A model generated the notes under the pieces. That model had not been told where the DNA came from. It saw only the letters and a program-made list of their open reading frames with translations, and searched no databases. The position numbers and the translations under genes are program-made. From contig CASEBK010000011.1 in NCBI GenBank assembly GCA_949286115.1, positions 1-64,000 on the forward strand: a DNA stretch of 64,000 nucleotides, in the 5' to 3' direction. This stretch comes from an uncultured Veillonellaceae bacterium. Lineage in GTDB: Bacteria; Bacillota; Negativicutes; Veillonellales; Dialisteraceae. This document shows, in pieces, positions 1-64,000 of the stretch. Numbering within the stretch: position 1 is the stretch's first letter; the number at the start of each line of letters is the position of its first letter.

Positions 1-2
1 CA

Positions 3-131
3 GATTTCCTGGAATATACGGATGAGTATATTCAAAGCAAGGTGGATGAGCTGAATCATCGTCCGAGGAAATGTCTGGGATACAAAACACCTTATGAAAT
101 CTATCACAATGAAGTGTTGCACTTGATTTGA
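3..131 (+). CDS. IS30-family transposase, C-terminal fragment (5' end outside the window)
   Basis: Only the last 42 residues are present; the gene enters from the left edge. The segment NHRPRKCLGYKTPYEIY is the well-known C-terminal signature of IS30-family transposases, which bind terminal inverted repeats and catalyse insertion of the element through a DDE active site. The catalytic residues lie upstream, outside the window, so it cannot be said whether the copy is active. The stop codon TGA at 129-131 is followed by TTGACAATTCGCC-like sequence, as is common where an IS30 terminal repeat begins just after the gene. The 118 bases between this gene and the next element (132-249) contain no gene I can support. 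Confidence 0.85.
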   Translation, partial: DFLEYTDEYIQSKVDELNHRPRKCLGYKTPYEIYHNEVLHLI

Positions 132-249
132 CAATTCGCCGGGACAAAAAAGAAAAAGAGGCTCTGTGAACTGAGAGTCCCCCTTTTCTTACTGGCGGAG
201 AAAAGAATGGCGGAAGGGAAGCAGGGGGCGAGAGAAAATGAGGCGGCGG

Positions 250-572
250 TGAACTGACCCCAAAAAGTTGGACAGTAAAAAACACTCACATTTTCCCTTT
301 AAGGGCTTGCTCCCTGTATTTGGCAGGGGGCAGCCCTTTCCGTTTGCTTTTGATTCGTTGAGTGTTGTAGTGATCCAGATACTCCTCTATCTTCTTCCGG
401 AATTGTTCCCTCCTTTCAAACTCCTTCAAATCCAGCAATTCACTCTTCAAAAGGCAGAGGGGCCGCCTTCCTGATCGATCTGTTCCCAGGCACGGACCCG
501 GCCCTGAGAACGTCCAAATTTTCTTTACTTACTGTGCTTTGATTATACAGTCCAGTCAATGGGGTCAGTTCA
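250..572 (-). mobile_element. Internally deleted IS3-family (IS150-like) element
   Basis: The left end reads TGAACTGACCCCAAAAAG and the right end, read on the minus strand, TGAACTGACCCCATTGAC. These are matching imperfect terminal inverted repeats (about 250-273 and 550-572) with the TG...CA tips usual for the IS3 family. Only about 320 bp separate them, whereas a complete IS3 element is about 1.2-1.5 kb, so most of the two transposase frames have been lost. No clear 3-bp target duplication is visible. The element lies directly beside the IS30 fragment, marking this edge as an insertion hot spot. From 573 to 668 there is no gene. Confidence 0.75.
286..453 (-). pseudogene. IS3-family OrfB transposase relic, last 55 residues
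   Basis: On the minus strand the frame ends ...EEYLDHYNTQRIKSKRKG and LPPAKYREQAL before a stop at 286-288. The YNxxRIKxKxKGLxPxxYR pattern is the conserved C-terminus of IS3-family OrfB integrase-like transposases. The frame can be followed back to about 453 (LKSELLDLKEFERREQFRK). Further upstream the similarity stops in unrelated-looking sequence, consistent with an internal deletion that removed the DDE catalytic core. It cannot encode an active transposase. Confidence 0.8.
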
Positions 573-668
573 TTTTTATTGCCTTTTTTATTTTTTGGAG
601 AGCGGACATAAGAAAAGGAGAGGGGCGGCCTCTCCCTGTTGCGTGGATGTCGGAGACTGGGACGAGGG

Positions 669-1919
669 TCAGCGGCGGACCCAGCGGCGGGTGAGGAGCG
701 TCTGCCGGTAGTGGGTGAGCTCTTCTTTCGCTTCAGGGTGGTCGCCCGCTTTCCGGAGGAGCGCCACTCCTTTGTCGATGTCTTCGGGGCCGCCTTTGCC
801 GTGGCAGTAGAGCCAGCCCAGGAGGTAGAAGCCGTCGGGGCAGTCCCAGTCGATGCGCTCGAGGTAGGCCCGGGCGGCGGCGTAGTCCTGCGCGGTGCCG
901 AGGCCGAAGGCGCAGCAGTAGCCGAGGAAGTACGCGCCCTGATTCTGCCCAGACAGTTCGTCACCTTTCTGGAAAAGGCGGAATGCTTTTTCATAGTCCT
1001 GCGGGACGCCCTGCCCGAAGTAATAGAGCTGGGCCAGCCGGGTGCAGCAGGCGGCGTTTTGAATGTAGGAGGCGCGGATGCCGCGCTCGTAATAGGCGGC
1101 GGCGCGGGCTTCGTCCTTCGGGCCGCCGAGACCGTATTCATAGGCGTAGCCCGCCCAATAGAACGCGCGGGGCTCGCCGCGCTCTGCCGCTGTCCGGTGG
1201 AGAGCGTAGCCTTCTTCTTCCCGCCCGTCGCTGCAGAGATCGCAGGCGTAGAAATACTGGTAGTCGGGGAAGCCCAGCTCCGCGCCGAGGCGGTCGAGCT
1301 CGAGCTCTTTCTCCGGGCGGGGCGGGACGAGATCTTTTTCGCCGTCGCAGTAGAGGCGGATGAGATTGGCCCCGGCGAGGGAGATGCCGCCGCGGAAGGC
1401 CGCGAGGTACCAGGGCTCGCACTGGAGGAAGCGGGTCCTGAGGTAGAAACGGAACGCTTCTTCATCGGCAAAGTCTTCCGGGCCCCGCTGCTCGACGGCA
1501 AGGAAATCCCACCAGTAGTAGACGCTGCCTATGACCATCTGGCAGAAGGGATCGCCCCGCTGGGCCTCGTCCAGCACGAGACGGAAGGGGACGCTGAGGT
1601 CTTCGAAGGGCATGCCGCGGGCGAGCGCCTCGTCCATCACGCCGCATCGCAGGGCAGTGAGTGCGGCGACGGCGCTGCCGCGGAGCACGGCCTGCCGCAT
1701 GAGCGCGTCGCCCCGCCGTTCGTCTGTGGAAAACTGGTGGCCCCGCCAGACATATTCCGGCCCGTACAGGCATCGCGCGAGGAGGCAGCACGCGTCCGCG
1801 TCTCCTTCGCTGGCGGTCTCCTCGAGGAGCTGGAACCCTTCCTCTCCGCGTCCGGCGGCGAGGTCGCAGTAGATACAGCGGATCGCGGTCTCCACGGCGT
1901 CGCTGAAAAATCGGCCCAT
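669..1919 (-). CDS. Sel1-like repeat (TPR-type) protein
   Basis: This 416-residue protein has no signal peptide and no membrane segments. The C-terminal half contains tandem helical repeats of Sel1 type, recognisable by A..YY..G and LG..Y..G.G..QD..KA patterns: AFYWAGYAYEYGLGG, LAQLYYFGQGVPQDYEKA, AYFLGYCCAFGLGTAQDY and FYLLGWLYCHGKGG. Sel1 repeats form solenoid scaffolds that bind other proteins; the partner is not evident here. The N-terminal half has looser repeats (A..GDADACCLLARCLYG). The start is supported by a GGGAGGG ribosome site just upstream. The gene stands alone, between the IS remnants and a small membrane-protein operon that runs the other way. The repeat assignment is firm; the function is unknown. 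Confidence 0.8.
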   Translation of the reverse strand: MGRFFSDAVETAIRCIYCDLAAGRGEEGFQLLEETASEGDADACCLLARCLYGPEYVWRGHQFSTDERRGDALMRQAVLRGSAVAALTALRCGVMDEALARGMPFEDLSVPFRLVLDEAQRGDPFCQMVIGSVYYWWDFLAVEQRGPEDFADEEAFRFYLRTRFLQCEPWYLAAFRGGISLAGANLIRLYCDGEKDLVPPRPEKELELDRLGAELGFPDYQYFYACDLCSDGREEEGYALHRTAAERGEPRAFYWAGYAYEYGLGGPKDEARAAAYYERGIRASYIQNAACCTRLAQLYYFGQGVPQDYEKAFRLFQKGDELSGQNQGAYFLGYCCAFGLGTAQDYAAARAYLERIDWDCPDGFYLLGWLYCHGKGGPEDIDKGVALLRKAGDHPEAKEELTHYRQTLLTRRWVRR

Positions 1920-2112
1920 GATCCGTCCCTCCCTTCTCGTCTGATGCGCTGCATGGACTCTTTCTTTTAGTGTACCGGAAGACGGCGGCGGGGACCATGA
2001 CGGGACGGCCGGAAAGAGGGCCTATAGAAGGGGAGAGGCGTCTCGTTTCTCATAGCCTGCAGGAAACGCATCGGGCCGCTCCGGCGACGCGATGCGGAGA
2101 AAGCGCCGCGCA

Positions 2113-2140
2113 TTGCATTTCCGCCCGCGTCTGTTATACA
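2113..2140 (+). promoter_or_regulatory. Probable sigma-A promoter for the two small membrane-protein genes
   Basis: TTGCAT (2113-2118) and TATACA (2135-2140) are separated by 16 bp and lie about 50 bp before the next start codon. Both boxes deviate from consensus, so this is a moderate call. Confidence 0.4.
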
Positions 2141-2190
2141 ATAAAAAAGTATTGACGTAGGAAGGGGCGCGGCCCCTGTGGGAGGCATGT

Positions 2191-2454
2191 ATGAAGGAAC
2201 ATTTTCGCACCGTCCTTTTTGTGGTGGCCCTCGGCATGGTGGGCATGAACATCAGCGACAACGGGCTCCAGCTGGGGAACGCGCTCATCGGTATCATGCT
2301 GATCGCAGTCTTCGCCGTGAGCCTCTATTTCCGGCGGAAACGCGCCCGGGAGGAAGCGGCGGCCGTGCGCTCGAAGGAAGCGGAGCGGCGGGCCCGGCGG
2401 CGCGCGCGGAAAGCGGCGCAGAAGGCGAAGAAGCGTGAGAAGACGGAGAAATAA
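2191..2454 (+). CDS. Small membrane protein with basic C-terminal tail
   Basis: This 87-residue protein has two hydrophobic segments, about residues 6-20 (TVLFVVALGMVGMNI) and 28-46 (LGNALIGIMLIAVFAVSLYF). They are followed by a strongly basic, Arg/Lys/Ala-rich tail that probably forms a cytoplasmic helix. I recognise no family. It lies 9 bp upstream of the next gene on the same strand, so the two are very likely co-transcribed, and both are membrane proteins with highly charged tails of opposite sign (this one basic, the next mainly acidic). An interaction between the tails is possible but is inference only. Confidence 0.65.
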   Translation: MKEHFRTVLFVVALGMVGMNISDNGLQLGNALIGIMLIAVFAVSLYFRRKRAREEAAAVRSKEAERRARRRARKAAQKAKKREKTEK

Positions 2455-2463
2455 GGAGCGGCT

Positions 2464-3225
2464 ATGAGCGGTAAGATTTTCCCGGCGGCGGTCGATCATT
2501 CGACGCTGTACAAGCCGTACCGGGCGGCGATGTGGTTTTTCTTCCTCGTGTGGGCGGGGTATGTGGCGTGGTCCTGGTCGCAGGCGCTCGCACAGGGCGA
2601 GTACCAGGTGCTGGCCTTCGTGGGCGCGCTGCAGGCGCTCCTCCTGTGGTACATGGTGAATACGTACACCGCAAAGACGGAGTACCGCCTCGAAGAGGAC
2701 GAGCTGGTCATCGTGATGTACCGGAAGTTCAAGGGCACGAAGGAGATCCACCTGGCCTATGACCAGATCTTCGGCGTGTACACCATGAAGAAGGAAAAGA
2801 CGAAGGCCATCGAGACGGCGGCGGCGTACTACATGTACTCCCGTCTGGACAAGCGGCCCATCTGGGTGCTCCTCTACAATTACAACGACGACACGAAAAA
2901 GGTGGGGCGCATCCTCATGAAGGCGTCGGACGAATTCTGGGAAGCCTTCAAAGACATCCTGCCGGACCGCATCTGCGTGCCCCAGGAAGAGGTGCTGGGC
3001 TTCGCGTACAAGCATATGGGCGAAGTCATCCGCCGTCGAGAGGAAGAGGAGTCCGAAGACTACGACGACGAGTACGAGTATGACGATGACGACGAATACG
3101 AGTACGAAGACGAAGAGACGGACGAAGAAGCGCCGGAGGCCGTCGAAGCGGAGGAAACGAAAGAAGCCCCTGCGAAAGACAAAGGAGCTCCCGCGAAGAA
3201 AGCCCCTTCGGACAAAAAGAAATAA
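2464..3225 (+). CDS. Membrane protein with cytoplasmic PH-like domain and acidic low-complexity tail
   Basis: This 253-residue protein begins with two transmembrane segments (about residues 21-38 and 47-65). A roughly 110-residue soluble domain follows (TEYRLEEDELVIVMYRKFKG...), with a beta-rich pattern like the bacterial PH or YcxB-type domains that follow a membrane hairpin. From about residue 190 the protein changes to a low-complexity tail. It is first Glu/Asp/Tyr-rich (EEEESEDYDDEYEYDDDD), then Glu-rich, and ends in a Lys/Ala/Pro-rich stretch. The start has a GGAG site 5 bases before it. The gene is followed by an intrinsic terminator, closing a two-gene operon. The membrane topology is clear; the PH-like assignment is a pattern judgement and the function is unknown. 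Confidence 0.6.
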   Translation: MSGKIFPAAVDHSTLYKPYRAAMWFFFLVWAGYVAWSWSQALAQGEYQVLAFVGALQALLLWYMVNTYTAKTEYRLEEDELVIVMYRKFKGTKEIHLAYDQIFGVYTMKKEKTKAIETAAAYYMYSRLDKRPIWVLLYNYNDDTKKVGRILMKASDEFWEAFKDILPDRICVPQEEVLGFAYKHMGEVIRRREEEESEDYDDEYEYDDDDEYEYEDEETDEEAPEAVEAEETKEAPAKDKGAPAKKAPSDKKK

Positions 3226-3240
3226 AAACATAAAGGAGAA

Positions 3241-3263
3241 GCACGGAGCGATCCGTGCTTTTT
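3241..3263 (+). terminator. Intrinsic terminator
   Basis: A perfect 7-bp stem GCACGGA/TCCGTGC with a 4-base loop is followed by five T residues. It ends the two-gene membrane-protein operon and lies between it and the convergent MFS gene. Confidence 0.85.
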
Positions 3264-3318
3264 CCGTGGGCGGACAGCGGGAGAAGCTGCGCCGCTCTTT
3301 TCTGATTTCCTTTGCATT

Positions 3319-4482
3319 TCACTCCCTCTTCAGCCGTCGGAAGATGAAGACCGCCAGAAGGAACTGGCAGAAGACGAGCGCGGCGAGGGCATCGAAGACG
3401 ACGGAGATGTGGGAGAGATGGGCGATGAAGCCGAGGAAGGCCGGGCCGAGGAGAATGCCCGCATAGCCCATGCTGGTGAGCGCCGCCACGGCCAGATGGA
3501 GGGGCATGACGGTCTGGTATTCGAGGAGCGAGTAGAGGACGGGCACCACGTTGGCTACCGCAAGACCCAGCAGGAAGAAGAAGAGGATGAGGAGCGGCAG
3601 CGTCTCCGCCCAGCCCACGGCGGCAAAGCACAGCGCCGCGGAGACCGTGCTCGCGAGGATGACCTTCTTCTCGCCGAAGCGGTGCACGAGGCGGTCGCCG
3701 GGGAGGCGGGCGAGGAATTCCGCCACGGAGAAGGCAGTGATGCCGAAGCCCGCCGACGAGAGCGGGATGCCCTTGTCTTCCGTGAGGAGCACGCCACCCC
3801 AGTCCATGACGCCCCCTTCGGCGAGGAAGGAAATGCAGCAGAGCACGCCCAGGAAGATCACGATGCCCCGCGGAAGGGCGGTCTTGCGGCTGCTGCCGTC
3901 GGCGCGGTAGGCGAGGAAGCGCCGGCCGTACACGGCGAGGAGCAGCGCGATGGCGCCCGCGTGGAGCGCCGCGATCCATCCCACGGGGAGCCCTGCCTGC
4001 GCCAGCGCCGAGAAGCACCCCGCCGCGAGGAAATTGCCCATGCAGTAGAAGGCGTGCATGGCGCTCATGATGCGCTGGCCCGAGGCCCGCTCCAGCAGCA
4101 CCGCGTTCAGATTGATCGCCGCGTCGAGCGTGCCCACCGAGGCGCCCAGCAGGAGCAGCACCGGCACGTGCGCGAAGAAGGTGGGCAGGTGGGGGAGCGC
4201 CGCCACTGCCGCCGCCGCGAGGAGCGAGGCGCAGGTGATGAGCCGGCGGCACGTGGCGTAGCGCGTCGCCAGTCCCGCCGCCGGCATGGCGACGCACGAG
4301 GAGACGCCGATGCACAGGAGGAGCAGGCTCATCATGTCCGCCTCGATGGCGAGGCACTGCTTCACCGCCGGGATCATCATCACCCACGTGGCGAACGCAA
4401 AGCCGCTCACGAAAAACGCGCTCTTCGCCGCATGGATCTCCCGGCGCCCCGCCGGAAGGCGGCTCACAAACGATTCTGTCAT
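3319..4482 (-). CDS. MFS transporter, probable drug or metabolite efflux pump
   Basis: This 387-residue protein has about twelve hydrophobic segments. The loops carry MFS features, for example the R-rich stretch after TM2 (GLATRYATCRRLITC) and the RLPGDRLVHRFGEKKVI motif at the middle of the chain. The overall look is that of the YbjJ/FucP-like MFS branch. An in-frame ATG 12 codons upstream exists, but the ATG at 4482 is preceded by AGGAGGTCAAG at ideal spacing and is chosen. The promoter is divergent from the merR-type gene next door and has the MerR hallmark of a 19-bp spacer containing a perfect dyad. The pump is therefore very likely induced by the ligand sensed by that regulator, as in BmrR-Bmr. 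The substrate is unknown. Confidence 0.85.
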   Translation of the reverse strand: MTESFVSRLPAGRREIHAAKSAFFVSGFAFATWVMMIPAVKQCLAIEADMMSLLLLCIGVSSCVAMPAAGLATRYATCRRLITCASLLAAAAVAALPHLPTFFAHVPVLLLLGASVGTLDAAINLNAVLLERASGQRIMSAMHAFYCMGNFLAAGCFSALAQAGLPVGWIAALHAGAIALLLAVYGRRFLAYRADGSSRKTALPRGIVIFLGVLCCISFLAEGGVMDWGGVLLTEDKGIPLSSAGFGITAFSVAEFLARLPGDRLVHRFGEKKVILASTVSAALCFAAVGWAETLPLLILFFFLLGLAVANVVPVLYSLLEYQTVMPLHLAVAALTSMGYAGILLGPAFLGFIAHLSHISVVFDALAALVFCQFLLAVFIFRRLKRE

Positions 4483-4532
4483 CTTGACCTCCTGAAAAAA
4501 GGCAGGACGAGCCTGCATCCGTTTCTGACTCT

Positions 4533-4563
4533 ATGATAAACTGTATAGCAGCTATACAGTCAA
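4533..4563 (-). promoter_or_regulatory. MerR-type promoter/operator for the MFS gene
   Basis: On the minus strand TTGACT (4558-4563) and TATCAT (4533-4538) are separated by exactly 19 bp, two longer than optimal. That spacing is the defining feature of MerR-activated promoters, which the regulator distorts to bring the boxes into phase. The spacer is centred on a perfect 21-base dyad at 4540-4560 (ACTGTATAGC, one base, GCTATACAGT). The -35 box overlaps the AAGGAGG ribosome site of the divergent regulator gene, so binding could also restrain the regulator's own expression. Confidence 0.85.
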
Positions 4564-4576
4564 GGAGGAAATCCCC

Positions 4577-5407
4577 GTGAAGAAAAAGGAAAATGAAAAC
4601 GAACTGTCCATCAGCGAATTTGCCGCGCTCATGGGGACGAGCCGGCAGACGCTCCTCTACTACGACCGCATCGGGCTCCTGCCGCCGGCGCGGGTGGACC
4701 CGCACACAGGCTACCGCCGCTACGACCGCCGGCAGATCGGCGTGCTCTCCCTCATCCAGACCCTCTCCGGCCTCGGCGTGCCGCTCGTGGAGATCCGCCG
4801 CGAGCTCGCGGGCATCAGCCCCGGACGGATGGAAGAGCTCCTCCGAAGGCAGCGGCAGGTCCTCCGGGCCGGGCAGGAGAAGCTGCGCCGCCGGGAAGCC
4901 ATGATCGCCCTGCGCCTCGCCCAGATCGCCGAGAGCCGCAGCGCCCGGGAAGGGACGACCGTGCTCGCCTGTGAGACAGAGCCCGTGCCTCTCTTCGTGA
5001 GCGGCCCCCTGCACTGCCGCAAAGACGCCGTGCCGGACCGGCTCGTGGTCGATTTCTATGCCGAAGCCGACCGGCAGGGCCTCCCCATGGGCTACCCCAT
5101 GGGCTGCCTCGTGAGCGCCGGAGACATCGCCGCCGGCCGTGCCGCTATGGCCTCGCGCCTCGCCTTCCATCTGGGCAGCGCCGACGGGGCGAACCGCTTC
5201 CTCCCCGCCGGCCTCCGCCTCGTCACCTGGTCGCGCGGCCCCGCCGGAGGCACCGAAGCCGCCTGGGCCCTCCTCCGCGCCGAAGCCGTCCGCCGCCGCC
5301 TCCGCCCCGCCGGCGACGCTCTCGAAGAATACCTCCTCGACGAGACCACCTGCGCCCGCCCGGAAGATTTCCTCTGCCGCCTCTCCCTCCCCGTGGAGGA
5401 GAGATGA
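4577..5407 (+). CDS. MerR-family transcriptional regulator with GyrI-like effector domain
   Basis: This 276-residue protein starts at GTG 4577 behind AAGGAGG. Residues about 10-80 form the MerR winged helix (ISEFAALMGTSRQTLLYYDR, then GLLPPARVDP and TGYRRYDRRQ). Residues 85-125 are an Arg/Leu/Glu-rich helix of the dimerisation coiled-coil type, and residues about 130-276 look like the BmrR/GyrI-type small-molecule binding domain. Dimers of such proteins bind the dyad between the -35 and -10 boxes and activate transcription when a drug or metabolite is bound. The operator sits immediately upstream, between this gene and the divergent MFS pump, which is the expected target. The ligand cannot be read from sequence. 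Confidence 0.85.
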   Translation: MKKKENENELSISEFAALMGTSRQTLLYYDRIGLLPPARVDPHTGYRRYDRRQIGVLSLIQTLSGLGVPLVEIRRELAGISPGRMEELLRRQRQVLRAGQEKLRRREAMIALRLAQIAESRSAREGTTVLACETEPVPLFVSGPLHCRKDAVPDRLVVDFYAEADRQGLPMGYPMGCLVSAGDIAAGRAAMASRLAFHLGSADGANRFLPAGLRLVTWSRGPAGGTEAAWALLRAEAVRRRLRPAGDALEEYLLDETTCARPEDFLCRLSLPVEER

Positions 5408-5486
5408 ATATTTATGTGATATATGCATGCGGGGAATGGGGATTTTCAATAATGATGGGAAATTTTCTATGGACGATGCATAGTTA

Positions 5487-5495
5487 TGCTATAAT
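5487..5495 (+). promoter_or_regulatory. Extended -10 promoter for the deacetylase/ABC operon
   Basis: TGCTATAAT matches the extended -10 consensus TGnTATAAT (TATAAT at 5490-5495), about 50 bp before the first gene of the operon. No good -35 box is seen, as is usual for extended -10 promoters. Confidence 0.6.
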
Positions 5496-5546
5496 AGTGA
5501 GAATAAACAGCATCCATGAGATGGGTGCGGAAAGACAGGCGGTATC

Positions 5547-6413
5547 ATGATTTTTCTGAAAAACGGGGAGGGCATCCGCTGGCCGCAGGGCAAGCGCGTC
5601 GCGGTGATGCTCACTTTCGATTTCGATGCAGATCTGCTCCGGCAGTCCGTGATCGGAAAGAAAGATATCGGATTTTCCGATCGTTCCCGCGGACTGTATG
5701 GGCCTCATGAAGGCCTGGCCCGGTGTCTGGCCATGCTGAAGCGGCAGCAGCTCCGGTGCACTTTTTTCGTGCCGGGAAAGATTGCCGAGGACTATCCGGC
5801 GGAAGTCCGGGCCATCGCGGCGGACGGGCATGAGCTGGCGTATCACGGGTATGCGCACGATGCGCGGATAGGCATCCCCGAAGAGGAAGAGGAAGAAAAT
5901 CTGAGAAAGAGCGAAGCGCTTCTTACCGAGATAAGCGGAGAGAAGGTCGTCGGTTATCGTGCGCCGCTGGATGGGATGCAGGAATACAGTCTGTCTCAGC
6001 TGCGGAAGAGGGGCTATCTCTACAGCTCCACGCTGAAAGACTGCGACTGGGCCTATGTCCATGAAGACGACGGCGCAGAGACGCCGGTGGTGGAGCTGCC
6101 GACGGAGCCGGGCATTGATGATTTTTCGTATTTCTACTTTTCTTATGCCGATGAGAAAACCATCACATGCAGCTATCCGGCTGGATATGTGTATGACATC
6201 TGGAAGGATTATTTCGATGAGCTGGCCTCCGAAGGGGATAAAGTCATGGTGCTGAAGCTCCATCCGCAGCTCATCGGCCGGACGAGCCGCATCCGCATGC
6301 TGGAGCGGCTGGTACTGTACATGAAGCAGAACGGCGCGTGGATCACGACCTGTCGGGAAGCTGCACAGTATGTGCTGGATGACTGGAAACGGCGGAAAGG
6401 GGGCCGGGCGTGA
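5547..6413 (+). CDS. Polysaccharide deacetylase-like (CE4/NodB-fold) protein 1
   Basis: This 288-residue protein has no signal peptide and is therefore cytosolic. NodB-fold landmarks are visible: MLTFDFDAD (motif 1), SRGLYGPHEGLARCL, HELAYHGYAHD (motif 2), GYRAPLDG (motif 3) and VMVLKLHPQLIG near the end. The FDxDAE and SRGxYG pattern places it near the HpPgdA/PuuE branch, whose members include metal-independent allantoinase (PuuE) and cytosolic amidohydrolases rather than cell-wall enzymes. It overlaps the start of a second, related gene and lies in one operon with a polar amino-acid ABC transporter and an Asp/Glu/hydantoin racemase. An amide- or ureide-hydrolysing role on an imported compound is the likeliest reading. 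The substrate is inference. Confidence 0.75.
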   Translation: MIFLKNGEGIRWPQGKRVAVMLTFDFDADLLRQSVIGKKDIGFSDRSRGLYGPHEGLARCLAMLKRQQLRCTFFVPGKIAEDYPAEVRAIAADGHELAYHGYAHDARIGIPEEEEEENLRKSEALLTEISGEKVVGYRAPLDGMQEYSLSQLRKRGYLYSSTLKDCDWAYVHEDDGAETPVVELPTEPGIDDFSYFYFSYADEKTITCSYPAGYVYDIWKDYFDELASEGDKVMVLKLHPQLIGRTSRIRMLERLVLYMKQNGAWITTCREAAQYVLDDWKRRKGGRA

Positions 6414-7249
6414 TGGAGTGGCCAAATCATAAGAGACTGGCGCTGATGCTCTCCTTCGATATCGATGCGGAAACGCTGTGGCTCACGAGAAATCCCATCA
6501 ATTATCATCATCCGGTGCATCTGTCCCGGGGGTTGTACTCTGTGAAGCAGGGCATCCCGCGCATCCTGCGCATGCTCGATGCAGAAGGGGTGCGGGCTAC
6601 ATTCTTCACGCCGGCTTACACGGCGGAGCTCCATCCGGATGTGATCCGATGCATCGCCGGAGAGGGGCACGAGATTTCTTACCACGGATGGCTCCATGAA
6701 TTCTATCCTGATTATGAGCGGGAGAATGCGCTCATGGAGAAATCCGAGCAGATCATTGAGGAGATTACCGGGAAGCGTCCCTGTGGTACGCGCATCCCAG
6801 ACGGCTATGTATATGATTTCCATCTCCGGCTCTGGCTGGATCGGGGATATATCTATTCGTCGAACTGGCGGGATAACGACGGACCTTTCCTGCATCAGAT
6901 TGACGGGAAGATCGTACCCATCGTGGAGCTGCCGAAAGACGGCATCGTGGATGACACTTCCTATGATATGTATACGATCCAGGCGCCGGAACACCATTAT
7001 CTGAGAAGCGGCCGGGAGATGGTCGGCATCTGGATGGAAGAATTCGATGGACTCGCAGAGGAAGGGCGAATGATGAATTTCGTCATGCATCCGCAGTTCA
7101 TCGGCCATCCACAGTATGTGCGGGCGCTCCGGGAATTTATCCGTTACGCGAAGGACAATGGCGCGTGGATCGCGCCGGATGAAGAGGTCGCCCGGTATTA
7201 TCTGAGCCGGAACGGTTTTCCTGAATACGCCGTCAGCGGGCAGCCGTAA
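6413..7249 (+). CDS. Polysaccharide deacetylase-like (CE4/NodB-fold) protein 2
   Basis: This 278-residue paralogue of the preceding protein starts at ATG 6413, overlapping the upstream TGA (TGATG). A GTG three bases earlier is an alternative. Motifs are MLSFDIDAET, LSRGLYSVKQGIPRIL, HEISYHGWLHE, GTRIPDG (altered from the usual RxP motif 3) and MNFVMHPQFIGHP. It is clearly related to its neighbour but well diverged, so the pair probably has two substrates or forms a heteromer. There is no export signal. Translational coupling to the first gene and co-location with transporter and racemase genes suggest catabolism of one imported compound. The family assignment is firm; the reaction is not known. 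Confidence 0.75.
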   Translation: MEWPNHKRLALMLSFDIDAETLWLTRNPINYHHPVHLSRGLYSVKQGIPRILRMLDAEGVRATFFTPAYTAELHPDVIRCIAGEGHEISYHGWLHEFYPDYERENALMEKSEQIIEEITGKRPCGTRIPDGYVYDFHLRLWLDRGYIYSSNWRDNDGPFLHQIDGKIVPIVELPKDGIVDDTSYDMYTIQAPEHHYLRSGREMVGIWMEEFDGLAEEGRMMNFVMHPQFIGHPQYVRALREFIRYAKDNGAWIAPDEEVARYYLSRNGFPEYAVSGQP

Positions 7250-7263
7250 AAACTATGGGTCGA

Positions 7264-7278
7264 GGGGCGTCGCGCCCC
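7264..7278 (+). other. Intercistronic hairpin upstream of the binding-protein gene
   Basis: GGGGCG/CGCCCC with a TCG loop lies just before the ribosome site of the solute-binding-protein gene. There is no T run, so it is not a terminator. It may stabilise or separate the mRNA segment for the binding protein, which is usually needed in excess. Confidence 0.4.
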
Positions 7279-7297
7279 GGAAAGAAGAGGGATGACA

Positions 7298-8140
7298 ATG
7301 TTTGGAAAAAATGTGGGTAAAAAGATTCTTCTGATGGCAGCGGCAGCCATGCTGGCTGTGGGCATCGCAGGCTGCGGCGGCGGAGACAAAGCGGCAGAGA
7401 ACAAGCCGGCAGCGGATGGCGGTAAACTGGTCATCGCCATCAATTCCACCTTCCCGCCGTTTGAGTCGGTCAAAGAAGGCACGAGCGACTATACCGGCAT
7501 CGACATCGATATCGCGCAGTACATGGCAAAAAAGATGGGAAAGACGGCGGAATTCACAGATATGAAGTTTGCGTCTCTCGTGCCGACGCTTCAGAGCGGC
7601 CGGGCGGATATGATTCTGTCTGCGATCTCTCCGACGAAGGAACGTATGGAAGTGGTGGATTTTTCCATTCCGTATTATTTCCCCATGAAGGCCATCATCT
7701 GTCAGAAGGGGGCTGGCTATGATTCGCTTGAAAAGTTGAACGGCAAATCAGCCGGTGCGTCCATGGGCACGACGTATGCCAATGATCTCCGGCAGGCGGG
7801 CGGCATCGAAGTGGTGGAAATGGACAGCACGCCGCTCGTCGTGCAGGATATTAAGAACGGCCGCCTTGCCGCAGGGCTGTTTGATTCTGCGCAGGCCGGC
7901 GTATTCATCCAGCAGAACCCGGATCTGGAAATGCATATCCTGAATCTCCCCGTCGTATTTGAAGATACGTTTGCCGTAGCGCTGCCGAAGGGGTCCAAAG
8001 ATGTGGAGACGGTGAATTCCATCCTGAAGGAAATGAAGCAGAATGGGGAAATGCACAAGATCTTCGTGAAGTATCTCGGTGAAGACGCGACCGCGCAGTA
8101 TGAAAAGCTGGAGGCCGGACTGGACATCACCAAGTGGTAA
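7298..8140 (+). CDS. Amino-acid-type ABC transporter substrate-binding lipoprotein
   Basis: The protein starts with a basic n-region and hydrophobic core, followed by lipobox GIAGC; Cys near residue 26 would be lipid-anchored. The mature part has the SBP family-3 signature: INSTFPPFESV near the N-terminus, GIDIDIAQYMAKKMGK, SLVPTLQSGRADMILSAIS and VVDFSIPYY. These are hallmarks of polar amino-acid (His/Gln/Cys-type) binding proteins. The ATG at 7298 is preferred over the ATG 6 bases earlier because AAGAAGAGGG is then at correct spacing. The permease and ATPase genes follow directly. Given the surrounding deacetylases and racemase, the ligand may be an amino-acid derivative or ureide rather than a free amino acid, but this is inference. 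Confidence 0.9.
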   Translation: MFGKNVGKKILLMAAAAMLAVGIAGCGGGDKAAENKPAADGGKLVIAINSTFPPFESVKEGTSDYTGIDIDIAQYMAKKMGKTAEFTDMKFASLVPTLQSGRADMILSAISPTKERMEVVDFSIPYYFPMKAIICQKGAGYDSLEKLNGKSAGASMGTTYANDLRQAGGIEVVEMDSTPLVVQDIKNGRLAAGLFDSAQAGVFIQQNPDLEMHILNLPVVFEDTFAVALPKGSKDVETVNSILKEMKQNGEMHKIFVKYLGEDATAQYEKLEAGLDITKW

Positions 8141-8158
8141 TTCCACAGGAGCAGGAGT

Positions 8159-8815
8159 ATGTTTGATTTTTCTGTGCTTGAACCATATATGCCTCTTCTG
8201 GCAGGGGCGATATGGGTCACTTTGAAATTTACTTTTTTCTCGACGATCATGGGATTTCTTGGCGGCTTCATCCTTGCGCTGGTGACGTTGTCGAAGAATC
8301 GGATCGCTTCTTTCCTGGCGAAGGCGTATATTTCTGTCTTCCGCGGCACGCCGCTTCTGGTGCAGCTCATGCTCATTTATTTCGCGACGCCGCAGATCAC
8401 TTCTTATACGATTTCTCCGCTGGAGGCGGGCGTCCTGTCGTTTGGCCTGAATTCGGCGGCGTACATTTCGGAAGCGCTGCGCGGGGGCATCCTGTCTGTG
8501 GACCGCGGGCAGTGGGAAGCGGCCATGTCTCTCGGCGTGCCGCCGTACCGCTTCGTGCTGGATGTCATCCTGCCGCAGGCGATCAAGAATGCTTTGCCGT
8601 CTCTGGTGAATGAGAGCATCATGCTGCTCAAGGATTCCAGCCTTGTCTCGGTCATCGGGGTGGCGGATACGCTCCGCTGGGCCGATCTCATTCAGGCGAA
8701 AACGTTTCGCGCTTTTGAAGCGTTCATCGTCGCGGCAGCAGTCTACTATGTGCTGGTCATGCTGCTGAATCTCATCGGGTCGTACTTGGAAAAGAAGGTG
8801 CGCGTCAGTGATTGA
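8159..8815 (+). CDS. Amino-acid-type ABC transporter permease
   Basis: This 218-residue membrane protein has about five hydrophobic segments. It carries the HisM/GlnP-type motif AYISVFRGTPLLVQLMLIYF and the cytoplasmic coupling loop EALRGGILSVDRGQWEAAMSLG (the EAA motif that contacts the ATPase), followed by LPQAIKNALPSLVN. It would form the homodimeric channel for the preceding binding protein. The start ATG lies directly behind GGAGCAGGAG. The stop overlaps the start of the ATPase gene by 8 bases, so the two are translationally coupled. Confidence 0.9.
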   Translation: MFDFSVLEPYMPLLAGAIWVTLKFTFFSTIMGFLGGFILALVTLSKNRIASFLAKAYISVFRGTPLLVQLMLIYFATPQITSYTISPLEAGVLSFGLNSAAYISEALRGGILSVDRGQWEAAMSLGVPPYRFVLDVILPQAIKNALPSLVNESIMLLKDSSLVSVIGVADTLRWADLIQAKTFRAFEAFIVAAAVYYVLVMLLNLIGSYLEKKVRVSD

Positions 8816-9533
8816 AGTCCGACATCTCTCAAAAAGCTTTGACGGCCTGCCCGTCCTGAAAGATATCAACCTCGACATCGCCAGGGGCGAAGTGGTGACC
8901 ATCATCGGGCCGTCCGGCAGCGGCAAGTCCACCCTGCTCCGGTGTCTGAATTTGCTGGAAAGACCGGACGGCGGCTCCATCATTTTCGACGGGCAGGACA
9001 TCCTGCATGAGAAAATCAAAATCGAAACCATCCGCAAGCGCGCCTGCATGGTATTTCAGCATTTCAATCTGTTCCGCAATATGACGGTCCTGCAGAATGT
9101 GACTTATGCGCCGCGCGTGGTCAATCATCTGCCGGCCAAAGCGGCGGATGAGAAAGCGATGAAGCTGCTGGAAAAAGTCGGACTGGCGGATAAGGCGCAG
9201 CAGTATCCGAGCCGGCTTTCCGGCGGACAGAAACAGCGCGTGGCCATCGCACGTGCTCTTGCCATGGATCCGGAAGTGCTGCTCCTTGACGAACCGACCT
9301 CTGCGCTCGATCCGGAAATGGTAAAAGAAGTGCTGGATGTCATCCGGCAGCTCGCCGGGACGGGCATCACCATGGTGCTGGTCACGCACGAGATGGGCTT
9401 TGCCAGGGATGTATCCGACGTGGTGCATTTCATGGACGGCGGCGTTCTCATCGAGAGCGCTCCGCCGAAAGAATTTTTTGCTCAGCCGAAAACGGAGCGG
9501 GCCAAGCGGTTCCTCGCGTCCATCCTGTCGTGA
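8808..9533 (+). CDS. Amino-acid-type ABC transporter ATP-binding protein
   Basis: This 241-residue protein starts at GTG 8808 inside the end of the permease gene. Walker A GPSGSGKST, Q-loop VFQHFNLF, signature LSGGQKQRVAIARALA, Walker B LLLDEPTSALD and the H-loop VTHEMGFA are all intact, so it should hydrolyse ATP. The sequence is of the GlnQ/HisP type. It completes the importer encoded by the two genes upstream. Confidence 0.93.
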   Translation: MIEVRHLSKSFDGLPVLKDINLDIARGEVVTIIGPSGSGKSTLLRCLNLLERPDGGSIIFDGQDILHEKIKIETIRKRACMVFQHFNLFRNMTVLQNVTYAPRVVNHLPAKAADEKAMKLLEKVGLADKAQQYPSRLSGGQKQRVAIARALAMDPEVLLLDEPTSALDPEMVKEVLDVIRQLAGTGITMVLVTHEMGFARDVSDVVHFMDGGVLIESAPPKEFFAQPKTERAKRFLASILS

Positions 9534-9538
9534 CGATC

Positions 9539-10222
9539 ATGAAGATTCGCATCATCAATCCGGATTATGGAGAGCGACAGAGCGATATGGAGGCGCGATG
9601 CCGCTGGCTTTCGCAGTATACGGCACTGGATACGGAGCTCTCCATGGAGTGCCTCACGGAGACGCGGGTGACCATCGATTCGCCGGCCGATGCGGTCCTT
9701 GCCGGACCGGAGATTCTCCGCATGGCGGAGCGCGCAGAAGCGGAGGGATGCGCCGCAGTGGTGTTGTACTGTTTCAGCGATCCCGCGGCGGACGCCTGCC
9801 GGCAGCGGCTGTCTATCCCTGTCATCGGCGGCGCGCAGGCTTCGCTCGTGATGGGCGCTCTGGCGGGAAGACGGCTGGGCATCATCCTGACAGACCCGGC
9901 GCGCATTCCGGAAAAGGGGCAGTTTCTCCGCACACTGGGCATTGCGCCGGAGCGGATCGCAGCCATTGACGCCATTCCTTTTGCAGGATGTTCGATCTGG
10001 GGAAATCGGAAAGAGGCGCTGCGCTGCCTGATCGAGAAGGGAATGGAGCTGAAGGAAACGGCGCATGTGGATGTACTCATTCCGGGATGCCTGTCTTTCC
10101 TTGGGCTTGGCGATGCATTGGCTGATGCGGTGGGCGTGCCGGTGGTCGATCCGGCAGTGGCGGCGGTGACGCTGGCGGAAAGCTGTGCCCGGCAGCATCG
10201 CCGTGCAGCATGGTCCATATAG
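9539..10222 (+). CDS. Asp/Glu/hydantoin racemase family protein
   Basis: This roughly 227-residue protein has the two catalytic cysteines expected for the cofactor-independent racemase family: AVVLYCFSDPA (about residue 77) and LIPGCLSFLG (about residue 180). The family covers aspartate, glutamate, hydantoin and allantoin racemases; the N-terminal MKIRIINPDYGE resembles hydantoin/allantoin racemases. No strong ribosome site is visible. ATG 9539 is preferred, and GTG 9530, overlapping the ATPase stop, is the alternative. It is the last gene of the deacetylase-ABC operon and is followed by a terminator. Together with the PuuE-like proteins it points to a chiral amide or ureide substrate. Confidence 0.8.
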   Translation: MKIRIINPDYGERQSDMEARCRWLSQYTALDTELSMECLTETRVTIDSPADAVLAGPEILRMAERAEAEGCAAVVLYCFSDPAADACRQRLSIPVIGGAQASLVMGALAGRRLGIILTDPARIPEKGQFLRTLGIAPERIAAIDAIPFAGCSIWGNRKEALRCLIEKGMELKETAHVDVLIPGCLSFLGLGDALADAVGVPVVDPAVAAVTLAESCARQHRRAAWSI

Positions 10223-10232
10223 TGCGCTCATG

Positions 10233-10256
10233 AGCCGGTCCTCGGGCCGGCTTTTT
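10233..10256 (+). terminator. Intrinsic terminator of the deacetylase/ABC/racemase operon
   Basis: The stem AGCCGG/CCGGCT has an 8-base loop and ends in TTTTT. It lies 11 bases after the racemase stop codon. Confidence 0.8.
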
Positions 10257-10311
10257 GATTGCCCGTGGAGGAGGACGGCGCGGGGGAGCGCGTTTCATTT
10301 GATGCGGCGGA

Positions 10312-10320
10312 TGATATAAT
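10312..10320 (+). promoter_or_regulatory. Extended -10 promoter of the M18 aminopeptidase gene
   Basis: TGATATAAT (TATAAT at 10315-10320) matches the extended -10 consensus. It lies about 48 bases upstream of the start codon and beyond the preceding terminator. Confidence 0.65.
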
Positions 10321-10367
10321 AAAGGAAGCGCCGGGCGACCGGCAGCAGGGATAAAGGAGGTCTATCT

Positions 10368-11738
10368 ATGGAAACATACAGTAGAAAAAAATCCGTATGG
10401 CAGCGCCTTGGCGCGAAGGAACGCGCCGAGGTGACGGCCTACTGCGAAGGATATAAAGCCTTTCTCGACACGGCCCGCACGGAGCGGCTCGCGGTGTCCG
10501 AGGTGATCGCCCGGGCGGAGGCGAAGGGATTCCGCCCGCTCTATGAGATGACGGAGCTTCGGCCCGGGGACAAGGTGTACTGGAACCAGAAGGGCAAGTC
10601 GGTGATCCTCGCGGTGATCGGCCAGGAGCCTGTGGCAAATGGCATCAAGATCGTGGGCTCGCACATCGACGCGCCGCGCCTCGACCTGAAGGCCAATCCC
10701 GTGCACGAGCAGGACGGCATCGTCTATTTCCGCACCCATTACTACGGCGGCATCAAGAAATACCAGTGGACCTGCGTGCCGCTGGCCCTCTGCGGCGTGG
10801 TGTACACGAAAGACGGAAAGAAAGTGGAAATTAATATCGGCATGAAGGACGACGATCCCATTTTCTACATCACCGATCTGCTCATCCACATGGCGCAGGA
10901 CCAGATGAAGAAGACGCTCGCCGACGGCGTGACGGGCGAGCAGCTCCAGGCGGTGATCGGCACGAACGCCGACGAGGACCAGACGCCGAAAGAAGCCATC
11001 ATGAAGCTCCTGAAGGATACGTACGGCATCGAGGAAGAAGACTTCGCCGCCGCCGAGCTCGAGCTGGTGCCGGCCATGAAGAGCCGCGACGTGGGCTTTG
11101 ACCGCTCGCTCATCGCCTCCTACGGTCAGGACGACCGGGTGTGCTCCTATGCGAATATGGAAGCGCTCTTCGACGCGGAGCCCGGCGTGAAGACGCAGGC
11201 GGCGCTCCTCACGGACAAGGAAGAGATCGGCTCCTACGGCAATACGGGCATGGAGTCCTCCTACTTCGTGAAATTCGTGATGAAGCTCCTCGCGCTGCAG
11301 GGCCGGGGCTCGCTCCTCGATTTCTATGAGACCATGGAAGCGAGCGAAATGCTCTCCGCCGATGTGAACAGCTGCCTCGACCCGATGTTTGCAGACGTGT
11401 CCGAGAAGGACAACTCGTCGCTCCTCGGCTACGGCATCTCCCTCACGAAGTACGGCGGCGCCCGGGGCAAGGCGGGCAGCAACGACGCGAACGCGGAATT
11501 CCTCCAGAAGATCCGCACCATCTTCAATGAAGCGGGTGTGGCCTGGCAGATCGGCGAGCTCGGCAAGGTCGATCAGGGCGGCGGCGGCACCATCGCCTTC
11601 ATGATGGCCAACTGGGGCGCGGAAGTGGTAGACTGCGGCACGGCCATGCTCTCCATGCACGCTCCCTACGACCTCCTCTCCAAAGCCGACGCCTACGAGA
11701 CGTACAAAGCGTACAAAGCGTTCTTTGAAAGCAAATAA
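10368..11738 (+). CDS. M18-family zinc aminopeptidase (aspartyl aminopeptidase type)
   Basis: This 456-residue cytosolic protein has the usual length for the M18 family. The dinuclear-zinc ligands of this clan can be placed in GSHIDAPRLDLK, TDKEEIGSYGNTG (the Glu-Glu pair), SADVNSCLDP and the C-terminal SMHAPYDLLSK. The FRTHYYGGIKKYQW segment is typical of the bacterial 'M18 family aminopeptidase 1' group. Such enzymes release N-terminal, often acidic, residues from peptides in the cytoplasm. Start ATG 10368 follows AAAGGAGG. The gene has its own promoter and terminator, so it is monocistronic. Confidence 0.9.
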   Translation: METYSRKKSVWQRLGAKERAEVTAYCEGYKAFLDTARTERLAVSEVIARAEAKGFRPLYEMTELRPGDKVYWNQKGKSVILAVIGQEPVANGIKIVGSHIDAPRLDLKANPVHEQDGIVYFRTHYYGGIKKYQWTCVPLALCGVVYTKDGKKVEINIGMKDDDPIFYITDLLIHMAQDQMKKTLADGVTGEQLQAVIGTNADEDQTPKEAIMKLLKDTYGIEEEDFAAAELELVPAMKSRDVGFDRSLIASYGQDDRVCSYANMEALFDAEPGVKTQAALLTDKEEIGSYGNTGMESSYFVKFVMKLLALQGRGSLLDFYETMEASEMLSADVNSCLDPMFADVSEKDNSSLLGYGISLTKYGGARGKAGSNDANAEFLQKIRTIFNEAGVAWQIGELGKVDQGGGGTIAFMMANWGAEVVDCGTAMLSMHAPYDLLSKADAYETYKAYKAFFESK

Positions 11739-11757
11739 GACAAAGAAATAACCAAAA

Positions 11758-11797
11758 GGGCCCCTCTCAGCGGACGATCCGCGGGAGGGGCTTTTTT
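11758..11797 (+). terminator. Intrinsic terminator after the M18 gene; left border of the low-GC cassette
   Basis: The long GC-rich hairpin GCCCCTC...GAGGGGC with an internal GCGGA/TCCGC stem is followed by TTTTTT. From here on the base composition becomes more AT-rich. Confidence 0.85.
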
Positions 11798-11969
11798 GCG
11801 TGCATGTATGAAGCGCAGTGCTTTTTGCAGATGCAAAGGGCTCGTCTGTAATACAAAAGGAAAATATATATGAGAATGGGGCTTTTTCTTGACTTTAGGG
11901 GGGGGAGGAGTACCTTTTATATTGGGGATTTAGAAGAAACTGAAACGCTTTACGAAGGAAAGAGATTCG
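11798..11969 (+). promoter_or_regulatory. Upstream region of the cassette with an uninterrupted G8 tract
   Basis: No gene is seen. A TTGACT box (11889-11894) and a TATATT box (11918-11923) flank a run of eight G residues (11898-11905), but they are 23 bp apart, too far for a normal sigma-A promoter. Changes in the length of the G tract would alter the spacing. The ribosome site GAAGGAAAGAG precedes the first cassette gene. Confidence 0.35.
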
Positions 11970-14900
11970 ATGCAAAGAAAAAGAAACATGTTGTCCTTCT
12001 GGAATTATTCAACAGTAGCGTTGCTGTTGGATGCGTATCTGGCGGTGGAACAGGGGCAGGGCAGTCGGAAGGTGATGCTGGATCGTCTGGAAAAGGCATT
12101 TCAGCGATATATACAGGAAAAAGGAATCGCGCCCTCATCCGGCATGATTTCCCGGCCTGAGCTGGAAATGAAGTATGGAAAACTGGAATATGCCATGACG
12201 CAGGGGAAACGGGGACTCATGGGTGCTCCCGATATGCGCATTCAGGATATTGTGAAGATATATCGTACAAAGCGCTATTTGTACGACATATATCTGCGGT
12301 ATGGAAGTCAGGATTCCGGGTGGCAGATTTGCGGTAAGCCAAAAGGGGGAGAATCTGAAAGAAAAGAAACGGCACAGGAGACTGTAGGCTGTGACCAACC
12401 TGCCTCTCCTGCGGACTTGGAAAAACCGGTGCAGATATCTTCTCCAGATAAAGATCAGAAAACAGGCAATTCGTCCTTTTCGTTATATCGATGGGCTACT
12501 GCTGAAGTGAAACCTGTTTTTAATGGGCGCGTGACCGAAACAGGAAAACAGAAAGAAGTCCAACAGCATCGGCCCGCTTGCGCTGATGATAAAGATAAGC
12601 TTCCGGTAATAGAGGAGAAAATGAACAATCCGCAGGCATCCACAGGATATGCATTGGAAACGTCTGTGTCAAAAAATGTATTGCAGAAAGAAACCGGGAA
12701 AGAACACTATGAATGGCAAAAGGGGCGAAGCGACGAGCAGAGTGGTTTTTCGAACGGAGTGAATAAGTACCAGTGGATTTCTCTGAATACACCAATCGAA
12801 GAACTGGGGTTTCCCACCAGAATTTTTCATTGCCTGTATTGGAATAAATTACAGACGGTCAAAGATTTATTGGATTTTCCGGCGGATCAATGGAGTTCCC
12901 TGCGGAATATGGGGGCCAAAGGGAGGGATTTTCTTCTGACGGAAATTGAAAAAATAAAATGCGCTATGAAGCAGCCGCATCCGCCGCAGCCTTTGCGTAA
13001 AGCGGAAGAAACGCCAAAAGAGTTTCCGCGTGAAGAAAAAGTAATACATGTTCCGGACTGGAAGGAATGGTTTAAAACAATCGGAAGGGCGTTGGAGCTT
13101 CCCCCGCGAACGATCCGAAAATATTTACTGAATCAGGAGTTTGAGGCCTCGCAGGGGGAGCAAGCAGCGATGGATCTGCTCTGGGAGTGGCCGGAGACGC
13201 GTGCTTTTCTGAGGGAGAAAATTGGGAATTTCCTTGATACGACTCGTGGAAAAGGAGCGAGCCGGGAAGAGCTGTTGGCGATGCTTCCTGCACCGTTTCG
13301 TGATGCGGACAGGTTGCAAACCCTGTTGCGGAATCTGGCAGAAGATCGCCGGATTCGGCTGTACGGCACCATGGTCTATCCCCTGTATCCGATGCTGGAA
13401 GAATATGTGCAGCGCATTCCCAACGAGCGAAAACGGAAAATTATCTCTCTGCGGCTGGATGGGCTGACATTGGAAGAGACCGCAAAGGCCACAGGCATTA
13501 CTCGGGAGCGGGTACGGCAGATACAGAAACGATGGCTGTCGCCGAAACTAAAAACAGAAGAAATACGATATCTGTATTTTTGGGAGAAGTATCCCGCACT
13601 GGAGTCTTCCGATGTGCAGTATGTGCTGAATCTGCCGGACCGGACGAGACGGTATCTGGAGTTCATAGAATCATTGCCGGCTTCGGATGAATTGGAAACG
13701 CCAGCGCGGACGGAAGCGTTGCGGCACGTCGCAGAGGACGGAGAGCTGACGGAAGACGCACGGCAGCGGGCACGGCGGTGTGCAGATGAACTGGACGGGG
13801 AGTTTTTTATTGGTGGGGCAAGAATACAGAAAAATCGTTCCTCCCTTATGAAATATGTAGTGCAGACCTATGCCAGAGATAAAGTGACTTATAGAGAAGT
13901 AGTGAAACATTATCACCAACTTCTAAATGAGCTTGGAGTTGATAGCAATAAAAGTTATTCCATCGGTCCGGGATACATCAATAAATTGTCGCTGTCGGAT
14001 TATGTTTTGTGGAATCGAAAGGAAAGCCTCCGGTATTACGATATTCCGGCCCGCAAATACAGCGCTCTTCTGGATGCGCTGCATCTGGAGAAACTGCAGG
14101 ATGTGGAATATTCCACGCTGAAATTTTTCCGGGACCTTCCCGATGTGATGCGCACGTATGACATTCGCGACGAATATGAGCTGCACAATCTGCTTCGGAA
14201 AATCTGGCAGCGGGATGACCGCAATGTCGGTCTGGATGAACATCATCAGGTGACGTTCGCCAAGATGCCCACCATCCGTATCGGGCATGTCGACCGGTAT
14301 ACGCAGATTTACCGGTTCATTCAGGAGCATGAACCTATCAAAAAAGCAGACCTCATTCCCATGTATGCGGAAGCGTATGGCGTGAGGATTCAGTCTTTTC
14401 AGGGAAACGCGCCGCTGCAGGCATTTGACCGATATTGCTACGGCGGGGAATATCGCATCCACTGGGAAGGGCTTTCTGAAGAGGTCGTGGCGGAGCTAAA
14501 GCCGTTTCTCATGGAAGACCTGTACAGGAAGAGGGATATCAGCGAAATATACATGGGCATCGTGAATGGGAATCCCTGGGATATCAATGCCTATGTGCTG
14601 CATCAGCTGGGATTTGAATCGCATGGGGACTACGTTATCCGGGAGACTTATGATTCAGCGGCTGATTTGTTCCATCATGTGCTGACGGCGGCGGACATCG
14701 TTGATTTACGGGACCGGCGCTATTATCGAAATTATTCGCCCTTTGGCGTGGCAGCCGATGCGTTGGCGGCAGACTATCGCGTGCTGGAAGTGGAGCCGGA
14801 TATTTTCTACAGTGGGAGAGAACTGGAGAAACGGGGCATCACGGCGGAGAGCATGCGTGCTTTTTGCCAGAATGTCAAGGCGTTTGTTCCGAAAGAGGCG

Positions 14901-15239
14901 CTTTTTACGGTACATTCTCTTCGGCAGCATGGCTTTCCCCTGCCCTGGACGGACGCCGGGATTTCCGATTTCTTTTATAATTCTGTTTTATCCGCAGACA
15001 AATCGGATTTTGCAAGCCTCTTTTGCGGCGGAGGAAGGCTCTTTTATAACGGTGCGCTGGACCGGCAGCTGTCGGTGAGCGATTTATTTGTCCATGTGAT
15101 TGACCGGACCTGGGAAGCGCTGTCCATCGGGGAACTGCAGACGCTCATTCAGCAGCAGTTCGGGCTTCGAACCAAGCCGGAAAAAATCAGAGAATTTGTG
15201 AAGGCAAACGTGCAGTATAAAGGAAAAATTCTTTTTTGA
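11970..15239 (+). CDS. Large regulator-like protein with RNA polymerase alpha-CTD-like and sigma region-4-like domains
   Basis: This 1089-residue protein matches no single family I recognise. Residues about 269-331 (NTPIEELGFPTRIFHCLYW, then LQTVKDLLDF and LRNMGAKGRDFL) match the helix-hairpin-helix C-terminal domain of RNA polymerase alpha, which contacts UP-element DNA and activators. Residues about 483-525 (GLTLEETAKATGITRERVRQ) match the helix-turn-helix of sigma-70 region 4, which reads -35 boxes. Residues 130-265 are polar and probably disordered. The last 560 residues are mainly helical, with no motif I can name. It opens a six-gene same-strand cassette of DNA-active enzymes and may direct them to DNA or regulate them. 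Base composition is lower in GC than the flanking housekeeping genes. The domain calls are seen in sequence; the role is inference. Confidence 0.75.
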   Translation: MQRKRNMLSFWNYSTVALLLDAYLAVEQGQGSRKVMLDRLEKAFQRYIQEKGIAPSSGMISRPELEMKYGKLEYAMTQGKRGLMGAPDMRIQDIVKIYRTKRYLYDIYLRYGSQDSGWQICGKPKGGESERKETAQETVGCDQPASPADLEKPVQISSPDKDQKTGNSSFSLYRWATAEVKPVFNGRVTETGKQKEVQQHRPACADDKDKLPVIEEKMNNPQASTGYALETSVSKNVLQKETGKEHYEWQKGRSDEQSGFSNGVNKYQWISLNTPIEELGFPTRIFHCLYWNKLQTVKDLLDFPADQWSSLRNMGAKGRDFLLTEIEKIKCAMKQPHPPQPLRKAEETPKEFPREEKVIHVPDWKEWFKTIGRALELPPRTIRKYLLNQEFEASQGEQAAMDLLWEWPETRAFLREKIGNFLDTTRGKGASREELLAMLPAPFRDADRLQTLLRNLAEDRRIRLYGTMVYPLYPMLEEYVQRIPNERKRKIISLRLDGLTLEETAKATGITRERVRQIQKRWLSPKLKTEEIRYLYFWEKYPALESSDVQYVLNLPDRTRRYLEFIESLPASDELETPARTEALRHVAEDGELTEDARQRARRCADELDGEFFIGGARIQKNRSSLMKYVVQTYARDKVTYREVVKHYHQLLNELGVDSNKSYSIGPGYINKLSLSDYVLWNRKESLRYYDIPARKYSALLDALHLEKLQDVEYSTLKFFRDLPDVMRTYDIRDEYELHNLLRKIWQRDDRNVGLDEHHQVTFAKMPTIRIGHVDRYTQIYRFIQEHEPIKKADLIPMYAEAYGVRIQSFQGNAPLQAFDRYCYGGEYRIHWEGLSEEVVAELKPFLMEDLYRKRDISEIYMGIVNGNPWDINAYVLHQLGFESHGDYVIRETYDSAADLFHHVLTAADIVDLRDRRYYRNYSPFGVAADALAADYRVLEVEPDIFYSGRELEKRGITAESMRAFCQNVKAFVPKEALFTVHSLRQHGFPLPWTDAGISDFFYNSVLSADKSDFASLFCGGGRLFYNGALDRQLSVSDLFVHVIDRTWEALSIGELQTLIQQQFGLRTKPEKIREFVKANVQYKGKILF

Positions 15240-15252
15240 TACAGGTGTTTTT

Positions 15253-16530
15253 ATGAAAATCGCTATTATCGACGCCGATTTGATTGGCCGGAAAAAACAT
15301 CGGTTTCCCAATCTGGTCTGCGAAAAAATTGCCGAGTATTACAAATCTGTAAAAAATCTGCCGCCGGAAGACGTGGTGCTGAAAACCGATTATGAGGGGC
15401 TGGAGGCCTTTGACCGTATCTTCGTGGCCAAAGTGTTTACAGATACGCCGGTGCCGGAGTGGCTGCGCAGGGTCAGTCAGCCGAAAGAGCTGCTCATTCG
15501 CGTGGGCAAGCCGGATGCGGGCGAACTACCCGTGGAGGAATGGCTGGAAAAGACCGTGGGCTGCCTATATGACGGCCGGGTGCCGGTCAACGTGGGCGGC
15601 ACGGGCTTTTTCTTCGACCGGGCGCCGAATCTGCCCCATGTCATTGAGCATTGTCTGCCCGATTACCACCTGTATGATGATTGGATTGAAGAAAAACTTC
15701 GGCAGGCGGAAGAGAGCCGGAAAAAAGAGGGCAAGCCGTTTGTTCTCCCCCGGTACAGGACGCAGTTCCGGGAGTACCAGAAGTACAGCGTAGGTTATCT
15801 GACGCGCGGCTGTTTTCGCCACTGCGGATTTTGTGTCAATCAGAAATACAATCGGGTGTTTCGCCACAGCAGGCTGGAAGAGTTTTACGAAAAAGACCGG
15901 CCGCGCATTTGTCTTTTGGATGATAATTTCTTCGGATATCGGAACTGGAGGCCTCTTCTGGCGGAGCTCATCCGAACGGGAAAGAAGTTCAAATTCAAAC
16001 AGGGGCTGGATGAACGGCTGCTCACGGACGAGATGGCAAGGCTTCTTTTTTCCGCGAATTATGATGGGGACTACACGTTTGCCTTTGATAATATCGAAGA
16101 CTATGACCTGATTCATTCCAAGCTGGAAATCATTGCGCGGTATAAGAAGAAAAAGAGCATCAAATTTTATGTGCTGGTGGGATTTCGCTCTACCGACGAC
16201 GAGGATATCATCAATGCCTTCCGACGGATTGAACTGCTCATGCGGTACCAGTGCCTGCCGTATCTCATGCGATATCAGAATAAAAACGAGACGCCGTGGA
16301 AAGAGTCATCGCTGCGATCCATGTATGTGGCCATGGCGCGGTGGTGCAATCAGCCGAAAATTTTTAAGAAGATGAGTTTTCGCCAGTTCTGCGAGGCCAA
16401 TCAAGCATTGAAGAAAACAAGACGCATCTGTGCCCCCATGCAGGCGATGCTGGATTTTGAGCGCCGTCAGCCAGAGGCGGCCAGGCGGTACTTTGACCTC
16501 AAATACGATCAGTTTTCTTCCCGCAGCTGA
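15253..16530 (+). CDS. Radical SAM enzyme of the cassette
   Basis: This 425-residue protein has the radical SAM cluster motif CFRHCGFC, with cysteines at about 187, 191 and 194, which would bind a 4Fe-4S cluster for reductive cleavage of S-adenosylmethionine. DDNFFGYRNW and GLDERLLTDEMA fit the following strands of the partial TIM barrel. The first 180 residues (MKIAIIDADLIG..., FDRIFVAKVFTDTPVP) resemble the Rossmann-like domain of B12-binding radical SAM proteins but lack the DxHxxG cobalamin ligand. It starts 13 bases after the upstream stop without a strong ribosome site. A radical enzyme beside a helicase-nuclease and a DndD-like ATPase could modify DNA, nucleotides or a protein. The substrate is unknown. 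Confidence 0.85.
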   Translation: MKIAIIDADLIGRKKHRFPNLVCEKIAEYYKSVKNLPPEDVVLKTDYEGLEAFDRIFVAKVFTDTPVPEWLRRVSQPKELLIRVGKPDAGELPVEEWLEKTVGCLYDGRVPVNVGGTGFFFDRAPNLPHVIEHCLPDYHLYDDWIEEKLRQAEESRKKEGKPFVLPRYRTQFREYQKYSVGYLTRGCFRHCGFCVNQKYNRVFRHSRLEEFYEKDRPRICLLDDNFFGYRNWRPLLAELIRTGKKFKFKQGLDERLLTDEMARLLFSANYDGDYTFAFDNIEDYDLIHSKLEIIARYKKKKSIKFYVLVGFRSTDDEDIINAFRRIELLMRYQCLPYLMRYQNKNETPWKESSLRSMYVAMARWCNQPKIFKKMSFRQFCEANQALKKTRRICAPMQAMLDFERRQPEAARRYFDLKYDQFSSRS

Positions 16531-16566
16531 CAGGGAAAACACAAAAGAAAGCGAGGCAGAAAGACA

Positions 16567-18663
16567 ATGGGATTACGGGACTTGACGCTGCGGTCCAGCT
16601 ACGAGACGGAGGAAAGCAGGACGCATTTGCTGGATACGTTTTATGTGCCGGTACTGGAGCAGGCGGCGACCTATTACCGCATCGCCGGCTATTTCAGCTC
16701 AGCGGCACTGACGGTCGCTGCCAGAGGCATTGAAGGGCTCATTCACAATGGCGGACGGATGTACCTGCTGATTTCTCCGACCCTATCGCAGAGTGATTAC
16801 GACGCGATTCAGGCTTACGGCGGACTTCGGGAGGACAATGCGCTGTTTCACGATTCCGATTTTCTGGAAAATGCCAATGATTCCGTTCGGGCGCTGGCGT
16901 GGCTTCTGGCCAGGGATCGGCTGAAAATCAAAATCGTCGTGGGCCGCCGCTCGCCGGACAGTCTTTTTCACCAGAAAGTGGGAATTATCACTGATGGCAG
17001 GAACGATCAGATTTCCTTTTCCGGTTCTGTCAATGAGACGGCGCAGGGCTGGACAGAAAATATTGAAGAATTCAAGGTGTTTCGTTCCTGGGAACCGGGG
17101 CAGCTGGAATACGTAAAGGACGACCTGCGGAAATTTCTGGAGTTTTGGAAAAATAAGCGCCCTGCCATAGCGCAAGCCTATGATATCCCTGACGCGATCC
17201 GGGAAAAGCTTCTCCGTACGCAGCCGGATGATGTGATGGAACTCTCTATCATGCAGCGCTACGGAAAACAGACGGGCAGGAAAGACAGGGCGGGAACACT
17301 GAGCCTTTTTCCTCATCAGGAGGCGGCCGTGCAGCAGTGGAAGAATAACCACGGCGCGCTTCTCATGGAGATGGCTACGGGGACCGGAAAGACAAGAACG
17401 GCTATCGGCTGCATGGTGGAAGCACTGAAAAAAGAACCGCAGCTTCTGACCATCGTCGCCACACCGCAGAATACGCTGTCCCGGCAGTGGAGGGACGATC
17501 TGCAGAAGCTGCATATTCAGCTGGACGCGGACCCCATCCTCGATGGAAGCAATCCTCACTGGAAACGGGATCTGAAGATGCTGCTTCTTGCCATGGGGCG
17601 GACCGTGCGGCAGGTGATCCTTTTCACGACGCATGAGACGGCTTCGTCCGAGGCCTTTCTTTCTCTGATTCATCAATACAAAGGCCGGACAAAGGTCCTC
17701 TTTATCTGTGACGAGGTCCATGCCATCGGCGCCGATAAGCAGCGTCGGGCGTTGCTTCCCGAGTATGAATATCGGGTGGGACTTTCCGCTACGCCGGAGC
17801 GGCTCTTTGACGAAGAGGGCAGTCAGCTCATCCGCGATTATTTTGGCGAAAAATCCTTCGCCTTCACCATCGCCGATGCGCTTCACACGATCAATCCTGT
17901 GACGGGGCGGCCGTTTCTCAATCCGTATGTGTATCATCCGCAGTTTGTGGATCTCAATGATGAAGAATACAGAAAATATAAACGGATTCAGAAAATCATT
18001 GCCGGACTGAGTCAGGAAGTAAAGCGCAAAAAAGAAAACAACTTGCCCTGCACAGAGGAAAAGGAAGCACTGGAAAAACAGTATCGGAATCGGGCCAATA
18101 TTGTCAAAAATGCGGCGAGGAAACTGCCGGCGCTGGGGCAGCTTCTCGATACACTGGGGCCGAAACGGATTCGCGATGCGATTCTTTTTGTATCAGACAA
18201 GCAGATGGAAGACGGCATGAAGCTCCTTGCGGCGAAAGGAATTACCCGGGCGAAGATTACAGAGGAAATTTCGGCCAGAAAGATGAATGACGCAGGGCGG
18301 ACGGAACGGCAGCAGATCATTGAAGATTTTTCTCATCACATGCTGCAGGTGATCCTGGGGATCAAATGCCTTGATGAAGGCATTGACATTACCTCCGCCC
18401 GGATTGCGATTTTGCTGGCCAACAGCACAAATCCCCGGGAATACATTCAGCGCATCGGCCGGGTCATTCGTCCTGCCGAGGGAAAGAAAATGTCGGAAAT
18501 CTTTGACTGGATTGTCCTGGGGCCGGAGGACGAGCCGCTGCTCAAAAGCGAGCTGAAGCGGGTCGTTTTCATCGCGGAAAATGCGAATAACCGGGACGAG
18601 GTGCATCGAATCTTTGAAGAGAAAGGGGTGTCGCTGGATGAGTATCAGCAGGCGGATTCATGA
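16567..18663 (+). CDS. PLD-nuclease/SF2 helicase fusion protein
   Basis: This 698-residue protein has two parts. Residues about 30-190 are a phospholipase D-like domain, with the HKD motif in FHQKVGIITDG and SFSGSVNET (HxK...D...GSxN), the active site of PLD-type nucleases. Residues about 250-650 are a superfamily 2 helicase: Walker A MATGTGKT (about 268-275), DEVH (about 382-385), GLSATPERL and motif VI QRIGRVIRP (about 627-635). This architecture is frequent in defence-linked restriction proteins. It suggests an ATP-driven translocase that nicks or degrades DNA, possibly the effector of the cassette. It overlaps the 60-aa gene downstream by 26 bases. Confidence 0.88.
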   Translation: MGLRDLTLRSSYETEESRTHLLDTFYVPVLEQAATYYRIAGYFSSAALTVAARGIEGLIHNGGRMYLLISPTLSQSDYDAIQAYGGLREDNALFHDSDFLENANDSVRALAWLLARDRLKIKIVVGRRSPDSLFHQKVGIITDGRNDQISFSGSVNETAQGWTENIEEFKVFRSWEPGQLEYVKDDLRKFLEFWKNKRPAIAQAYDIPDAIREKLLRTQPDDVMELSIMQRYGKQTGRKDRAGTLSLFPHQEAAVQQWKNNHGALLMEMATGTGKTRTAIGCMVEALKKEPQLLTIVATPQNTLSRQWRDDLQKLHIQLDADPILDGSNPHWKRDLKMLLLAMGRTVRQVILFTTHETASSEAFLSLIHQYKGRTKVLFICDEVHAIGADKQRRALLPEYEYRVGLSATPERLFDEEGSQLIRDYFGEKSFAFTIADALHTINPVTGRPFLNPYVYHPQFVDLNDEEYRKYKRIQKIIAGLSQEVKRKKENNLPCTEEKEALEKQYRNRANIVKNAARKLPALGQLLDTLGPKRIRDAILFVSDKQMEDGMKLLAAKGITRAKITEEISARKMNDAGRTERQQIIEDFSHHMLQVILGIKCLDEGIDITSARIAILLANSTNPREYIQRIGRVIRPAEGKKMSEIFDWIVLGPEDEPLLKSELKRVVFIAENANNRDEVHRIFEEKGVSLDEYQQADS

Positions 18664-18820
18664 GCAGATCGAAAAACTGGATGTCGATCCGGAGATGAAG
18701 AAAATGATGATGGGCATTTTATTTGCAGAGAGTCAGAGTAAAAGCAATTACAAAGGGCTTTACGATAAGAAAATCACGGACTATCTGAAACAGAAAGAGG
18801 CAAAAGGAGGCAGTCGATAA
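18638..18820 (+). CDS. Small (60 aa) conserved-position protein of the cassette
   Basis: The ATG at 18638 is preceded by GAGAAAGGGGTG at good spacing, inside the last codons of the helicase gene. The stop TAA overlaps the ATG of the next gene (TAATG). This double overlap is strong evidence for a real, translationally coupled gene. The product (MSISRRIHEQIEKLDVDPE...) is charged and helical, with no motif and no membrane segment. A 60-80 aa protein is also described as a regular companion of DndD-type DNA-modification systems, so a structural or adaptor role is plausible. I cannot confirm homology by eye. Confidence 0.65.
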   Translation: MSISRRIHEQIEKLDVDPEMKKMMMGILFAESQSKSNYKGLYDKKITDYLKQKEAKGGSR

Positions 18821-20823
18821 TGGCGATTCAAATCGAACGGATAGAGTTTCAGAATTATCGCCAGTATGGCACGGGGATGTTTTCCTTCGAAAAAAACGCC
18901 GGGGCATCGAGCCAGCTTTTTGCCTTCATTGCGCCAAACGGCACCGGGAAAACAACGCTTCTCCGTATGATCATCTGGTGCCTCTATGGCGAGGAGACGC
19001 CGGGCACTTCGCCTTCGCAAAAAGAAAAGCGGCTGCCGTTGGTGAATACGAAGGTGTTGCAGCAGAGTGGGACCGGAGAGCAGGTGCCCGTTTCGGTTTC
19101 GATTCGTTTTCTGATTGATGGAGCTTTTGTTGACTTCAAACGGTCTGCAACCTATGAGAAAAAGGCAGATGGGACGGTCGCGCGGAAAAACATGACGTTT
19201 TCTTCCGTCATGACGCCATCGAATGGCAGCAACTCCCAGACGCGGGAAGGGGAAGAAGCGGATTTCATCGTCAAGCAGTATTTTGACAAGGCCATTTATA
19301 ATTTCTATTTCTTCGACGGTGAAAAACTGAGCGACTTCTTCCGGACCCCGCTCAAAGACTCCATTTACAATATCGCGCAGGTGAATCTACTGGAAAATAT
19401 CGTCAACCACACGAAGACGATCAAAAATGAACTGAATCGAAAATTGGGGACGTCCGTTCCTAACATCGGTGAAAAACAGCAGCAGATAGAAGCCAAGCGG
19501 AAGACATTAGATGGCGTTCGGGAACAGCTTGTGTTTGAGCGGGAAACGCTTCAGAAGCAGGAACAGGAATTCGATGAGCTGGAGGTGCAGCTTCGCGGGT
19601 ATGAGCCTGTAAAAAAGATTCAGGCAGAGAGAGACAATCTGAATCATCATTTGGCAGAACTGAATAAATCCTGGGAGGATTTTCTCACAGAGCGCAATAA
19701 ATTTGTGAGAAAATACCTGACCCTTCTGAATTTATTTCCACGCATCAAGGCGCTTCATACGTACATTGAAGCGAAATCATCTCAGGGGAAGCTGCCGCCG
19801 GCCATTGACCGGGATCAAATCTTGAAGCTCATCGAGCATCCGGATATGCCCTGCCCACTTTGCGGAACGCATCTGACTAAAGAGGCGCGGGACGCACTGC
19901 AGGCGCTGCTGACGCAATATGAACTGTCTTCCCGAGCGGCCAATCTGCTGAGCAGTTTTCGTTCGCCGCTGGAGGAGCTGCTCAAAGAGGCGGAAGCGTA
20001 TGAGTCTGAGAAGGATGCGCTGCTGCAGAAGGAACAGTCGCTGCGGGATCAAATCAAAAAGACAAAGGTGCAGCTGGAAGAAAAGGATCGTGCCATTTCC
20101 CACTTTGGCGGCGACGTCGGCGGAAAGAAATTTACCGAGCTGGATCAGAAATATCATGCGCTGCGTCAAGGCATTGAGAAAAGCAATCGTACGATCGGAC
20201 AGTTGGAAAATGCAGAGCGCATGTACAACGGGGAACTGGATGCTCTCGATCGGGAGATGAAAAATCTGAACGCAAAGGCGGATATGGCGAAGGAGTATAA
20301 AGCGAAATACGAAGTGTTGTGTAAGCTGTCCGAAAAATTCACTGAGGTTAAAGATCATATCGTAGATGAGACCAAAACTGATATGCAGGCGCGCACATGG
20401 AAATTTTTCTCGGAGATGATCTGGAAGACCAATACGTTTGGAAAGATTCTGATTGACGATGCGTACAATGTGACGGTTTACGACCGGGAAGGCCGCGTGA
20501 TGACGGATTCCATGTCGGAAACAGAAAAGATGGCACTGGCCTATTCTTTTACGCTGGCGGTGCATGAGATTTCCGGGAAAAACTGTCCTCTGGTGATTGA
20601 CTCGCCGCTGGGCCGTGTGTCCGATGAGAACCGAGAACGCATGGCGCGGGCGCTGCTGGACGTGGCGAAAGAGAAGCAGATCATCATGCTTTTCACGCCG
20701 GATGAATATTCGCTGGCCGTAGCGTCGCTTTATGAACATGCGGCGACGGTGCGCAGATTGGAATTGTCGGCTGACGAGAGCCGGGTAGAAGGAGTCGAGG
20801 CATATGGCGCAGGAGCGTACTAA
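18820..20823 (+). CDS. DndD-like SMC/Rad50-type ATPase
   Basis: This 667-residue protein begins with the ABC half IERIEFQNYRQYGTG and Walker A APNGTGKTTLL (about residues 38-48). NFYFFDGEKLSDFF (about 164-177) is highly characteristic of DndD. Two coiled-coil arms flank a CPLCG zinc-hook-like motif (about 345-349) with only one CxxC. The C-terminal half has the signature-like MSETEKMALAYSFTLAVHE and Walker B PLVIDSPLGRVSDENR. DndD proteins are ATPases of phosphorothioation systems and their relatives occur in other DNA-defence loci. No cysteine desulfurase, DndC or DndE is present here. The gene overlaps its neighbours on both sides. Confidence 0.85.
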   Translation: MAIQIERIEFQNYRQYGTGMFSFEKNAGASSQLFAFIAPNGTGKTTLLRMIIWCLYGEETPGTSPSQKEKRLPLVNTKVLQQSGTGEQVPVSVSIRFLIDGAFVDFKRSATYEKKADGTVARKNMTFSSVMTPSNGSNSQTREGEEADFIVKQYFDKAIYNFYFFDGEKLSDFFRTPLKDSIYNIAQVNLLENIVNHTKTIKNELNRKLGTSVPNIGEKQQQIEAKRKTLDGVREQLVFERETLQKQEQEFDELEVQLRGYEPVKKIQAERDNLNHHLAELNKSWEDFLTERNKFVRKYLTLLNLFPRIKALHTYIEAKSSQGKLPPAIDRDQILKLIEHPDMPCPLCGTHLTKEARDALQALLTQYELSSRAANLLSSFRSPLEELLKEAEAYESEKDALLQKEQSLRDQIKKTKVQLEEKDRAISHFGGDVGGKKFTELDQKYHALRQGIEKSNRTIGQLENAERMYNGELDALDREMKNLNAKADMAKEYKAKYEVLCKLSEKFTEVKDHIVDETKTDMQARTWKFFSEMIWKTNTFGKILIDDAYNVTVYDREGRVMTDSMSETEKMALAYSFTLAVHEISGKNCPLVIDSPLGRVSDENRERMARALLDVAKEKQIIMLFTPDEYSLAVASLYEHAATVRRLELSADESRVEGVEAYGAGAY

Positions 20824-21238
20824 TTTTTCTGCAGGCCGCCGCAAATGGCTGGATGATCTGAAGGCGACAAAGATTCTGGAACTGGATACGCTGGACAATA
20901 AGGATATTTTCTTTCTTGCCATCGCGTTGGGGTATCGGGACCCGAAGCCGCTGAAAGGTGGGGAGTCATGGATTCAGTGCAATGTATACACCGGTAAAGA
21001 ACGCGCATTGATCTGTTCTGCTCTTCTGGGAAAAGTCTGCGAGGACGGAGAAGACGTCAATGAGAAAGCTGACTTTATGAAGTGCAACCGCTATGCAGAA
21101 ACATGCGCGGAGGCAGGTTTCGACAAGCTTCAGGCGCTCTGTGAGGAGAATCATTATGATAACGACGAGCTGTGCGCATACCTGCTGCAGGAACTGGACC
21201 GGCTGTATGATGTCAATGTAGAATCTGCCGATATGTGA
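20804..21238 (+). CDS. Uncharacterised 144-aa cassette protein
   Basis: The start ATG at 20804 lies 20 bases inside the end of the DndD-like gene. The product is acidic and soluble, with no catalytic motif I can name. Residues about 32-45 (NKDIFFLAIALGYR) form a hydrophobic helix ending in LGY. From memory this resembles small proteins annotated as phosphorothioation-associated protein 4, but the resemblance is weak. It is the last gene of the cassette and is followed within 12 bases by a strong terminator. Its co-translation with the ATPase suggests the two products bind each other. Function unknown. Confidence 0.65.
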   Translation: MAQERTNFSAGRRKWLDDLKATKILELDTLDNKDIFFLAIALGYRDPKPLKGGESWIQCNVYTGKERALICSALLGKVCEDGEDVNEKADFMKCNRYAETCAEAGFDKLQALCEENHYDNDELCAYLLQELDRLYDVNVESADM

Positions 21239-21249
21239 TGTACGCATAA

Positions 21250-21277
21250 AAGCCCTTCCTCTGAGGAAGAGCTTTTT
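21250..21277 (+). terminator. Intrinsic terminator closing the cassette
   Basis: AGCCCTTCCTC/GAGGAAGAGCT forms an 11-bp stem with one mismatch and is followed by TTTTT. A-rich sequence on the left arm means it may also work for the convergent gene on the minus strand. Confidence 0.85.
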
Positions 21278-21289
21278 GCGTGGAGATAT

Positions 21290-22450
21290 TTATTGCTCTG
21301 CTTCGGCCAGGAGGTCGTCCAGGAAGGGGATGGGGCGGCCGGAGGCGGCGAGGAAGCGGAAGATGGAGAGGGCGTCGGGGGAGCCGGCGGCCCAGGCGGA
21401 CCAGAGGAGAGGCAGGCCCATGTCGTCGTTCTCCTGTACGAGGAGGCCGCCGAAGGAGGCGCGGGCGGAGAGGTCGCCCCGGGCGGCGCGGAGGATGAGG
21501 TCCTGCCGCTCCTCCTCTTCTTCGCGCAGGGCGGAGAGGAGGGCCGCGCGGGAGAGGGCGCTCTCAGGGACGGCGAAGGTGTTCATCATGGCGGCGAGGG
21601 CCTTCATGTCGTCGAAGCGTTTGATGAGCGGGGCGAGCATGAAGTACGGCCGGGGATCGAGGGGCATGGTCTGGAGGACGAAGAGGAGGGGCCCGGCGAG
21701 TTTGTCCCGCGGGATGCGGCCGCGGACGGCGTTGCCCATGATGGCGGCGGCGCGCCCGATGTCTTCCTTGGAGGCGGCGAGGGGCACAAGGCCGAGCACG
21801 CGCCGCGGGAGGAGGAAGAAATAGATGCGGTGGATGCAGCGCTGGAGGGCGAAAAGGAGCCGGCGGACGGTCTCTGGGTCTTCGTAGATGGCGGATTCGC
21901 GCCCGCCGATGCGGAGAGAGGTGACGAGATTTCCCAGCGCGTTGAAGACGCTGTGCGCCGCGCCGGTGACGAGATTCACCGCGCCCGCCTCGAGGCTGGC
22001 CCAGAGCGCTGCGTCGAGACCGAAGCCGCCGCCCACGAAGCGGCCCCGCAGCTCTTTGCGGATGCGCCGCCGTTCTTCTTCGCCGAGCTTTTCCGTCTCG
22101 AGGTCTACGAAGGCATCGTACACGTGCTGGAAGGCGTCCTGCCAGGGGCGGATGAGGAGTCCTTCTTTGTCGAGAGCGGTGAAGGCCGCTTCGTTCACGT
22201 CGTAGTGCCCGGCGTCCACCGCATCCTGTACGGCGAGCTGCACGGCCCGGGCGATGGTGAGCCGCCCCCAGTCGTAGCCGTCCCGGCAGAAGGCGGAAAG
22301 GCTCCCGCAGGCGCGGTACTTCTTGAGAAATGCGAGCGCCGCTTCCCGGGCGATGTGGGTCCCTTTCCGGTGACAGGTCATGTAGGCCGCAAGGTCCGGC
22401 GGCCAGGAGAGGTCGGTCTCTCCGATGCGATAGGTGATGGGTAGAGTCAT
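21290..22450 (-). CDS. Uncharacterised 386-aa protein, possibly repeat-containing
   Basis: I do not recognise this family. The protein is soluble, rich in Ala/Leu/Arg and probably all-helical, with no signal peptide, membrane segment or catalytic motif. Cysteines are few. The C-terminal part (GDLSARASFGGLLVQEND, then LPLLWSAWAAGSPDALSIFRFL) has a periodicity like Sel1/TPR solenoids, which the 416-aa protein at the left end of the window also has, so the two may be distantly related. The start is well supported by TAGGAGGCTCCC before ATG. High GC and codon use match the housekeeping neighbours, not the adjacent low-GC cassette. Confidence 0.6.
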   Translation of the reverse strand: MTLPITYRIGETDLSWPPDLAAYMTCHRKGTHIAREAALAFLKKYRACGSLSAFCRDGYDWGRLTIARAVQLAVQDAVDAGHYDVNEAAFTALDKEGLLIRPWQDAFQHVYDAFVDLETEKLGEEERRRIRKELRGRFVGGGFGLDAALWASLEAGAVNLVTGAAHSVFNALGNLVTSLRIGGRESAIYEDPETVRRLLFALQRCIHRIYFFLLPRRVLGLVPLAASKEDIGRAAAIMGNAVRGRIPRDKLAGPLLFVLQTMPLDPRPYFMLAPLIKRFDDMKALAAMMNTFAVPESALSRAALLSALREEEEERQDLILRAARGDLSARASFGGLLVQENDDMGLPLLWSAWAAGSPDALSIFRFLAASGRPIPFLDDLLAEAEQ

Positions 22451-22512
22451 GGGAGCCTCCTAGAAATTCGTGCGTTTTCTTTCATTGTAGAGCGGCGGCT
22501 GGGCGGGCGCAA

Positions 22513-22542
22513 TAAAAAAGGCTCCCGCGGGGGGAAGCCTTT
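22513..22542 (-). terminator. Intrinsic terminator of the redox operon
   Basis: Read on the minus strand, AGGCTTCCCC...GGGAGCCT is followed by TTTTTT. It lies 12 bases after the stop codon of the CoA-disulfide-reductase-like gene. Confidence 0.8.
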
Positions 22543-22554
22543 GGAAATATCTGT

Positions 22555-24243
22555 TTAATTAAAATTGTACGCCGTGACGATGGGGGCGCGGCCGGTGAGC
22601 TGGTCTTCGGCGTATTCGAAGAGGCAGAGGGCGAGGTAGGACCCGGCGATGTTGTACACTTCTCGAAAGCCGTGGGCGGCGAGGATGCGGCAGGCGTAGT
22701 AGCTCCGCTGGCCCGAGCGGCAGTGCACGTAGATCGGACGGTCAGCGGGAAGCTCGCCGAGGCGGTCCCGGAGCTCTGACAGCGGCAGGTTCACCGCGCC
22801 CCGGATGTGGCCGGCGGCGTATTCGCCGGGCTCGCGCACGTCGGCGATGTAAGCGCCGGTCTCCACGAGGCGGCGCACGACGGAGGCGGGGACCTGACGG
22901 AACTCGCCGTGGAGGAGGTTCAGCCCCACGAGGCCTGCCAGATGGACCGCGTCTTTCGCGGTGGCAAAGGGCGGCGCGTAGCAGAGGTCCACGTCTGCCA
23001 TGTCTTCGAGGGTGCCCCCTTTGGCGATGAGCGCGGCGATGACGTCGATGCGCCGGTCCGGCGCGCCCTGTCCCACCGCCTGCGCTCCGAGGAGCCGCCC
23101 AGTGGGCACTTCGAAGTGTACTTTCAGATGGAGGGGCGATGCGCCGGGCATGAGGCTCACCCGGTCGAAGGGGATGACGTACGCCGTCTCGTGGGGAATG
23201 TGCTGCGCTGCGATGTCCCTCTCATTGAGGCCGGTGGCGGCGGAGCGGAGGCCGAACACTTCGATGCCGAAGCTTCCCAGATAGCCGCGGTTCGCGCTGG
23301 TCCGGCCGCAGATGGCGTCGGCGGCGCGGCGCGCTTCTTTCTGCGCGGGGAAAGCGAGCGAAAGGCGTCCTGCGGCGCGTTTCAGGGGGAGCGCCACTTC
23401 CGCGGCGTCGCCCACAGCGTAGATGGCGGGGTCCGATGTGCGCCCGTCCGCATCAACGGCGATGGCCCCGCTTTCGCCGATGGCAAGGCCTGCCGCCCGC
23501 GCAAGGGACGTCCGGGGCCGCACGCCGATGGCCATGACGACGAGGTCCGCGGGGATACGGCGCCCCGAGGCGAGGCGGACTGCTCCGTCCTGTACGGCGG
23601 CGATGCCGTCTTTCAGCACGAGGCGCACGCCGTGGTCCAGCAGTTCTTTCTGGAGGATCTGCGCCATGTCCCGGTCGAAGGGCGTGAGGATCTGGTCCGC
23701 CGCTTCGATGAGCGTCACCTCCGCGCGGGCGGCGAGATTCACTGCGGCCTCTACGCCGATGAAGCCGCCTCCGATGACGGCGGCCTTCGGCGCCTCCTTC
23801 CCGTCAAGGGCGGCGCGGATGGCAGCGGCGTCTTCCGGGTCTTTCAGCGTGAAGACCTGCGGCGCGTCCGCTCCGGGGATGGGCGGCACGATGGGCTCGG
23901 CTCCCGGAGAGAGGATGAGCGCGTCGTAGGATTCTTCATAGACGCGGCCGCCCGCTTCGTGGACGCGGACCTTCTTCTCCGCCCGGAGGATCTCTGTCAC
24001 TTCCGAGGCGGTGCGCACTTCGATGCGGTGCTGCGACCAGAAGCGCTCCGCCGTCATGAGGATGAGCGAGTCCGGGTCCGTCACGATGCCGGAGAGACTG
24101 TACGGGAGCGCGCAGTTCGAATAGGAGATGTGCGGCCCTTTTTCAAAGAGGATGATCTCCGCCGTTTCATCCAGACGGCGCAGCCGGGCCGCTGCGGACG
24201 CGCCTCCCGCCACGCCGCCCACGATGAGGATCTTCTTCGCCAT
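22555..24243 (-). CDS. CoA-disulfide reductase/persulfide reductase-type flavoprotein with rhodanese domain
   Basis: This 562-residue protein has an FAD-binding GGVAGGASAAARLRR at the N-terminus and SYSNCALPYSLSG with the redox cysteine (about residue 43) typical of CoA-disulfide reductases. It also has NAD(P)-binding VIGGGFIGVEAAVNLA and AIYAVGDAAEV for FAD. The last 100 residues are a rhodanese domain with active-site VHCRSGQRS. Fusions of this kind (Cdr/Npsr) reduce CoA disulfides, CoA persulfide or polysulfide with NAD(P)H. It lies 9 bases after a C_GCAxxG_C_C protein gene on the same strand, with AGGAGG before its ATG. A role in thiol or persulfide homeostasis under oxidative stress is likely. 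Confidence 0.88.
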   Translation of the reverse strand: MAKKILIVGGVAGGASAAARLRRLDETAEIILFEKGPHISYSNCALPYSLSGIVTDPDSLILMTAERFWSQHRIEVRTASEVTEILRAEKKVRVHEAGGRVYEESYDALILSPGAEPIVPPIPGADAPQVFTLKDPEDAAAIRAALDGKEAPKAAVIGGGFIGVEAAVNLAARAEVTLIEAADQILTPFDRDMAQILQKELLDHGVRLVLKDGIAAVQDGAVRLASGRRIPADLVVMAIGVRPRTSLARAAGLAIGESGAIAVDADGRTSDPAIYAVGDAAEVALPLKRAAGRLSLAFPAQKEARRAADAICGRTSANRGYLGSFGIEVFGLRSAATGLNERDIAAQHIPHETAYVIPFDRVSLMPGASPLHLKVHFEVPTGRLLGAQAVGQGAPDRRIDVIAALIAKGGTLEDMADVDLCYAPPFATAKDAVHLAGLVGLNLLHGEFRQVPASVVRRLVETGAYIADVREPGEYAAGHIRGAVNLPLSELRDRLGELPADRPIYVHCRSGQRSYYACRILAAHGFREVYNIAGSYLALCLFEYAEDQLTGRAPIVTAYNFN

Positions 24244-24252
24244 GGGGCCTCC

Positions 24253-24753
24253 TCAGTCGCGGAGCGCCATCTCGGTGGCGATGCGGGCGCAGGTCTGGAT
24301 GATCTTCTTGCAGTTCCGCTTGCGGTCCTTCGAGTCGAAGTCGGGATAGGGGAAGCACAGGTCCCGGCACTCTGTCGTGCCGAGCGCCGCGATGACCGCG
24401 CGCACGTACTCCGCGTGGCGCGGGTAGATGCCCGTTCCCGGGTGGTGCAGCTCGTCCACCCGCTCTTCGAAGGTCTCCTTTCCGTAGGGGTCTTTCCGGC
24501 CGTGCATGGCGGAGAGCACGAGCATGCCCCCTGCCACCGCGCCGCAGAGATGGCCCGTGCCGCCCATGCCGCCGCCGAAGCCCGAGATGAGCCCCACCGT
24601 CTCCGGCGGGTAGTCCGACAGGCCCAGATCGAGGAAGCCCTTCAGCACGCATTCGCCGCAGTTCAGCCCGTGGCGGAAATGCTCGCCCGCATTCGCTGCG
24701 GCCTGCTCGGCAAGCGCCTGCCGCTCTTCGTCCGTGTAATGCTTTTTCTCCAT
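24253..24753 (-). CDS. C_GCAxxG_C_C family (putative redox) protein
   Basis: This 166-residue protein has the family's spaced cysteines: GLNCGECVLKGF (about residue 30), TGHLCGAVAGGML (the GCAxxG element, here CGAVAGG), TECRDLC and RNCKK towards the C-terminus. Family members are small redox or metal proteins often found next to oxidoreductases; biochemical data are scarce. The longer reading frame has an earlier ATG, but ATG 24753 follows AGAAGGGATCGTC and lies just downstream of a -10 box, so it is preferred. It leads a two-gene operon with the CoA-disulfide-reductase/rhodanese protein, which may be its partner in sulfur redox chemistry. Confidence 0.82.
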   Translation of the reverse strand: MEKKHYTDEERQALAEQAAANAGEHFRHGLNCGECVLKGFLDLGLSDYPPETVGLISGFGGGMGGTGHLCGAVAGGMLVLSAMHGRKDPYGKETFEERVDELHHPGTGIYPRHAEYVRAVIAALGTTECRDLCFPYPDFDSKDRKRNCKKIIQTCARIATEMALRD

Positions 24754-24798
24754 GACGATCCCTTCTTTCTGTATGATAAAAAATCGATCCTTATCTGT

Positions 24799-24807
24799 AT
24801 TATAGCA
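24799..24807 (-). promoter_or_regulatory. Extended -10 promoter of the redox operon
   Basis: On the minus strand the sequence is TGCTATAAT, with TATAAT at 24799-24804. It is 46 bases before the start codon of the C_GCAxxG_C_C gene. Confidence 0.65.
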
Positions 24808-24827
24808 TCGGCGCCGGACGGAGCGCA

Positions 24828-24854
24828 TCAAAAAAGGCTCCCTCATGGGGAGCC
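24828..24854 (-). terminator. Intrinsic terminator, minus strand, with no obvious gene feeding it
   Basis: GGCTCCC/GGGAGCC with a 4-base loop is followed on the minus strand by TTTTTT. The minus-strand region from here to the tRNA (24855-25071) has no gene I can support. It contains a short hydrophobic open frame without a usable start codon, so the terminator may serve an unrecognised small RNA or insulate the redox operon. Confidence 0.6.
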
Positions 24855-25071
24855 CCTTTGTGCGGACGGACCTCTGCTCAGATCCATCCCATGCCGAGTG
24901 CGCGGCGAGTCGCCAGAAAGATCATGTGGAGAAAACAATGCAGAAAAACTGTAAATAAGATGGAAGCAGACGTGATACTTATGTTTATATGATAGGCCCC
25001 GTGGCGGAGATTGTCAAGTGTGGAGCAGATAACAAATTGACATACGGCGCGCGGGCCATGCGTTTTGTGCC

Positions 25072-25100
25072 TTGACGGCATTTTTTCCCTTTTTTATAAT
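25072..25100 (+). promoter_or_regulatory. Strong sigma-A promoter of tRNA-Leu
   Basis: TTGACG (25072-25077) and TATAAT (25095-25100) have the optimal 17-bp spacer, and the tRNA begins 11 bases downstream. Confidence 0.9.
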
Positions 25101-25111
25101 AAGAAACGCAG

Positions 25112-25195
25112 GCGAACGTGGCGGAATGGCAGACGCGCCAGATTTAGGCTCTGGTACTGAAAAGTGTGGGGGTTCAAGTCCCCCCGTTCGCACCA
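25112..25195 (+). tRNA. tRNA-Leu, anticodon TAG (reads CUA and other CUN codons)
   Basis: The acceptor stem GCGAACG/CGTTCGC, the anticodon arm CCAGA-TTTAGGC-TCTGG with anticodon TAG, and the T-arm GGGGGTTCAAGTCCCCC are all intact. A variable arm longer than in standard tRNAs fits the class II (leucine) type. CCA is encoded. A promoter precedes it and a terminator follows. No tandem tRNA and no integrase-type duplication of its 3' end is visible nearby. Confidence 0.95.
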
Positions 25196-25216
25196 ATTTC
25201 ATACATGCCGAAGGCG

Positions 25217-25249
25217 GCGGTCTCTTTCCGGAGAGGCCGCTCTATTTTT
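25217..25249 (+). terminator. Terminator of tRNA-Leu
   Basis: GCGGTCTCT/AGAGGCCGC forms a 9-bp stem with one G-T pair and a 6-base loop. It is followed by the T-rich tail TCTATTTTT. Confidence 0.75.
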
Positions 25250-25416
25250 CTGCAAAAGTGTACTATTTTTGGGGCGTTTCGCCTATTGAATTTGACTGCC
25301 CCGCTTTGTAAAATAGAACTGTGTCACTATACTTTTTTTGTTATTGACGTATTCACATGACTTATATCATTCGACTCGTTTGATGTACGGTTGGTGATGG
25401 GATAAGGAGGAGAATT

Positions 25417-28400
25417 ATGAGAACGATCCACAAAGTCCTGGTCGCAAACCGCGGGGAGATCGCCATTCGCGTGTTCCGCGCGTGCAGCGAGCTGGGCATC
25501 CGCACCGTTGCGATTTATTCCAAAGAGGATATTCTGTCTCTGCACCGCAACCGCGCAGACGAAGCATACCTGGTGGGCGAGGGCAAGAAGCCCGTCGACG
25601 CCTATCTCGATATCGAGGACATCATCCGCATCGCCAAAGAGCACGATGTGGACGCCATCCATCCCGGCTACGGGTTCCTCGCGGAAAATGCGGAATTTGC
25701 AAGACGCTGTGAAGAAGAAGGCCTCATTTTCATCGGCCCGAAGGTAGAGCACCTCGTCATGTTCGGCGACAAGGTGAACGCCCGCATCCAGGCGGAAAAG
25801 GCGGGCATCCCCATGATCCCCGGCACGAAGGGGGCCGTGAAGAGCTTTGAAGAAGTGAAGGAATTTGCGGAGACCCACGGTCTGCCGGTCATGATCAAAG
25901 CCGTCAACGGCGGCGGCGGACGCGGCATGAGAAACGTGGACCGCATGGAAGATCTGGAAGACGCGTACTACCGGGCGAAATCCGAAGCGAAGATGGCTTT
26001 CGGCGATGAAGACGTGTACGTGGAGAAGTGCATCATGAACCCGAAGCACATCGAAGTGCAGGTCATCGGCGACGAGCACGGCCACATCGTCCACCTCTTC
26101 GAGCGCGACTGCTCCATCCAGCGCCGCCATCAGAAGGTCATCGAGATGGCTCCGGCGTGGTCGCTTCCCACCTCGCTCCGTCAGGAGATCTGCGACGCCG
26201 CCGTGAAACTCATGAAGAACGTGAACTATGTGAACGCAGGCACGTGCGAATTCCTCGTCGATCAGGATGAGAAGCATTTCTACTTCATCGAAGTCAATCC
26301 CCGCGTACAGGTGGAGCACACCGTGACCGAGCTCATCACGGACATCGACATCGTGAAGAGCCAGATCCTCATCGCGGAAGGGTACTCTCTCGAAGACTCC
26401 GTCATCGGCATCGGCCGTCAGGAAGATATCACCCATCACGGCATGGCCATCCAGTGCCGCATCACCACGGAAGATCCGCAGAACCACTTCATGCCTGACA
26501 CGGGCAAGATCATCGCCTACCGGAGCGGCGGAGGCCCGGGCATCCGTCTCGACGCGGGCACGGCCTACACCGGCGCGGTCATCACCCCCTACTATGATTC
26601 CCTGCTGGTGAAAGTCACCGCCTACGCGCGCACGCCCCTCGACGCCATCGGCCGCATGGAGCGCTGCCTCAATGAATTCCGCATCAGCGGCGTGAAGACG
26701 AATATCTATTTCCTCCAGAACATGCTCGCCACGAAGGACTTCCAGGAAGGCCTCTGCGACGTGAACTACATCGACCGTCATCCGGAGCTCCTCATCGACC
26801 CGAACGCCGTGAGCGACCGCGGCACGAAGCTCCTCGACTACATCGGCGACATCACCGTGAACGGATACGCCGGCGCCGGCCATCAGGACAAGCCGGACTT
26901 CGCGCCGCTCCCCGTGCTGGACGCCTCCGGCGAAGAATGCCCCAGAGGCACCAAGCAGCTCCTGGACGAGCTGGGACCGGAGAAATTCGCGAAATGGGTG
27001 CAGGACCAGAAAGAAGTCCTCTTCATGGACACCACCTACCGCGACGCCCATCAGTCGCTTCTGGCGACGCGTGTCCGCACCCACGACATCATGAACGCCA
27101 TCCACTACACGGCCGTCCATGTGCCGCAGCTCTTCTCCTTTGAAAACTGGGGCGGCGCCACCTTCGACGTGGCGTACCGCTTCCTCGACGAATGCCCGTG
27201 GCAGCGCCTCCGCGCCATGAGAGCCGCCGCGCCGAACATCCTTTTCCAGATGCTCACCCGCGGGGCGAACGCCGTCGGCTATGAGAACTATCCGGAGAAC
27301 GTGGTGCGCCACTTCATCGACCGCGCGGCCGTGAACGGCGTGGACGTCTTCCGCATCTTCGACTGCCTCAATCAGCTCTCCCACATGACCGTCACCATCG
27401 ACGAAGTGCGGAAGAACGACAAGCTCGCCGAAGTGGCCCTCTGCTACACCGGCGACATCCTTGACCCGAAGCGGCAGAAATACAATCTGAAATATTACAC
27501 CGACATGGCGAAAGAGCTGGAAAAAGCGGGCGCGAACATCATCGCCATCAAAGACATGTCCGGCATCCTGAAGCCGGAAGCGGCGGGCGTGCTCGTCTCT
27601 GCGCTGAAAGACGCGGTCGACCTGCCGATCCACCTCCACAGCCACGAAGGCAGCGGCGTCATGCTCTACAGCTACGCCAAAGCCATCGACGCGGGCGTGG
27701 ATATCGTGGACGTGGCCACCAGCGCCCTGGCCAACGGCACCAGCCAGCCCTCCATGCAGTCCATGTACTATGCCCTCCAGAACCATCCGCGCCAGCCGAA
27801 GCTCGACATCGAAGCCCTCGAAGCCATCGACCGCTACTGGGCGGCCGTGCGGCCCTATTACGCCGGCGTGGACAGCAAGATGACCAGCCCGAACACCACC
27901 GTCTACATGCACGAGATGCCCGGCGGCCAGTTCTCCAACCTCCGCCAGCAGGCCACTGCCGTCGGCCTCGGCGACAAGTGGCTCGACGTGTGCCGCATGT
28001 ACGCGAAAGTGAACATGATGTTCGGCGACATCATCAAAGTCACCCCGTCCTCCAAAGTGGTGGGCGACATGGCCCTCTTCATGGTCCAGAACGGCCTCAC
28101 CGAAGAAGACATCTACGAGAAGGGCGACACCCTCGACTTCCCGAAGTCCGTAGTGGGATTCTTCGCAGGCAACCTCGGCACCCCCTACGGCGGTTTCCCG
28201 GAAAAACTGCAGCAGATCATCCTCCGCGGCAAGAAGCCTATGGAAGAATCCACGCCGCCGGACGTCGACTTCGACGCCGTGAAGGCGGAGATGAAAGAAA
28301 AGCAGCTCCCCGTGACCGAGCAGTCCGTCTCTTCCTACCTCATCTACCCGAAGGTCTACAGCGACTATCAGGCGCGGTATAAGATGTACGGCGACCTCTC

Positions 28401-28845
28401 CATCCTCGACACGCCCACCTTCTTCTTCGGCATGAAGCCCGGCGAAGAGATCCGCGTCAACATCGAGCAGGGCAAGATGCTCCTCATCCGCCTCGACGAC
28501 ATCACCAAGCCCGATGAGAATGGCGACCGTCTCATCCGCTTCGAACTGAACGGCATGCCCCGTGAGATCAAAGTCCACGACAAGCACATCGCCACGGCGA
28601 ACATCGAAGTGCGCAAGGCAGACAAAGACGTCCTCGGCGAAGTGGGCGCGACCCTCTCCGGCTCTGTGGTGAAAGTCCTCGTCGAAAAGGGCCAGCACGT
28701 GAAGAAAGGCGAGCCCATCGTCGTCACCGAAGCGATGAAGATGGAAACGAACATCACCGCTCCGAAAGACGGCATCGTCAGCGAGATCGTCGCCAAAGCA
28801 GGCGCACGCATCTCCTCGGGCGACCTCCTCCTCGTCATCGAATGA
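25417..28845 (+). CDS. pyc: Pyruvate carboxylase
   Basis: This 1142-residue protein has the full length of the single-chain, four-domain enzyme, which makes oxaloacetate from pyruvate, bicarbonate and ATP. Residues 1-450 are the biotin carboxylase (VLVANRGEIAIRVFRA, HPGYGFLAENAEFA, then KAVNGGGGRGMR and EVNPRVQVEHTVTE). Residues about 530-800 are the carboxyltransferase barrel (FMDTTYRDAHQSLLATRVR, with zinc-site HLHSHEGSG). The C-terminal biotinyl domain has EAMKMETN, with the biotinylated lysine at about 1108. ATG 25417 follows AAGGAGGAG. It has its own terminator. In Negativicutes-like fermenters it feeds the succinate/propionate branch as well as anaplerosis. Confidence 0.97.
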   Translation: MRTIHKVLVANRGEIAIRVFRACSELGIRTVAIYSKEDILSLHRNRADEAYLVGEGKKPVDAYLDIEDIIRIAKEHDVDAIHPGYGFLAENAEFARRCEEEGLIFIGPKVEHLVMFGDKVNARIQAEKAGIPMIPGTKGAVKSFEEVKEFAETHGLPVMIKAVNGGGGRGMRNVDRMEDLEDAYYRAKSEAKMAFGDEDVYVEKCIMNPKHIEVQVIGDEHGHIVHLFERDCSIQRRHQKVIEMAPAWSLPTSLRQEICDAAVKLMKNVNYVNAGTCEFLVDQDEKHFYFIEVNPRVQVEHTVTELITDIDIVKSQILIAEGYSLEDSVIGIGRQEDITHHGMAIQCRITTEDPQNHFMPDTGKIIAYRSGGGPGIRLDAGTAYTGAVITPYYDSLLVKVTAYARTPLDAIGRMERCLNEFRISGVKTNIYFLQNMLATKDFQEGLCDVNYIDRHPELLIDPNAVSDRGTKLLDYIGDITVNGYAGAGHQDKPDFAPLPVLDASGEECPRGTKQLLDELGPEKFAKWVQDQKEVLFMDTTYRDAHQSLLATRVRTHDIMNAIHYTAVHVPQLFSFENWGGATFDVAYRFLDECPWQRLRAMRAAAPNILFQMLTRGANAVGYENYPENVVRHFIDRAAVNGVDVFRIFDCLNQLSHMTVTIDEVRKNDKLAEVALCYTGDILDPKRQKYNLKYYTDMAKELEKAGANIIAIKDMSGILKPEAAGVLVSALKDAVDLPIHLHSHEGSGVMLYSYAKAIDAGVDIVDVATSALANGTSQPSMQSMYYALQNHPRQPKLDIEALEAIDRYWAAVRPYYAGVDSKMTSPNTTVYMHEMPGGQFSNLRQQATAVGLGDKWLDVCRMYAKVNMMFGDIIKVTPSSKVVGDMALFMVQNGLTEEDIYEKGDTLDFPKSVVGFFAGNLGTPYGGFPEKLQQIILRGKKPMEESTPPDVDFDAVKAEMKEKQLPVTEQSVSSYLIYPKVYSDYQARYKMYGDLSILDTPTFFFGMKPGEEIRVNIEQGKMLLIRLDDITKPDENGDRLIRFELNGMPREIKVHDKHIATANIEVRKADKDVLGEVGATLSGSVVKVLVEKGQHVKKGEPIVVTEAMKMETNITAPKDGIVSEIVAKAGARISSGDLLLVIE

Positions 28846-28856
28846 TATTTCAAAAC

Positions 28857-28892
28857 AAAAAACGCTCTGCGAATGAACGCAGGGCGTTTTTG
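28857..28892 (+). terminator. Intrinsic terminator of pyc
   Basis: The 11-bp stem AACGCTCTGCG/CGCAGGGCGTT (one G-T pair) with loop AATGAA is followed by a T run. The A-rich left flank would also let it act on the minus strand. Confidence 0.9.
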
Positions 28893-29044
28893 TGTGGGAA
28901 ACTTCTCGGGAGCGCTGTGCGAGTGCTCATGCCCATCGACTGATACATAAAATCTATTGGAGTTCATTTTCGCTTTCTTTTACCATATATATAAGTATAA
29001 AAATAAGGAAGAAACGGCTTCCTTGGTGAGAAAGGGATGGGACT

Positions 29045-30556
29045 ATGGCAGAGGAAAATGAGCGTCGGCAGAATGAGCCGCGCATGAATGACCAGATGCT
29101 CGCAAGAAGAAACAAACTGAAAGAGATCCGCGCTCTGGGCGTGGCGCCTTTTGGACAGCGCTTCGAATGGGATCATCACGTGGAAGACGTAAGAAACAGC
29201 GCGCCCCTTCTGGAGGTGGATCAGACGGTGGTCCGTATGGCGGGCCGCCTGATGATCATCCGGGATCACGGCAAGACGGCCTTTGCTGTGCTGAGGGACA
29301 AGTCGGGAGATATTCAGCTCTATTTCCGGCAGGATACGCTGAGCGAGACAGAGTGGAAGCTTTTCAAGCTCCTCGATATCGGCGATATCGTCGGTGTGGA
29401 AGGGACGGTCTTCACGACGCACACCGGAGAAGTGACGGTCCGCGCGGCCAAGCTCACGCTGCTCTCGAAAGCGCTGCGCCCGCTGCCGAAAAAATGGCAC
29501 GGCCTCACGGATAAGGAACAGCGGTATCGCCAGCGCTATGTGGATCTCATCGTCAATCCGGAAGTGCGGAAAGATTTTGAGAAGCGTTCTCTCGTCCTGC
29601 GCACGATCCGGAAATGGCTGACGGATCGGGATTTCCTCGAAGTGGAGACGCCCATGCTGCAGGCGCTCTACGGCGGAGCGAACGCGCGGCCCTTCGTGAC
29701 GCATCTCAATGCGCTTGATATGCCGCTCTATCTGCGCATCGCGCCGGAGCTGTATCTGAAGCGGCTCATCGTGGGCAGTTTCGAACGGGTCTTTGAGATG
29801 AACCGCAATTTCCGCAATGAAGGCATGGATAACCGGCACAACCCGGAATTCACGCCTCTGGAAACGTACCAGGCCTACGGAGATATTGAGGATGTCATTG
29901 AGGAGACCAAAGAGATCTGCGCGGCCTGCGCGCAGGCGGTCTACGGCAGTACGCGGTTCCTCTATTCCGGCATCATGCTGGACCTGACGCCGTCCGCATG
30001 GACGCGCATGACCATGGCGGAGGCGGTCAAAAAGTACACCGGCGCGGATTTCGACCGGGTGAAGGAGATCGGCGAAGCGAGAAAGATCGCCGACGAGCTT
30101 CATGTGGCTTACGGGCCGTACGATACGTGCGGCCAGATCCTGGCGAACTGCTTTGATGAGCACGTGGAAGACAAATTGATCCAGCCGACGATCATCACGC
30201 GCTATCCCATCGAAGTGTCGCCGCTGGCGAAGAAGTGCGACGACGATGAGAACTTCACCATCCGCTTTGAGGCGTATATCTACGGCCGCGAGCTGGCGAA
30301 CGGGTTCTCCGAACTGAACGATCCGGACGATCAGCGCCGCCGCTTCGAGATGCAGCTGGAGGAACGGGCGCACGGTGACGACGAAGCGCATCAGATGGAT
30401 GAAGACTTCATTCAGGCGCTGGAATACGGGCTGCCGCCGACGGCGGGCCTTGGCATCGGCATCGACCGCCTCGTGATGATCATGACGGGCAAGACCAATA
30501 TCCGCGATGTGCTCCTGTTCCCGCTGATGAAGCCGGAAACGGAGACGACGAACTGA
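29045..30556 (+). CDS. lysS: Lysyl-tRNA synthetase, class II
   Basis: This 503-residue protein has the normal length. An N-terminal OB-fold anticodon-binding domain (VRMAGRLMIIRDHGK, about residues 60-160) is followed by the class II catalytic core. That core has motif 1 region FLEVETPMLQ, motif 2 FEMNRNFRNEGMDNRHNPEFT-type sequence (about residues 255-275) and motif 3 GLGIGIDRLVMIMT near the C-terminus. It charges tRNA-Lys in the cytoplasm. ATG 29045 follows AAAGGGATGGG. The gene stands between the pyc terminator and a weak GC-rich hairpin, so it is probably monocistronic. Confidence 0.96.
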   Translation: MAEENERRQNEPRMNDQMLARRNKLKEIRALGVAPFGQRFEWDHHVEDVRNSAPLLEVDQTVVRMAGRLMIIRDHGKTAFAVLRDKSGDIQLYFRQDTLSETEWKLFKLLDIGDIVGVEGTVFTTHTGEVTVRAAKLTLLSKALRPLPKKWHGLTDKEQRYRQRYVDLIVNPEVRKDFEKRSLVLRTIRKWLTDRDFLEVETPMLQALYGGANARPFVTHLNALDMPLYLRIAPELYLKRLIVGSFERVFEMNRNFRNEGMDNRHNPEFTPLETYQAYGDIEDVIEETKEICAACAQAVYGSTRFLYSGIMLDLTPSAWTRMTMAEAVKKYTGADFDRVKEIGEARKIADELHVAYGPYDTCGQILANCFDEHVEDKLIQPTIITRYPIEVSPLAKKCDDDENFTIRFEAYIYGRELANGFSELNDPDDQRRRFEMQLEERAHGDDEAHQMDEDFIQALEYGLPPTAGLGIGIDRLVMIMTGKTNIRDVLLFPLMKPETETTN

Positions 30557-30572
30557 ATTCAGAACTGTGAAG

Positions 30573-30607
30573 ATGCGCCGCTCTTTCCATGGGCGGCGTA
30601 TTTGTTT
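30573..30607 (+). terminator. Probable weak terminator of lysS
   Basis: CGCCGC/GCGGCG with an 11-base loop is followed by the T-rich TATTTGTTT. An ATG inside the loop opens the next frame, but this hairpin argues for the later start of that gene. Confidence 0.5.
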
Positions 30608-30615
30608 CGGGAGGC

Positions 30616-31551
30616 ATGATGGACTGGATCGGTGTAGGGCTGTGTATGGCCGCAGGCTTTTTCTGGGCGGGATGCGGCGTGGCGGCGCAGCATTTCTTTC
30701 AGCACAGCGCGGTCTCGGCGATGGAGCTGACGGCGTTTCGCATGCTCTGCGCGGCGGGGCTGTTTGCCCTGATGGGGAGGCACGGCGGCGGCTGGCATCG
30801 CTGCGGGGAAGCGCTGCGCCGCTGGCCCCGGCTGTGGCTTTCGGTCGCCTTTTACGGCCTCGCGGGGCTCATGGCCATGCATTTTACCTATTTCGAAGCC
30901 ATCGCCGAGGGCAATGCGGCGGCGGCGACGGTCATCCAGTATACCTGCCCGGCGATGGTCATCGGGTGGCTGGCGTTCCGCCGGAGGCAGTGGCCGCGCC
31001 GGGGCGATGCGGCGGCGGTGGTGCTGGCGCTGGCAGGGACGGTGCTGCTCGTCACCGGCGGGCGGCTGGACGTGCTCGCCGTGCCGGCGGCGTGCGCGGT
31101 GTGGGCGCTCCTTTCCGCCGTGTTTTTCGCGGTCTCTGCGGCGTTTCCCAAGCCGCTTCTGAAGGTGCTCCCGGAGTGCTGCCTCCTCGCGCTGGGTATG
31201 GCGATCGGTGCGGCGGCAGCGTGGGCGCTCGATGCGCCAGAGGATCTGAAGGCTTTCTTTGCGCCGGAAGTCCTGTTTGACACCGCGGCGATCATCCTGG
31301 GCGGCACGGTCCTTTCGTTTTTCTGCTACAACGCGGGGCTGGCGCGGCTGTCGCCGGAGCAGGCGAGCCTGACGGCGACGATCGAGCCAGTCGTGTCGGT
31401 GGTGATGTGCCATTTCCTTTTTGGCACGGAATTTTCTCTGCCCGCGCTGGCGGGCATCGGGCTGGTGCTCGGCGGGATCGTCATGCCTGCGCTGTGGCGG
31501 GAAGAAACGGCCGGCGCGGCGAAGGAAGAGGCCGGAAGATCGGATCTCTGA
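30616..31551 (+). CDS. EamA/DMT-family transporter
   Basis: This roughly 311-residue integral membrane protein has ten hydrophobic segments arranged as two EamA repeats. The second repeat contains the typical PVVSVVMCHFLFGTEFS (about residues 265-280) and LAGIGLVLGGIVM. Drug/metabolite transporters of this group export amino acids, nucleosides or other metabolites, and the substrate cannot be read from sequence. The start is taken at ATG 30616, or ATG 30619, behind CGGGAGG. An earlier ATG at 30589 lies within the preceding hairpin. It has its own terminator. Confidence 0.85.
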   Translation: MMDWIGVGLCMAAGFFWAGCGVAAQHFFQHSAVSAMELTAFRMLCAAGLFALMGRHGGGWHRCGEALRRWPRLWLSVAFYGLAGLMAMHFTYFEAIAEGNAAAATVIQYTCPAMVIGWLAFRRRQWPRRGDAAAVVLALAGTVLLVTGGRLDVLAVPAACAVWALLSAVFFAVSAAFPKPLLKVLPECCLLALGMAIGAAAAWALDAPEDLKAFFAPEVLFDTAAIILGGTVLSFFCYNAGLARLSPEQASLTATIEPVVSVVMCHFLFGTEFSLPALAGIGLVLGGIVMPALWREETAGAAKEEAGRSDL

Positions 31552-31572
31552 GCGGGACCGCCGGACAAAAAG

Positions 31573-31605
31573 AAAACGCGCTCTTTTTCATGAGAGCGCG
31601 TTTTT
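31573..31605 (+). terminator. Bidirectional terminator between the EamA and HxlR genes
   Basis: The perfect 10-bp stem AACGCGCTCT/AGAGCGCGTT has A residues on one side and TTTTT on the other. It serves both convergent genes. Confidence 0.9.
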
Positions 31606-31612
31606 CGTTCGT

Positions 31613-31945
31613 TCAGGCCTGTTTTTCTTTATACGCCGTGCCCCAGGCGGCCATAGCGTCCAGCACGGGGCGGAGGCTGTAGCCGGTCTCGGTCAAGGTG
31701 TATTCCACGCGGGGCGGCACTTCGGGATAGACGCGGCGGGTGAGCAGGCCCTTTTCCTCCATGGCGCGGAGGTTGGCCGTGAGCACTTTCTGCGAGATAT
31801 GGCCGACGGAGCGCTTCAGCTCGCTGAACCGTTTCGTCCCGGTGAGCAGGTCCCGCAGGATGAGCACGGCCCAGCGGCTGCTGATGAGGGTGAGCGTGGT
31901 CTCCACAGGGCACGCAGGGAGCAGGTTCGTTACTGATCCATTCAT
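31613..31945 (-). CDS. HxlR-family transcriptional regulator
   Basis: This 110-residue winged-helix protein has ACPVETTLTLISSRWAVLILRDLL, RFSELKRSVGHISQKVLT and LRAMEEKGLLTR, the standard HxlR signature. The N-terminal Cys (ACPVE) is the residue that in YodB/HypR-type members senses electrophiles or disulfide stress. The start follows GGAGGATCATA. The gene is divergent from an NAD(P)-binding oxidoreductase gene, with a 14-bp perfect palindrome between them. This is a classic arrangement in which the regulator represses its neighbour until quinones or aldehydes modify the cysteine. Confidence 0.88.
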   Translation of the reverse strand: MNGSVTNLLPACPVETTLTLISSRWAVLILRDLLTGTKRFSELKRSVGHISQKVLTANLRAMEEKGLLTRRVYPEVPPRVEYTLTETGYSLRPVLDAMAAWGTAYKEKQA

Positions 31946-31979
31946 TATGATCCTCCATGGTATCCAAATGAATACTACC

Positions 31980-32026
31980 GCACAATATTGTGCTTTCTTC
32001 CGAAAATTTCCTTACGGCTCTATAAT
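31980..32026 (+). promoter_or_regulatory. Divergent regulatory region with palindrome and -10 box
   Basis: GCACAATATTGTGC (31980-31993) is a perfect 14-base palindrome, a candidate HxlR operator. TATAAT at 32021-32026 is the probable -10 box of the NAD(P)-binding protein gene, with the palindrome just upstream of its -35 region. The -35 box is poor. Confidence 0.55.
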
Positions 32027-32074
32027 AAGACCGTCGAAAGGAAAAAACAAGTGTTGAGAAAGGAAGGATGCTCT

Positions 32075-32704
32075 ATGAAGATCGCAGTCATTTGTGCTAA
32101 TGGGAGAGAAGGTCAGTGCGTCGTGCGGGAGGCGATGGCCCGGGGCCACGAAGTCACGGCGTTCGTCCGCGGAGAGAACCGCTCCGCCGCAAAGAAAGCG
32201 GTGGTGAAGGATCTTTTTGAGATTACGAAAGAGGACCTCGCCGGCTTCGACGCCGTGGTGGACGCCTTCGGCGCGTGGACGGCGGAGACGCTGCCGCAGC
32301 ATTCCTCGTCCCTTCGCCATCTCTGCGACGTCCTCGCGGGGACGGAGACGCGACTCCTCGTGGTAGGCGGCGCGGGCAGCCTCTACACCGATGAGAGCCG
32401 AAAGATGCTCGTCATGGACGCGCCGGGCTTCCCAGAAGACTGGAAGCCTCTTGCCTCCGCCATGGGCAGGGCGCTCGCCGAGCTCCGGCAGAGGAAGGAC
32501 GTGCGCTGGACGTACCTGAGTCCCGCAGCGGATTTCGCGGCGGACGGGGAGAAGATAGGAAAATATTTCCTCGGAGGCGACGTGCTTCCCGTCAATGCCC
32601 GCGGCGTGAGCCGCGTGAGCTATGCCGATTTCGCGGCGGCCCTCGTGGACGAAGCGGAAAAGGCGGACCACGTGGGCGAGCGCATCTCCGTGTGTGAGGC
32701 GTGA
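32075..32704 (+). CDS. NAD(P)-binding (NmrA/SDR-like atypical) oxidoreductase
   Basis: This 209-residue protein begins with KIAVICANGREGQCVVREA, an atypical glycine-rich dinucleotide-binding loop. LLVVGGAGSLY and a C-terminal VSYADFAAALVDEAE follow, as in the NAD(P)H-binding family of YwnB type. The start ATG 32075 follows AGGAAGG and is preferred over an ATG 29 codons upstream that would lie in the promoter. It is the likely target of the divergent HxlR regulator. Such pairs usually respond to reactive electrophiles, and the protein may be a quinone or aldehyde reductase. Function inferred. Confidence 0.8.
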   Translation: MKIAVICANGREGQCVVREAMARGHEVTAFVRGENRSAAKKAVVKDLFEITKEDLAGFDAVVDAFGAWTAETLPQHSSSLRHLCDVLAGTETRLLVVGGAGSLYTDESRKMLVMDAPGFPEDWKPLASAMGRALAELRQRKDVRWTYLSPAADFAADGEKIGKYFLGGDVLPVNARGVSRVSYADFAAALVDEAEKADHVGERISVCEA

Positions 32705-32714
32705 GCGGACAGTC

Positions 32715-32747
32715 AAAAAGAACGGCATCCCTGTGCCGTTCTTTTTT
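32715..32747 (+). terminator. Bidirectional intrinsic terminator
   Basis: AAAAAGAACGGCA/TGCCGTTCTTTTTT forms a long, perfect stem with a 6-base loop. It ends the NAD(P)-binding gene, and on the minus strand could end the antiporter gene. Confidence 0.88.
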
Positions 32748-32795
32748 GATAGGAGGATTTAATAATGGCGTTTCACGCTGAGTGTCGGTATGTGG

Positions 32796-34133
32796 TCACT
32801 GCGACTGCTTTTGGTTATATTCCGTGGCCGATTTCAGATCGAAACGGTCGGAGATGAAGCCGTAGAGGGTCCAGCCGAGGAAGGTGACGATGGAACCGTA
32901 GGTCATGGCTTCGAAACCGGAAGCATAGCACGCATAGAGGCTGTACAGCGACGCGATGAAAGCGATGAATGTGGTCGAACGAAGTTCGCTGCCGGACCGT
33001 TTGGCTGCTTTCATGATGACGATGACCGCCGCCATGGAGAGCAGGTACGGCATGATGTTCGTGATGACGGCCAGATTGACCAGCGTCTCGAACTGCTCAT
33101 TCAGAGACGGGTTGATGGTCATGAGGCTCATGCCGGACTGGATCGCCGTGATGATGACCATGCCGACGATCGGAGCGGCTTTGGAAGTGACTTTGCTGAA
33201 GGCTTTCGGGAAGTATCCGTCGTCAGCGCCGGCTTTGAAGACGTTGGCGATGGTGAACTGCCAGCCCAGGAGGGAACCGAAGCAGGACATGACCATGAGG
33301 CCCATGACGATCCGGCCTACGGTCGGTCCGAACATGGAGGCGAAGACATAGCTGAAGGGGGCCACGCTCGAAGCGACTTCTTCTGCGGGGACGATCCCGA
33401 AAATGATGTTGGTGGAAAGAATGTAGCACGCCGCAGCGAGCAGGGTGCCGCCCAGGACGGCTCTGGGCACATTCTTTTCCGGATTGTCTACGGCGTCAGC
33501 ATTGGCGCAGGCAGACTCCATGCCGAGGAACGCCCACAGCGTCATGGTGATGGCGTTCTTTGCCGCATCGCTGAAGGGCATATCGTGGATGTTCCAGTTG
33601 GCGGCGTACATATCGCCGGAGAACCAGAACCAGCCGAAGATCGACAGGCCCACGCAGGGGATGATGACGCCCCAGACTGTGACAGAAGAGACCTGGCCGG
33701 TGTATTTCGGGCCGCCGAAGTTCAGCACGGTCGCCAGCCACAGGGTGAAGATGGTCCACACGCAGGTCATGACCGGCGACAGATCGACGCCCAGGAACTG
33801 CGAGCCGTAGCCGACGGCGGAGATCGCGATGGCGATATTGGCAAAGAGCAGGGACACGCCGTAGGTGTAGTTCGCCATGAAGTTGCCTGCCTTGCCGAAG
33901 GTGTATTCTGCATAGCCGCCCATGCCGCCGCCCCGTTTGCTGTACATGCCGCACTTGGCGAACGCGTAGGCCAGACACATGGAGCCTACAGCCGTGACGA
34001 GCCAGGAGACGATGGAGAGCGCGCCTACCTGCGCCAGTTTCGACGGGAGCATGATGATGCCCGAGCCCATCATGTTGACCGCGGTCAGAATGGTCAGCTG
34101 CAGAACGCTCATTTTGTTTGCGGATTGACTCAT
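32796..34133 (-). CDS. potE: APC-family amino acid/polyamine antiporter, PotE-like
   Basis: This 445-residue protein has about twelve transmembrane segments. The first helix carries TAVNMMGSGIIMLPSKLAQVG, the substrate-binding GSGII segment of basic amino-acid/polyamine antiporters. WAFLGMESACANADAVDNP and the following VPRAVLGGTLLAA are close to PotE/CadB. Start ATG 34133 follows AAGGAG; an ATG eight codons upstream lacks a site. It lies directly downstream of an ornithine/lysine/arginine decarboxylase gene on the same strand. The pair would exchange substrate for diamine across the membrane and consume cytoplasmic protons. Ornithine/putrescine is the best guess, lysine/cadaverine the alternative. 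Confidence 0.85.
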   Translation of the reverse strand: MSQSANKMSVLQLTILTAVNMMGSGIIMLPSKLAQVGALSIVSWLVTAVGSMCLAYAFAKCGMYSKRGGGMGGYAEYTFGKAGNFMANYTYGVSLLFANIAIAISAVGYGSQFLGVDLSPVMTCVWTIFTLWLATVLNFGGPKYTGQVSSVTVWGVIIPCVGLSIFGWFWFSGDMYAANWNIHDMPFSDAAKNAITMTLWAFLGMESACANADAVDNPEKNVPRAVLGGTLLAAACYILSTNIIFGIVPAEEVASSVAPFSYVFASMFGPTVGRIVMGLMVMSCFGSLLGWQFTIANVFKAGADDGYFPKAFSKVTSKAAPIVGMVIITAIQSGMSLMTINPSLNEQFETLVNLAVITNIMPYLLSMAAVIVIMKAAKRSGSELRSTTFIAFIASLYSLYACYASGFEAMTYGSIVTFLGWTLYGFISDRFDLKSATEYNQKQSQ

Positions 34134-34160
34134 GATATTCTCCTTGGGGAAGCCCACAGA

Positions 34161-34184
34161 GCGGCGGGCACGATCGTCCGCCGC
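34161..34184 (-). other. Intercistronic hairpin between decarboxylase and antiporter genes
   Basis: GCGGCGG/CCGCCGC forms a 7-bp GC stem with a 10-base loop that itself contains ACGATCGT. No T run follows on the minus strand, so it may be a processing or stability element that sets the ratio of the two proteins. Confidence 0.45.
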
Positions 34185-34202
34185 CCATGAGTCCCGTTTT
34201 TC

Positions 34203-36374
34203 TTATTTCTCGTATTCTTTGGAAAGAACGTAGCCATAAGCGCGTTTCGTGCCGTCCGGTTCCGTCTGGACATAGACGCCCTGGATCTCCGGTGCGAAGC
34301 CCGGCAGCTGGTTGATGCCTTCCACGAGGATGAGGAAGTACTGCTGCGCGGTCTCAGACCAGCGTTCGCCCGGCTGTACGCAGAGGACGCCCGGCGGGTA
34401 GGGGAGCGCGCCTTCGAGAGCGATCCGGCCGAGAGCTTCTTCGAGCGGTACCAGTTCGCCGTGGCCGCAGACGAATTCGAAGTTGGCATCCTGCGGATTC
34501 ATCACGTATTCCGGGAAGAAATCCTTCAGGAAGAGGCGCTTCTGCAGGGTGGATACGTTTCTGTCTTTGTAGAAGTCATGCATTTCCTGGCAGAGCTGAC
34601 GGATGGTGTAGCCTCTGTACTTGTCTTCGTAGGCATGATAGATGGAGGGCAGCACATCCTTCATCGGCGCGTCTTCGTCGATGAGCTGTTCGAAGCGGAC
34701 GAATTTCGCAACGAGGTCGTCCATCTTCGTCTTCGTCTCCGCCGGCGTCATGAGGAAGAGGATATCGTTCAGGTCGTTCTTTTCCGGGATGATGCCGTTT
34801 TCACGGAGGTAGTTGCAGAGGATGTTGCCGGGGATGCCGAAGTCTTCATATTCGCCGGTCTCTACATTGATGCCGGAGGTGACGAACTGGAGCTTCATCG
34901 GGTCGATGAAATACTGGCCTTTGCCGTAGCCTTCGAAAGAGTGCCATTTCGCGCCCGGTTCCAGCGCCCAGTACTTGAGATCCCGAGCCATGTCTTCGGT
35001 GTCGCAGTCTTCCCACTTCTTGCCGTCGATGGTCGGCGGGACCAGCGGACGGATGTAGTGACAGTGCCGGAGCACTTCTTTGCGGGTATCGATGACGAGC
35101 TTGGGCGTATCGTCCCACAGTTTGAGGCCCGCCGCGCCTTCATGGATCTTGGCGTTCACATCGAGCGCCGCGAAGAGCGGATAGAAGGGGCTCGTGGAAG
35201 CGTGCATCATGAACGCGTTGTTTACGCGCTTATGCGGCACATACCGGGCCTGTCCCTTGATATGGGAATCCTTTTTGTGGATCTGAGAGGTCATGGAGAA
35301 CCCGGCCTGCTGTTTGTGCACGGACTGCGATACGAAGATGCCCGGATCATCAGGACCGAGATCGAGAAGCAGCGGGCTGCAGTCTTTCATCATCGGGATG
35401 AACTGTTCATAGCCGACCCATGCGGAGTCGAAGAAGATGTAGTCGCACAGATGGCCGATGCGGTCGACGACCTGACGCGCGTTGTAAATGCAGCCGTCGT
35501 AGGTGCCGAGCTGGATCACGGCGAGGCGTACCGGGCGTTCGGCTTTGGCCTTCTCCGGATCTTTTTCGGCGATGAGGCTGCGGATGTACTGTTCATCAAA
35601 GCAGTGGTCGAGGATGCCGCCGATGGAGCCGTAGGGATTGCGGGCCGTTTCCAGATAGATCGGGATCGCGCCGGCCTGGACCAGTGCACCGTGAGAGATG
35701 GATTTGTGGTTGTTTCTGTCGTAGAGGACGATGTCGCCGGGAGCGAGCACCGCATTCAGCACGACCTTGTTGGACGTCGAGGTGCCGTTCAGCACGAAGT
35801 ACGTCTTGTCTGCGTTGTAGACACGGGCTGCATGTTTCTGCGCGGCCAGAGCCGGGCCTTCGTGAATGAGCAGATCGCCCATCGCCACGTCGGCGTTGCA
35901 GAGGTCGGAGCGGAAGACATTTTCGCCGAAGAAGTCGTACATGGCGCGGCCGGCCGGATGTTTGCAGAAGAACTGCCCGCCCTGATGACCGGGGCAGTCG
36001 AACTGGGAATAGCCGTTTTCCACGTATTTCTTAAGATCTCTGAAGAAAGGCGGCAGGATGGCGTTCTCATATTTTTCCGCCGCGCTTTCGATCTGGCGCT
36101 GATACAGACCGCGGTTGTTTTCACTGAGATCGAGAATGCCGGATACTTTTCCGAATGCGGCGTCATCGCCGGTCCCGTCCGTGCGGACGAGGAATACGGG
36201 AATGGCGAAATCTCTGATCTGTTCATTGTTCAGGACATCCATGTCTTCGCCGGTGATGACGACGGCGGCCACGTCCGCATAATCCGCGGTTCTGATGTCT
36301 GCGACTTCACGGCCTTCTACCGGGCCGAACGCGTCGAGCGCTTTTTCCGAATAGGCAATTTTGAAATGGCTCAA
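34203..36374 (-). CDS. Orn/Lys/Arg decarboxylase, PLP-dependent (inducible ornithine decarboxylase type)
   Basis: The protein has about 723 residues. An N-terminal wing domain (DYADVAAVVITGEDMDVL) is followed by the fold-type I core. GHQGGQFFCKHPAGRAMYDF, NGTSTSNKVVLNAVL, FFDSAWVGYEQF and SQSVHKQQAGFSMT carry the PLP-binding residues, with the Schiff-base lysine at about 354. A C-terminal domain follows, as in SpeC/SpeF. The start is assigned to TTG 36374 because CAGGAGG lies 8 bases upstream; a longer frame from ATG 36422 has no ribosome site. The PotE-like antiporter gene follows, so the pair forms an acid-resistance or polyamine-export module. The nearby LysR regulator is frameshifted. Confidence 0.9.
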   Translation of the reverse strand: MSHFKIAYSEKALDAFGPVEGREVADIRTADYADVAAVVITGEDMDVLNNEQIRDFAIPVFLVRTDGTGDDAAFGKVSGILDLSENNRGLYQRQIESAAEKYENAILPPFFRDLKKYVENGYSQFDCPGHQGGQFFCKHPAGRAMYDFFGENVFRSDLCNADVAMGDLLIHEGPALAAQKHAARVYNADKTYFVLNGTSTSNKVVLNAVLAPGDIVLYDRNNHKSISHGALVQAGAIPIYLETARNPYGSIGGILDHCFDEQYIRSLIAEKDPEKAKAERPVRLAVIQLGTYDGCIYNARQVVDRIGHLCDYIFFDSAWVGYEQFIPMMKDCSPLLLDLGPDDPGIFVSQSVHKQQAGFSMTSQIHKKDSHIKGQARYVPHKRVNNAFMMHASTSPFYPLFAALDVNAKIHEGAAGLKLWDDTPKLVIDTRKEVLRHCHYIRPLVPPTIDGKKWEDCDTEDMARDLKYWALEPGAKWHSFEGYGKGQYFIDPMKLQFVTSGINVETGEYEDFGIPGNILCNYLRENGIIPEKNDLNDILFLMTPAETKTKMDDLVAKFVRFEQLIDEDAPMKDVLPSIYHAYEDKYRGYTIRQLCQEMHDFYKDRNVSTLQKRLFLKDFFPEYVMNPQDANFEFVCGHGELVPLEEALGRIALEGALPYPPGVLCVQPGERWSETAQQYFLILVEGINQLPGFAPEIQGVYVQTEPDGTKRAYGYVLSKEYEK

Positions 36375-36755
36375 GATAGAAACCTCCTGTTGTATGCATG
36401 AAATACATAGACCCGTGTGCACCCGTGCCTATGGGATTAGAACCAAGATTCATTCTTTGATTCCACGTATGCATCATATCGGATAACAACGGGGGGCTTC
36501 CAATAGGATTTCTATATAAATTCCAATCAAGCTGTGATAATTATTAGCGGAACTACATAAGTCAATAGAAAATCATTCGAAATCAATAGAAAAAATGTAT
36601 TGTTACTTATGCATGAAAGGAAAGAGCAGGCGGAAGCAGATTCCGGAGGGAAACCGGGCGGGACAGGAAATGACCGCGGGACGAAACGGAGCATCCGACC
36701 GGAGAAAGAGACAGGAAAGTCATATTTATGCGGGATATACAGAGAAAAAAGAGAG

Positions 36756-36800
36756 ACCGGGAGGCGATCCATAGGAATTCCGTATGGATCGCCTCCCGGT
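36756..36800. repeat. 45-nt near-perfect inverted repeat in the 482-bp decarboxylase/LysR gap
   Basis: Arms of 17 bases (ACCGGGAGGCGATCCAT and its exact complement) flank an 11-base centre that contains the palindrome GGAATTCC. No T run follows on either strand. The rest of the gap (36375-36755) is AT-rich and contains the decarboxylase promoter region, including ATAGGATTTCTATATAAATT, which shares TCCTATTGG-type sequence with the region before the LysR gene. No gene was found in the gap. Confidence 0.75.
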
Positions 36801-36832
36801 GTGTTGAAAGAAGGGAAAGGCCTTTTCAGGCA

Positions 36833-36865
36833 TAAAAAAAGAGACATGACATAAGGTCATGTCTC
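36833..36865 (-). terminator. Intrinsic terminator of the LysR gene
   Basis: The perfect 10-bp stem GAGACATGAC/GTCATGTCTC with a 5-base loop is followed on the minus strand by TTTTTTT. It lies 15 bases after the stop codon of the restored LysR frame at 36880. This supports that stop rather than the one in the shifted frame, which falls inside the stem. Confidence 0.88.
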
Positions 36866-36879
36866 ATGAGGCGAGTCTG

Positions 36880-37806
36880 TCAGGGGAGCGTCCCGTCCGC
36901 ATGGGTCCGGATAAATTCCGCAAAGTGATGGACAAAATAGCCGTACAGGACCCGAACGTAGGTTTCGGACCAGGGGGGTGATCTGTGTATTATGGAGAGT
37001 GATGTACCGGTGGAAGCCCCTTTCGGAAATGGGAAGGAAGACGATCTCTTCCGAGCGGAGCATATGCCAGCAGTACTGGGGGACGACGGATACGCCCAGG
37101 CCCGCGCGGATGAAGTCGGCCACGGCGGCCGGGTTGTCGCTGTAGGCGATCGTGTGGGGCGTAAAGCCGTGTTCCTGGCAGTACTGTGTGATGATGTCCC
37201 GCACGGCGAAGCCCGTGGGCAGGGAGATGAAGTTGGCGTGGCAGAAATCTTCCATATTGGCGTAGGGCAGGCGGGCGTGGGGATCGTCCGCGCGCAGGGC
37301 CAGCACGAGAGGCTCCCGGAGGAGCGTCACCGTGGCTTCGTCTTCCACGGGGATGGCGCTGGTGGAGAGGACCAGATCGGCCGCCGTCGGCTCGTTTCCC
37401 GGCGCACCGGCCGCGTCATGGGTGTGATGCTGGATGACGTCCACACGAATGTCCGGCCGCTCTTTGTGAAACTGCATCAGGAAGGAAATGATCAAAAGAG
37501 ACGCGGTGTAATACGAGAGACGGACCGTATGCTGACGGACGGCCTGAGCATGATGGAGCGCGCTCTTCATCTCCTCCAGATCGCTTAGGATGATGGACGC
37601 GTAATCGAAAACGATGCGTCCGTACGCCGTGAGGCGGATGTTGCGTCCTTCATGCTCGAAGAGCGGGACGCCCAGTTCTTCCTCCATGCTGTGGATGGCA
37701 CGCGAAAAAGACGGCTGAGCGATGTGCAGTTCCTTTGCCGCGCGGGTCATATGCTGCAGTCAGCCGCTTTTTTGAAATAAGTCAATGAGGGAAAACTTAA
37801 ACTCAT
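36880..37806 (-). pseudogene. LysR-family regulator with two frameshifts
   Basis: The natural start is ATG 37806 behind AGAGGAGC, giving MSLSFPSLTYFKKAADCS. One base is then missing near 37750, which brings a TGA into frame, and the winged helix continues in another frame as MTRAAKELHIAQPSFSRAI. Near the end an extra base in a G6 run (36973-36978) shifts the frame again; the restored end reads WSETYVRVLYGYFVHHF to TGA at 36880. Correcting both indels gives 308 residues, the standard LysR length, with HTH and effector domain intact. It is adjacent to the ornithine-decarboxylase operon, its likely target. Either the gene is broken or the assembly has two errors. From 37807 to 38108 I see no gene, only the LysR upstream region. 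Confidence 0.8.
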
Positions 37807-38108
37807 AAGGCAGCTCCTCTGTCGGATGATTTATAACCGAAGTCCTATTGGATGGACCAACAATTATAAAGTAAAATATAAACAGAGGGAGCTCCCCGAT
37901 GAGGCGCTTCCTTTTTGGCGGACAGCTGGAGCGGTCACTCTATCTCTCGCACGAAGGAAAGCCCAGCTGTCTTATTCATGATAGCAGTATTTTCAGGAAT
38001 ATTCCACAGGGAAATAAGCAGAAAATAAGGAGGTACAGGTTTAGCCTTTGGGCTGTTTTCCCGTTTTGCGTGCGATGGAATGGATTTCCTTCAAGGGCGA
38101 AATGAGCA

Positions 38109-39629
38109 ATGAGACAAATGATGAAGGACGTGAAGACGCTTTCGTCCGTCATGCTGCCGATCCTGGCAGCGCAGCTGTCGACGGTGGGGATGAGCTTCAT
38201 CAATACGGTCATGGCCGGGCATGCAGGGGCCGCCGATCTGGCGGGCGTATCTGTGGGGACCGGTATTTTTTTGCCGATATTTGAGGCAGCCATGGGGATG
38301 CTCATGGCCGCTTCGCCGCTGGTGGCGCGCCTCGTCGGGCAGGGACACCTTTCGGAGGCGCCGTTCGTCATCCGGACGGGGATGTATCTGGCAGCGGGCT
38401 TTGCGGTGCTGTTCGGACTGTTTGATGCGCTCGCCGCGGGGCCGATCCTGGCCGGCATGGGACTGGCGCCGGAAGTGGAGCACATCGCGGCGGAGTACCT
38501 GCACTGGATGAGTGCGGCGGCGCTCTTCGGCGCGCTGGTGATCCCGCTGCGGGCCTTTCTGGATGCGTCCGGCCACCCGGCGGTATCCATGCGCTTTTTC
38601 CTGTGGGCACTTCCGGTCAATGCTTTTTTCGACGGCCTATTCGTCTTCGGCAGCTTCGGCTGTCCCCCTATGGGCGGCGCAGGGGCGGGGCTGGCTTCGG
38701 CAGTGACCTATGCGTTCATCCTGGCGCTTTTCCTGCACCGCATCCTGCGGGACCGGGCGCTGGGAGGCCGGGCGGTCTTTCAGAGCTGGCGGGTGCCGCA
38801 GCGCATGCTGGGATCGTATCTGCGGCTCGGCATTCCCAGCGGCCTGACCGTCTTCATGGAGACGAGCCTCTTCGGGCTGCTCATGATCGGGATGGCCCGG
38901 TTCGGCACGGTGGCGCTGGCGGCGTATCAGATCGCGGATAACTATGCCAATCTGGTGTATATGATCCCGCTCAGCTGCTCCATGGCGCTGACGATCTTGG
39001 TGGGCGTTGCCGCCGGCCGGGACGATCACCGCGCGGCGCGGCGGTACCGGTCAGCGGGATTTGCCATCGCGCTGGGCTGTGCGGCGGTGACGGCGCTCTG
39101 TACCGTCTTGGGTCATGAAACGATCGCCGCGCTGTATGCAGAGGACGGAGCGGTGATCCGGGAAGCGGGATGGTTCCTGCTGCTTGCCGCGGGCTGGCAG
39201 TGTTTCGATGCGGTAGCAGCTCCGGCGGTGGGGACCCTTCGCGGGTATCAGGACGCGAAGTTTCCTTTCCTGATCACCGTGACGGCCTATTGGGGCTGCT
39301 GCCTGCCGCTGAGTCTGCTTTTGGACCGCGGTTTTGAAGCGGGCGCTTCTTCGTACTGGATCGGACTGGATGCGGGGATCGCGCTTTCCGCGGTGCTCGT
39401 GGTGCTCCGCCTGCGCTTCGTAGAGAGACGCGCGGCGCTCAGAGACGCGGAGGCGCTCGCTGTCGATGCGGTCACATGGATGCTTTCTTTCCTTCTCGGA
39501 CTGTACGAAGGCGCGCGGGACCGCACGAAGGATCTCATGGTGGTCATCCTGCCCCGCGGCCATGTGCTCGGCGGCTATGCCGTAGGGAAGAAGATGTTTG
39601 GCTTGGCCAATTGCGGCCAGGTACCATAG
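38109..39629 (+). CDS. MATE-family multidrug efflux transporter with C-terminal extension
   Basis: This 506-residue protein has twelve hydrophobic segments in two homologous halves. The first half has SFINTVMAGHAGAADLAGVSVG and SPLVARLVGQG. The second has GIPSGLTVFMETSLFGLLMIG and AVAAPAVGTLRGYQDAKFP. These are typical of the NorM branch, which exports cationic drugs with Na+ or H+. MATE proteins normally end soon after a segment like LRLRFVERRA (residue about 443); here about 60 more residues follow, including a further hydrophobic stretch (TWMLSFLLGLYEG). No strong ribosome site precedes ATG 38109; an AAGGAGGT lies about 75 bases upstream. A terminator follows. Confidence 0.88.
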   Translation: MRQMMKDVKTLSSVMLPILAAQLSTVGMSFINTVMAGHAGAADLAGVSVGTGIFLPIFEAAMGMLMAASPLVARLVGQGHLSEAPFVIRTGMYLAAGFAVLFGLFDALAAGPILAGMGLAPEVEHIAAEYLHWMSAAALFGALVIPLRAFLDASGHPAVSMRFFLWALPVNAFFDGLFVFGSFGCPPMGGAGAGLASAVTYAFILALFLHRILRDRALGGRAVFQSWRVPQRMLGSYLRLGIPSGLTVFMETSLFGLLMIGMARFGTVALAAYQIADNYANLVYMIPLSCSMALTILVGVAAGRDDHRAARRYRSAGFAIALGCAAVTALCTVLGHETIAALYAEDGAVIREAGWFLLLAAGWQCFDAVAAPAVGTLRGYQDAKFPFLITVTAYWGCCLPLSLLLDRGFEAGASSYWIGLDAGIALSAVLVVLRLRFVERRAALRDAEALAVDAVTWMLSFLLGLYEGARDRTKDLMVVILPRGHVLGGYAVGKKMFGLANCGQVP

Positions 39630-39642
39630 AGAAACAGAGAGA

Positions 39643-39667
39643 GGACGGCTTCGGCCGTTCTTTTTTT
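39643..39667 (+). terminator. Intrinsic terminator with UUCG tetraloop
   Basis: The stem GGACGGC/GCCGTTC with loop TTCG is followed by seven T residues, after the MATE gene. Confidence 0.92.
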
Positions 39668-39724
39668 GTGACCGAAGGCGGGCGGGAGATTTTGGGCGAT
39701 GGAGCGGCCGTGCCTGCGGCGTCA

Positions 39725-39733
39725 TGCTATAAT
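39725..39733 (+). promoter_or_regulatory. Extended -10 promoter of recQ
   Basis: TGCTATAAT (TATAAT at 39728-39733) lies about 54 bases upstream of the recQ start and downstream of the preceding terminator. It probably drives recQ-thyA-folA-queT. Confidence 0.6.
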
Positions 39734-39786
39734 AGATTTGCATGATTTTTACAGACGCGGGTCTGCGTGAAGAGAGGAGGGAGACC

Positions 39787-42147
39787 ATGGAGCCGGGGGC
39801 CATATTGAAGCAGTTCTTCGGATACGACAGCTTCCGTCCCGTGCAGGAGGAGGTCATCCGCACCATCCTCTCCGGGCGGGACGTGCTGGCCATCATGCCC
39901 ACCGGCGCGGGGAAGTCCGTGTGCTTTCAGGTGCCGGCGCTCGCGCTTCCCGCGGGGACGGTGGTCATCTCGCCGCTCATCTCTCTCATGAAGGATCAGG
40001 TGGAGGCGCTCGTCGGCGAGGGCGTGCCCGCATCGTATGTGAACAGCACGGTGCCGTTCGATACGTCTATCCAGCGCCTGCGGGACCTCTACACGGGGCG
40101 GCTGAAGCTCCTCTACATGGCGCCGGAGAAGCTGGAGCCGTCGTATTTCACGGAGTGCCTGCGCCAGGTGCCTCTCTCTCTCTTCGTCATCGACGAGGCG
40201 CACTGTGTCTCTCAGTGGGGCCACGATTTCCGCCCGAGCTACCGGCGGATCGACGATTTCCTCCGGACGCTGCCCCGGCGGCCCGTGGTGGCGGCCTTCA
40301 CGGCCACGGCGACGCCCGTCGTGGAGGAGGACATGAAAAAGAGCCTCGGCCTTGCGGAGGCGCGCATCTTCCGCACGGGGCTGGACCGGCCGAACCTGTC
40401 TTTCCGCGTGGTGCGCGGGGCGGACAAAAAGGAATTTATCAAAACGTACGTGGCCGAACACAGCGAGGAGAGCGGCATCGTGTACTGCGCCACCCGGAAA
40501 GCGGTGGACGAGGTGTACGGCTTCCTCCGCGAGGCGGGCTTCCGGGCGGGACGCTACCACGCGGGCATGTCCGACGAGGAGCGGCGAGAGGCGCAGGAGG
40601 ATTTCTCCTACGACCGCACGCTCGTCATGGCGGCGACGAACGCTTTCGGTATGGGCATCGACAAGAGCAACGTGCGGTATGTGCTCCATTACCAGATGCC
40701 GAAGAGCCTTGAGGCGTACTATCAAGAGGCGGGCCGCGCGGGGCGGGACGGCGCGGCGGCAGAGTGCATCCTCCTCTACAGCGGGCAGGACGCGGCCATC
40801 CAGCGGTTCCTCATCGAGCGGAGCGCCCGAGACGAGGAGAAGACGCCCCTCGACTACGAGCGGCTCTCCCGCATGGAGGATTACTGCCGCACCACCGGGT
40901 GCCTGCGGAACTATATCCTCCGCTACTTCGGGGAGGAGCCGTCGGAGCCCTGCGGCCACTGCGGCAACTGCGACGCCGAGCGGGGGCGCGTGCGCGTCAC
41001 GGACGAGGCGACGCTCCTCTTCCGCACCATCGCCGCCACGGGAGAGGCCTTCGGCGCTTCGGTCATCGCCCACATCCTCCGGGGCAGCGAGAGCGAGACC
41101 ATCCGCGCCCGGGGCCTTGCGCAGTGCCCCACCTACGGCAGGCTCGTCCATCGGAAGATCCGGGACATCCGGCAGGCCATCGACCGCTATGCCGCCGACG
41201 GGTGGCTCCGCCGGGAGGGGGGACAATACCCGGTGCTGAAGCTCACGGACCGCGCCCGGGCCGTGCTGGACGGGAAAGAGGACGTGTACGGCATCCCCAT
41301 CGGCGCGGCGGTGACCGCGGCAGCCGCTCCGAAGCAGTCCGCCGGACGGGGCGCGCGGAGCGGCCTCTTCGAGACCCTGCGGGCCCTGCGGAAGACCATC
41401 GCCGCCGAGGAGCATGTGCCGCCCTTCGTCATTTTCTCCGACGCGACCCTCGAAGACATGGCCGCGCGCCGTCCGCAGACGCTGGCGGAGATGGGCGAGG
41501 TGCGCGGCGTGGGGGCGTTTAAGCTCCGGAAATATGGCCCCCGTTTCCTCGAAGCGGTCTCCGGCGTCCGGGAGGAGCCGCAGGCGCTCGCCGAGCCGGA
41601 GGGACCTGCGGAGCCCTCTGTGCCGAAGAAGGGCGCGCGGTACCTGCCCGGCGCAGACGACGGAGGAAGCGCCGCCCGCACGGAAGAGCTGGCGCGCCGC
41701 CTGGCCGAGAGGCAACGGGAGCTCCTGCGGGACGGACAGGCCCGGCGGTGTCACCTCTTCCCGCAGACCGTCCTCCGGGCCATCGCGGACCGCCGGCCCC
41801 AGACGGAGGAGGACATGCTCGCCATCCCCGGCGTGGGACGGGCGAAATGGGACCGCGTGGGCCGCTACTTCCTGCCCCTCCTCTCCGGCAAGACCCCGGC
41901 GGAGCCGCCGAAGGAGGCGCCCGCGGCCAATGGCACGGAAGCGCAGGCTTTCCTCCTCTACATGGACAAAGTGCGTCAGCGCCTCGCCCGCAAAGGGGGC
42001 CTTTCGCCTGACGACATCTGCTCCCGGGAGACCCTCTCCGCGTTTGCCGACGGACGCAGCGCCCTGGCAGACATGGAGCCGGAGAAGCGCATCCTCTACG
42101 GTCCGGCGCTCCTTCAGGCAGCGGAAATGTACAGAAAATTATTTTGA
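39787..42147 (+). CDS. recQ: RecQ ATP-dependent DNA helicase with repeated HRDC domains
   Basis: This 786-residue protein starts at ATG 39787 behind AGAGGAGGG. The SF2 core has [13 protein letters not shown], Walker A MPTGAGKS (about 37-44), [17 protein letters not shown] (about 136-152) and [10 protein letters not shown]. Zinc-binding cysteines occur in CRTTGCL and CGHCGNC (about 367-396), followed by the RQC winged helix. The C-terminus carries an HRDC domain (about 526-600), a second (about 632-703) and a divergent third (about 719-786). E. coli RecQ has only one. It unwinds forked and recombination DNA. The thyA, folA and queT genes follow closely and are probably co-transcribed. Confidence 0.93.
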
Positions 42148-42168
42148 TCTCATCAGAAAGGGCACATC

Positions 42169-42963
42169 ATGAGCCTCGCAGATACCCAATATCTTTCCAT
42201 CGTCCGGCGCATCCTGGACGAAGGTGCGCTCGGGCAGAACCGCACCGGCATGCCCGCGTACAAGCTGCCCCACCAGATCATGCAGTTCGATCTGGAGAAA
42301 GAATTTCCCATCCTCACCACCAAGTTCGTCGCCTTCAAGACGGCCGTGAAAGAGATCCTCTGGATCTGGCAGAAACAGACGAACGACGTGCGCGTCCTGC
42401 AGGACTGGGGCTGCCACATCTGGGACGAATGGCAGCGTCCCGACGGCACCATCGGCAAAGCCTACGGCTACCAGCTCGCGAAATACCACCAGGTGGATAC
42501 GCTCCTTCGGACGCTTCGGGAAGACCCGGAGAGCCGCCGCATGGTGGTCTCCCTGTGGAACGTGGAAGACCTGCCCGATATGGCCCTTCAGCCCTGCGCT
42601 TTCCTCACCATGTGGGACGTCTCCGCCGACGGACGGCTGAACTGCATGCTCGTCCAGCGCTCCGGCGACATGGGCCTCGGCGTGCCTTTCAATTTCACCC
42701 AGTACGCCGTGCTCATCTCCATGATCGCCCAGGTGTCCGGCCTGCGCCCGGGCCTCTTCACCCACGTCATCAATAATGCTCACATCTATGAAAACCACGT
42801 GGCGGCCCTCCGCACCGAGCTTTCGCGCCTTCCCGAAGCGTATCCCGCGCCGCGGCTCCTTCTCAATCCGGACGTGAAAGATTTTTACGATTTCCGGCCC
42901 GAAGACATCCAGCTCGACGATTACCGTCACCTGGGCAAGCTTCCCATGGAGGTGTCCGTATGA
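42169..42963 (+). CDS. thyA: Thymidylate synthase
   Basis: This 264-residue enzyme has the standard length for the ThyA type. The catalytic cysteine is C143 in [30 protein letters not shown] and [14 protein letters not shown] bind dUMP. It makes dTMP from dUMP with methylenetetrahydrofolate as carbon and hydride donor, which produces dihydrofolate. The downstream folA gene overlaps its stop (ATGA) and recycles that dihydrofolate. ATG 42169 follows AGAAAGGGC. Confidence 0.97.
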
Positions 42964-43433
42964 GCCTCACGATCATCGCCGCCGTCGCGGCAAACGGCGT
43001 CATCGGCCGGGACAACCGCCTCATTTGGCACCTCTCCGACGACCTGAAACGGTTCAAAGCGCTCACCATGGGCCATCCCATCATCATGGGGCGGAAGACC
43101 TTCGAGAGCCTTCCCGGCGTCCTTCCCGGCCGCACCCACTACGTCCTCACAGGAAACGCCGCCTACGCCGCGCCCGAAGGGGTCGTCCTCTGCCACACCG
43201 CAGAAGAGCTCCTCGCCGCGCTTCCTGAAGGGGAAAGCTTCGTCATCGGTGGGGCCGCCGTGTACCGCCTCCTCCTGCCCCGCGCGGACCGCATGATCCT
43301 CACCGAGATCGGGCAGGACTACGAAGGGGACGCCCGCTTCCCCGACTTCGATCGGAGCCTGTGGCGCGTCACGGCCTCCGAAGACGGCACAGGGGAGCCG
43401 CCGCACCGCTTCGTCACCTATGAACGAAAATAA
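42960..43433 (+). CDS. folA: Dihydrofolate reductase
   Basis: This 157-residue protein has the size of bacterial [25 protein letters not shown] contains the substrate and Met20-loop residues; [20 protein letters not shown] is the NADPH-binding site, with [14 protein letters not shown] after it. It reduces dihydrofolate to tetrahydrofolate with NADPH. The start overlaps the thyA stop by four bases, and the end overlaps the start of the queT-like gene by 14 bases, so all three are coupled. Confidence 0.96.
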
Positions 43434-43917
43434 CGCGCTCCGCACCGCCCTTGGAAACGCCGCCGTCGCCGCCCTCTACGCCGCTCTCACTGTAGCGCTC
43501 GCGCCGCTCTCCTACGGCCCCGTGCAGGTGCGCCTCTCCGAGTGCATGGTGCTCCTTGCTTTTTACAATAAGAAATGGGTCCCTGGCCTCACTGTGGGCT
43601 GCCTCCTGGCGAACCTGGCGAGCCCCTTCGGCGCGGCGGACATCCTCGTGGGGACGTTGGCCACCTTCCTTGCCGCGGCCGCCATGCCCCGCTGCCCGAA
43701 CGTCTTCCTCGCCTCCCTCTGTCCCGTCGTCGCCAACGGCGTCCTCATCGGCGCTGAGCTCGCCGTCCTCGCCGCCATCCCCGGCGACGCCCTCTCCGTC
43801 CTCGCCGTCATGCTCTACATCGCCGCCGGAGAAGCGCTCTCCGTCACCGTCACAGGCACCCTCCTCTTCCGCCTCCTCCTCCGCAATCCTGCTCTCCGGC
43901 GCATCATCACAGAATAA
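43420..43917 (+). CDS. queT: QueT-family ECF transporter substrate-binding (S) component
   Basis: This 165-residue integral membrane protein has five or six hydrophobic segments. The motif LSYGPVQVRLSECMVLLAFYNKKWVPG near the N-terminus (residues about 29-55) is the hallmark of the QueT family, S components of ECF-type importers for queuosine precursors. It needs the shared EcfA/EcfA'/EcfT module, which is not in this window. It is the last gene of the recQ-thyA-folA run and is followed by a terminator. Substrate specificity follows from family knowledge only. Confidence 0.88.
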   Translation: MNENNALRTALGNAAVAALYAALTVALAPLSYGPVQVRLSECMVLLAFYNKKWVPGLTVGCLLANLASPFGAADILVGTLATFLAAAAMPRCPNVFLASLCPVVANGVLIGAELAVLAAIPGDALSVLAVMLYIAAGEALSVTVTGTLLFRLLLRNPALRRIITE

Positions 43918-43919
43918 AC

Positions 43920-43953
43920 GACCGTTTCCAAAAAAGAAGCGGTCTTTTCTTTT
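43920..43953 (+). terminator. Intrinsic terminator after queT
   Basis: GACCGTTTC/GAAGCGGTC with loop CAAAAAA is followed by TTTTCTTTT. The 330 bases from here to the next promoter hold no gene I can support. They are GC-rich with several possible hairpins, such as CAGGGGA/TCCCCTG near 44188-44212. Confidence 0.88.
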
Positions 43954-44285
43954 GCCATGGAAAAATTGGCGCTGCCTCTCCGTACGCTGCGGACCGCAGC
44001 CAGAGCAAAGAAGAAGTTCTCCCGCTCTGCCCTCCGAGAGGTCAAAGACCGCCCCGGCCCTCCGGCCCTGGAAAAATGAAACGCTCCGCCGCTTCCGTCT
44101 GCCATGAAAGGCCTCTTCGCAGTATGGACGAAGATAGAATGGATCCGTGGGAAGGCTTTGCCTGTACGATGGGAAAAGCCGCAGGGGACAGGCTGCGCAT
44201 CCCCTGGGGGCGGCCTCTTCCCTGCGCATGGCCGCCATAGGGAGATTCTATGCGGCGCGGGCTATCTTCACGGGGGAAATGTCTG

Positions 44286-44355
44286 TATAATGGAAAACAA
44301 GTTCATAAAAAGACAAAGGCGCACCGGTGGGGCATCTCCCGGAGCGCCTTTTTTT
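44286..44355 (+). promoter_or_regulatory. -10 box followed by terminator-like hairpin in the leader of the peptide-transporter operon
   Basis: TATAAT lies at 44286-44291. About 25 bases later AAGGCGC (44316-44322) pairs with GCGCCTT (44344-44350), with an inner CCGG/CCGG-type stem, and seven T residues follow. This is a convincing intrinsic terminator placed between the -10 box and the first gene of the operon. It may be an attenuator, or it may end a short or upstream transcript. Confidence 0.55.
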
Positions 44356-44376
44356 CGACAGAAGGGGGCGTTTCCT

Positions 44377-45957
44377 ATGAAGAAATCAGTGGCGGCTGCG
44401 ATCCTCGGGCTGGCAGTGCTCGCGGCGGCGGGCTGCGGCGGCGGGAGCGGAAGCTCCGGCGGCACGAAGGGCCATGTGCCGAAGAATACGATCGCCGTGG
44501 GCATCAGCGTGGACCTGGGCTCCCTCGACCCGGCGGTGCAGATGGACAATCAGCACTGGCAGGTGACGTACCCGGCGTATGAGCGGCTGGTGAAGTACAA
44601 GACCGAGGGCGGCAAGGCCTCCACGGAGGTGGAGGGGTCGCTTGCGAAGTCCTGGACGGTGTCGGACGACGGCCTCGTGTGGACGTTCAAGCTGGCCCCG
44701 GGGCACAAGTTTGCCGACGGCTCGCCGGTGGATGCGGCGGCGGTGAAGTTCTCCATCGAGCGCGCGAAGAAGATCGGCAAGGGCCCTTCGGAGTATTTCA
44801 AGATGGTGAAGTCGGTGGAGGCGCCGGACGCGGAGACGGTGGTCATCACGCTGGAGAGGCCGTTCGCGCCGTTCCTCTCGAGCCTTGCGGTGAACGGGGC
44901 ATCTATCGTAGATCCGAAGGTGATGGAGCACGAGGAGAACGGGGACCTGGGCTCGGCATACCTGGCGACGCACACCATGGGGTCGGGCGCGTATGAGCTG
45001 AAGGAGATCGTGCCCGGGCAGAAGATCACGCTCGAGCTGAATCCGAACTACAGCGGCAAAAAGCCCGCCATCGAGCATGTGGTCTTCAACATCGTGAAGG
45101 ACCCGTCGGCGCAGCGGCTCCAGCTGGAGAAGGGGGATCTGGACATCGCGCAGAATCTCCCGGTGGACCAGATCGAGCAGATGAAGGATAATAAAGACAT
45201 TCACGTCTATGAGGACCCGTCGCTCGTGGCGAGCCTCGTGTACATGAACAACCGGAAGGCGCCGCTGGACGATCCGCTCTTCCGGCAGGCGCTCTCCTAT
45301 GCGGTGGATTATCAGGGCATCATCGACGGCGCGGTGAAGGGCTACGGCGAGCAGCTGGTGACGCCGGTGCCGAAGGGCATGTGGGGCCGCGACGACGAGG
45401 CCGTCGGGTATGAGCAGGACATGGCGAAGGCCAAGGAGCTCCTTGCCCGGTCTTCCGGTGCGGGCACGAAGGAGCTGACGCTGCTCTACTCGGACAATCA
45501 GCCCTTTAACGAGACGGAGGCGCTCCTGCTCCAGAATAATTTCAAGGAGCTGGGCATCGACCTCAAACTGGAGAAGACGGCCTGGGCGGCGTTCCGCGAC
45601 CGCATCGATCAGGGCGAGTTCGAGCTGGCTCTCGGCACGTGGAGCCCGGACTATGCGGACCCGCAGTTCTTCATGACCTACTGGTTCGACTCGGATTACT
45701 GGGGCCTTGCGGGGAACCGGGCGTTCTACCAAAGCGACGAGGTGGACGGGCTCCTGCGGCAGGCGGAGGGCCTGACGGACCAGAAGGCGCGGGCGGATCT
45801 CTACGTGAGGGCGCAGCGGCTGGCGCTGGCGGACGCGCCGTATCTCTTCCTGTTCCAGATGAATGTGCTGACGCCGATGCGCTCGGAGGTACAGGGATTC
45901 ATCTACAATCCGATGCTCGACCGGATGTATGATTTCGAGCACTTGTCGAAAAAATAA
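44377..45957 (+). CDS. Dipeptide/oligopeptide ABC transporter substrate-binding lipoprotein
   Basis: This 526-residue protein starts at ATG 44377 behind AGAAGGGGG. The signal peptide MKKSVAAAILGLAVLAAAGC ends in a lipobox, so the mature protein is anchored by Cys20. SBP family-5 features follow: GISVDLGSLDPAVQMDN, LAKSWTVSDDGLVWTFKL, the F.DGSPVDAAAVKFS motif (HKFADGSPVDAAAVKFSIE) and RQALSYAVDYQGII. Such proteins bind di- or oligopeptides, nickel or glutathione. The two permeases, two ATPases and a serine hydrolase encoded downstream favour peptides. A longer frame upstream exists, but it runs through the leader hairpin and is rejected. Confidence 0.92.
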   Translation: MKKSVAAAILGLAVLAAAGCGGGSGSSGGTKGHVPKNTIAVGISVDLGSLDPAVQMDNQHWQVTYPAYERLVKYKTEGGKASTEVEGSLAKSWTVSDDGLVWTFKLAPGHKFADGSPVDAAAVKFSIERAKKIGKGPSEYFKMVKSVEAPDAETVVITLERPFAPFLSSLAVNGASIVDPKVMEHEENGDLGSAYLATHTMGSGAYELKEIVPGQKITLELNPNYSGKKPAIEHVVFNIVKDPSAQRLQLEKGDLDIAQNLPVDQIEQMKDNKDIHVYEDPSLVASLVYMNNRKAPLDDPLFRQALSYAVDYQGIIDGAVKGYGEQLVTPVPKGMWGRDDEAVGYEQDMAKAKELLARSSGAGTKELTLLYSDNQPFNETEALLLQNNFKELGIDLKLEKTAWAAFRDRIDQGEFELALGTWSPDYADPQFFMTYWFDSDYWGLAGNRAFYQSDEVDGLLRQAEGLTDQKARADLYVRAQRLALADAPYLFLFQMNVLTPMRSEVQGFIYNPMLDRMYDFEHLSKK

Positions 45958-45962
45958 AAAGG

Positions 45963-45983
45963 GGCCCGCATGACGGGCGGGCC
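45963..45983 (+). other. Intercistronic hairpin after the binding-protein gene
   Basis: GGCCCGC/GCGGGCC forms a perfect 7-bp stem without a T run. It is likely to protect the upstream binding-protein mRNA from 3' decay, and to reduce expression of the permease genes relative to it. Confidence 0.5.
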
Positions 45984-46044
45984 GGCGGCGCGAAGGGGAA
46001 GGACGCTTCCTCTTTCGCCTGCCTCTTTCAGGGGGGAAATTTTT

Positions 46045-47067
46045 ATGATCTCAATGCATTTTCTGCTGAAGAGGCTCCTGCATCTGGTGCTGGTCTTCTT
46101 CGGGGTGTCGGTGGTGACTTTCTGCATCTCCCACGTCATCCCCGGGGACCCGGCGCGGATGCTCGTGGGGCCTCATGCGTCGCCGGAGACGCTGGCTGCG
46201 GCACGGGCTTCGCTCGGCCTCGACCAGCCGATCTGGACGCAGTATATCCAGTACATGACGGGGCTCTTCCACGGGGACATGGGCCTCTCCATCCGCACGC
46301 AGATGCCGGTGGCGGGAGAGCTGGCGCGGTATTTCCCGGCCACGCTTGAGCTGACGCTGGCGGCGATGGTCATCGCGGTGGCGGCGGGCATCGTGCTGGG
46401 CGTGGTCTCGGCGGTGCACCGCGACACCTGGGTGGACCACGTGAGCCGCGTGATCTCTCTCGTGGGCGTGTCCATGCCTCTCTTCTGGTCCGGTGTCATC
46501 GCGCTCATCCTTTTTTACAAAGTCTTTCCCATCTTCCCCGCGTCGGGGCGGCTCGATCCGTTTCTCGCGGTGCCGCCTCACGTGACGGGGCTCTACATCA
46601 TTGACGGGCTCATCGCGGGCCAGATGGATGTGGTGCTCTCGGCGATCCATCATCTCATCCTGCCGGCGGTGTGCCTGGCCTATGTGCAGCTCGCCATCAT
46701 CGCCCGGCAGGTGCGGAGCAGCATGATCGACGTGCTGGAGCAGGACTACATCCGCACCGCCCGGGCGTGCGGCATCCCGCGGAAGACCATCATCTACAAG
46801 TACGCTCTGAAGAACGCCCTCATCCCCACGGTGACGCTCACCGGGCTCACCATCGGCGAGCTCCTCGGCGGCGCGGTCATCACGGAGACCATCTTCGCCT
46901 GGCCGGGCATGGGGAAATATGTGATGGATTCCATTTCGTTCCTTGATTTTCCGGCCATCATGGGCTTCACCCTCGTCATCTCCTTCGGGTATGTGCTCAT
47001 CAATACGGCGGTGGATATCGTCTACGGCATCCTGAATCCGCAGATCAGAGAGGAGGGTGAGAAATGA
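46045..47067 (+). CDS. Peptide ABC transporter permease (DppB/OppB type)
   Basis: This 340-residue protein starts at ATG 46045 behind AGGGGGGAAA. The N-terminal LLKRLLHLVLVFFGVSVVTF and HVIPGDPARML are the classic DppB/OppB beginning. Six transmembrane segments follow, with the coupling motif in DYIRTARACGIPRKTIIYKYALKNALIP-type sequence (about residues 233-260). VITETIFAWPGMGKYVMDSI is near the end. It pairs with the next gene product to form the channel. Its stop overlaps the next start (ATGATGG). Confidence 0.93.
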   Translation: MISMHFLLKRLLHLVLVFFGVSVVTFCISHVIPGDPARMLVGPHASPETLAAARASLGLDQPIWTQYIQYMTGLFHGDMGLSIRTQMPVAGELARYFPATLELTLAAMVIAVAAGIVLGVVSAVHRDTWVDHVSRVISLVGVSMPLFWSGVIALILFYKVFPIFPASGRLDPFLAVPPHVTGLYIIDGLIAGQMDVVLSAIHHLILPAVCLAYVQLAIIARQVRSSMIDVLEQDYIRTARACGIPRKTIIYKYALKNALIPTVTLTGLTIGELLGGAVITETIFAWPGMGKYVMDSISFLDFPAIMGFTLVISFGYVLINTAVDIVYGILNPQIREEGEK

Positions 47068-47927
47068 TGGAAGAAGCAGCCGTTCGCCCTTCCCGCTGGA
47101 AGGAAGTGTGGGAGATCGCGCTCCGCAACCGGCTCACGCTCATCGGATTTGCCATCGTGGCGGCGGTCGTGCTGGTGGGGCTGCTCGCGCCCATCCTTGC
47201 GCCGTACGACCCGAATCTCATGGACATCCCCTCCCGCCTACAGGCGCCGGGGAGCCGCCATCTCTTCGGCACGGATGAGATGGGCCGGGACATCCTCTCC
47301 CGCGTGATGTACGGGGCGCGCATCTCCATCGCGGTGGGGGTCATCATCGTGGCGGTGTCGGCGGCCATCGGCATCGTGCTGGGAAGCGTCTCGGGCTATC
47401 TCGGCGGCCGGGCGGATCAGACGGTGCTGGCGGTGACGGACATGATCCTCGCCTTCCCGTCCATGGTGCTGGCTCTCGCGCTCACGGCGGCCATGGGGCC
47501 GGGGCTCTTCAATACGATGCTCGCGGTGATCATCGTGCGCATCCCCATGTACACGCGGCTCATGCGCGGGCAGGTGCTCGCCGCGAAGGAGCAGCAGTAC
47601 GTGCGGGCGGCGCGGACCTTCGGGGAGAAGCCCTTCTGGATCGTGGCGCGGCATATCGTGCCGAACTGCCTCACGCCGCTCATGGTGCAGATGACACTGG
47701 GCATCGGGGACGCCATCCTTATCGCCTCCTCCATGAGCTTCATCGGCCTCGGCGCGCAGCCGCCCACACCGGAGTGGGGGGCCATGATTTCCACGGCGCG
47801 CGTCTACGCCATCGACCAGTGGTGGTATGCGGCGTTTCCGGGCCTTTCCATCCTCATCACCATCATGGGTTTCAATCTGATCGGCGACGGCATCCGGGAT
47901 ATTCTGGACCCGCGGTCGAGAAAGTGA
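47064..47927 (+). CDS. Peptide ABC transporter permease (DppC/OppC type)
   Basis: This 287-residue protein has an N-terminal cytoplasmic segment and helix (NRLTLIGFAIVAAVVLVGLLA). HLFGTDEMGRDILSRVMYGARIS then matches the invariant GTDxxGRDxxSR motif of DppC proteins. The coupling loop is EQQYVRAARTFGEKPFWIVARHIVPN, and PTPEWGAMIS follows. It forms the heterodimeric channel with the preceding permease. ATG 47064 has GAGGGTGAG before it. Confidence 0.93.
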   Translation: MMEEAAVRPSRWKEVWEIALRNRLTLIGFAIVAAVVLVGLLAPILAPYDPNLMDIPSRLQAPGSRHLFGTDEMGRDILSRVMYGARISIAVGVIIVAVSAAIGIVLGSVSGYLGGRADQTVLAVTDMILAFPSMVLALALTAAMGPGLFNTMLAVIIVRIPMYTRLMRGQVLAAKEQQYVRAARTFGEKPFWIVARHIVPNCLTPLMVQMTLGIGDAILIASSMSFIGLGAQPPTPEWGAMISTARVYAIDQWWYAAFPGLSILITIMGFNLIGDGIRDILDPRSRK

Positions 47928-47934
47928 GGGCACT

Positions 47935-48939
47935 ATGACACCGATATTACAGATCAGCGATCTCTCTCTTTCTCTGCCGGTGAAGAAGGGCATGGTGCCC
48001 ATCCTGCACGACGTGTCGCTCTCGGTGGCGCCGGGGGAGATCCTCGGCCTCGTGGGCGAGTCGGGCAGCGGGAAATCTATGACGGCTTTCGCAGTGACGC
48101 GGCTCCTTCCCGGCGGCGGCCGGGAGAAACTGGGGGGCTCCATCCGGTTCTGCGGAGAGGAGCTCACCGGAAAAAGTGAAAAAGACATGCAGGCCATCCG
48201 CGGCCGGGACATCTCCATGATCTTCCAGGAGCCCATGACCTGCCTCAATCCGGTCTTCACCATCGGGCGGCAGATGACGGACGTGCTCATGACGCACCAG
48301 AAGATCAGCCGGGCGGAGGCCATGAAAAAAGCGGCGGACATGCTCGCCTCGGTCCACATCCGTAATGCGGAGGATGTACTCCGGTGCTATCCCTATGAGC
48401 TCTCTGGGGGCATGCGGCAGCGGGTGATGATCGGCATCGCCCTCTCGTGCCGGCCGAAGCTCCTCATCGCCGACGAGCCCACCACGGCGCTCGATGTGAC
48501 GGTGCAGGCGAAGATCCTCTACCTCATCCGCGAAGCCTGCCGGAAGCTGGGCACGGCGGTCATCTTCATTTCCCATGACCTGGGGGTCATCTCCCAGATC
48601 TGCGACACCGTGGCCGTCATGTATTCCGGGCACATCGTGGAGGCAGGGAAGGCGGCAGACGTCTTCGAGACGCCGGAGCATCCCTACACGCGGGCCCTCA
48701 TGGCGGCGGTGCCGAAGTTCACCGCTTCCGCCGCGGCCGGCGACCGGCTCTTCGCCATTCCGGGCATCGTGCCCGACCCGTCCACGCCCATGGCGGGGTG
48801 CCGCTTCGCGCCGCGCTGTCCCTATGCGACGGAGCTCTGTCACACGTCGCCGCCGACGGATATCGTCACCGGCGAGGGGCACATCGTGTACTGCCACAAC
48901 TGGAAACGGTCCATGAACAGAAAGGAGGCGGGCGAATGA
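47935..48939 (+). CDS. Peptide ABC transporter ATP-binding protein (DppD type)
   Basis: This 334-residue ATPase has Walker [13 protein letters not shown]-loop [17 protein letters not shown], signature [16 protein letters not shown], Walker [16 protein letters not shown] and H-loop ISHDLGVI. The C-terminal oligopeptide-transporter extension contains a cysteine-rich stretch ([15 protein letters not shown]), as in DppD/OppD proteins that carry a 4Fe-4S or zinc site. It overlaps the second ATPase gene by four bases. Confidence 0.93.
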
Positions 48940-49757
48940 GCGCACTACTTATGATCGACAATGTGACGAAGACCTTCCGCTCGAAAGGCTTCTTCGGGCA
49001 TGTGAAAGAAGTGCACGCCCTCTGCGGGGTATCGCTTGCCGTGGAGAAAGGCGAGTCCATCGGCATCGTGGGCGAGTCCGGCTGCGGGAAGTCCACGCTC
49101 GCCAATCTCATCGTCCGTCTGGACGAGCCCACCTCCGGGCGAATCCTCCTGGACGGGACGGACATTTCCCACATGAAGGAAGAGGCGCTGCGCCCTCTCA
49201 GGAAACGGGTGCAGATCGTTTTCCAGGACCCGTACTCCTCGCTCTCGCCGCGCATGACCATCGGCCAGATCGTCACCGAGCCCATGCGCGTCCTCGGCGG
49301 GCATTCGGAGAAGGAAGCACAGGAGCGGGCGGAAGAGCTGCTTCACATGGTGGGGCTCCAGCCGTCGGCCATGCGCCGCTATCCCCACGAATTTTCCGGC
49401 GGGCAGCGCCAGCGCATCTCCATCGCCCGGGCGCTCATGACCGAGCCGGAGATCCTCATCCTCGATGAACCTACCAGCGCCCTCGACGTGTCCGTACAGG
49501 CGCAGGTGCTGAACATCCTGACGGACCTGCGGGAGCGGCTCCACCTGACGTACCTTTTCATTTCCCACAATCTCGCCGTGGTGAAGTACATTTCCGACAG
49601 GACCGTGGTCATGCGGAAAGGGGCCGTGGTGGAGGCGGGGCCCTCAGAAGAAATATTGACACATCCTTCGGCGCAGTACACGAAGGAGCTCATCGACGCG
49701 GTGCCCATGATCGGCAAGCCCTTCCGCATGCCGGAAGAGATCGCGGAGACCGTGTGA
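48936..49757 (+). CDS. Peptide ABC transporter ATP-binding protein (DppF type)
   Basis: This 273-residue ATPase starts at ATG 48936, overlapping the upstream stop and behind AAAGGAGG. Walker A GESGCGKSTLANLI, Q-loop IVFQDPYSSLSPRMTIG, signature FSGGQRQRISIARALM and Walker B LILDEPTSALDVSVQ are intact. It is shorter than DppF/OppF of enteric bacteria, because the C-terminal cysteine-rich extension is missing, as in NikE-like proteins. It forms the heterodimeric motor with the previous ATPase. Confidence 0.92.
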   Translation: MSALLMIDNVTKTFRSKGFFGHVKEVHALCGVSLAVEKGESIGIVGESGCGKSTLANLIVRLDEPTSGRILLDGTDISHMKEEALRPLRKRVQIVFQDPYSSLSPRMTIGQIVTEPMRVLGGHSEKEAQERAEELLHMVGLQPSAMRRYPHEFSGGQRQRISIARALMTEPEILILDEPTSALDVSVQAQVLNILTDLRERLHLTYLFISHNLAVVKYISDRTVVMRKGAVVEAGPSEEILTHPSAQYTKELIDAVPMIGKPFRMPEEIAETV

Positions 49758-49770
49758 GAGGAGGACGGCG

Positions 49771-51216
49771 ATGGACATCGAAGCACTGGAAACGCTCGTG
49801 CGGCGCATGATGAATTATTACGATATTCCCGGCTGCGCCATGGCGGTGCTGGACGGGGAGGAGACGACGCTGCTCTCCTTCGGCACGGCGGACATCGAGA
49901 CCGGCGCGCCCTTTGGGCCGGACACCGTCTCAGGCATCGGCTCGTGCACGAAGTCCATGACGGCGGCGCTGGCGCTTCGCCTTGAAGAAGAGGGAGCGCT
50001 CGATATCGACGCGCCCATCGTCTCCTATGTGCCGGGCTTTGCCCTGTGGGATGAACACGCCACGGCGCTCTGCACGCTGCGGGATCTGCTGTGCCACCGC
50101 ACGGGCGTGGCGGGGCACGACGGGGCCTGGCCGGACAATGCCATCTCCCGCGTGGATTTCCTCCGGCGGCTCCGCTACCTCGCGCCGAATGCGTCCTTCC
50201 GCACCATCGCACAGTACAGCAACGTCATGTACGCCGCGGCGGGGGGCGTGCTCGAAGCAGTCACCGGGAAGAAGTGGGAGACCCTCATGGAGGAGCTCCT
50301 CTTCCGGCCCCTCGGCATGACGCACACCCACTGCCTCATGGGAGACGCGGAGAAAGAAGACGACCTCGCAGCGCCGCACCGCTGGGACCATGGCCTCCGC
50401 CGCATCCCCCGGTGGAACATCGACCAAGCGGGACCCTGCGGCTCCGTCATGTCCACCGCGCGCGACATGGCGCGGTGGCTCTCCTTCCACATTCAGGGCG
50501 GCCTTGCGCCGGACGGAGGGGCGCTCCTTGCGCCGGCGCATTTCCTCAACATGCACGCCCCGCAGATCCTCATGGACTATCCCCACGTGAGGGGCGGCCG
50601 GTCCCTCGGCTATGGCCTGGGGTGGCGCGTCATGGAGTACCACGGGCACATCGTCCAGCAGCATACCGGCAAGATCGAAGGGTACAGCGCTTTTCAGTTC
50701 TACCTGCCCGGCCTCGGCAAGGGCGCGGTGTACCTGCAGAACCTCCACGCGCCGGACAATCCGTTCATCTTCGCCGTCCAGGGCTGGCTCCTGGACGCAT
50801 TCACGGGGCGGCCGGAGGAAGACTGGCACCGCGTCTACACCGAGCGCAGAGCCCATGCGCCGGAGGACATGTACCATCATCTGGAGCACGACTTCATGCC
50901 CGAGACCGTCATTCCCGGCACGAAGCCGTCCCGCCGCCCCGAAGCCTACTGCGGCCTCTACACACATCCCGGATACGGAGAATTCCGCGTGCGGGAGGAA
51001 GGGGGCCGGCTCCTTCTGGACGAGCGCGGCGTGAGGGGCCTTGTCCTCGCGCACGTCCACTACGACACCTTCCGCGCAGAAGGCGTCAAAGAAGACACCG
51101 ACCTCTACACCCTGCCGCTCACCTTCTTCGCCGGACCGGATGGAGCGATCGCAGGCTTCACATTCCCCCTGGAGCCGAAAGTCGCGCCGCTGGTCTTCCG
51201 GAGAGTGCCGCAGTGA
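49771..51216 (+). CDS. Cytosolic serine hydrolase of the beta-lactamase/DD-peptidase (class C) fold
   Basis: This 481-residue protein has no signal peptide. The penicillin-binding-fold active site is present: SCTK (Ser58, Lys61), YSN (Tyr149 to Asn151) and QHTGKIEGYS in place of KTG. An N-terminal catalytic domain of about 340 residues is followed by a beta-rich C-terminal domain (GYGEFRVREEGGRLLLDERG). Family members include D-aminopeptidases, D-amino-acid amidases and esterases. It is 13 bases behind the peptide-transporter ATPase gene and before the operon terminator. Trimming an imported peptide, perhaps one containing D-residues, is a natural role. The substrate is inference. Confidence 0.85.
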   Translation: MDIEALETLVRRMMNYYDIPGCAMAVLDGEETTLLSFGTADIETGAPFGPDTVSGIGSCTKSMTAALALRLEEEGALDIDAPIVSYVPGFALWDEHATALCTLRDLLCHRTGVAGHDGAWPDNAISRVDFLRRLRYLAPNASFRTIAQYSNVMYAAAGGVLEAVTGKKWETLMEELLFRPLGMTHTHCLMGDAEKEDDLAAPHRWDHGLRRIPRWNIDQAGPCGSVMSTARDMARWLSFHIQGGLAPDGGALLAPAHFLNMHAPQILMDYPHVRGGRSLGYGLGWRVMEYHGHIVQQHTGKIEGYSAFQFYLPGLGKGAVYLQNLHAPDNPFIFAVQGWLLDAFTGRPEEDWHRVYTERRAHAPEDMYHHLEHDFMPETVIPGTKPSRRPEAYCGLYTHPGYGEFRVREEGGRLLLDERGVRGLVLAHVHYDTFRAEGVKEDTDLYTLPLTFFAGPDGAIAGFTFPLEPKVAPLVFRRVPQ

Positions 51217-51220
51217 GGCG

Positions 51221-51259
51221 AAAAACGCCGACCGCATCCGTTGCGGCCGGCGTTTTTTT
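51221..51259 (+). terminator. Intrinsic terminator of the peptide-transporter operon
   Basis: AACGCCG-A-CCGCA pairs with TGCGG-C-CGGCGTT, and seven T residues follow. The 220 bases after it (51260-51479) contain no gene I can support. Confidence 0.92.
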
Positions 51260-51479
51260 CGTCTCGGTGAAAATCAGGGACATGTTTGCTTTCGGCATGG
51301 GAGAAACGCAGTGATCAAAAGCGAGCCCTGCCCTGACTGCTGCGATAGCATTCACTCCGTGATGTGGGGCATCTCTATGTGTGCTGCGTTTGCGCCATGA
51401 TGATGCCCCGCGTTGTATGGATACATGAGGGCACGCCGTGTTGGGGCAGCCTGATCTTTTTCGCGAGGATACGGGGCAA

Positions 51480-51516
51480 TAAAAAAGGAGGAAGCCGAAG
51501 GTGGGCTTCCTCTTTT
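51480..51516 (-). terminator. Intrinsic terminator of the SIMPL operon
   Basis: GAGGAAGCC/GGCTTCCTC with a 7-base loop is flanked by A6 and T4, so on the minus strand a run of T residues follows the stem. It lies 4 bases after the stop codon of the second SIMPL gene. Confidence 0.88.
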
Positions 51517-51519
51517 GTA

Positions 51520-52209
51520 TCACGCGAGGCCGTAGACGATGGTCACGTCGGCGGTGATCTCCTGCCGGTCCGGTGTGAGGGTGGTGCCGGCATCTGCTTC
51601 GGCGGCGTTCCTCGCGGGGCTCTTGTAGGCGGAGACGTAGACGGAGTTCGCCGTCACGGAGAGGGGCGCGCCAAGGGCGGCACCGAGGCCGGCGGCGATG
51701 GTGGCCGCTTTTTTCTTCGCGTCAGCGGCGGCGCGGCGGAGGGCTTCTTCTTTGTATGTTTCCTCATCCTGCAGGGAGAAGGTCACCGAGCCGATGCGGT
51801 CGGCTCCGGCGGTGATGGCTGCGTCGGAGACCTGTCCGGTGAGGGAGAGCTGCTTCACGTCCACTTTCATGGAGTTCTGCACGCAGTAGGCTTTGATCTT
51901 CTGCTGGTCTTTCATATCGTATTCGGGCCAGAGGGTGTAGTTCGCGGTGGAGAAGCCGTCGCTCGCAGCGCCGGCGGCGATGACAGCGTTCCGCACTTTC
52001 GCGGCGGTCTCGGCGTTGTCCCGCGCGGCTTCAGAAGCGGTCTGGCCGCGGCTCTCGATGACGACGTAGAGAGTGGCGGTGTCCGCTTCGGCAGTGACGG
52101 CGCCGCGGCCGGTGACGGTGAGGCTGCGCGGTGCGTCTTCGGCGGAGGCGGTGAGGGCGCTTCCCGCGAGGAGCCCCGCGGCCATGAGGGCGATCAGTAT
52201 GCGTTTCAT
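51520..52209 (-). CDS. SIMPL (DUF541) domain exported protein, second copy
   Basis: This 229-residue protein starts at ATG 52209 behind AAGGAGG. It has a clear signal peptide (MKRILIALMAAGLLAGSALTASA). The mature part has RSLTVTGRGAVTAEADTATL at its start, the YDMKDQQKIKAY.VQNSMKVDV region and a Lys/Ala-rich helix DAKKKAATIAAGLGA, all typical of SIMPL/DUF541 periplasmic proteins such as BP26 and YggE. These form ring-like oligomers, and some protect against oxidative stress. It is a paralogue of the gene immediately upstream and is co-transcribed with it. Confidence 0.87.
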   Translation of the reverse strand: MKRILIALMAAGLLAGSALTASAEDAPRSLTVTGRGAVTAEADTATLYVVIESRGQTASEAARDNAETAAKVRNAVIAAGAASDGFSTANYTLWPEYDMKDQQKIKAYCVQNSMKVDVKQLSLTGQVSDAAITAGADRIGSVTFSLQDEETYKEEALRRAAADAKKKAATIAAGLGAALGAPLSVTANSVYVSAYKSPARNAAEADAGTTLTPDRQEITADVTIVYGLA

Positions 52210-52219
52210 AGGAGCCTCC

Positions 52220-52921
52220 TTAGAGCAATTCATAGGTCACGTGGAGCTGGACTTTGACGGTCTCGGGGCCGCCTTCGACGGGGGTGACCGCGCGGCCCGC
52301 GGTGTCGGCCTTGCTCATGAGGACCATCGTCCGCGGATAGGCGGGCGGCACGTAGCCGGTCTCGCTGGCGGAGAGCACCGGCCCGAGGGTCATGCCGAGG
52401 CTCGCCGCGAGGGCTTCTGCCTGACGGCGCGCGTCTTCGGCGGCCGCGGCGTAGGCCTGGGCCTCATAGGGCTCGGTGTTCGTATTGCGGAACTGGAGCG
52501 AGTCGATGCGCGTCGCGCCGCCTTCGGAAGCCGCGTCGATGAGGAAGCCTGTGAGCGAGGTCTGAGGCACGCGCACTTTGATCTGATTCACCGCGCGGTA
52601 CCCTTCGAGCTTCCGCGCGCCGCCGTCTTTATAGGTGTAGATGGGGTTCACCGAGTAATTCTCCGTGGAGAACTGGTCCAGCCGTGCACCGGCGGTGAGG
52701 AGCGCCGTGCGGAGCGAGCGCGTGCGGATGGCGTTGTCTGACGCGGCGGCCTGCTGGGTGTCGGCGACGGATTCCACGGAGACGGTGAATTCCGCCTGAT
52801 TCGCTTCGGCGACGGCGCTGCCCTGGCCCGTCACGGTGACGGTGCGCGGCGCGGCATCTGCGGTGAGCATGCCTCCTGCGAGGAGGAGCGCCGCAAGGAG
52901 GAGCGTCCCTGTCTTTTTCAT
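52220..52921 (-). CDS. SIMPL (DUF541) domain exported protein, first copy
   Basis: This 233-residue protein starts at ATG 52921 behind AGAAAGGACA. The signal peptide is MKKTGTLLLAALLLAGGMLTADA. The mature domain starts PRTVTVTGQGSAVAEANQAEF and has YRAVNQIKVRVPQTSLTGFL and DARRQAEALAASLGMTLG, matching SIMPL proteins. It is the first gene of a two-gene operon with a near-consensus promoter. The two copies are clearly homologous but diverged. An exported location suits an organism with a periplasm. Confidence 0.87.
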   Translation of the reverse strand: MKKTGTLLLAALLLAGGMLTADAAPRTVTVTGQGSAVAEANQAEFTVSVESVADTQQAAASDNAIRTRSLRTALLTAGARLDQFSTENYSVNPIYTYKDGGARKLEGYRAVNQIKVRVPQTSLTGFLIDAASEGGATRIDSLQFRNTNTEPYEAQAYAAAAEDARRQAEALAASLGMTLGPVLSASETGYVPPAYPRTMVLMSKADTAGRAVTPVEGGPETVKVQLHVTYELL

Positions 52922-52970
52922 AGCGATGTCCTTTCTGCCTTTGGCAATACAGCAATGCTTTGGTGTCTTC

Positions 52971-53000
52971 ATTATATGATTAATATTAACAGGAAGTCAA
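52971..53000 (-). promoter_or_regulatory. Sigma-A promoter of the SIMPL operon
   Basis: On the minus strand TTGACT (52995-53000) and TATAAT (52971-52976) are 18 bp apart and 50 bp before the first gene. Confidence 0.85.
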
Positions 53001-53089
53001 CGGGAGGGCGTTCCCCTTTTTATTTTTATTGTGTTAAGATATAGACGTGAAAAACTGGATGCAGTTGAAGAGAGGGAGGAGTGTTTCCA

Positions 53090-56000
53090 GTGTCTATGAT
53101 CAAACGCGTATATGTACGGAAAAAAGAAGGCTTCCGCCAGGAAGAGGAGCGGCTCGCCGCCGAGCTTTCCGAATTTCTGGGGAGCCGCATCCGCGGCGCG
53201 GCCATCTATCATCGCTACGATGTGGAGGGGCTCACCGCGGAGGAATATGAGACGGCCCGGGTGACGGTCTTCTCGGAGCCGCCGGTGGACGCGACGGAGG
53301 AGACGCTTCCCACGGGCGACATGGTGCTCGCCGTGGAGTTCCTGCCCGGCCAGTACGATCAGCGGGCGGACTCGGCGGAGCAGTGCCTCGCGATCCTCAC
53401 GGGCAAGGACGGCATCCGCGTGCGCTGCGCTCTCGTGTACGTCCTCACCGGAGATTTCCAGGAGGGCGACCGCGAGGCGGTGCTGAAGTACCTCGTGAAC
53501 CCGGTGGAGTCGAGAGAGGCCTCTCTTGCGCCTGCGGAAACGCTGGACCTGCCCTATGAGGAGCCGAAGGCGGTGCCGGTGGTGGCGGGCTTCCGCGATA
53601 TGGACGAAGCGGCGCGGGCGGCGCTCATGAAAGATATGGGCCTTGCGATGAGCGCGGACGACCTGGCGTTCATCCAGCGCTACTACCGGGAGGAAGAAAA
53701 GCGCGACCCCACGGTGACGGAGATCCGCGTGTTCGACACGTACTGGTCCGACCACTGCCGTCACACCACGTTTGGCACGGCGCTCTCGAAGATCTCCGTC
53801 GATAAGGGCCGCTACACCCGGCCCATCGCGGCGGCGCTGGGCGATTACGAAGCGGCGCGGACGGCGCTCTACGGCGCGGATACGAAGCGCCCGGTGACGC
53901 TCATGGACATGGCCACGGCGGCGGTGAAGGCGCTCAGAAAAGAAGGCAAGCTCCAGGAGATGGATGAGTCCGACGAGATCAACGCCTGCACCATCAAGGT
54001 GACGGTGGATACCGAGGACGGCCCGGAAGAATGGCTCCTCCTTTTCAAAAATGAAACGCACAATCATCCCACGGAGATCGAACCTTTCGGCGGCGCGGCG
54101 ACCTGTCTGGGCGGCTGCATCCGCGACCCGCTCTCCGGCCGGGCCTACGTGTATCAGGCGATGCGCGTCACCGGCGCGGGCGATCCCCGGACGCCTCTTT
54201 CGGAGACGCTCCCGGGCAAGCTCCCTCAGCGGACGCTCACCATCACGGCGGCGAAGGGCTACAGCTCCTACGGCAACCAGATCGGCCTTGCCACAGGCGA
54301 AGTGACCGAATATTATCATCCGGGCTTCGTCGCCAAGCGTATGGAGATCGGCGCGGTGGTCGCAGCCGCTCCCAGAGAGAACGTGATCCGCATGACGCCC
54401 CAGCCGGGCGACGTGGTCATCATGGTGGGCGGCCGCACCGGCCGCGACGGCATGGGCGGCGCCACGGGCTCTTCGAAGGAGCTCAACACGGAGTCCATCG
54501 AGACCTGCGGCGCGGAAGTGCAGAAGGGCAATCCGCTCACCGAGCGCAAGATCCAGTGCCTCTTCCGCCGGGGCGAGGTGACCCGCCTCATCAAGCGGAG
54601 CAACGACTTCGGCGCAGGGGGCGTGTCCGTCGCAGTGGGCGAGCTCACCGACGGCGTGGACATCGACCTCGACACGCTCCCGAAGAAATATGAAGGGCTG
54701 GACGGCACAGAGCTCGCCATTTCCGAATCGCAGGAACGGATGGCCGTGGTGGTCGCCGCCAAAGACGCGGCAGACTTCATCCGCTACGCCGCAGAGGAGA
54801 ACCTCGAAGCGACCGTGGTGGCCGCCGTCACCGATAAAGGCCGCCTCACCATGCGCTGGCGGGGCGACACCATCGTGGACATCAGCCGCGCCTTCCTCGA
54901 CACGAACGGCGTGATGCAGACGAAGGAAGCGGAGATCGCCGCGCCGGAAGACAAAGACCCCTTCGCGCTGCCTGCGGTCTCCTCGGTGAAAGAGACCTGG
55001 CTTGCCGCGATGGGCGCGCTCAATAACGCCTCCGAACAGGGGCTGGGCGAGCGCTTCGACGGCACCATCGGCGCGGGCACGGTGCTCATGCCCTACGGCG
55101 GCCGTTTCCAGAAGACCCCTGCGGACGGCATGGCGGCGAAGATCCCCGTGAGACGCGGCGAGACCGACACGGCCAGCTTCATGACCCACGGCTACGACCC
55201 GGCGCTCGCCGTGTGGAGCCCCTTCCACGGTGCGGCCTACGCGGTGCTCCTCTCTGTGGCGCGCATGGTCGCCCTCGGCGCAGATTGGCGGAAGACCTAC
55301 CTCACGCTGCAGGAATATTTTGAAAAACTGACTGATGCGAAGAGCTGGGGCAAGCCCGCCTCCGCCCTCCTCGGCGCGTATACCATGCAGCGCCGCCTCT
55401 CCCTCGGGGCCATCGGCGGCAAAGACTCCATGAGCGGCACCTTCAACGACCTGCACGTGCCGCCGACCCTCGTGTCCTTCGCCGTCGCTCCGGGCAGAGC
55501 GTCCGAAGCGGTGAGCCAGGACTGGAAACAGGCAGGGGACTCCCTTGTCCTCTTCGACGTGCCCCATGACGAAGCGGGCATGCCCGACACGGACGTCTTC
55601 GCGGCGCACGGCGACTTCCTCTACAAAGAAGCGGCGGCGGGGCGCGTGGCGGCCATGAAGGCTGTGGGCCACGGCGGCATCGCCGTCACCGCAGCGAAGA
55701 TGGCCTTCGGCAGCGCCATCGGCGCAGATTTCAATGATGCCCTTGCGCCGGCGGAATATTTCCGCATGCGCTACGGCGCGATCCTCGCCGAGACCGACCC
55801 GGCGACGGCAGCGGAATGGGCGAAGCGGGACCACGTGACCGTCATCGCTGCCCTGGGCGGTGACGCCATGACCCTCGGCGGCGAGACCGTCTCCGTGGCG
55901 GACCTCCTCGCTGCCTCGGAAAAGACCCTGGACCCCATCTTCCCGCTCCGCGCGGCGGACCTCCCCGGCAAAGTGGACGCGCTCCCGAAGTGGACCGGTG

Positions 56001-56833
56001 CGCCGGTGGCCTACCACGGCGTATCCATCGCCCGGCCGCGGGTCTTCATCCCCGTCATGCCCGGCACGAACTGCGAAGTAGACAGTGCCCGCGCCTTTGA
56101 ACGGGCCGGAGCCGACACGGATATCTTCATCGTGCGGAACCGCGACGCGGCAGAGCTGAAAGAGTCCGTCGAAGAAATGGCGGCCCGCATCCGCCAGGCG
56201 CAGATCGTCATGTTCCCGGGCGGCTTCTCCGCCGGCGACGAACCGGACGGCAGCGGCAAATTCATCGCCGCCCTCTTCCGCAATCCGCACCTCGAAGCGG
56301 CCCTGGGCGATCTCCTGGGCAACAGGGACGGCCTCGCGCTCGGCATCTGCAACGGCTTCCAGGCTCTCATCAAGCTCGGCCTCGTGCCGTACGGCCAGTT
56401 CAAGCCCCTCACAGGCGACGCGCCGACCCTCACCTTCAACACCATCGGCCGCCACCTCTCGCGGTACGTCACCACCCGCGTGGTGTCCACGAAGTCCCCG
56501 TGGCTCTCCCTCTGCAAAGAAGGGGACCTCCACAGCATCGCCATCAGCCACGGAGAAGGGCGCTTCATCGCCTCCGACGAGCAGATACGGGCATGGGCGG
56601 CCAACGGCCAGATCGCGACCCAGTACACCGATGAGACCGGCCATGCCTCCTACGACAGCCGGTACAATCCGAACGGCTCCGCCTGGGCCATCGAAGGCAT
56701 CACCAGCCCCGACGGCCGCGTCCTGGGCAAGATGGGCCACAGCGAGCGCTGCGGCACGAACATCGCAAAGAACATTTCCGGCAACAAATACCAGCCTCTC
56801 TTCGCGGCAGGCGTCGCCTATTTCAAAGGATAA
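53090..56833 (+). CDS. purL: Phosphoribosylformylglycinamidine synthase, single-chain
   Basis: This protein of about 1247 residues is of the long Firmicutes/Bacteroidetes type. It converts FGAR, ATP and glutamine to FGAM in purine synthesis. Order of domains: PurS-like and linker region (1-200, with TYWSDHCRHTTF near 220), the two AIRS-type halves (NETHNHPTEIEPFGGAATCLGG; GKDSMSGTFNDL) and a C-terminal class I glutamine amidotransferase. The last has FPGGFSAGDEPDGSGKF and the catalytic Cys at about 1087 in GICNGFQ. GTG 53090 is preferred over ATG 53096, because GGGAGGAG is then 9 bases away. The TSCPD gene follows after 4 bases. Confidence 0.95.
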   Translation: MSMIKRVYVRKKEGFRQEEERLAAELSEFLGSRIRGAAIYHRYDVEGLTAEEYETARVTVFSEPPVDATEETLPTGDMVLAVEFLPGQYDQRADSAEQCLAILTGKDGIRVRCALVYVLTGDFQEGDREAVLKYLVNPVESREASLAPAETLDLPYEEPKAVPVVAGFRDMDEAARAALMKDMGLAMSADDLAFIQRYYREEEKRDPTVTEIRVFDTYWSDHCRHTTFGTALSKISVDKGRYTRPIAAALGDYEAARTALYGADTKRPVTLMDMATAAVKALRKEGKLQEMDESDEINACTIKVTVDTEDGPEEWLLLFKNETHNHPTEIEPFGGAATCLGGCIRDPLSGRAYVYQAMRVTGAGDPRTPLSETLPGKLPQRTLTITAAKGYSSYGNQIGLATGEVTEYYHPGFVAKRMEIGAVVAAAPRENVIRMTPQPGDVVIMVGGRTGRDGMGGATGSSKELNTESIETCGAEVQKGNPLTERKIQCLFRRGEVTRLIKRSNDFGAGGVSVAVGELTDGVDIDLDTLPKKYEGLDGTELAISESQERMAVVVAAKDAADFIRYAAEENLEATVVAAVTDKGRLTMRWRGDTIVDISRAFLDTNGVMQTKEAEIAAPEDKDPFALPAVSSVKETWLAAMGALNNASEQGLGERFDGTIGAGTVLMPYGGRFQKTPADGMAAKIPVRRGETDTASFMTHGYDPALAVWSPFHGAAYAVLLSVARMVALGADWRKTYLTLQEYFEKLTDAKSWGKPASALLGAYTMQRRLSLGAIGGKDSMSGTFNDLHVPPTLVSFAVAPGRASEAVSQDWKQAGDSLVLFDVPHDEAGMPDTDVFAAHGDFLYKEAAAGRVAAMKAVGHGGIAVTAAKMAFGSAIGADFNDALAPAEYFRMRYGAILAETDPATAAEWAKRDHVTVIAALGGDAMTLGGETVSVADLLAASEKTLDPIFPLRAADLPGKVDALPKWTGAPVAYHGVSIARPRVFIPVMPGTNCEVDSARAFERAGADTDIFIVRNRDAAELKESVEEMAARIRQAQIVMFPGGFSAGDEPDGSGKFIAALFRNPHLEAALGDLLGNRDGLALGICNGFQALIKLGLVPYGQFKPLTGDAPTLTFNTIGRHLSRYVTTRVVSTKSPWLSLCKEGDLHSIAISHGEGRFIASDEQIRAWAANGQIATQYTDETGHASYDSRYNPNGSAWAIEGITSPDGRVLGKMGHSERCGTNIAKNISGNKYQPLFAAGVAYFKG

Positions 56834-56837
56834 GATC

Positions 56838-57089
56838 ATGAAGACCATCGACTACACCACTCACGGTACGTGCTCCCGGGCCATCCATATCGAGCTCGAC
56901 GGCAATACCATCCATAAAGTCTCCTTCGACGGAGGCTGCCCCGGCAATACCCAGGGCATCTGCCACCTCGTGGAAGGCATGGACGCGGATGAAGTGATCC
57001 GCCGCCTGAAGGGCATTCCCTGCCGCGGCAAGACCACGTCCTGCCCGGACCAGCTCGCGCGGGCCCTCGAAGAAGCGAAAGCACAGTAA
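56838..57089 (+). CDS. TSCPD-domain protein (TIGR03905-like)
   Basis: This 83-residue protein starts at ATG 56838, 4 bases after the purL stop, behind AAAGGATAAG. The sequence has four conserved cysteines, in HGTCSRAI, DGGCPGNTQG, IPCRGKTTSCPDQLARAL, with the TSCPDQLA signature at the end. The TSCPD domain also occurs at the C-terminus of class II ribonucleotide reductases and in stand-alone proteins of unknown function, and probably binds a metal or takes part in thiol chemistry. The link to purL here suggests co-transcription but not necessarily a shared pathway. Confidence 0.88.
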   Translation: MKTIDYTTHGTCSRAIHIELDGNTIHKVSFDGGCPGNTQGICHLVEGMDADEVIRRLKGIPCRGKTTSCPDQLARALEEAKAQ

Positions 57090-57097
57090 AAGAGAAG

Positions 57098-57124
57098 GAG
57101 GCAGGCTGCGGCCCGCCTCTTTTT
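57098..57124 (+). terminator. Intrinsic terminator after purL and the TSCPD gene
   Basis: GAGGCAGGC/GCCCGCCTC (one mismatch) with a TGCG loop is followed by TTTTT. Confidence 0.8.
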
Positions 57125-57139
57125 CGTGAAAGGATTTCT

Positions 57140-57859
57140 ATGCTGAAAGATAAGAAATACATCATCTGCGACATGGACGGCACCCTCATTGACTCCCTCG
57201 GCGTGTGGGACTCCGTGGACACGGCGCTCATGGAGCGGCTCGGCGGCTCGGCGGACCCTGCCGAAGTGGGGCCCCGGCGGGAAGCGCTCCTCCGCGAGCT
57301 CCGCGCGGAGAAAAATCCCTACCTCGCGTACTGCGCGGCGCTGGGCAGGCTCTGCGGCTCCCCCCTCTCCGGCGAAGACATCCTTGCCCTCCGCGACGCC
57401 ATCGCAAAAGACAAGCTCACCCGCGAAGTGCGGTACAAAGACGGCGCGGCAGAGACCGTGAGATACCTAGCGGAGAAGGGCTTCACCTTGGGCATCGCCA
57501 CCACCACCAGGCGGCGCAACATGGAGATCTACCGCCATGAAAATCAGAACCTCATCGCCGCCGTGCCCATCGACGACGTCTTCTCCTTCATCTACACCAG
57601 AGAAGACGTGACGGCCATCAAGCCCTCGCCGGAAGTGCACGAAAAAGTCATGGCCGCCCTCGGCGCCGCACCGGAAGAGTGCCTTATCCTCGAAGACTCC
57701 CTCTCCGGCGTCATGGCCGCAAAAAACGCGGGCATCGAAGCGGCCGCCTTCTATGACAGCTACTCCGACGGCGACTGGCCGGAGATCACGAGACTTGCGG
57801 CGTACCACTTCCAGAGCTGGCAGGACTTCCTCACCGCGGCAAAAGCGGAGCTCGAATAA
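57140..57859 (+). CDS. HAD-superfamily hydrolase (phosphatase/beta-phosphoglucomutase-like)
   Basis: This 239-residue protein has HAD motif I CDMDGTLID (Asp11, Asp13), motif II GIATTTRR, motif III Lys in TAIKPSPEV and motif IV ILEDSLSGVMAAKNAG. A helical cap lies between motifs I and II, as in subclass IA. It hydrolyses or transfers phosphate from a small phosphorylated metabolite that cannot be identified by eye. ATG 57140 follows GAAAGGA. The gene is followed by a terminator that is also the left border of the restriction-modification island. Confidence 0.88.
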   Translation: MLKDKKYIICDMDGTLIDSLGVWDSVDTALMERLGGSADPAEVGPRREALLRELRAEKNPYLAYCAALGRLCGSPLSGEDILALRDAIAKDKLTREVRYKDGAAETVRYLAEKGFTLGIATTTRRRNMEIYRHENQNLIAAVPIDDVFSFIYTREDVTAIKPSPEVHEKVMAALGAAPEECLILEDSLSGVMAAKNAGIEAAAFYDSYSDGDWPEITRLAAYHFQSWQDFLTAAKAELE

Positions 57860-57871
57860 GAAACGCAAAAC

Positions 57872-57908
57872 AAAAGCATCCCATGGAAATATTCCAGAGA
57901 TGCTTTTT
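57872..57908 (+). terminator. Terminator of the HAD gene; left copy of the island-flanking repeat
   Basis: AAAGCATC/GATGCTTT with an inner TGGAATATTCCA-like stem is followed by TTTTT. The first 19 bases (AAAAGCATCCCATGGAAAT) are repeated exactly at 63081-63099, where they again form a terminator. Confidence 0.85.
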
Positions 57909-57920
57909 GTGTGGGCAGCC

Positions 57921-58772
57921 TTACATCGGCTTAATCATGGATTCTATCAGATTGATTTCATCTTGAGATAAATGGTACTTCGCGTACAATTCTGCATCCG
58001 TCCAAGATTTTGTGAAATTTTGCATGGGAACAAATCCAAATACCAATTTTGATAAATTGATAGCACTTAATGAAATTAAGACTAAATATCTAACGAATTT
58101 GGTTTTTAGGTATCTAAAGATATTTTCTGCTTCGGCTAAGGATTGGCAATTTCCTATAACAAAATAAGAATGGGTACACACTTCATTGGGATATAAAATT
58201 TTCATAGTATTTGTAAATACTTTAAACATACCATCTTTGGATGGCTCATTTGCATGTTCCGCGGCAGTTTTGCTCATCAGAATTTTATAGGACTTAATCA
58301 ATTCTTCACCTTTGACCACTTTGTCAGGTTTTATATACGAAACCCCTTTACTTGAGTAAAGTGTTAGATCATCTGCATCGGTTTTGGTAGGTGTTCCATA
58401 ATAATTTGTTGGCAGGCCAAATGGCATTAATGGACTAACAATATCTTCAAAAGAGATAAATTTTGGAGTTAAAATTTTATGCACAATAGAAATCGCATTA
58501 TTATATCTAACTAGGACATGAAACTCATCCAATGGTCTAGTTAGCGTGGAGACTTTTCCTTGATAGTGACTTGTAAATTCACAGTTTCCAGTATAATTTT
58601 TATTTCGCAAGAAGTAGCAAACTCCTCCACTTATGCTGACAGAAGGGAAGCAATCTTTTGCATTGACAAAATCAAATAGCTTTTGAATATGCTTATCTTC
58701 CATCATTTGATTTCGAAAAGCATCTAGTCCCATACCACCAGCAAACCAGCGGGAAGGCATGATCATTGACAA
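57921..58772 (-). CDS. C-terminal part of the interrupted Eco57I-type methylase (probable target-recognition region)
   Basis: This 283-residue frame opens at a TTG and continues the protein encoded just upstream, with a frame change at a G7 tract (58821-58827). The beginning, SMIMPSRWFAGGMGLDAFRNQ, is the conserved stretch that follows NPPY in Eco57I-family adenine methyltransferases. The rest (VSISGGVCYFLRNKNY, then more variable sequence) would be the last methylase motifs and the target-recognition domain. Base composition is much more AT-rich than anything else in the window, a common sign of exchange of specificity segments. Alone it lacks SAM- and helicase motifs, so it is unlikely to be functional unless the frame is restored. 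Confidence 0.75.
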   Translation of the reverse strand: MSMIMPSRWFAGGMGLDAFRNQMMEDKHIQKLFDFVNAKDCFPSVSISGGVCYFLRNKNYTGNCEFTSHYQGKVSTLTRPLDEFHVLVRYNNAISIVHKILTPKFISFEDIVSPLMPFGLPTNYYGTPTKTDADDLTLYSSKGVSYIKPDKVVKGEELIKSYKILMSKTAAEHANEPSKDGMFKVFTNTMKILYPNEVCTHSYFVIGNCQSLAEAENIFRYLKTKFVRYLVLISLSAINLSKLVFGFVPMQNFTKSWTDAELYAKYHLSQDEINLIESMIKPM

Positions 58773-61700
58773 ACAAGTTGGGTCAATAGCTTTAGCTTGC
58801 TCAACAAATAAATTGTAAATGGGGGGGCTTGACGGCTAATGCCGGTAGTCTTTAACTGATAGGGGGGATTTCCCACAATGGCGTCGAATTTCATGGTCCG
58901 TTTTCCTTCCTGATTCCAAAAGCCGGGCGTAGTAATTTTCTTTCTGAACTGCTTGGCCTTGTGCTGCATGGCATTGATGAGATTTTCAAAATAATGAGCG
59001 TTGACCTTGACGTCGGTCTGAAAGCCGATGAGCGTGCGGATGGTAATCTGCTTGGCCATGGGGGTCTTGCAGATGACGTACATGTTTTTCTGTACCGTTT
59101 CGTTCCAGAGCTGCCGTTGCTTTTCCGGCGTGAGGTCTTCTTCTTTGAAGTCTCTGCACCGGCGGCGGAAGAGGCTGTATGTCACATAGAGGGGGTAGAG
59201 CCCCGTCTTGGAATTGATTTCCAGAATCTGTGCGCTTTCATTGGAAAAGGTGGTGGCTGTGATGGTGCCACGGTCGACGAAGCGGGGCTCGTCCAGCAGA
59301 TTTTGTTGAGTCTCATCGTAGAAGTCATAGCCGCCGAGGCAGTCGCTCATATGCATATTGACCACGCGCCACGGGGTGAGGACGGTTTCCTTGTCAGGAT
59401 TTTTGAAGCCCGCGAAGAGTTCGACAATCTTCCGCACTCGTTCCGTGGGCGGCAGTTCGTCGGCGCTCTTGGCAATGTTGCGGATACGCCGCGCTGAGGC
59501 GGTGAAAATGTCGGGGTCGTAATATTTGATGAATTGATGGAAGAGCGATTTGTCGAAGCCCTTTGGCATAAATTCTTTCCATGAATCGTCGTCGACCAGT
59601 TCCGGCAGTTTTTCTATGGTGATGTTGTCTTCGAAGGGGACATTGGCGCCGTAGATGAGAAGAGGAATGCGGATGGATACGCCCCGGAGAATGGAGATGG
59701 CCGTTTCTTTTTGCTTTTTCCGCTGCTTCAGCTCTTCCCGGAGCGCGGCCTCTTCTGCGGTGAGTTCTTTCTTTGGCTTTTTCGCCGCCTTTTCCATCTC
59801 CGCCAGGTGTTTTTCCTCATCCAGCCCTTGATCGTTGATGATGATGTCTTTCAGGGGGTCGGTCTTTTTGGTGGTGCCGACGATTTTTTTCAGCTTATTG
59901 AAATCCCGGATATCGAGCTCATCAAGCATCAGCAGTTTCTCGTTGTAGATGCTTGTGTCGTCGAAGCCGGTGCGGACGGCGCGGTCCGCATAGGTCTTTT
60001 TCAGGGTTTCCAGCATGGCGCCGGTATCGTACTGCTGCATTTCCGAGCCTTCAATGGCAATGACGGGGCAGTAATTCAGAAATTCTGTGAGCCGGACGCG
60101 GTCACCGTCGGAGGTCTTGCCCGCTTTTGTGGAAACGGTCGCGGCTTCGGCAACCATCTTCAGCGTGCGGTCGGGGGCAAAGTCGAAGACGTAGCATCGT
60201 TCTTTACTCATGCCGTTCATGGTGCAGGGGGACTGGACGCGGAAGATGGTCTGGAGGTAGCTGGCCGCGGAGGTGGAGTAGGACCCGGCCAGCATGAATA
60301 CGGCGGTCCATTCGGGTACTGTGACGCCTGTGGTGAGTTTGCCGCAGGAGAGGGTGATGGTATATCCGGTGTCGCCTGCTTCTTTGATGGCTGTCCGCAC
60401 TTTTTTCAGCGCGTCTTCGGCGGCTTCTTCCTCATCGCCGTTTCCAGCTACATTGACGATCTGAAAACCATCAGGCCCACCCGTGCCGAAGACGGGGTGT
60501 TCCTTCATGAGGCGGCTGAGCGCCCGTGCTTCTTTGACGCCGGGAACAATCCAGAGCGTGTGGTGGAAGAGGCTGCGGTATTCTTCCGTAGCGTAGGGAT
60601 ACTGGCTGCCGGTATTCTCTTCTGTGAGCAGATTGAGGAAGCTTTTCACATCGTCCTCATGGACAAAGTCGCCGGGTTTCTTCCCCGCAGGAATCGGACG
60701 GTAATCGGTATGGATATCGCCTGTCCAGACGCGGAAAAATTCCCGGAAGTTGAATGCCTTGTCTTCCAATTCGTCCGCGTAGGCGTGGTTTGTGAGAATT
60801 TTACGCAGATCGTAGGTATAGATGCACATTTCCGGCAAGTCTTCGTAGGGATTGGAATCGCCGAAATGATTTATCGGCCATTCTGCTTTGGCTTTTTGCT
60901 CCATGACGTAATCCCACGTGTAAATTCCGTCTTCGTCCTTAAAGGCTGACAGTATGTTGAACGGTGTGCCGGAGAGGGCGAGAAATTTGGCAGGCTTTTT
61001 GCTGTCCGATTTGACGAGGGCTTTGATGACGTCGTTGCCGAGAGCTGTGGTCGTGCCTTCATGGGCTTCATCGACGATGACAAGGTCCCAGTCCAGTGAA
61101 AATACGGCGTCGTTTTTGTTAAATTTTCCGCCGACCTCGGAAGAGCCGCGGAGGTCCTGAATGGAAGCAAAATAAACAAAGGGCTTTTTATCGGCGATCA
61201 GTTTCTCAATGGAGTTCCCGTGATTTTTCGAGCCGTATTGCCAATCTCCATCGTAGAAAATTTTTGTAAAATCTTCATACCATCCATCATCTACGACCGG
61301 GCGATGGGTCGCGATGATGGTTTTTCTGAATTTTTCTTCTTTGACGACCTGAAGGGCGGAGAGGGTTTTGCCGAAGCGCATTTTCGCATTCCAGAGCATG
61401 CGATTTCCTTTTTTGAATGTTTTCCGTGCCTTATCAATGGCATCCCTCTGCTCTGGGCGGAAAACGATGGGTGAGAAGGCGGGGGGCTGTACTTTTCCTC
61501 CTAAATTCTCGCGGCCTTCTTTGACGGCTTTGATGGCTTCTTTCAGGACAGGGACATCAATGGGATACCATTCCCGACCGGTGGAACCGGTCAGTTTTCG
61601 ATTGGCATACCCGGAGTTTTCCAGTACGGCATGGACTTTTTTATCGCGGAACGATTTTTTCTGACCGTTTTTATCAGAGTAAACGGCCAGCTCCGTGTAT

Positions 61701-61927
61701 TCCAGCCGATAGTCAATGCCGGCGGTATTGGTATATTCTTTGATGCGCTTCTGCGCCGCCTGATTGAGGGCATGACAGTTGGGCGTCAGCTCTTTTTCCT
61801 CTCCGGGCGGGAGGAGGATGGAGGCGTCTCCCACCTTGAGAAGGCCCTGATGCTTTTTATCATTGATGGAAATGGCATAGATCAGTTTATAAGCGAAAGT
61901 AGGCCGTAAATTTTGGGAGCTCATCAT
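58763..61927 (-). CDS. Restriction helicase/methylase large subunit, frameshifted near the C-terminus
   Basis: This 1054-residue frame has three parts. Residues 1-145 (LIYAISINDKKHQGLLKVGD, KRIKEYTNTAG, KVHAVLENSGYANRKL, TGREWYPID) look like a GIY-YIG/T5orf172-type nuclease domain. Residues about 165-640 are a type III-restriction-like SF2 helicase (FRPEQRDAI, MRFGKTLSAL, VDEAHEGTTT, ALSGTPFNI, TTGVTVPEW). The C-terminus reaches FDAIVGNPPYQ, motif IV of an adenine methyltransferase, then leaves the natural frame at a G7 run. With one more base the frame joins the next gene and would total about 1335 residues. It starts with ATGATG, overlapping the upstream stop. Confidence 0.8.
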   Translation of the reverse strand: MMSSQNLRPTFAYKLIYAISINDKKHQGLLKVGDASILLPPGEEKELTPNCHALNQAAQKRIKEYTNTAGIDYRLEYTELAVYSDKNGQKKSFRDKKVHAVLENSGYANRKLTGSTGREWYPIDVPVLKEAIKAVKEGRENLGGKVQPPAFSPIVFRPEQRDAIDKARKTFKKGNRMLWNAKMRFGKTLSALQVVKEEKFRKTIIATHRPVVDDGWYEDFTKIFYDGDWQYGSKNHGNSIEKLIADKKPFVYFASIQDLRGSSEVGGKFNKNDAVFSLDWDLVIVDEAHEGTTTALGNDVIKALVKSDSKKPAKFLALSGTPFNILSAFKDEDGIYTWDYVMEQKAKAEWPINHFGDSNPYEDLPEMCIYTYDLRKILTNHAYADELEDKAFNFREFFRVWTGDIHTDYRPIPAGKKPGDFVHEDDVKSFLNLLTEENTGSQYPYATEEYRSLFHHTLWIVPGVKEARALSRLMKEHPVFGTGGPDGFQIVNVAGNGDEEEAAEDALKKVRTAIKEAGDTGYTITLSCGKLTTGVTVPEWTAVFMLAGSYSTSAASYLQTIFRVQSPCTMNGMSKERCYVFDFAPDRTLKMVAEAATVSTKAGKTSDGDRVRLTEFLNYCPVIAIEGSEMQQYDTGAMLETLKKTYADRAVRTGFDDTSIYNEKLLMLDELDIRDFNKLKKIVGTTKKTDPLKDIIINDQGLDEEKHLAEMEKAAKKPKKELTAEEAALREELKQRKKQKETAISILRGVSIRIPLLIYGANVPFEDNITIEKLPELVDDDSWKEFMPKGFDKSLFHQFIKYYDPDIFTASARRIRNIAKSADELPPTERVRKIVELFAGFKNPDKETVLTPWRVVNMHMSDCLGGYDFYDETQQNLLDEPRFVDRGTITATTFSNESAQILEINSKTGLYPLYVTYSLFRRRCRDFKEEDLTPEKQRQLWNETVQKNMYVICKTPMAKQITIRTLIGFQTDVKVNAHYFENLINAMQHKAKQFRKKITTPGFWNQEGKRTMKFDAIVGNPPYQLKTTGISRQAPPFTIYLLSKLKLLTQLVCQ

Positions 61928-62913
61928 GCTTTTTCCCCTTTCAGTAAGGAGTAATAGGTCAGAATTGTTTTGGAACGCCAGTCTTTGATTTTACATAGGG
62001 TGGCATTTGGAATGGGCGGCGTATACGGTTTTATAAGTTCATCGGGGGTGTCATAAAAAATATCCGTTTTTATAAATTCCTCAGGAACCGGCCGGACGGG
62101 AGGGCTGCATGTGAATGCGTCCATTTGCCAGAGATTCCATGAAATAATCGTCGCGGCTCTTCTCATCTCCCAAAACGTTGGGGCACGGGATATGCTATCG
62201 CGGAAGTATTCCAGAAAACTAAGAAAAAGGTTCAGCCGGGCAAGGAGCAAATTATCTCCCTGATATTCATAGCCGTATACGCTTTCCAATGCGCGGTACG
62301 CCCAAAACAGCCAGTCTTCTTCTGCATTCGTGTTTTCGGATATAATTCTGAATTTTCTGTCAAGGAGGCCGATGCGGTCAGGCAGGGGGATTGGCGCTCC
62401 TGTGGAGACGTCATACCGACTTACAAGGTAAGGCGCCTCTCCGCAAGAAATTTCCATGCGCTTGGCGTCAGCGTATTTTTGCCAGGTTTTATTTTTATCG
62501 TCAGGGAATGTAATTTTCCCTTTTTGTGTGATCCATGTGGTGCCGACGGACTGATTGAACACATCCGGCTTGCCAAACCACTTTTCGTCAATCAGATTGT
62601 TTTGGGCATTGCAAATCCATGCGGGAGTGAAAACTTCCGCCTTGTTTTTGGTCCGGTCGCTTTTTTGATGGTCTGCTTTCTGTACACGGGTCTGAATCAG
62701 TTTCGCATAGGAACCGGAAAGGAGACTCGGATAGATTTGTTCCGTTGCCTGATAGGCATCCCCATAGGCCGCATAATCATTACTGGCCCAGATGATAAAT
62801 TTTTTTGTGGTCTGATCAGTCAGAAGGATTTTAATCAGCCGGGTATCCCACAAAGCGGATACATTTTCCGTATCCGCCGGCATCGGCATTTCAGTGATTG
62901 CAGAGAGTGGCAT
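61924..62913 (-). CDS. Restriction-modification methylase subunit (SAM-binding half)
   Basis: This 329-residue protein contains KAEVFTPAWICNAQNNLID, typical of the N-terminal part of N6-adenine methylases, and EISCGEAPYLVSRYD, a motif I-like glycine-rich SAM-binding loop. It also has YGYEYQGDNLLLARLNL and WNLWQMDAF, which match proteins annotated as restriction endonuclease subunit M. It lacks the catalytic NPPY, which is in the next gene product, so the two must work together. It starts the operon, with AAAAGGG before ATG 62913, and overlaps the large gene by four bases. It seems intact. Confidence 0.78.
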   Translation of the reverse strand: MPLSAITEMPMPADTENVSALWDTRLIKILLTDQTTKKFIIWASNDYAAYGDAYQATEQIYPSLLSGSYAKLIQTRVQKADHQKSDRTKNKAEVFTPAWICNAQNNLIDEKWFGKPDVFNQSVGTTWITQKGKITFPDDKNKTWQKYADAKRMEISCGEAPYLVSRYDVSTGAPIPLPDRIGLLDRKFRIISENTNAEEDWLFWAYRALESVYGYEYQGDNLLLARLNLFLSFLEYFRDSISRAPTFWEMRRAATIISWNLWQMDAFTCSPPVRPVPEEFIKTDIFYDTPDELIKPYTPPIPNATLCKIKDWRSKTILTYYSLLKGEKA

Positions 62914-63078
62914 TCTTTTTTCCCTTTTGTCATGTGATTACGGATTTTCTTCATTATACATTATCTGTAAGCGCTCTCTGTAAAATATGAAGCATTTGTA
63001 CAGCATATAAGCTCCAATTTTATGAGGGGGGAGGGGAAAAAGTTTGCTCCGGGTGATTCGTTTCGGAAAAGACACAGC
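62914..63078 (-). promoter_or_regulatory. Upstream region of the restriction-modification operon
   Basis: On the minus strand TATAAT (62953-62958) lies about 40 bases before the first gene. The best -35 candidate, TTTACA, is 20 bp away, so the promoter is weak or regulated. No gene is seen. Confidence 0.45.
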
Positions 63079-63118
63079 AAAAAAGCATCCCATGGAAATG
63101 TTTTCCGGGGATGCTTTT
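63079..63118 (-). terminator. Terminator of the aldolase-like gene; right copy of the island-flanking repeat
   Basis: AAAAGCATCC/GGATGCTTTT with an inner GGAAA/TTTCC-type stem has T residues on the minus strand (from the A6 run at 63079-63084). Its first 19 bases after the A run are identical to the terminator at 57872-57890. Confidence 0.85.
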
Positions 63119-63130
63119 CGCGTGGCTGTT

Positions 63131-64000
63131 TTACTTGTGTTCCGGAAGGATGGCGGCGAGGGCTTCGATGTCTGCTTCTTCGGTCGCCCAAGAGGTCGCA
63201 AAGCGGACGGCGTAGCGGCCGTCTTTCGTGGGCTCCCAGATCTCAAACTGCGCGTGTTTTCCGATCTCGTCCATTTCCTCTTTCGTGAGGACGACGAACT
63301 GCTGGTTCGTGGGGGAGTCGATGAAAAATTCGTAGCCTCTCTCTGCGAAGAGCTGCTTCAGTTTCATCGCCATGTGGATGGCGTGGCGGCTGATGTGGAA
63401 GTAGAGGCCGTCCGTGAAGAGGGCGTCGAACTGCACGCCGCACAGGCGGCCTTTCGCAAAGAGCGCGCCGTGCTGCTTGATGTGGGTGAAGAAATGGTCC
63501 GGTGCGCCGTGGGGGAAGACCAACGCTTCGCCGCAGAGGGCACCCACTTTCGTGCCGCCGATGTAGAAGACGTCTGCGAGGCGGGCGATGTCGGGGAGAG
63601 TCACGTCCGCAGCGGGGCTCATGAGGCCGTAGCCGAGGCGCGCGCCGTCGATGTAGAGGGGGAGATGATAGGCGTCGCACACGCGGCGGAGGGCGGTGAG
63701 CTCGTCTTTTCCGTAGAGGGTGCCGTACTCGGTGGGGTAGGAGATGTAGACCATGCCGGGGAAGACCATCGCCGCGTGGTTGCCGTCGGCGTAGTAGGCC
63801 GCAAGGTACGCTTCGAGGTCTGCCGCGTCGAGCTTGCCGTCCCGGCCGGGGAGGGTGAGCACCTTGTGGCCGCTGTGCTCGATGGCGCCGGCTTCGTGCA
63901 CGGCGATGTGGCCGGTCTCGCAGGCCACGACGCCTTCATAGGAGCGGAGGTACGCGGAGATGACGGTCTCGTTCGTCTGGGTGCCTCCGGCGAGGAAGTA
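63131..64000 (-). CDS. Threonine aldolase-like PLP enzyme (5' end outside the window)
   Basis: At least 289 C-terminal residues are present; the frame is still open at 64000 (FLAGGTQTNETVISAYLR). ETGHIAVHEAGAIEHSGHKV, GLPLYIDGARLGYGLMSP-type sequence (LPLYIDGARLGYGL) and YIGGTKVGALCGEALVFP, with the PLP lysine in GGTK, are typical of low-specificity L-threonine aldolase/beta-eliminating lyase. The reaction is threonine to glycine and acetaldehyde. The protein ends ...ALAAILPEHK, then a terminator follows. It is convergent with the HAD gene across the restriction-modification island. Confidence 0.9.
   Translation of the reverse strand, partial: YFLAGGTQTNETVISAYLRSYEGVVACETGHIAVHEAGAIEHSGHKVLTLPGRDGKLDAADLEAYLAAYYADGNHAAMVFPGMVYISYPTEYGTLYGKDELTALRRVCDAYHLPLYIDGARLGYGLMSPAADVTLPDIARLADVFYIGGTKVGALCGEALVFPHGAPDHFFTHIKQHGALFAKGRLCGVQFDALFTDGLYFHISRHAIHMAMKLKQLFAERGYEFFIDSPTNQQFVVLTKEEMDEIGKHAQFEIWEPTKDGRYAVRFATSWATEEADIEALAAILPEHK

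Follow-up and report, generated by a model that had tools for sequence, protein, structure and literature searches.

In defence systems that lack linked DNA modification, it is an open question how targets are chosen. The question is raised here by a five-gene operon in the window (the whole 64,000-nucleotide stretch that was analysed, from an uncultured Veillonellaceae bacterium), in which ORF1 comes first and is followed by genes for a radical-SAM protein, PbeA, PbeC and a PbeD-like protein (Table 1). The enzymes of the operon are recognizable: ORF3 matches PbeA over residues 3-680 of 698 (PADLOC, E 1.2e-188) and retains its helicase motifs, and ORF4 matches PbeC over its full length (PADLOC, E 5.7e-76). 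The smallest product, ORF5, has no Pfam or PADLOC match and only weakly matches the equivalent gene of another Pbe locus, L105 (5e-7). The frame at 21293-22444 was considered as part of ORF5 and rejected: it lies beyond a stop codon and the terminator-like hairpin, and a sister species has a relative, at 60% identity, of the minus-strand frame that covers it.

Table 1. Features of ORF1 and of the operon that it heads, in window coordinates.
Feature	Position	Strand	Length	Remarks
ORF1, alpha-CTD / sigma region 4 / winged-helix-array protein	11970..15239	+	1089 aa	ORF exact at these ends
ORF1 residues 1-113	11970..12308	+		N-terminal helical domain, family unassigned; moderate model confidence
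ORF1 residues 114-264	12309..12761	+		Predicted disordered linker; pLDDT < 50
ORF1 residues 268-331	12771..12962	+		Alpha-CTD domain; Pfam and VIA-align
ORF1 residues 406-473	13185..13388	+		Predicted winged helix
ORF1 residues 474-528	13389..13553	+		Sigma-70 region 4 HTH; recognition helix TRERVRQI (511-518)
ORF1 residues 529-569	13554..13676	+		Conserved helices that pack against region 4; may mimic the beta-flap tip internally
ORF1 residues 570-1089	13677..15236	+		Predicted tandem winged-helix array
ORF2, radical-SAM protein	15253..16530	+	425 aa	CFRHCGFC (CxxxCxxC) at residues 187-194; relatives annotated radical-SAM
ORF3, PbeA: HKD (PLD-like) nuclease fused to SF2 helicase	16567..18663	+		HxK...GSxN 135-156, GTGKT 272
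ORF4, PbeC: ABC ATPase	18820..20823	+		Walker A PNGTGKTT at 39, CPLC hook at 345
ORF5, protein in PbeD/DndE position	20804..21238	+	144 aa	Overlaps ORF4 by 20 bases; terminator-like hairpin after

The arrangement resembles that of the PbeABCD (CxC ABC-ATPase-DndE) systems (PMC6459918, PMC10853773), with ORF3 as PbeA, ORF4 as PbeC with CPLC as its Zn-hook, and ORF5 in the position of PbeD. Unlike those systems, it is not linked to phosphorothioation genes, and PbeA and PbeC are not separated by a small PbeB gene, the 156-base gap between ORF3 and ORF4 being too short for a separate gene of 66 aa. It also adds ORF1 and a radical-SAM gene, neither of which is described for Pbe in those reports. 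Close relatives of ORF2 lie beside PbeA-PbeC in two other genomes (loci L098 and L105), which makes the radical-SAM gene a recurrent companion of Pbe, with or without ORF1; a DNA-modifying or nucleotide-making enzyme is one possible identity for it. The phosphorothioation genes DndCDEA are absent from the operon, and the PAPS-reductase family (PF01507) has no match in the 90% complete assembly, while all 14 of 14 control genomes were positive. Thus, phosphorothioate self-marking is unlikely. The operon has been acquired horizontally and inserted in a variable site: its G+C content is about 50%, against 60-65% in the flanks, and homology with the sister species G001 and G002 ends directly after the M18 gene that adjoins it. 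Elsewhere in the window, very long antisense frames (25327-28698 and 52997-56848) run opposite long frames, one of them opposite pyruvate carboxylase, and are probably an effect of high G+C coding sequence.

ORF1 itself joins two modules that are familiar from RNA polymerase. A first-pass annotation had placed an alpha-CTD-type domain near residues 269-331 and a sigma-70 region 4 HTH near residues 483-525, and both are borne out by profile and fold. Pfam assigns residues 271-318 to RNA_pol_A_CTD (E 5.5e-8; 32.9 bits, curated cut-off 23.8) and residues 485-521 to Sigma70_r4 (E 4.1e-9; 36.3 bits, curated cut-off 24.1). The full chain was modelled with AlphaFold2 from an alignment of 49 sequences, and both folds are present in the model at high pLDDT (above 90 over about 271-330 and 476-525). 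The mean pLDDT is 78, and the alpha-CTD and most of 370-1089 score above 90. The best fold match of residues 268-331 is the B. subtilis alpha-CTD, 1z3e (VIA-align: Z 10.2, 64 residues, rmsd 2.0), and residues 472-528 of the model align on sigma region 4 structures. Independently of fold, a profile search found RpoA and primary sigma factors as the best PDB sequence matches.

The likeness extends to the residues that touch DNA. Across the family, the alpha-CTD contact residues are kept in most of the 77 aligned repeats (R265 in 70, N268 in 54, G296 in 71, E302 in 69), and the sigma residues that contact the -35 element are kept in most of the 49 members (R584 in 43, E585 in 42, R588 in 42, Q589 in 48). 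In ORF1, the alpha-CTD keeps the equivalents of R265, C269, G296 and K298; N268 is replaced by H, S299 by G and E302 by F. RNA polymerase has two alpha-CTDs. An iterated search seeded with the host RpoA CTD found at least two copies (two or three) in 35 of the 49 members, and one in ORF1. Sequence, residues and fold thus all support the first proposal, that ORF1 mimics the two parts of RNA polymerase that read promoters. Directly after region 4, the family alignment contains a conserved block, ED.Y..hF..Y.F....F..hF.E....Y.YL. In two loci with a second, tandem ORF1 paralogue (L035:12709-14700 and L040:12061-14043), that paralogue has a partly deleted region 4 HTH and keeps this block.

The roughly 560 residues C-terminal to the HTH had been described as unknown sequence. 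They are not featureless: a helix-helix-helix-strand-strand pattern, seen at 406-473, is repeated over about 570-1089 in the AlphaFold2 model, and the top Foldseek matches of ORF1 are the tandem winged-helix proteins UFL1 and the C-terminus of SelB, with weak E values of 2e-3 to 1e-2. Together, these data suggest that the C-terminal part is most likely a predicted winged-helix array with an uncertain number of units, and this array is the largest part of ORF1. Winged-helix arrays, as in SelB, are able to bind RNA too.

Is the combination of modules peculiar to this operon? A genome-wide scan with a 6-row alignment found 57 loci with ORF1 relatives, mostly in Bacillota, with others in Spirochaetota, Verrucomicrobiota and Melainabacteria MAGs; relatives also occur in 50 plasmid records, nearly all from Enterococcus. 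Few genomes carry a member (8 of 380 in the class and 4 of 398 in the phylum), and ORF1 sits on a long branch of its own in the family tree. Sigma70_r4 is found by Pfam in 44 and RNA_pol_A_CTD in 38 of the 49 aligned members, so the combination is a family trait rather than chance. A viral contig scan and a tblastn search of phages found no relatives in phages, leaving a phage origin without support, and a comparison with a viral structure library gave nothing significant.

Relatives of ORF1 repeatedly head cassettes that target DNA. Among the 53 loci with enough flanking sequence, 30 encode a 405-aa DGNRR-motif protein after the relative, and 28 encode a SNF2-type helicase, which in some of them carries an HKD domain at its N terminus. 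The 405-aa partner is called ParB/Srx-like from this motif only, searches of Pfam, PADLOC and the PDB having given no match. The idea that ORF2 is a diverged form of this partner was rejected, since the two do not match in a profile comparison and relatives of ORF2 carry radical-SAM annotations. On two Enterococcus plasmids (L013 and L014), the three-gene cassette adjoins type I restriction, toxin-antitoxin and AbiV genes, which are defence or stability genes. Other relatives head SspBCD or type 4 BREX phosphorothioation operons (L073, L074 and L020), which differ from the window operon in that it has no SspA-D, BrxP or BrxC. For example, a relative heads BrxP-SspB-SspC-SspA-PbeA in L073:12186-21632, where PbeA is the apparent effector; L074 shares these gene clusters and L077 shares them in part, with phosphorothioation genes accompanying the relative in all three, and in L020 an alpha-CTD/sigma4 part precedes BrxP and BrxC in a BREX-like operon. 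In L082:4817-8752, a single open frame joins a full Sau3AI-like endonuclease (residues 20-462) to a family protein, the endonuclease replacing the alpha-CTDs, and the fusion is followed by the same two partners, ParB-like and HKD/SNF2 helicase. At least seven changes of context label fall on well-supported branches, which points to repeated swapping, gain or loss of partners. A DNA-reading protein that recurs while the enzyme module changes is what one would expect of a subunit for targeting or sensing.

We therefore favour, at a probability of about 0.5, the reading that ORF1 serves an anti-phage (anti-mobile-DNA) effector operon as its DNA-reading subunit and works without the RNA polymerase core. 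ORF1 would bind promoter-like DNA with a copy of the upstream promoter-reading apparatus of RNA polymerase: the alpha-CTD would contact an A+T-rich, UP-element-like minor groove, sigma region 4 would read a -35-like site in the major groove, and the winged-helix array may widen the contact with DNA or protein. The bound site would then be offered to PbeA (the HKD nuclease-helicase), to the PbeC ABC ATPase with its small partner, and to the radical-SAM protein. Of the three roles suggested in the first-pass annotation, recruitment of the cassette enzymes to DNA is the best supported, with a family that heads unrelated DNA-targeting cassettes and the one Sau3AI fusion speaking for it; we infer the promoter specificity, as we do DNA binding itself, a complex with PbeA and PbeC, and a defence phenotype. 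The lost equivalents of N268, S299 and E302 in the ORF1 alpha-CTD count against an effector subunit, as do the relatives that stand alone.

About twenty relatives lie apart from ParB-like, HKD-SNF2, Ssp/BREX and Pbe partners. Fifteen genomes with an unlinked relative were searched for the ParB-like partner and for PbeA, and neither was detected in 14 of them, suggesting that the family is able to act without these effectors. The exception is Dialister micraerophilus, in which a ParB-like/HKD-SNF2 pair (L126:7464-11383) lies about 330 kb from the relative (L026:10001-12700). Some standalone genes keep their neighbours across species, for example in L066/L075 and L039/L051, as would suit a housekeeping regulator. 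Vertically inherited copies of this kind show that the protein is useful by itself, and they keep open a role for ORF1 as a transcription regulator, or as a silencer that occludes promoters of the locus or of foreign DNA, rather than as an effector subunit. Regulation of the locus was also among the roles first suggested, and the several relatives that occur singly at conserved chromosomal sites leave a regulator role conceivable. Modules that read promoters but lack an enzyme domain, the first position in operons and the distant gene pair in D. micraerophilus would all fit. However, ORF1, with its winged-helix array, is larger than a typical local regulator, the family repeatedly comes first in cassettes that cut or modify DNA by different mechanisms, and in L082 it is fused to Sau3AI. 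On balance, we regard a regulator or silencer as a somewhat doubtful explanation, though a serious one.

A further explanation is that the alpha-CTD and region 4 are generic HhH and HTH modules without promoter preference, such that ORF1 would scan DNA like PglW, BrxA or SspB and specificity would be set elsewhere. Accessory DNA-binding modules of this kind are known: PglW contains alpha-CTD-like domains, and BrxL and DndH contain sigma-like HTHs (PMC12839542, PMC10853773). The dominance of the winged-helix array within ORF1 is in keeping with such a role. PglW of type 2 BREX resembles ORF1 in being a large protein of defence systems whose alpha-CTD-like domain precedes winged helices, but it has NERD, kinase and inactive STAND domains and no reported sigma region 4 (PMC12839542). 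ORF1 matches PglW only over the alpha-CTD (267-355) and has no Pfam kinase match. MzaA of the MZA system (NCBIfam NF041931) is likewise defence-linked and carries sigma region 4; ORF1 matches this family at 485-523 only, with 21.1 bits against a cut-off of 800, and is not a full-length member. A literature search on MzaA returned nothing relevant. Housekeeping sigma-A region 4 and the RpoA alpha-CTD have their fold and DNA-contact residues in common with ORF1, which is without sigma regions 1-3 and the alpha N-terminal domain. The known systems nearest to ORF1 thus share single modules only. Against generic modules, the contact residues stay near the housekeeping sequences across very divergent members, which would be unexpected of freely respecified domains, and we consider this explanation unlikely.

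Could ORF1 instead act on RNA polymerase? In Pfam and NCBIfam searches, region 4 is the only part of sigma that matches, region 2 being absent. Similarly, the alpha C-terminal domain matches alone, the N-terminal assembly domain being absent from ORF1, and Pfam identified no other core-binding part. In addition, the helices that follow region 4 may take the place of the polymerase flap. In the full model, region 4 and residues 529-569 align with sigma4/beta-flap-tip chimeras (8d5v, Z 8.5; 6ido, Z 8.0; 7kuf, Z 8.0). When fragment 466-572 was modelled alone (pLDDT 91, pTM 0.80), its top five matches were five chimera entries (Z 6.6-7.5, 68-83 residues), with sigma4-only structures at Z 6.1 or below. 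All five chimeras align over more residues than any sigma4-only structure, at Z scores (6.6-8.5) that amount to modest evidence. Since Foldseek superposes the chimeras loosely (rmsd about 7), we offer the flap mimic as a suggestion: the flap-docking groove of ORF1 may be filled by its own helices, an internal replacement for the RNA polymerase flap. With region 2 absent and region 4 possibly holding its own flap-tip-like helices, ORF1 should work without the polymerase core. The idea that ORF1 binds to RNA polymerase and so detects a phage taking over transcription, which its homology to polymerase parts had suggested, is thereby weakened to a very unlikely one, given the missing core-binding parts and a flap-binding groove that may be occupied.

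Returning to the DNA-reading subunit, we tentatively suggest a broader possibility: that an immune family has taken over the face with which RNA polymerase reads promoters, in the form of two alpha-CTDs, one sigma region 4 and an internal mimic of the beta-flap tip, and has made of it a reader independent of the polymerase. Such a reader would mark foreign promoters for cleavage or silencing, and would serve as an interchangeable targeting head of Pbe, Ssp, BREX-like and undescribed ParB-like/HKD-SNF2 cassettes. A targeting subunit that reads promoters would, if true, be a new targeting rule, and phages could escape it only by changing promoters that they need for their own transcription. The family also marks a three-gene cassette of ORF1 relative, ParB-like protein and HKD-SNF2 helicase that is carried on Enterococcus plasmids and, judging from PADLOC and the literature, is apparently undescribed.

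What the first reader, a model, noticed from the sequence alone, without database searches (positions are those of the whole stretch)
57872..63118. Restriction-modification island bracketed by duplicated terminator sequences
AAAAGCATCCCATGGAAAT occurs at 57872-57890 and 63081-63099 in the same orientation. The rest of both hairpins (to about 57908 and 63118, ending ...GATGCTTTT) is also alike. Between them lies only the minus-strand restriction operon. Without the island the HAD gene and the aldolase gene would converge on a single bidirectional terminator, which suggests insertion at, and duplication of, that terminator.
Basis: partly seen in the sequence, partly recalled or inferred. Interest (0 to 1): 0.6.

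Follow-up and report, generated by a model that had tools for sequence, protein, structure and literature searches.

The report
Restriction system inserted between duplicated terminators
A DNA-restriction gene pair appears to have landed in the short gap between two facing genes, ending up with a copy of the original stop-of-transcription hairpin on each side; this is a neat but already described way for such genes to move.

Summary
The 19-mer occurs at 57872 and 63081 and nowhere else in the 1.86-Mb genome, even allowing 3 mismatches. Both copies sit in stable bidirectional hairpins that are 33/36 identical. Between them lie only an M gene and a large restriction-methylase gene: low GC and frame-broken in this assembly. 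A congener (G001) has the HAD and aldolase genes directly convergent on ONE terminator. A second congener (G002) carries other cargo at the same site, with two UNLIKE terminators. T1 and T2 resemble each other more than either resembles G001's hairpin, so the duplication looks lineage-specific rather than ancestral with loss in G001. Best reading: an R-M operon inserted at, and duplicated, the terminator. This is a case of the R-M insertion with long target duplication described by Kobayashi's group. Limits: a single empty-site genome, of another species; similarity outside the hairpin is weak; the enzymology is unknown. Two relatives (Prevotellaceae, Cyclobacterium) also carry genome-unique direct repeats across the operon, but enrichment over control is not significant (p 0.14).

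The parts
57140..57859 (+). left neighbour: HAD-family hydrolase gene
   Evidence: Pfam HAD_2 2.6e-25; orthologues in G001 73% and G002 76% identical
57872..57908 (.). T1: terminator hairpin copy between HAD end and R-M end
   Evidence: 33/36 identical to T2
57921..58772 (-). C-terminal part (methylase remainder and putative target-recognition region) of the restriction-methylase gene, out of frame with the N part; GC 0.34
   Evidence: PADLOC MTase_II 2.3e-31 and REase_MTase_IIG 6.9e-26; Pfam Eco57I residues 1-42
58821..58827 (.). run of seven G (+ strand) at the frame break and at the GC change
   Evidence: G/C runs at this place in the 50 relatives where the motif was found are at most 5
58763..61927 (-). 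N-terminal part of restriction-methylase: weak T5orf172 (GIY-YIG type, by recall) region, ResIII helicase, start of Eco57I methylase (GNPPY)
61924..62913 (-). separate methyltransferase gene (M), first gene of the operon
   Evidence: PADLOC MTase_II 9.9e-99; no Pfam match up to E 1
62914..63062 (-). upstream region of the R-M operon, GC 0.376; promoter expected here, none listed by the scanner
63081..63118 (.). T2: terminator hairpin copy between R-M upstream region and aldolase end
63131..64000 (-). right neighbour: aldolase-type gene (beta-eliminating lyase family), runs off the window
   Evidence: Pfam Beta_elim_lyase 2.4e-12; G001 76%, G002 77% identical

Best explanation
A horizontally acquired R-M operon (about 5.14 kb: upstream region, M gene, restriction-methylase gene, no transposase or integrase gene seen) inserted into the roughly 60-bp gap between the convergent HAD and aldolase genes, in the lineage of this species. 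The insertion left a copy of the bidirectional terminator on each side. T1 now stops HAD transcription on + and R-M transcription on -; T2 stops the aldolase transcript before it runs into the R-M operon. So neither neighbour lost its terminator and the island is insulated, which would make the site tolerant of insertion. Shown: the two copies, their uniqueness in the genome, the empty site with one terminator in a congener, the foreign composition. Inferred: that duplication and insertion were one event (long target duplication, or single-crossover integration of a circle carrying a like terminator), and terminator function.
For: Two copies only in the genome. Single terminator at the empty site in G001. 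T1/T2 hairpins 33/36 identical, against 27/35 and 27/34 with G001's. G001's terminator resembles T1 and T2 beyond all 500 shuffles, so it is probably the orthologue of their ancestor. GC: M 0.469, restriction-methylase 0.521 and 0.341, neighbours 0.63-0.64. The restriction-methylase was found in 1 of the 397 other genomes of a phylum sample (G988), but in 37 of 399 genomes of the family of G300, G300 included. The R-M protein ends in its family's usual tail (IKPM), and the T1 region begins just after. The family sits on plasmids (85 of 72,556 records), a plausible vehicle.
Against: One empty-site genome only, from another species (HAD 73% identical). Flank similarity outside the hairpin is weak, so the duplicated unit may be the hairpin alone, or the flanks have decayed. 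The two copies are not identical, so the event is not recent. Most relatives of this operon show no flanking repeat: 88 of 90 tested.
Confidence: 0.75

Rival explanations
1. The island is ancestral in the genus; G001 lost it by deletion between the direct repeats, which also leaves one terminator.
For: Deletion between direct repeats gives the same single-copy pattern.
Against: T1 and T2 are closer to each other (33/36) than to G001's hairpin (27/35, 27/34), which would need gene conversion. G002 lacks the operon at this site too and has other cargo there. The R-M genes have foreign composition.
Confidence: 0.1
2. The R-M DNA arrived with its own copy of this terminator, and a single crossover at the shared hairpin (Campbell type) put it between two copies. 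The repeat is then recombination homology, not a target duplication.
For: Only the hairpin core is strongly alike. A circle with one like terminator gives exactly this structure. The family is plasmid-borne.
Against: No relative was seen with this terminator behind the operon, though the hairpin itself was sought in the own genome only. About 37 nt is short for homologous recombination (recalled knowledge). T1 and T2 both resemble the congener's native terminator.
Confidence: 0.12
3. Independent terminators that look alike by chance or by common terminator style.
For: Like hairpins do flank the operon in L087, in a group where terminators look alike.
Against: Best of 861 pairs, 0 of 2000 shuffles, no third copy in the genome.
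Confidence: 0.03

Closest known systems
R-M insertion with long target duplication (Nobusato et al. 2000; Furuta et al. 2010, both known here only as citations in PMC3031569 and by recall)
   Same: R-M unit without transposase, flanked by a direct repeat of which the empty site in a related genome has one copy; [quoted passage not shown]
   Different: Here the duplicated unit is a bidirectional terminator between convergent genes, the copies have diverged, and the comparison is between species, not strains.
Type IIG-like restriction-methylase with separate M gene (PADLOC REase_MTase_IIG, Pfam Eco57I)
   Same: T5orf172-like region, ResIII helicase, Eco57I methylase, C-terminal recognition region; an M gene match lies in the same locus in 76 of 80 fetched relatives.
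   Different: Window copy is broken into two frames, whereas 72 of 74 relatives with a C-part match are open through.
Genomic islands at tRNA or ncRNA 3' ends (recalled)
   Same: Duplicated 3' end with a terminator at both ends of the cargo.
   Different: No integrase seen, and the site is a protein-gene terminator.

Membership tests
[quoted passage not shown]
   G001 C16: HAD and aldolase adjacent; another species, not a strain
R-M insertion with long target duplication | The empty site has one copy of the flanking repeat | tested here: met
   one hairpin, about L007 2233-2271, in a 55-bp intergenic gap
R-M insertion with long target duplication | Repeat of tens to hundreds of bp comprising target sequence on both sides | tested here: inconclusive
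   hairpin core 36-38 nt clear; extension to about 66 nt (57858-57923 / 63067-63133) only marginal
R-M insertion with long target duplication | No transposase or integrase in the insert | tested here: met
   three main ORFs are R-M; small ORFs listed but not scanned
IS-flanked composite transposon | IS copies at both ends | tested here: not met
   repeat is a short hairpin found twice in the genome
Type IIG restriction-methylase | Nuclease and methylase in one polypeptide | tested here: inconclusive
   domains present, but reading frame broken in this assembly
Type IIG restriction-methylase | Cleavage and methylation activity | not testable with these tools
   needs methylome or assay

The most novel reading that the evidence does not exclude
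Bidirectional terminators serve as the entry site of a minimal, transposase-free R-M cassette: the operon moves by recombination at terminator hairpins, so that each landing leaves a terminator on both sides and insulates cargo and neighbours. Two other members of this R-M family (L103, L065) also lie between repeats found nowhere else in their genomes, one of them ending in a terminator-like hairpin.
Probability: 0.1. Interest if true: 0.65.

Novelty: new member of a known kind. Interest (0 to 1): 0.33.

Why it matters
It is a clean three-genome case of how restriction genes can enter a compact genome without harming neighbours: the gap between convergent genes takes different cargo in different species, and in this one each side keeps a terminator. 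If the terminator itself were the recombination site, it would explain how R-M genes without transposases move.

Tried and rejected
Chance or common terminator style: rejected. Generality of flanking repeats: 67 operons tested of 81 (window plus 80 relatives; 14 dropped for a missing M, wrong order or contig end) gave 3 clear cases (window, L103, L065). A second batch of 28 tested of 31 fetched gave 0; 4 of the 28 repeat earlier loci. So 2 of 90 relatives, against 2 of 435 same-locus control pairs and 0 of 400 cross-locus pairs (the control asked z above 8 as well, and used 15 shuffles instead of 60); Fisher p 0.14. Not established. Some relatives are probably near duplicates of each other (L043/L044), which weakens the count further. 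An earlier, laxer scoring gave high scores in AT-rich loci; L046 stood at z 7.9 there and fell to -0.8. L103's repeat proved to be the 3' end of a conserved Prevotella noncoding unit next to gene X, so its layout differs from the window's. The MjaI-type R-M of G001 at purL/TSCPD has no comparable flanking repeat (alignment score 12.0, no shuffle run). Phase variation of the restriction-methylase by the seven-base tract: possible, but the tract is not conserved in relatives and assembly error cannot be excluded. Rfam: no match for L103 or L065, and no credible one in the window. PDB by sequence: none. Papers: terms for duplicated terminators, convergent-gene insertion sites and the T5orf172/Eco57I pair returned nothing.

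Full report
Observation. In the draft genome of 1.86 Mb no third copy exists within 3 mismatches, nor any other AAAGCATC..GATGCTTT hairpin. All four strands fold with z between -4.3 and -5.9. T-tracts read from the sequence: five T on + at T1, four on - at T1, six on - at T2. The stock scanner lists neither, probably because its T-tract must follow the stem. Shuffle and window-wide comparisons put the resemblance far beyond chance.

What lies between. Reading on the minus strand: an M gene (61924-62913; PADLOC MTase_II 9.9e-99) and a large gene whose N part has a weak T5orf172 match, a ResIII helicase and the start of an Eco57I methylase, and whose C part (57921-58772) carries the rest in another frame. 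The frame changes at or near a run of seven G on the + strand (58821-58827), where GC falls from 0.52 to 0.34. The two parts have different nearest relatives: N part 59.6% to L048, C part 56.9% to L094. So a recognition region of other origin was probably joined there; whether the frame break is decay, phase variation or assembly error is open. Of 80 relatives fetched, 74 have a C-part match and 72 of these read through in one frame; L059 and L100 do not, and L100's match ends at the contig end. The protein keeps the family's usual tail, so the operon is complete up to T1.

Comparison with relatives. The family sample holds 12 genomes including the window's own; HAD orthologues at E up to 1e-30 are in 7, and the genus sample has 3 genomes. 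G001: HAD and aldolase genes face each other across 55 bp with one strong bidirectional hairpin. G002: the same two genes are separated by about 2.5 kb of other genes (proB paralogue, ybaK-like, LysR; names by recall), with two unlike terminators. Of these two, the aldolase-side one resembles G001's, T1 and T2 better than the HAD-side one does. The best other proB match in each of the three genomes is 45-46% identical and elsewhere. So the gap is a variable site, and only the R-M case shows a duplicated terminator. The three-way alignment is.

Direction of change. Hairpin identity is 33/36 for T1-T2 against 27/35 and 27/34 with G001, which favours duplication after the split from G001 and speaks against loss in G001. 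Over the whole gap the figures are closer (T1-T2 46/60, T1-G001 38/55, T2-G001 43/54), which is a result against a simple reading. Outside the hairpin the flanks of T1 and T2 are alike only marginally. I therefore claim duplication of the terminator, and only suggest duplication of the whole gap (about 66 nt).

Mechanism. The simplest account is acquisition of the operon, perhaps by plasmid (85 of 72,556 plasmid records hold a relative of the N part, 33 over at least 80% of it; 5 of 50,697 phage records, none over 80%), and insertion at the terminator with duplication. This matches what the Kobayashi group described; [quoted passage not shown] Single-crossover entry by a like terminator is a live alternative.

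Is it general? In 90 distinct relatives tested (66 of 80, 24 new), two further operons lie between direct repeats: L103 (Prevotellaceae MAG, 67 nt, 90%) and L065 (Cyclobacterium MAG, 56 nt, 79%). Each repeat occurs exactly twice in its own genome. L103's right copy ends in a hairpin (z -2.6), while its left copy folds no better than shuffles; L065's repeats do not fold better than shuffles. Control pairs pass in 2 of 435 and 0 of 400; p is 0.14. Suggestive, not shown.

Verdict. It is a tidy new instance of a known kind of event.

Noticed in passing
window 58821-58827 and 57921-58822: Frame break of the restriction-methylase at a seven-base G/C run, at the border of a GC 0.34 segment whose nearest relatives differ from those of the N part: a swapped recognition region, possibly phase-variable.
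   Followed up: partly
L040 2494-4418 (G001 C16): In the congener, a different R-M pair (MjaI-type endonuclease and N6/N4 methylase, convergent) sits between purL and the TSCPD-like gene, two genes away from the empty site; no clear flanking repeat.
   Followed up: partly
L039 2203-4560 (G002 C10): Same HAD-aldolase gap holds a proB paralogue, a ybaK-like gene and a LysR regulator with two unlike terminators; no other proB match above 46% in the three genomes.
   Followed up: partly
L103 1976-2042 and 7666-7732: 67-nt direct repeat: the 3' end of a conserved Prevotella noncoding unit with terminator (no Rfam match); a partial copy closes a DpnI-type gene upstream of the R-M operon. A relative of neighbouring gene X lies beside the unit in 3 of 6 other genomes checked (L150, L152, L154).
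   Followed up: partly
L065 4613-4668 and 9977-10032: 56-nt direct repeat (79%) at both ends of the R-M operon in a Cyclobacterium MAG, only two copies in the 6.1-Mb genome.
   Followed up: partly
L087, upstream and downstream of the R-M operon: 25-nt terminator-like hairpins nearly alike on both sides of the operon; may just reflect common terminator style in that group.
   Followed up: no
L186 (G988 C37) around 3272: The only relative found in the window's own phylum sample is also in two frames, broken at another place (about residue 346).
   Followed up: no
window 11898-11905: Run of eight G, the only other G/C run of 7 or more in the window.
   Followed up: no
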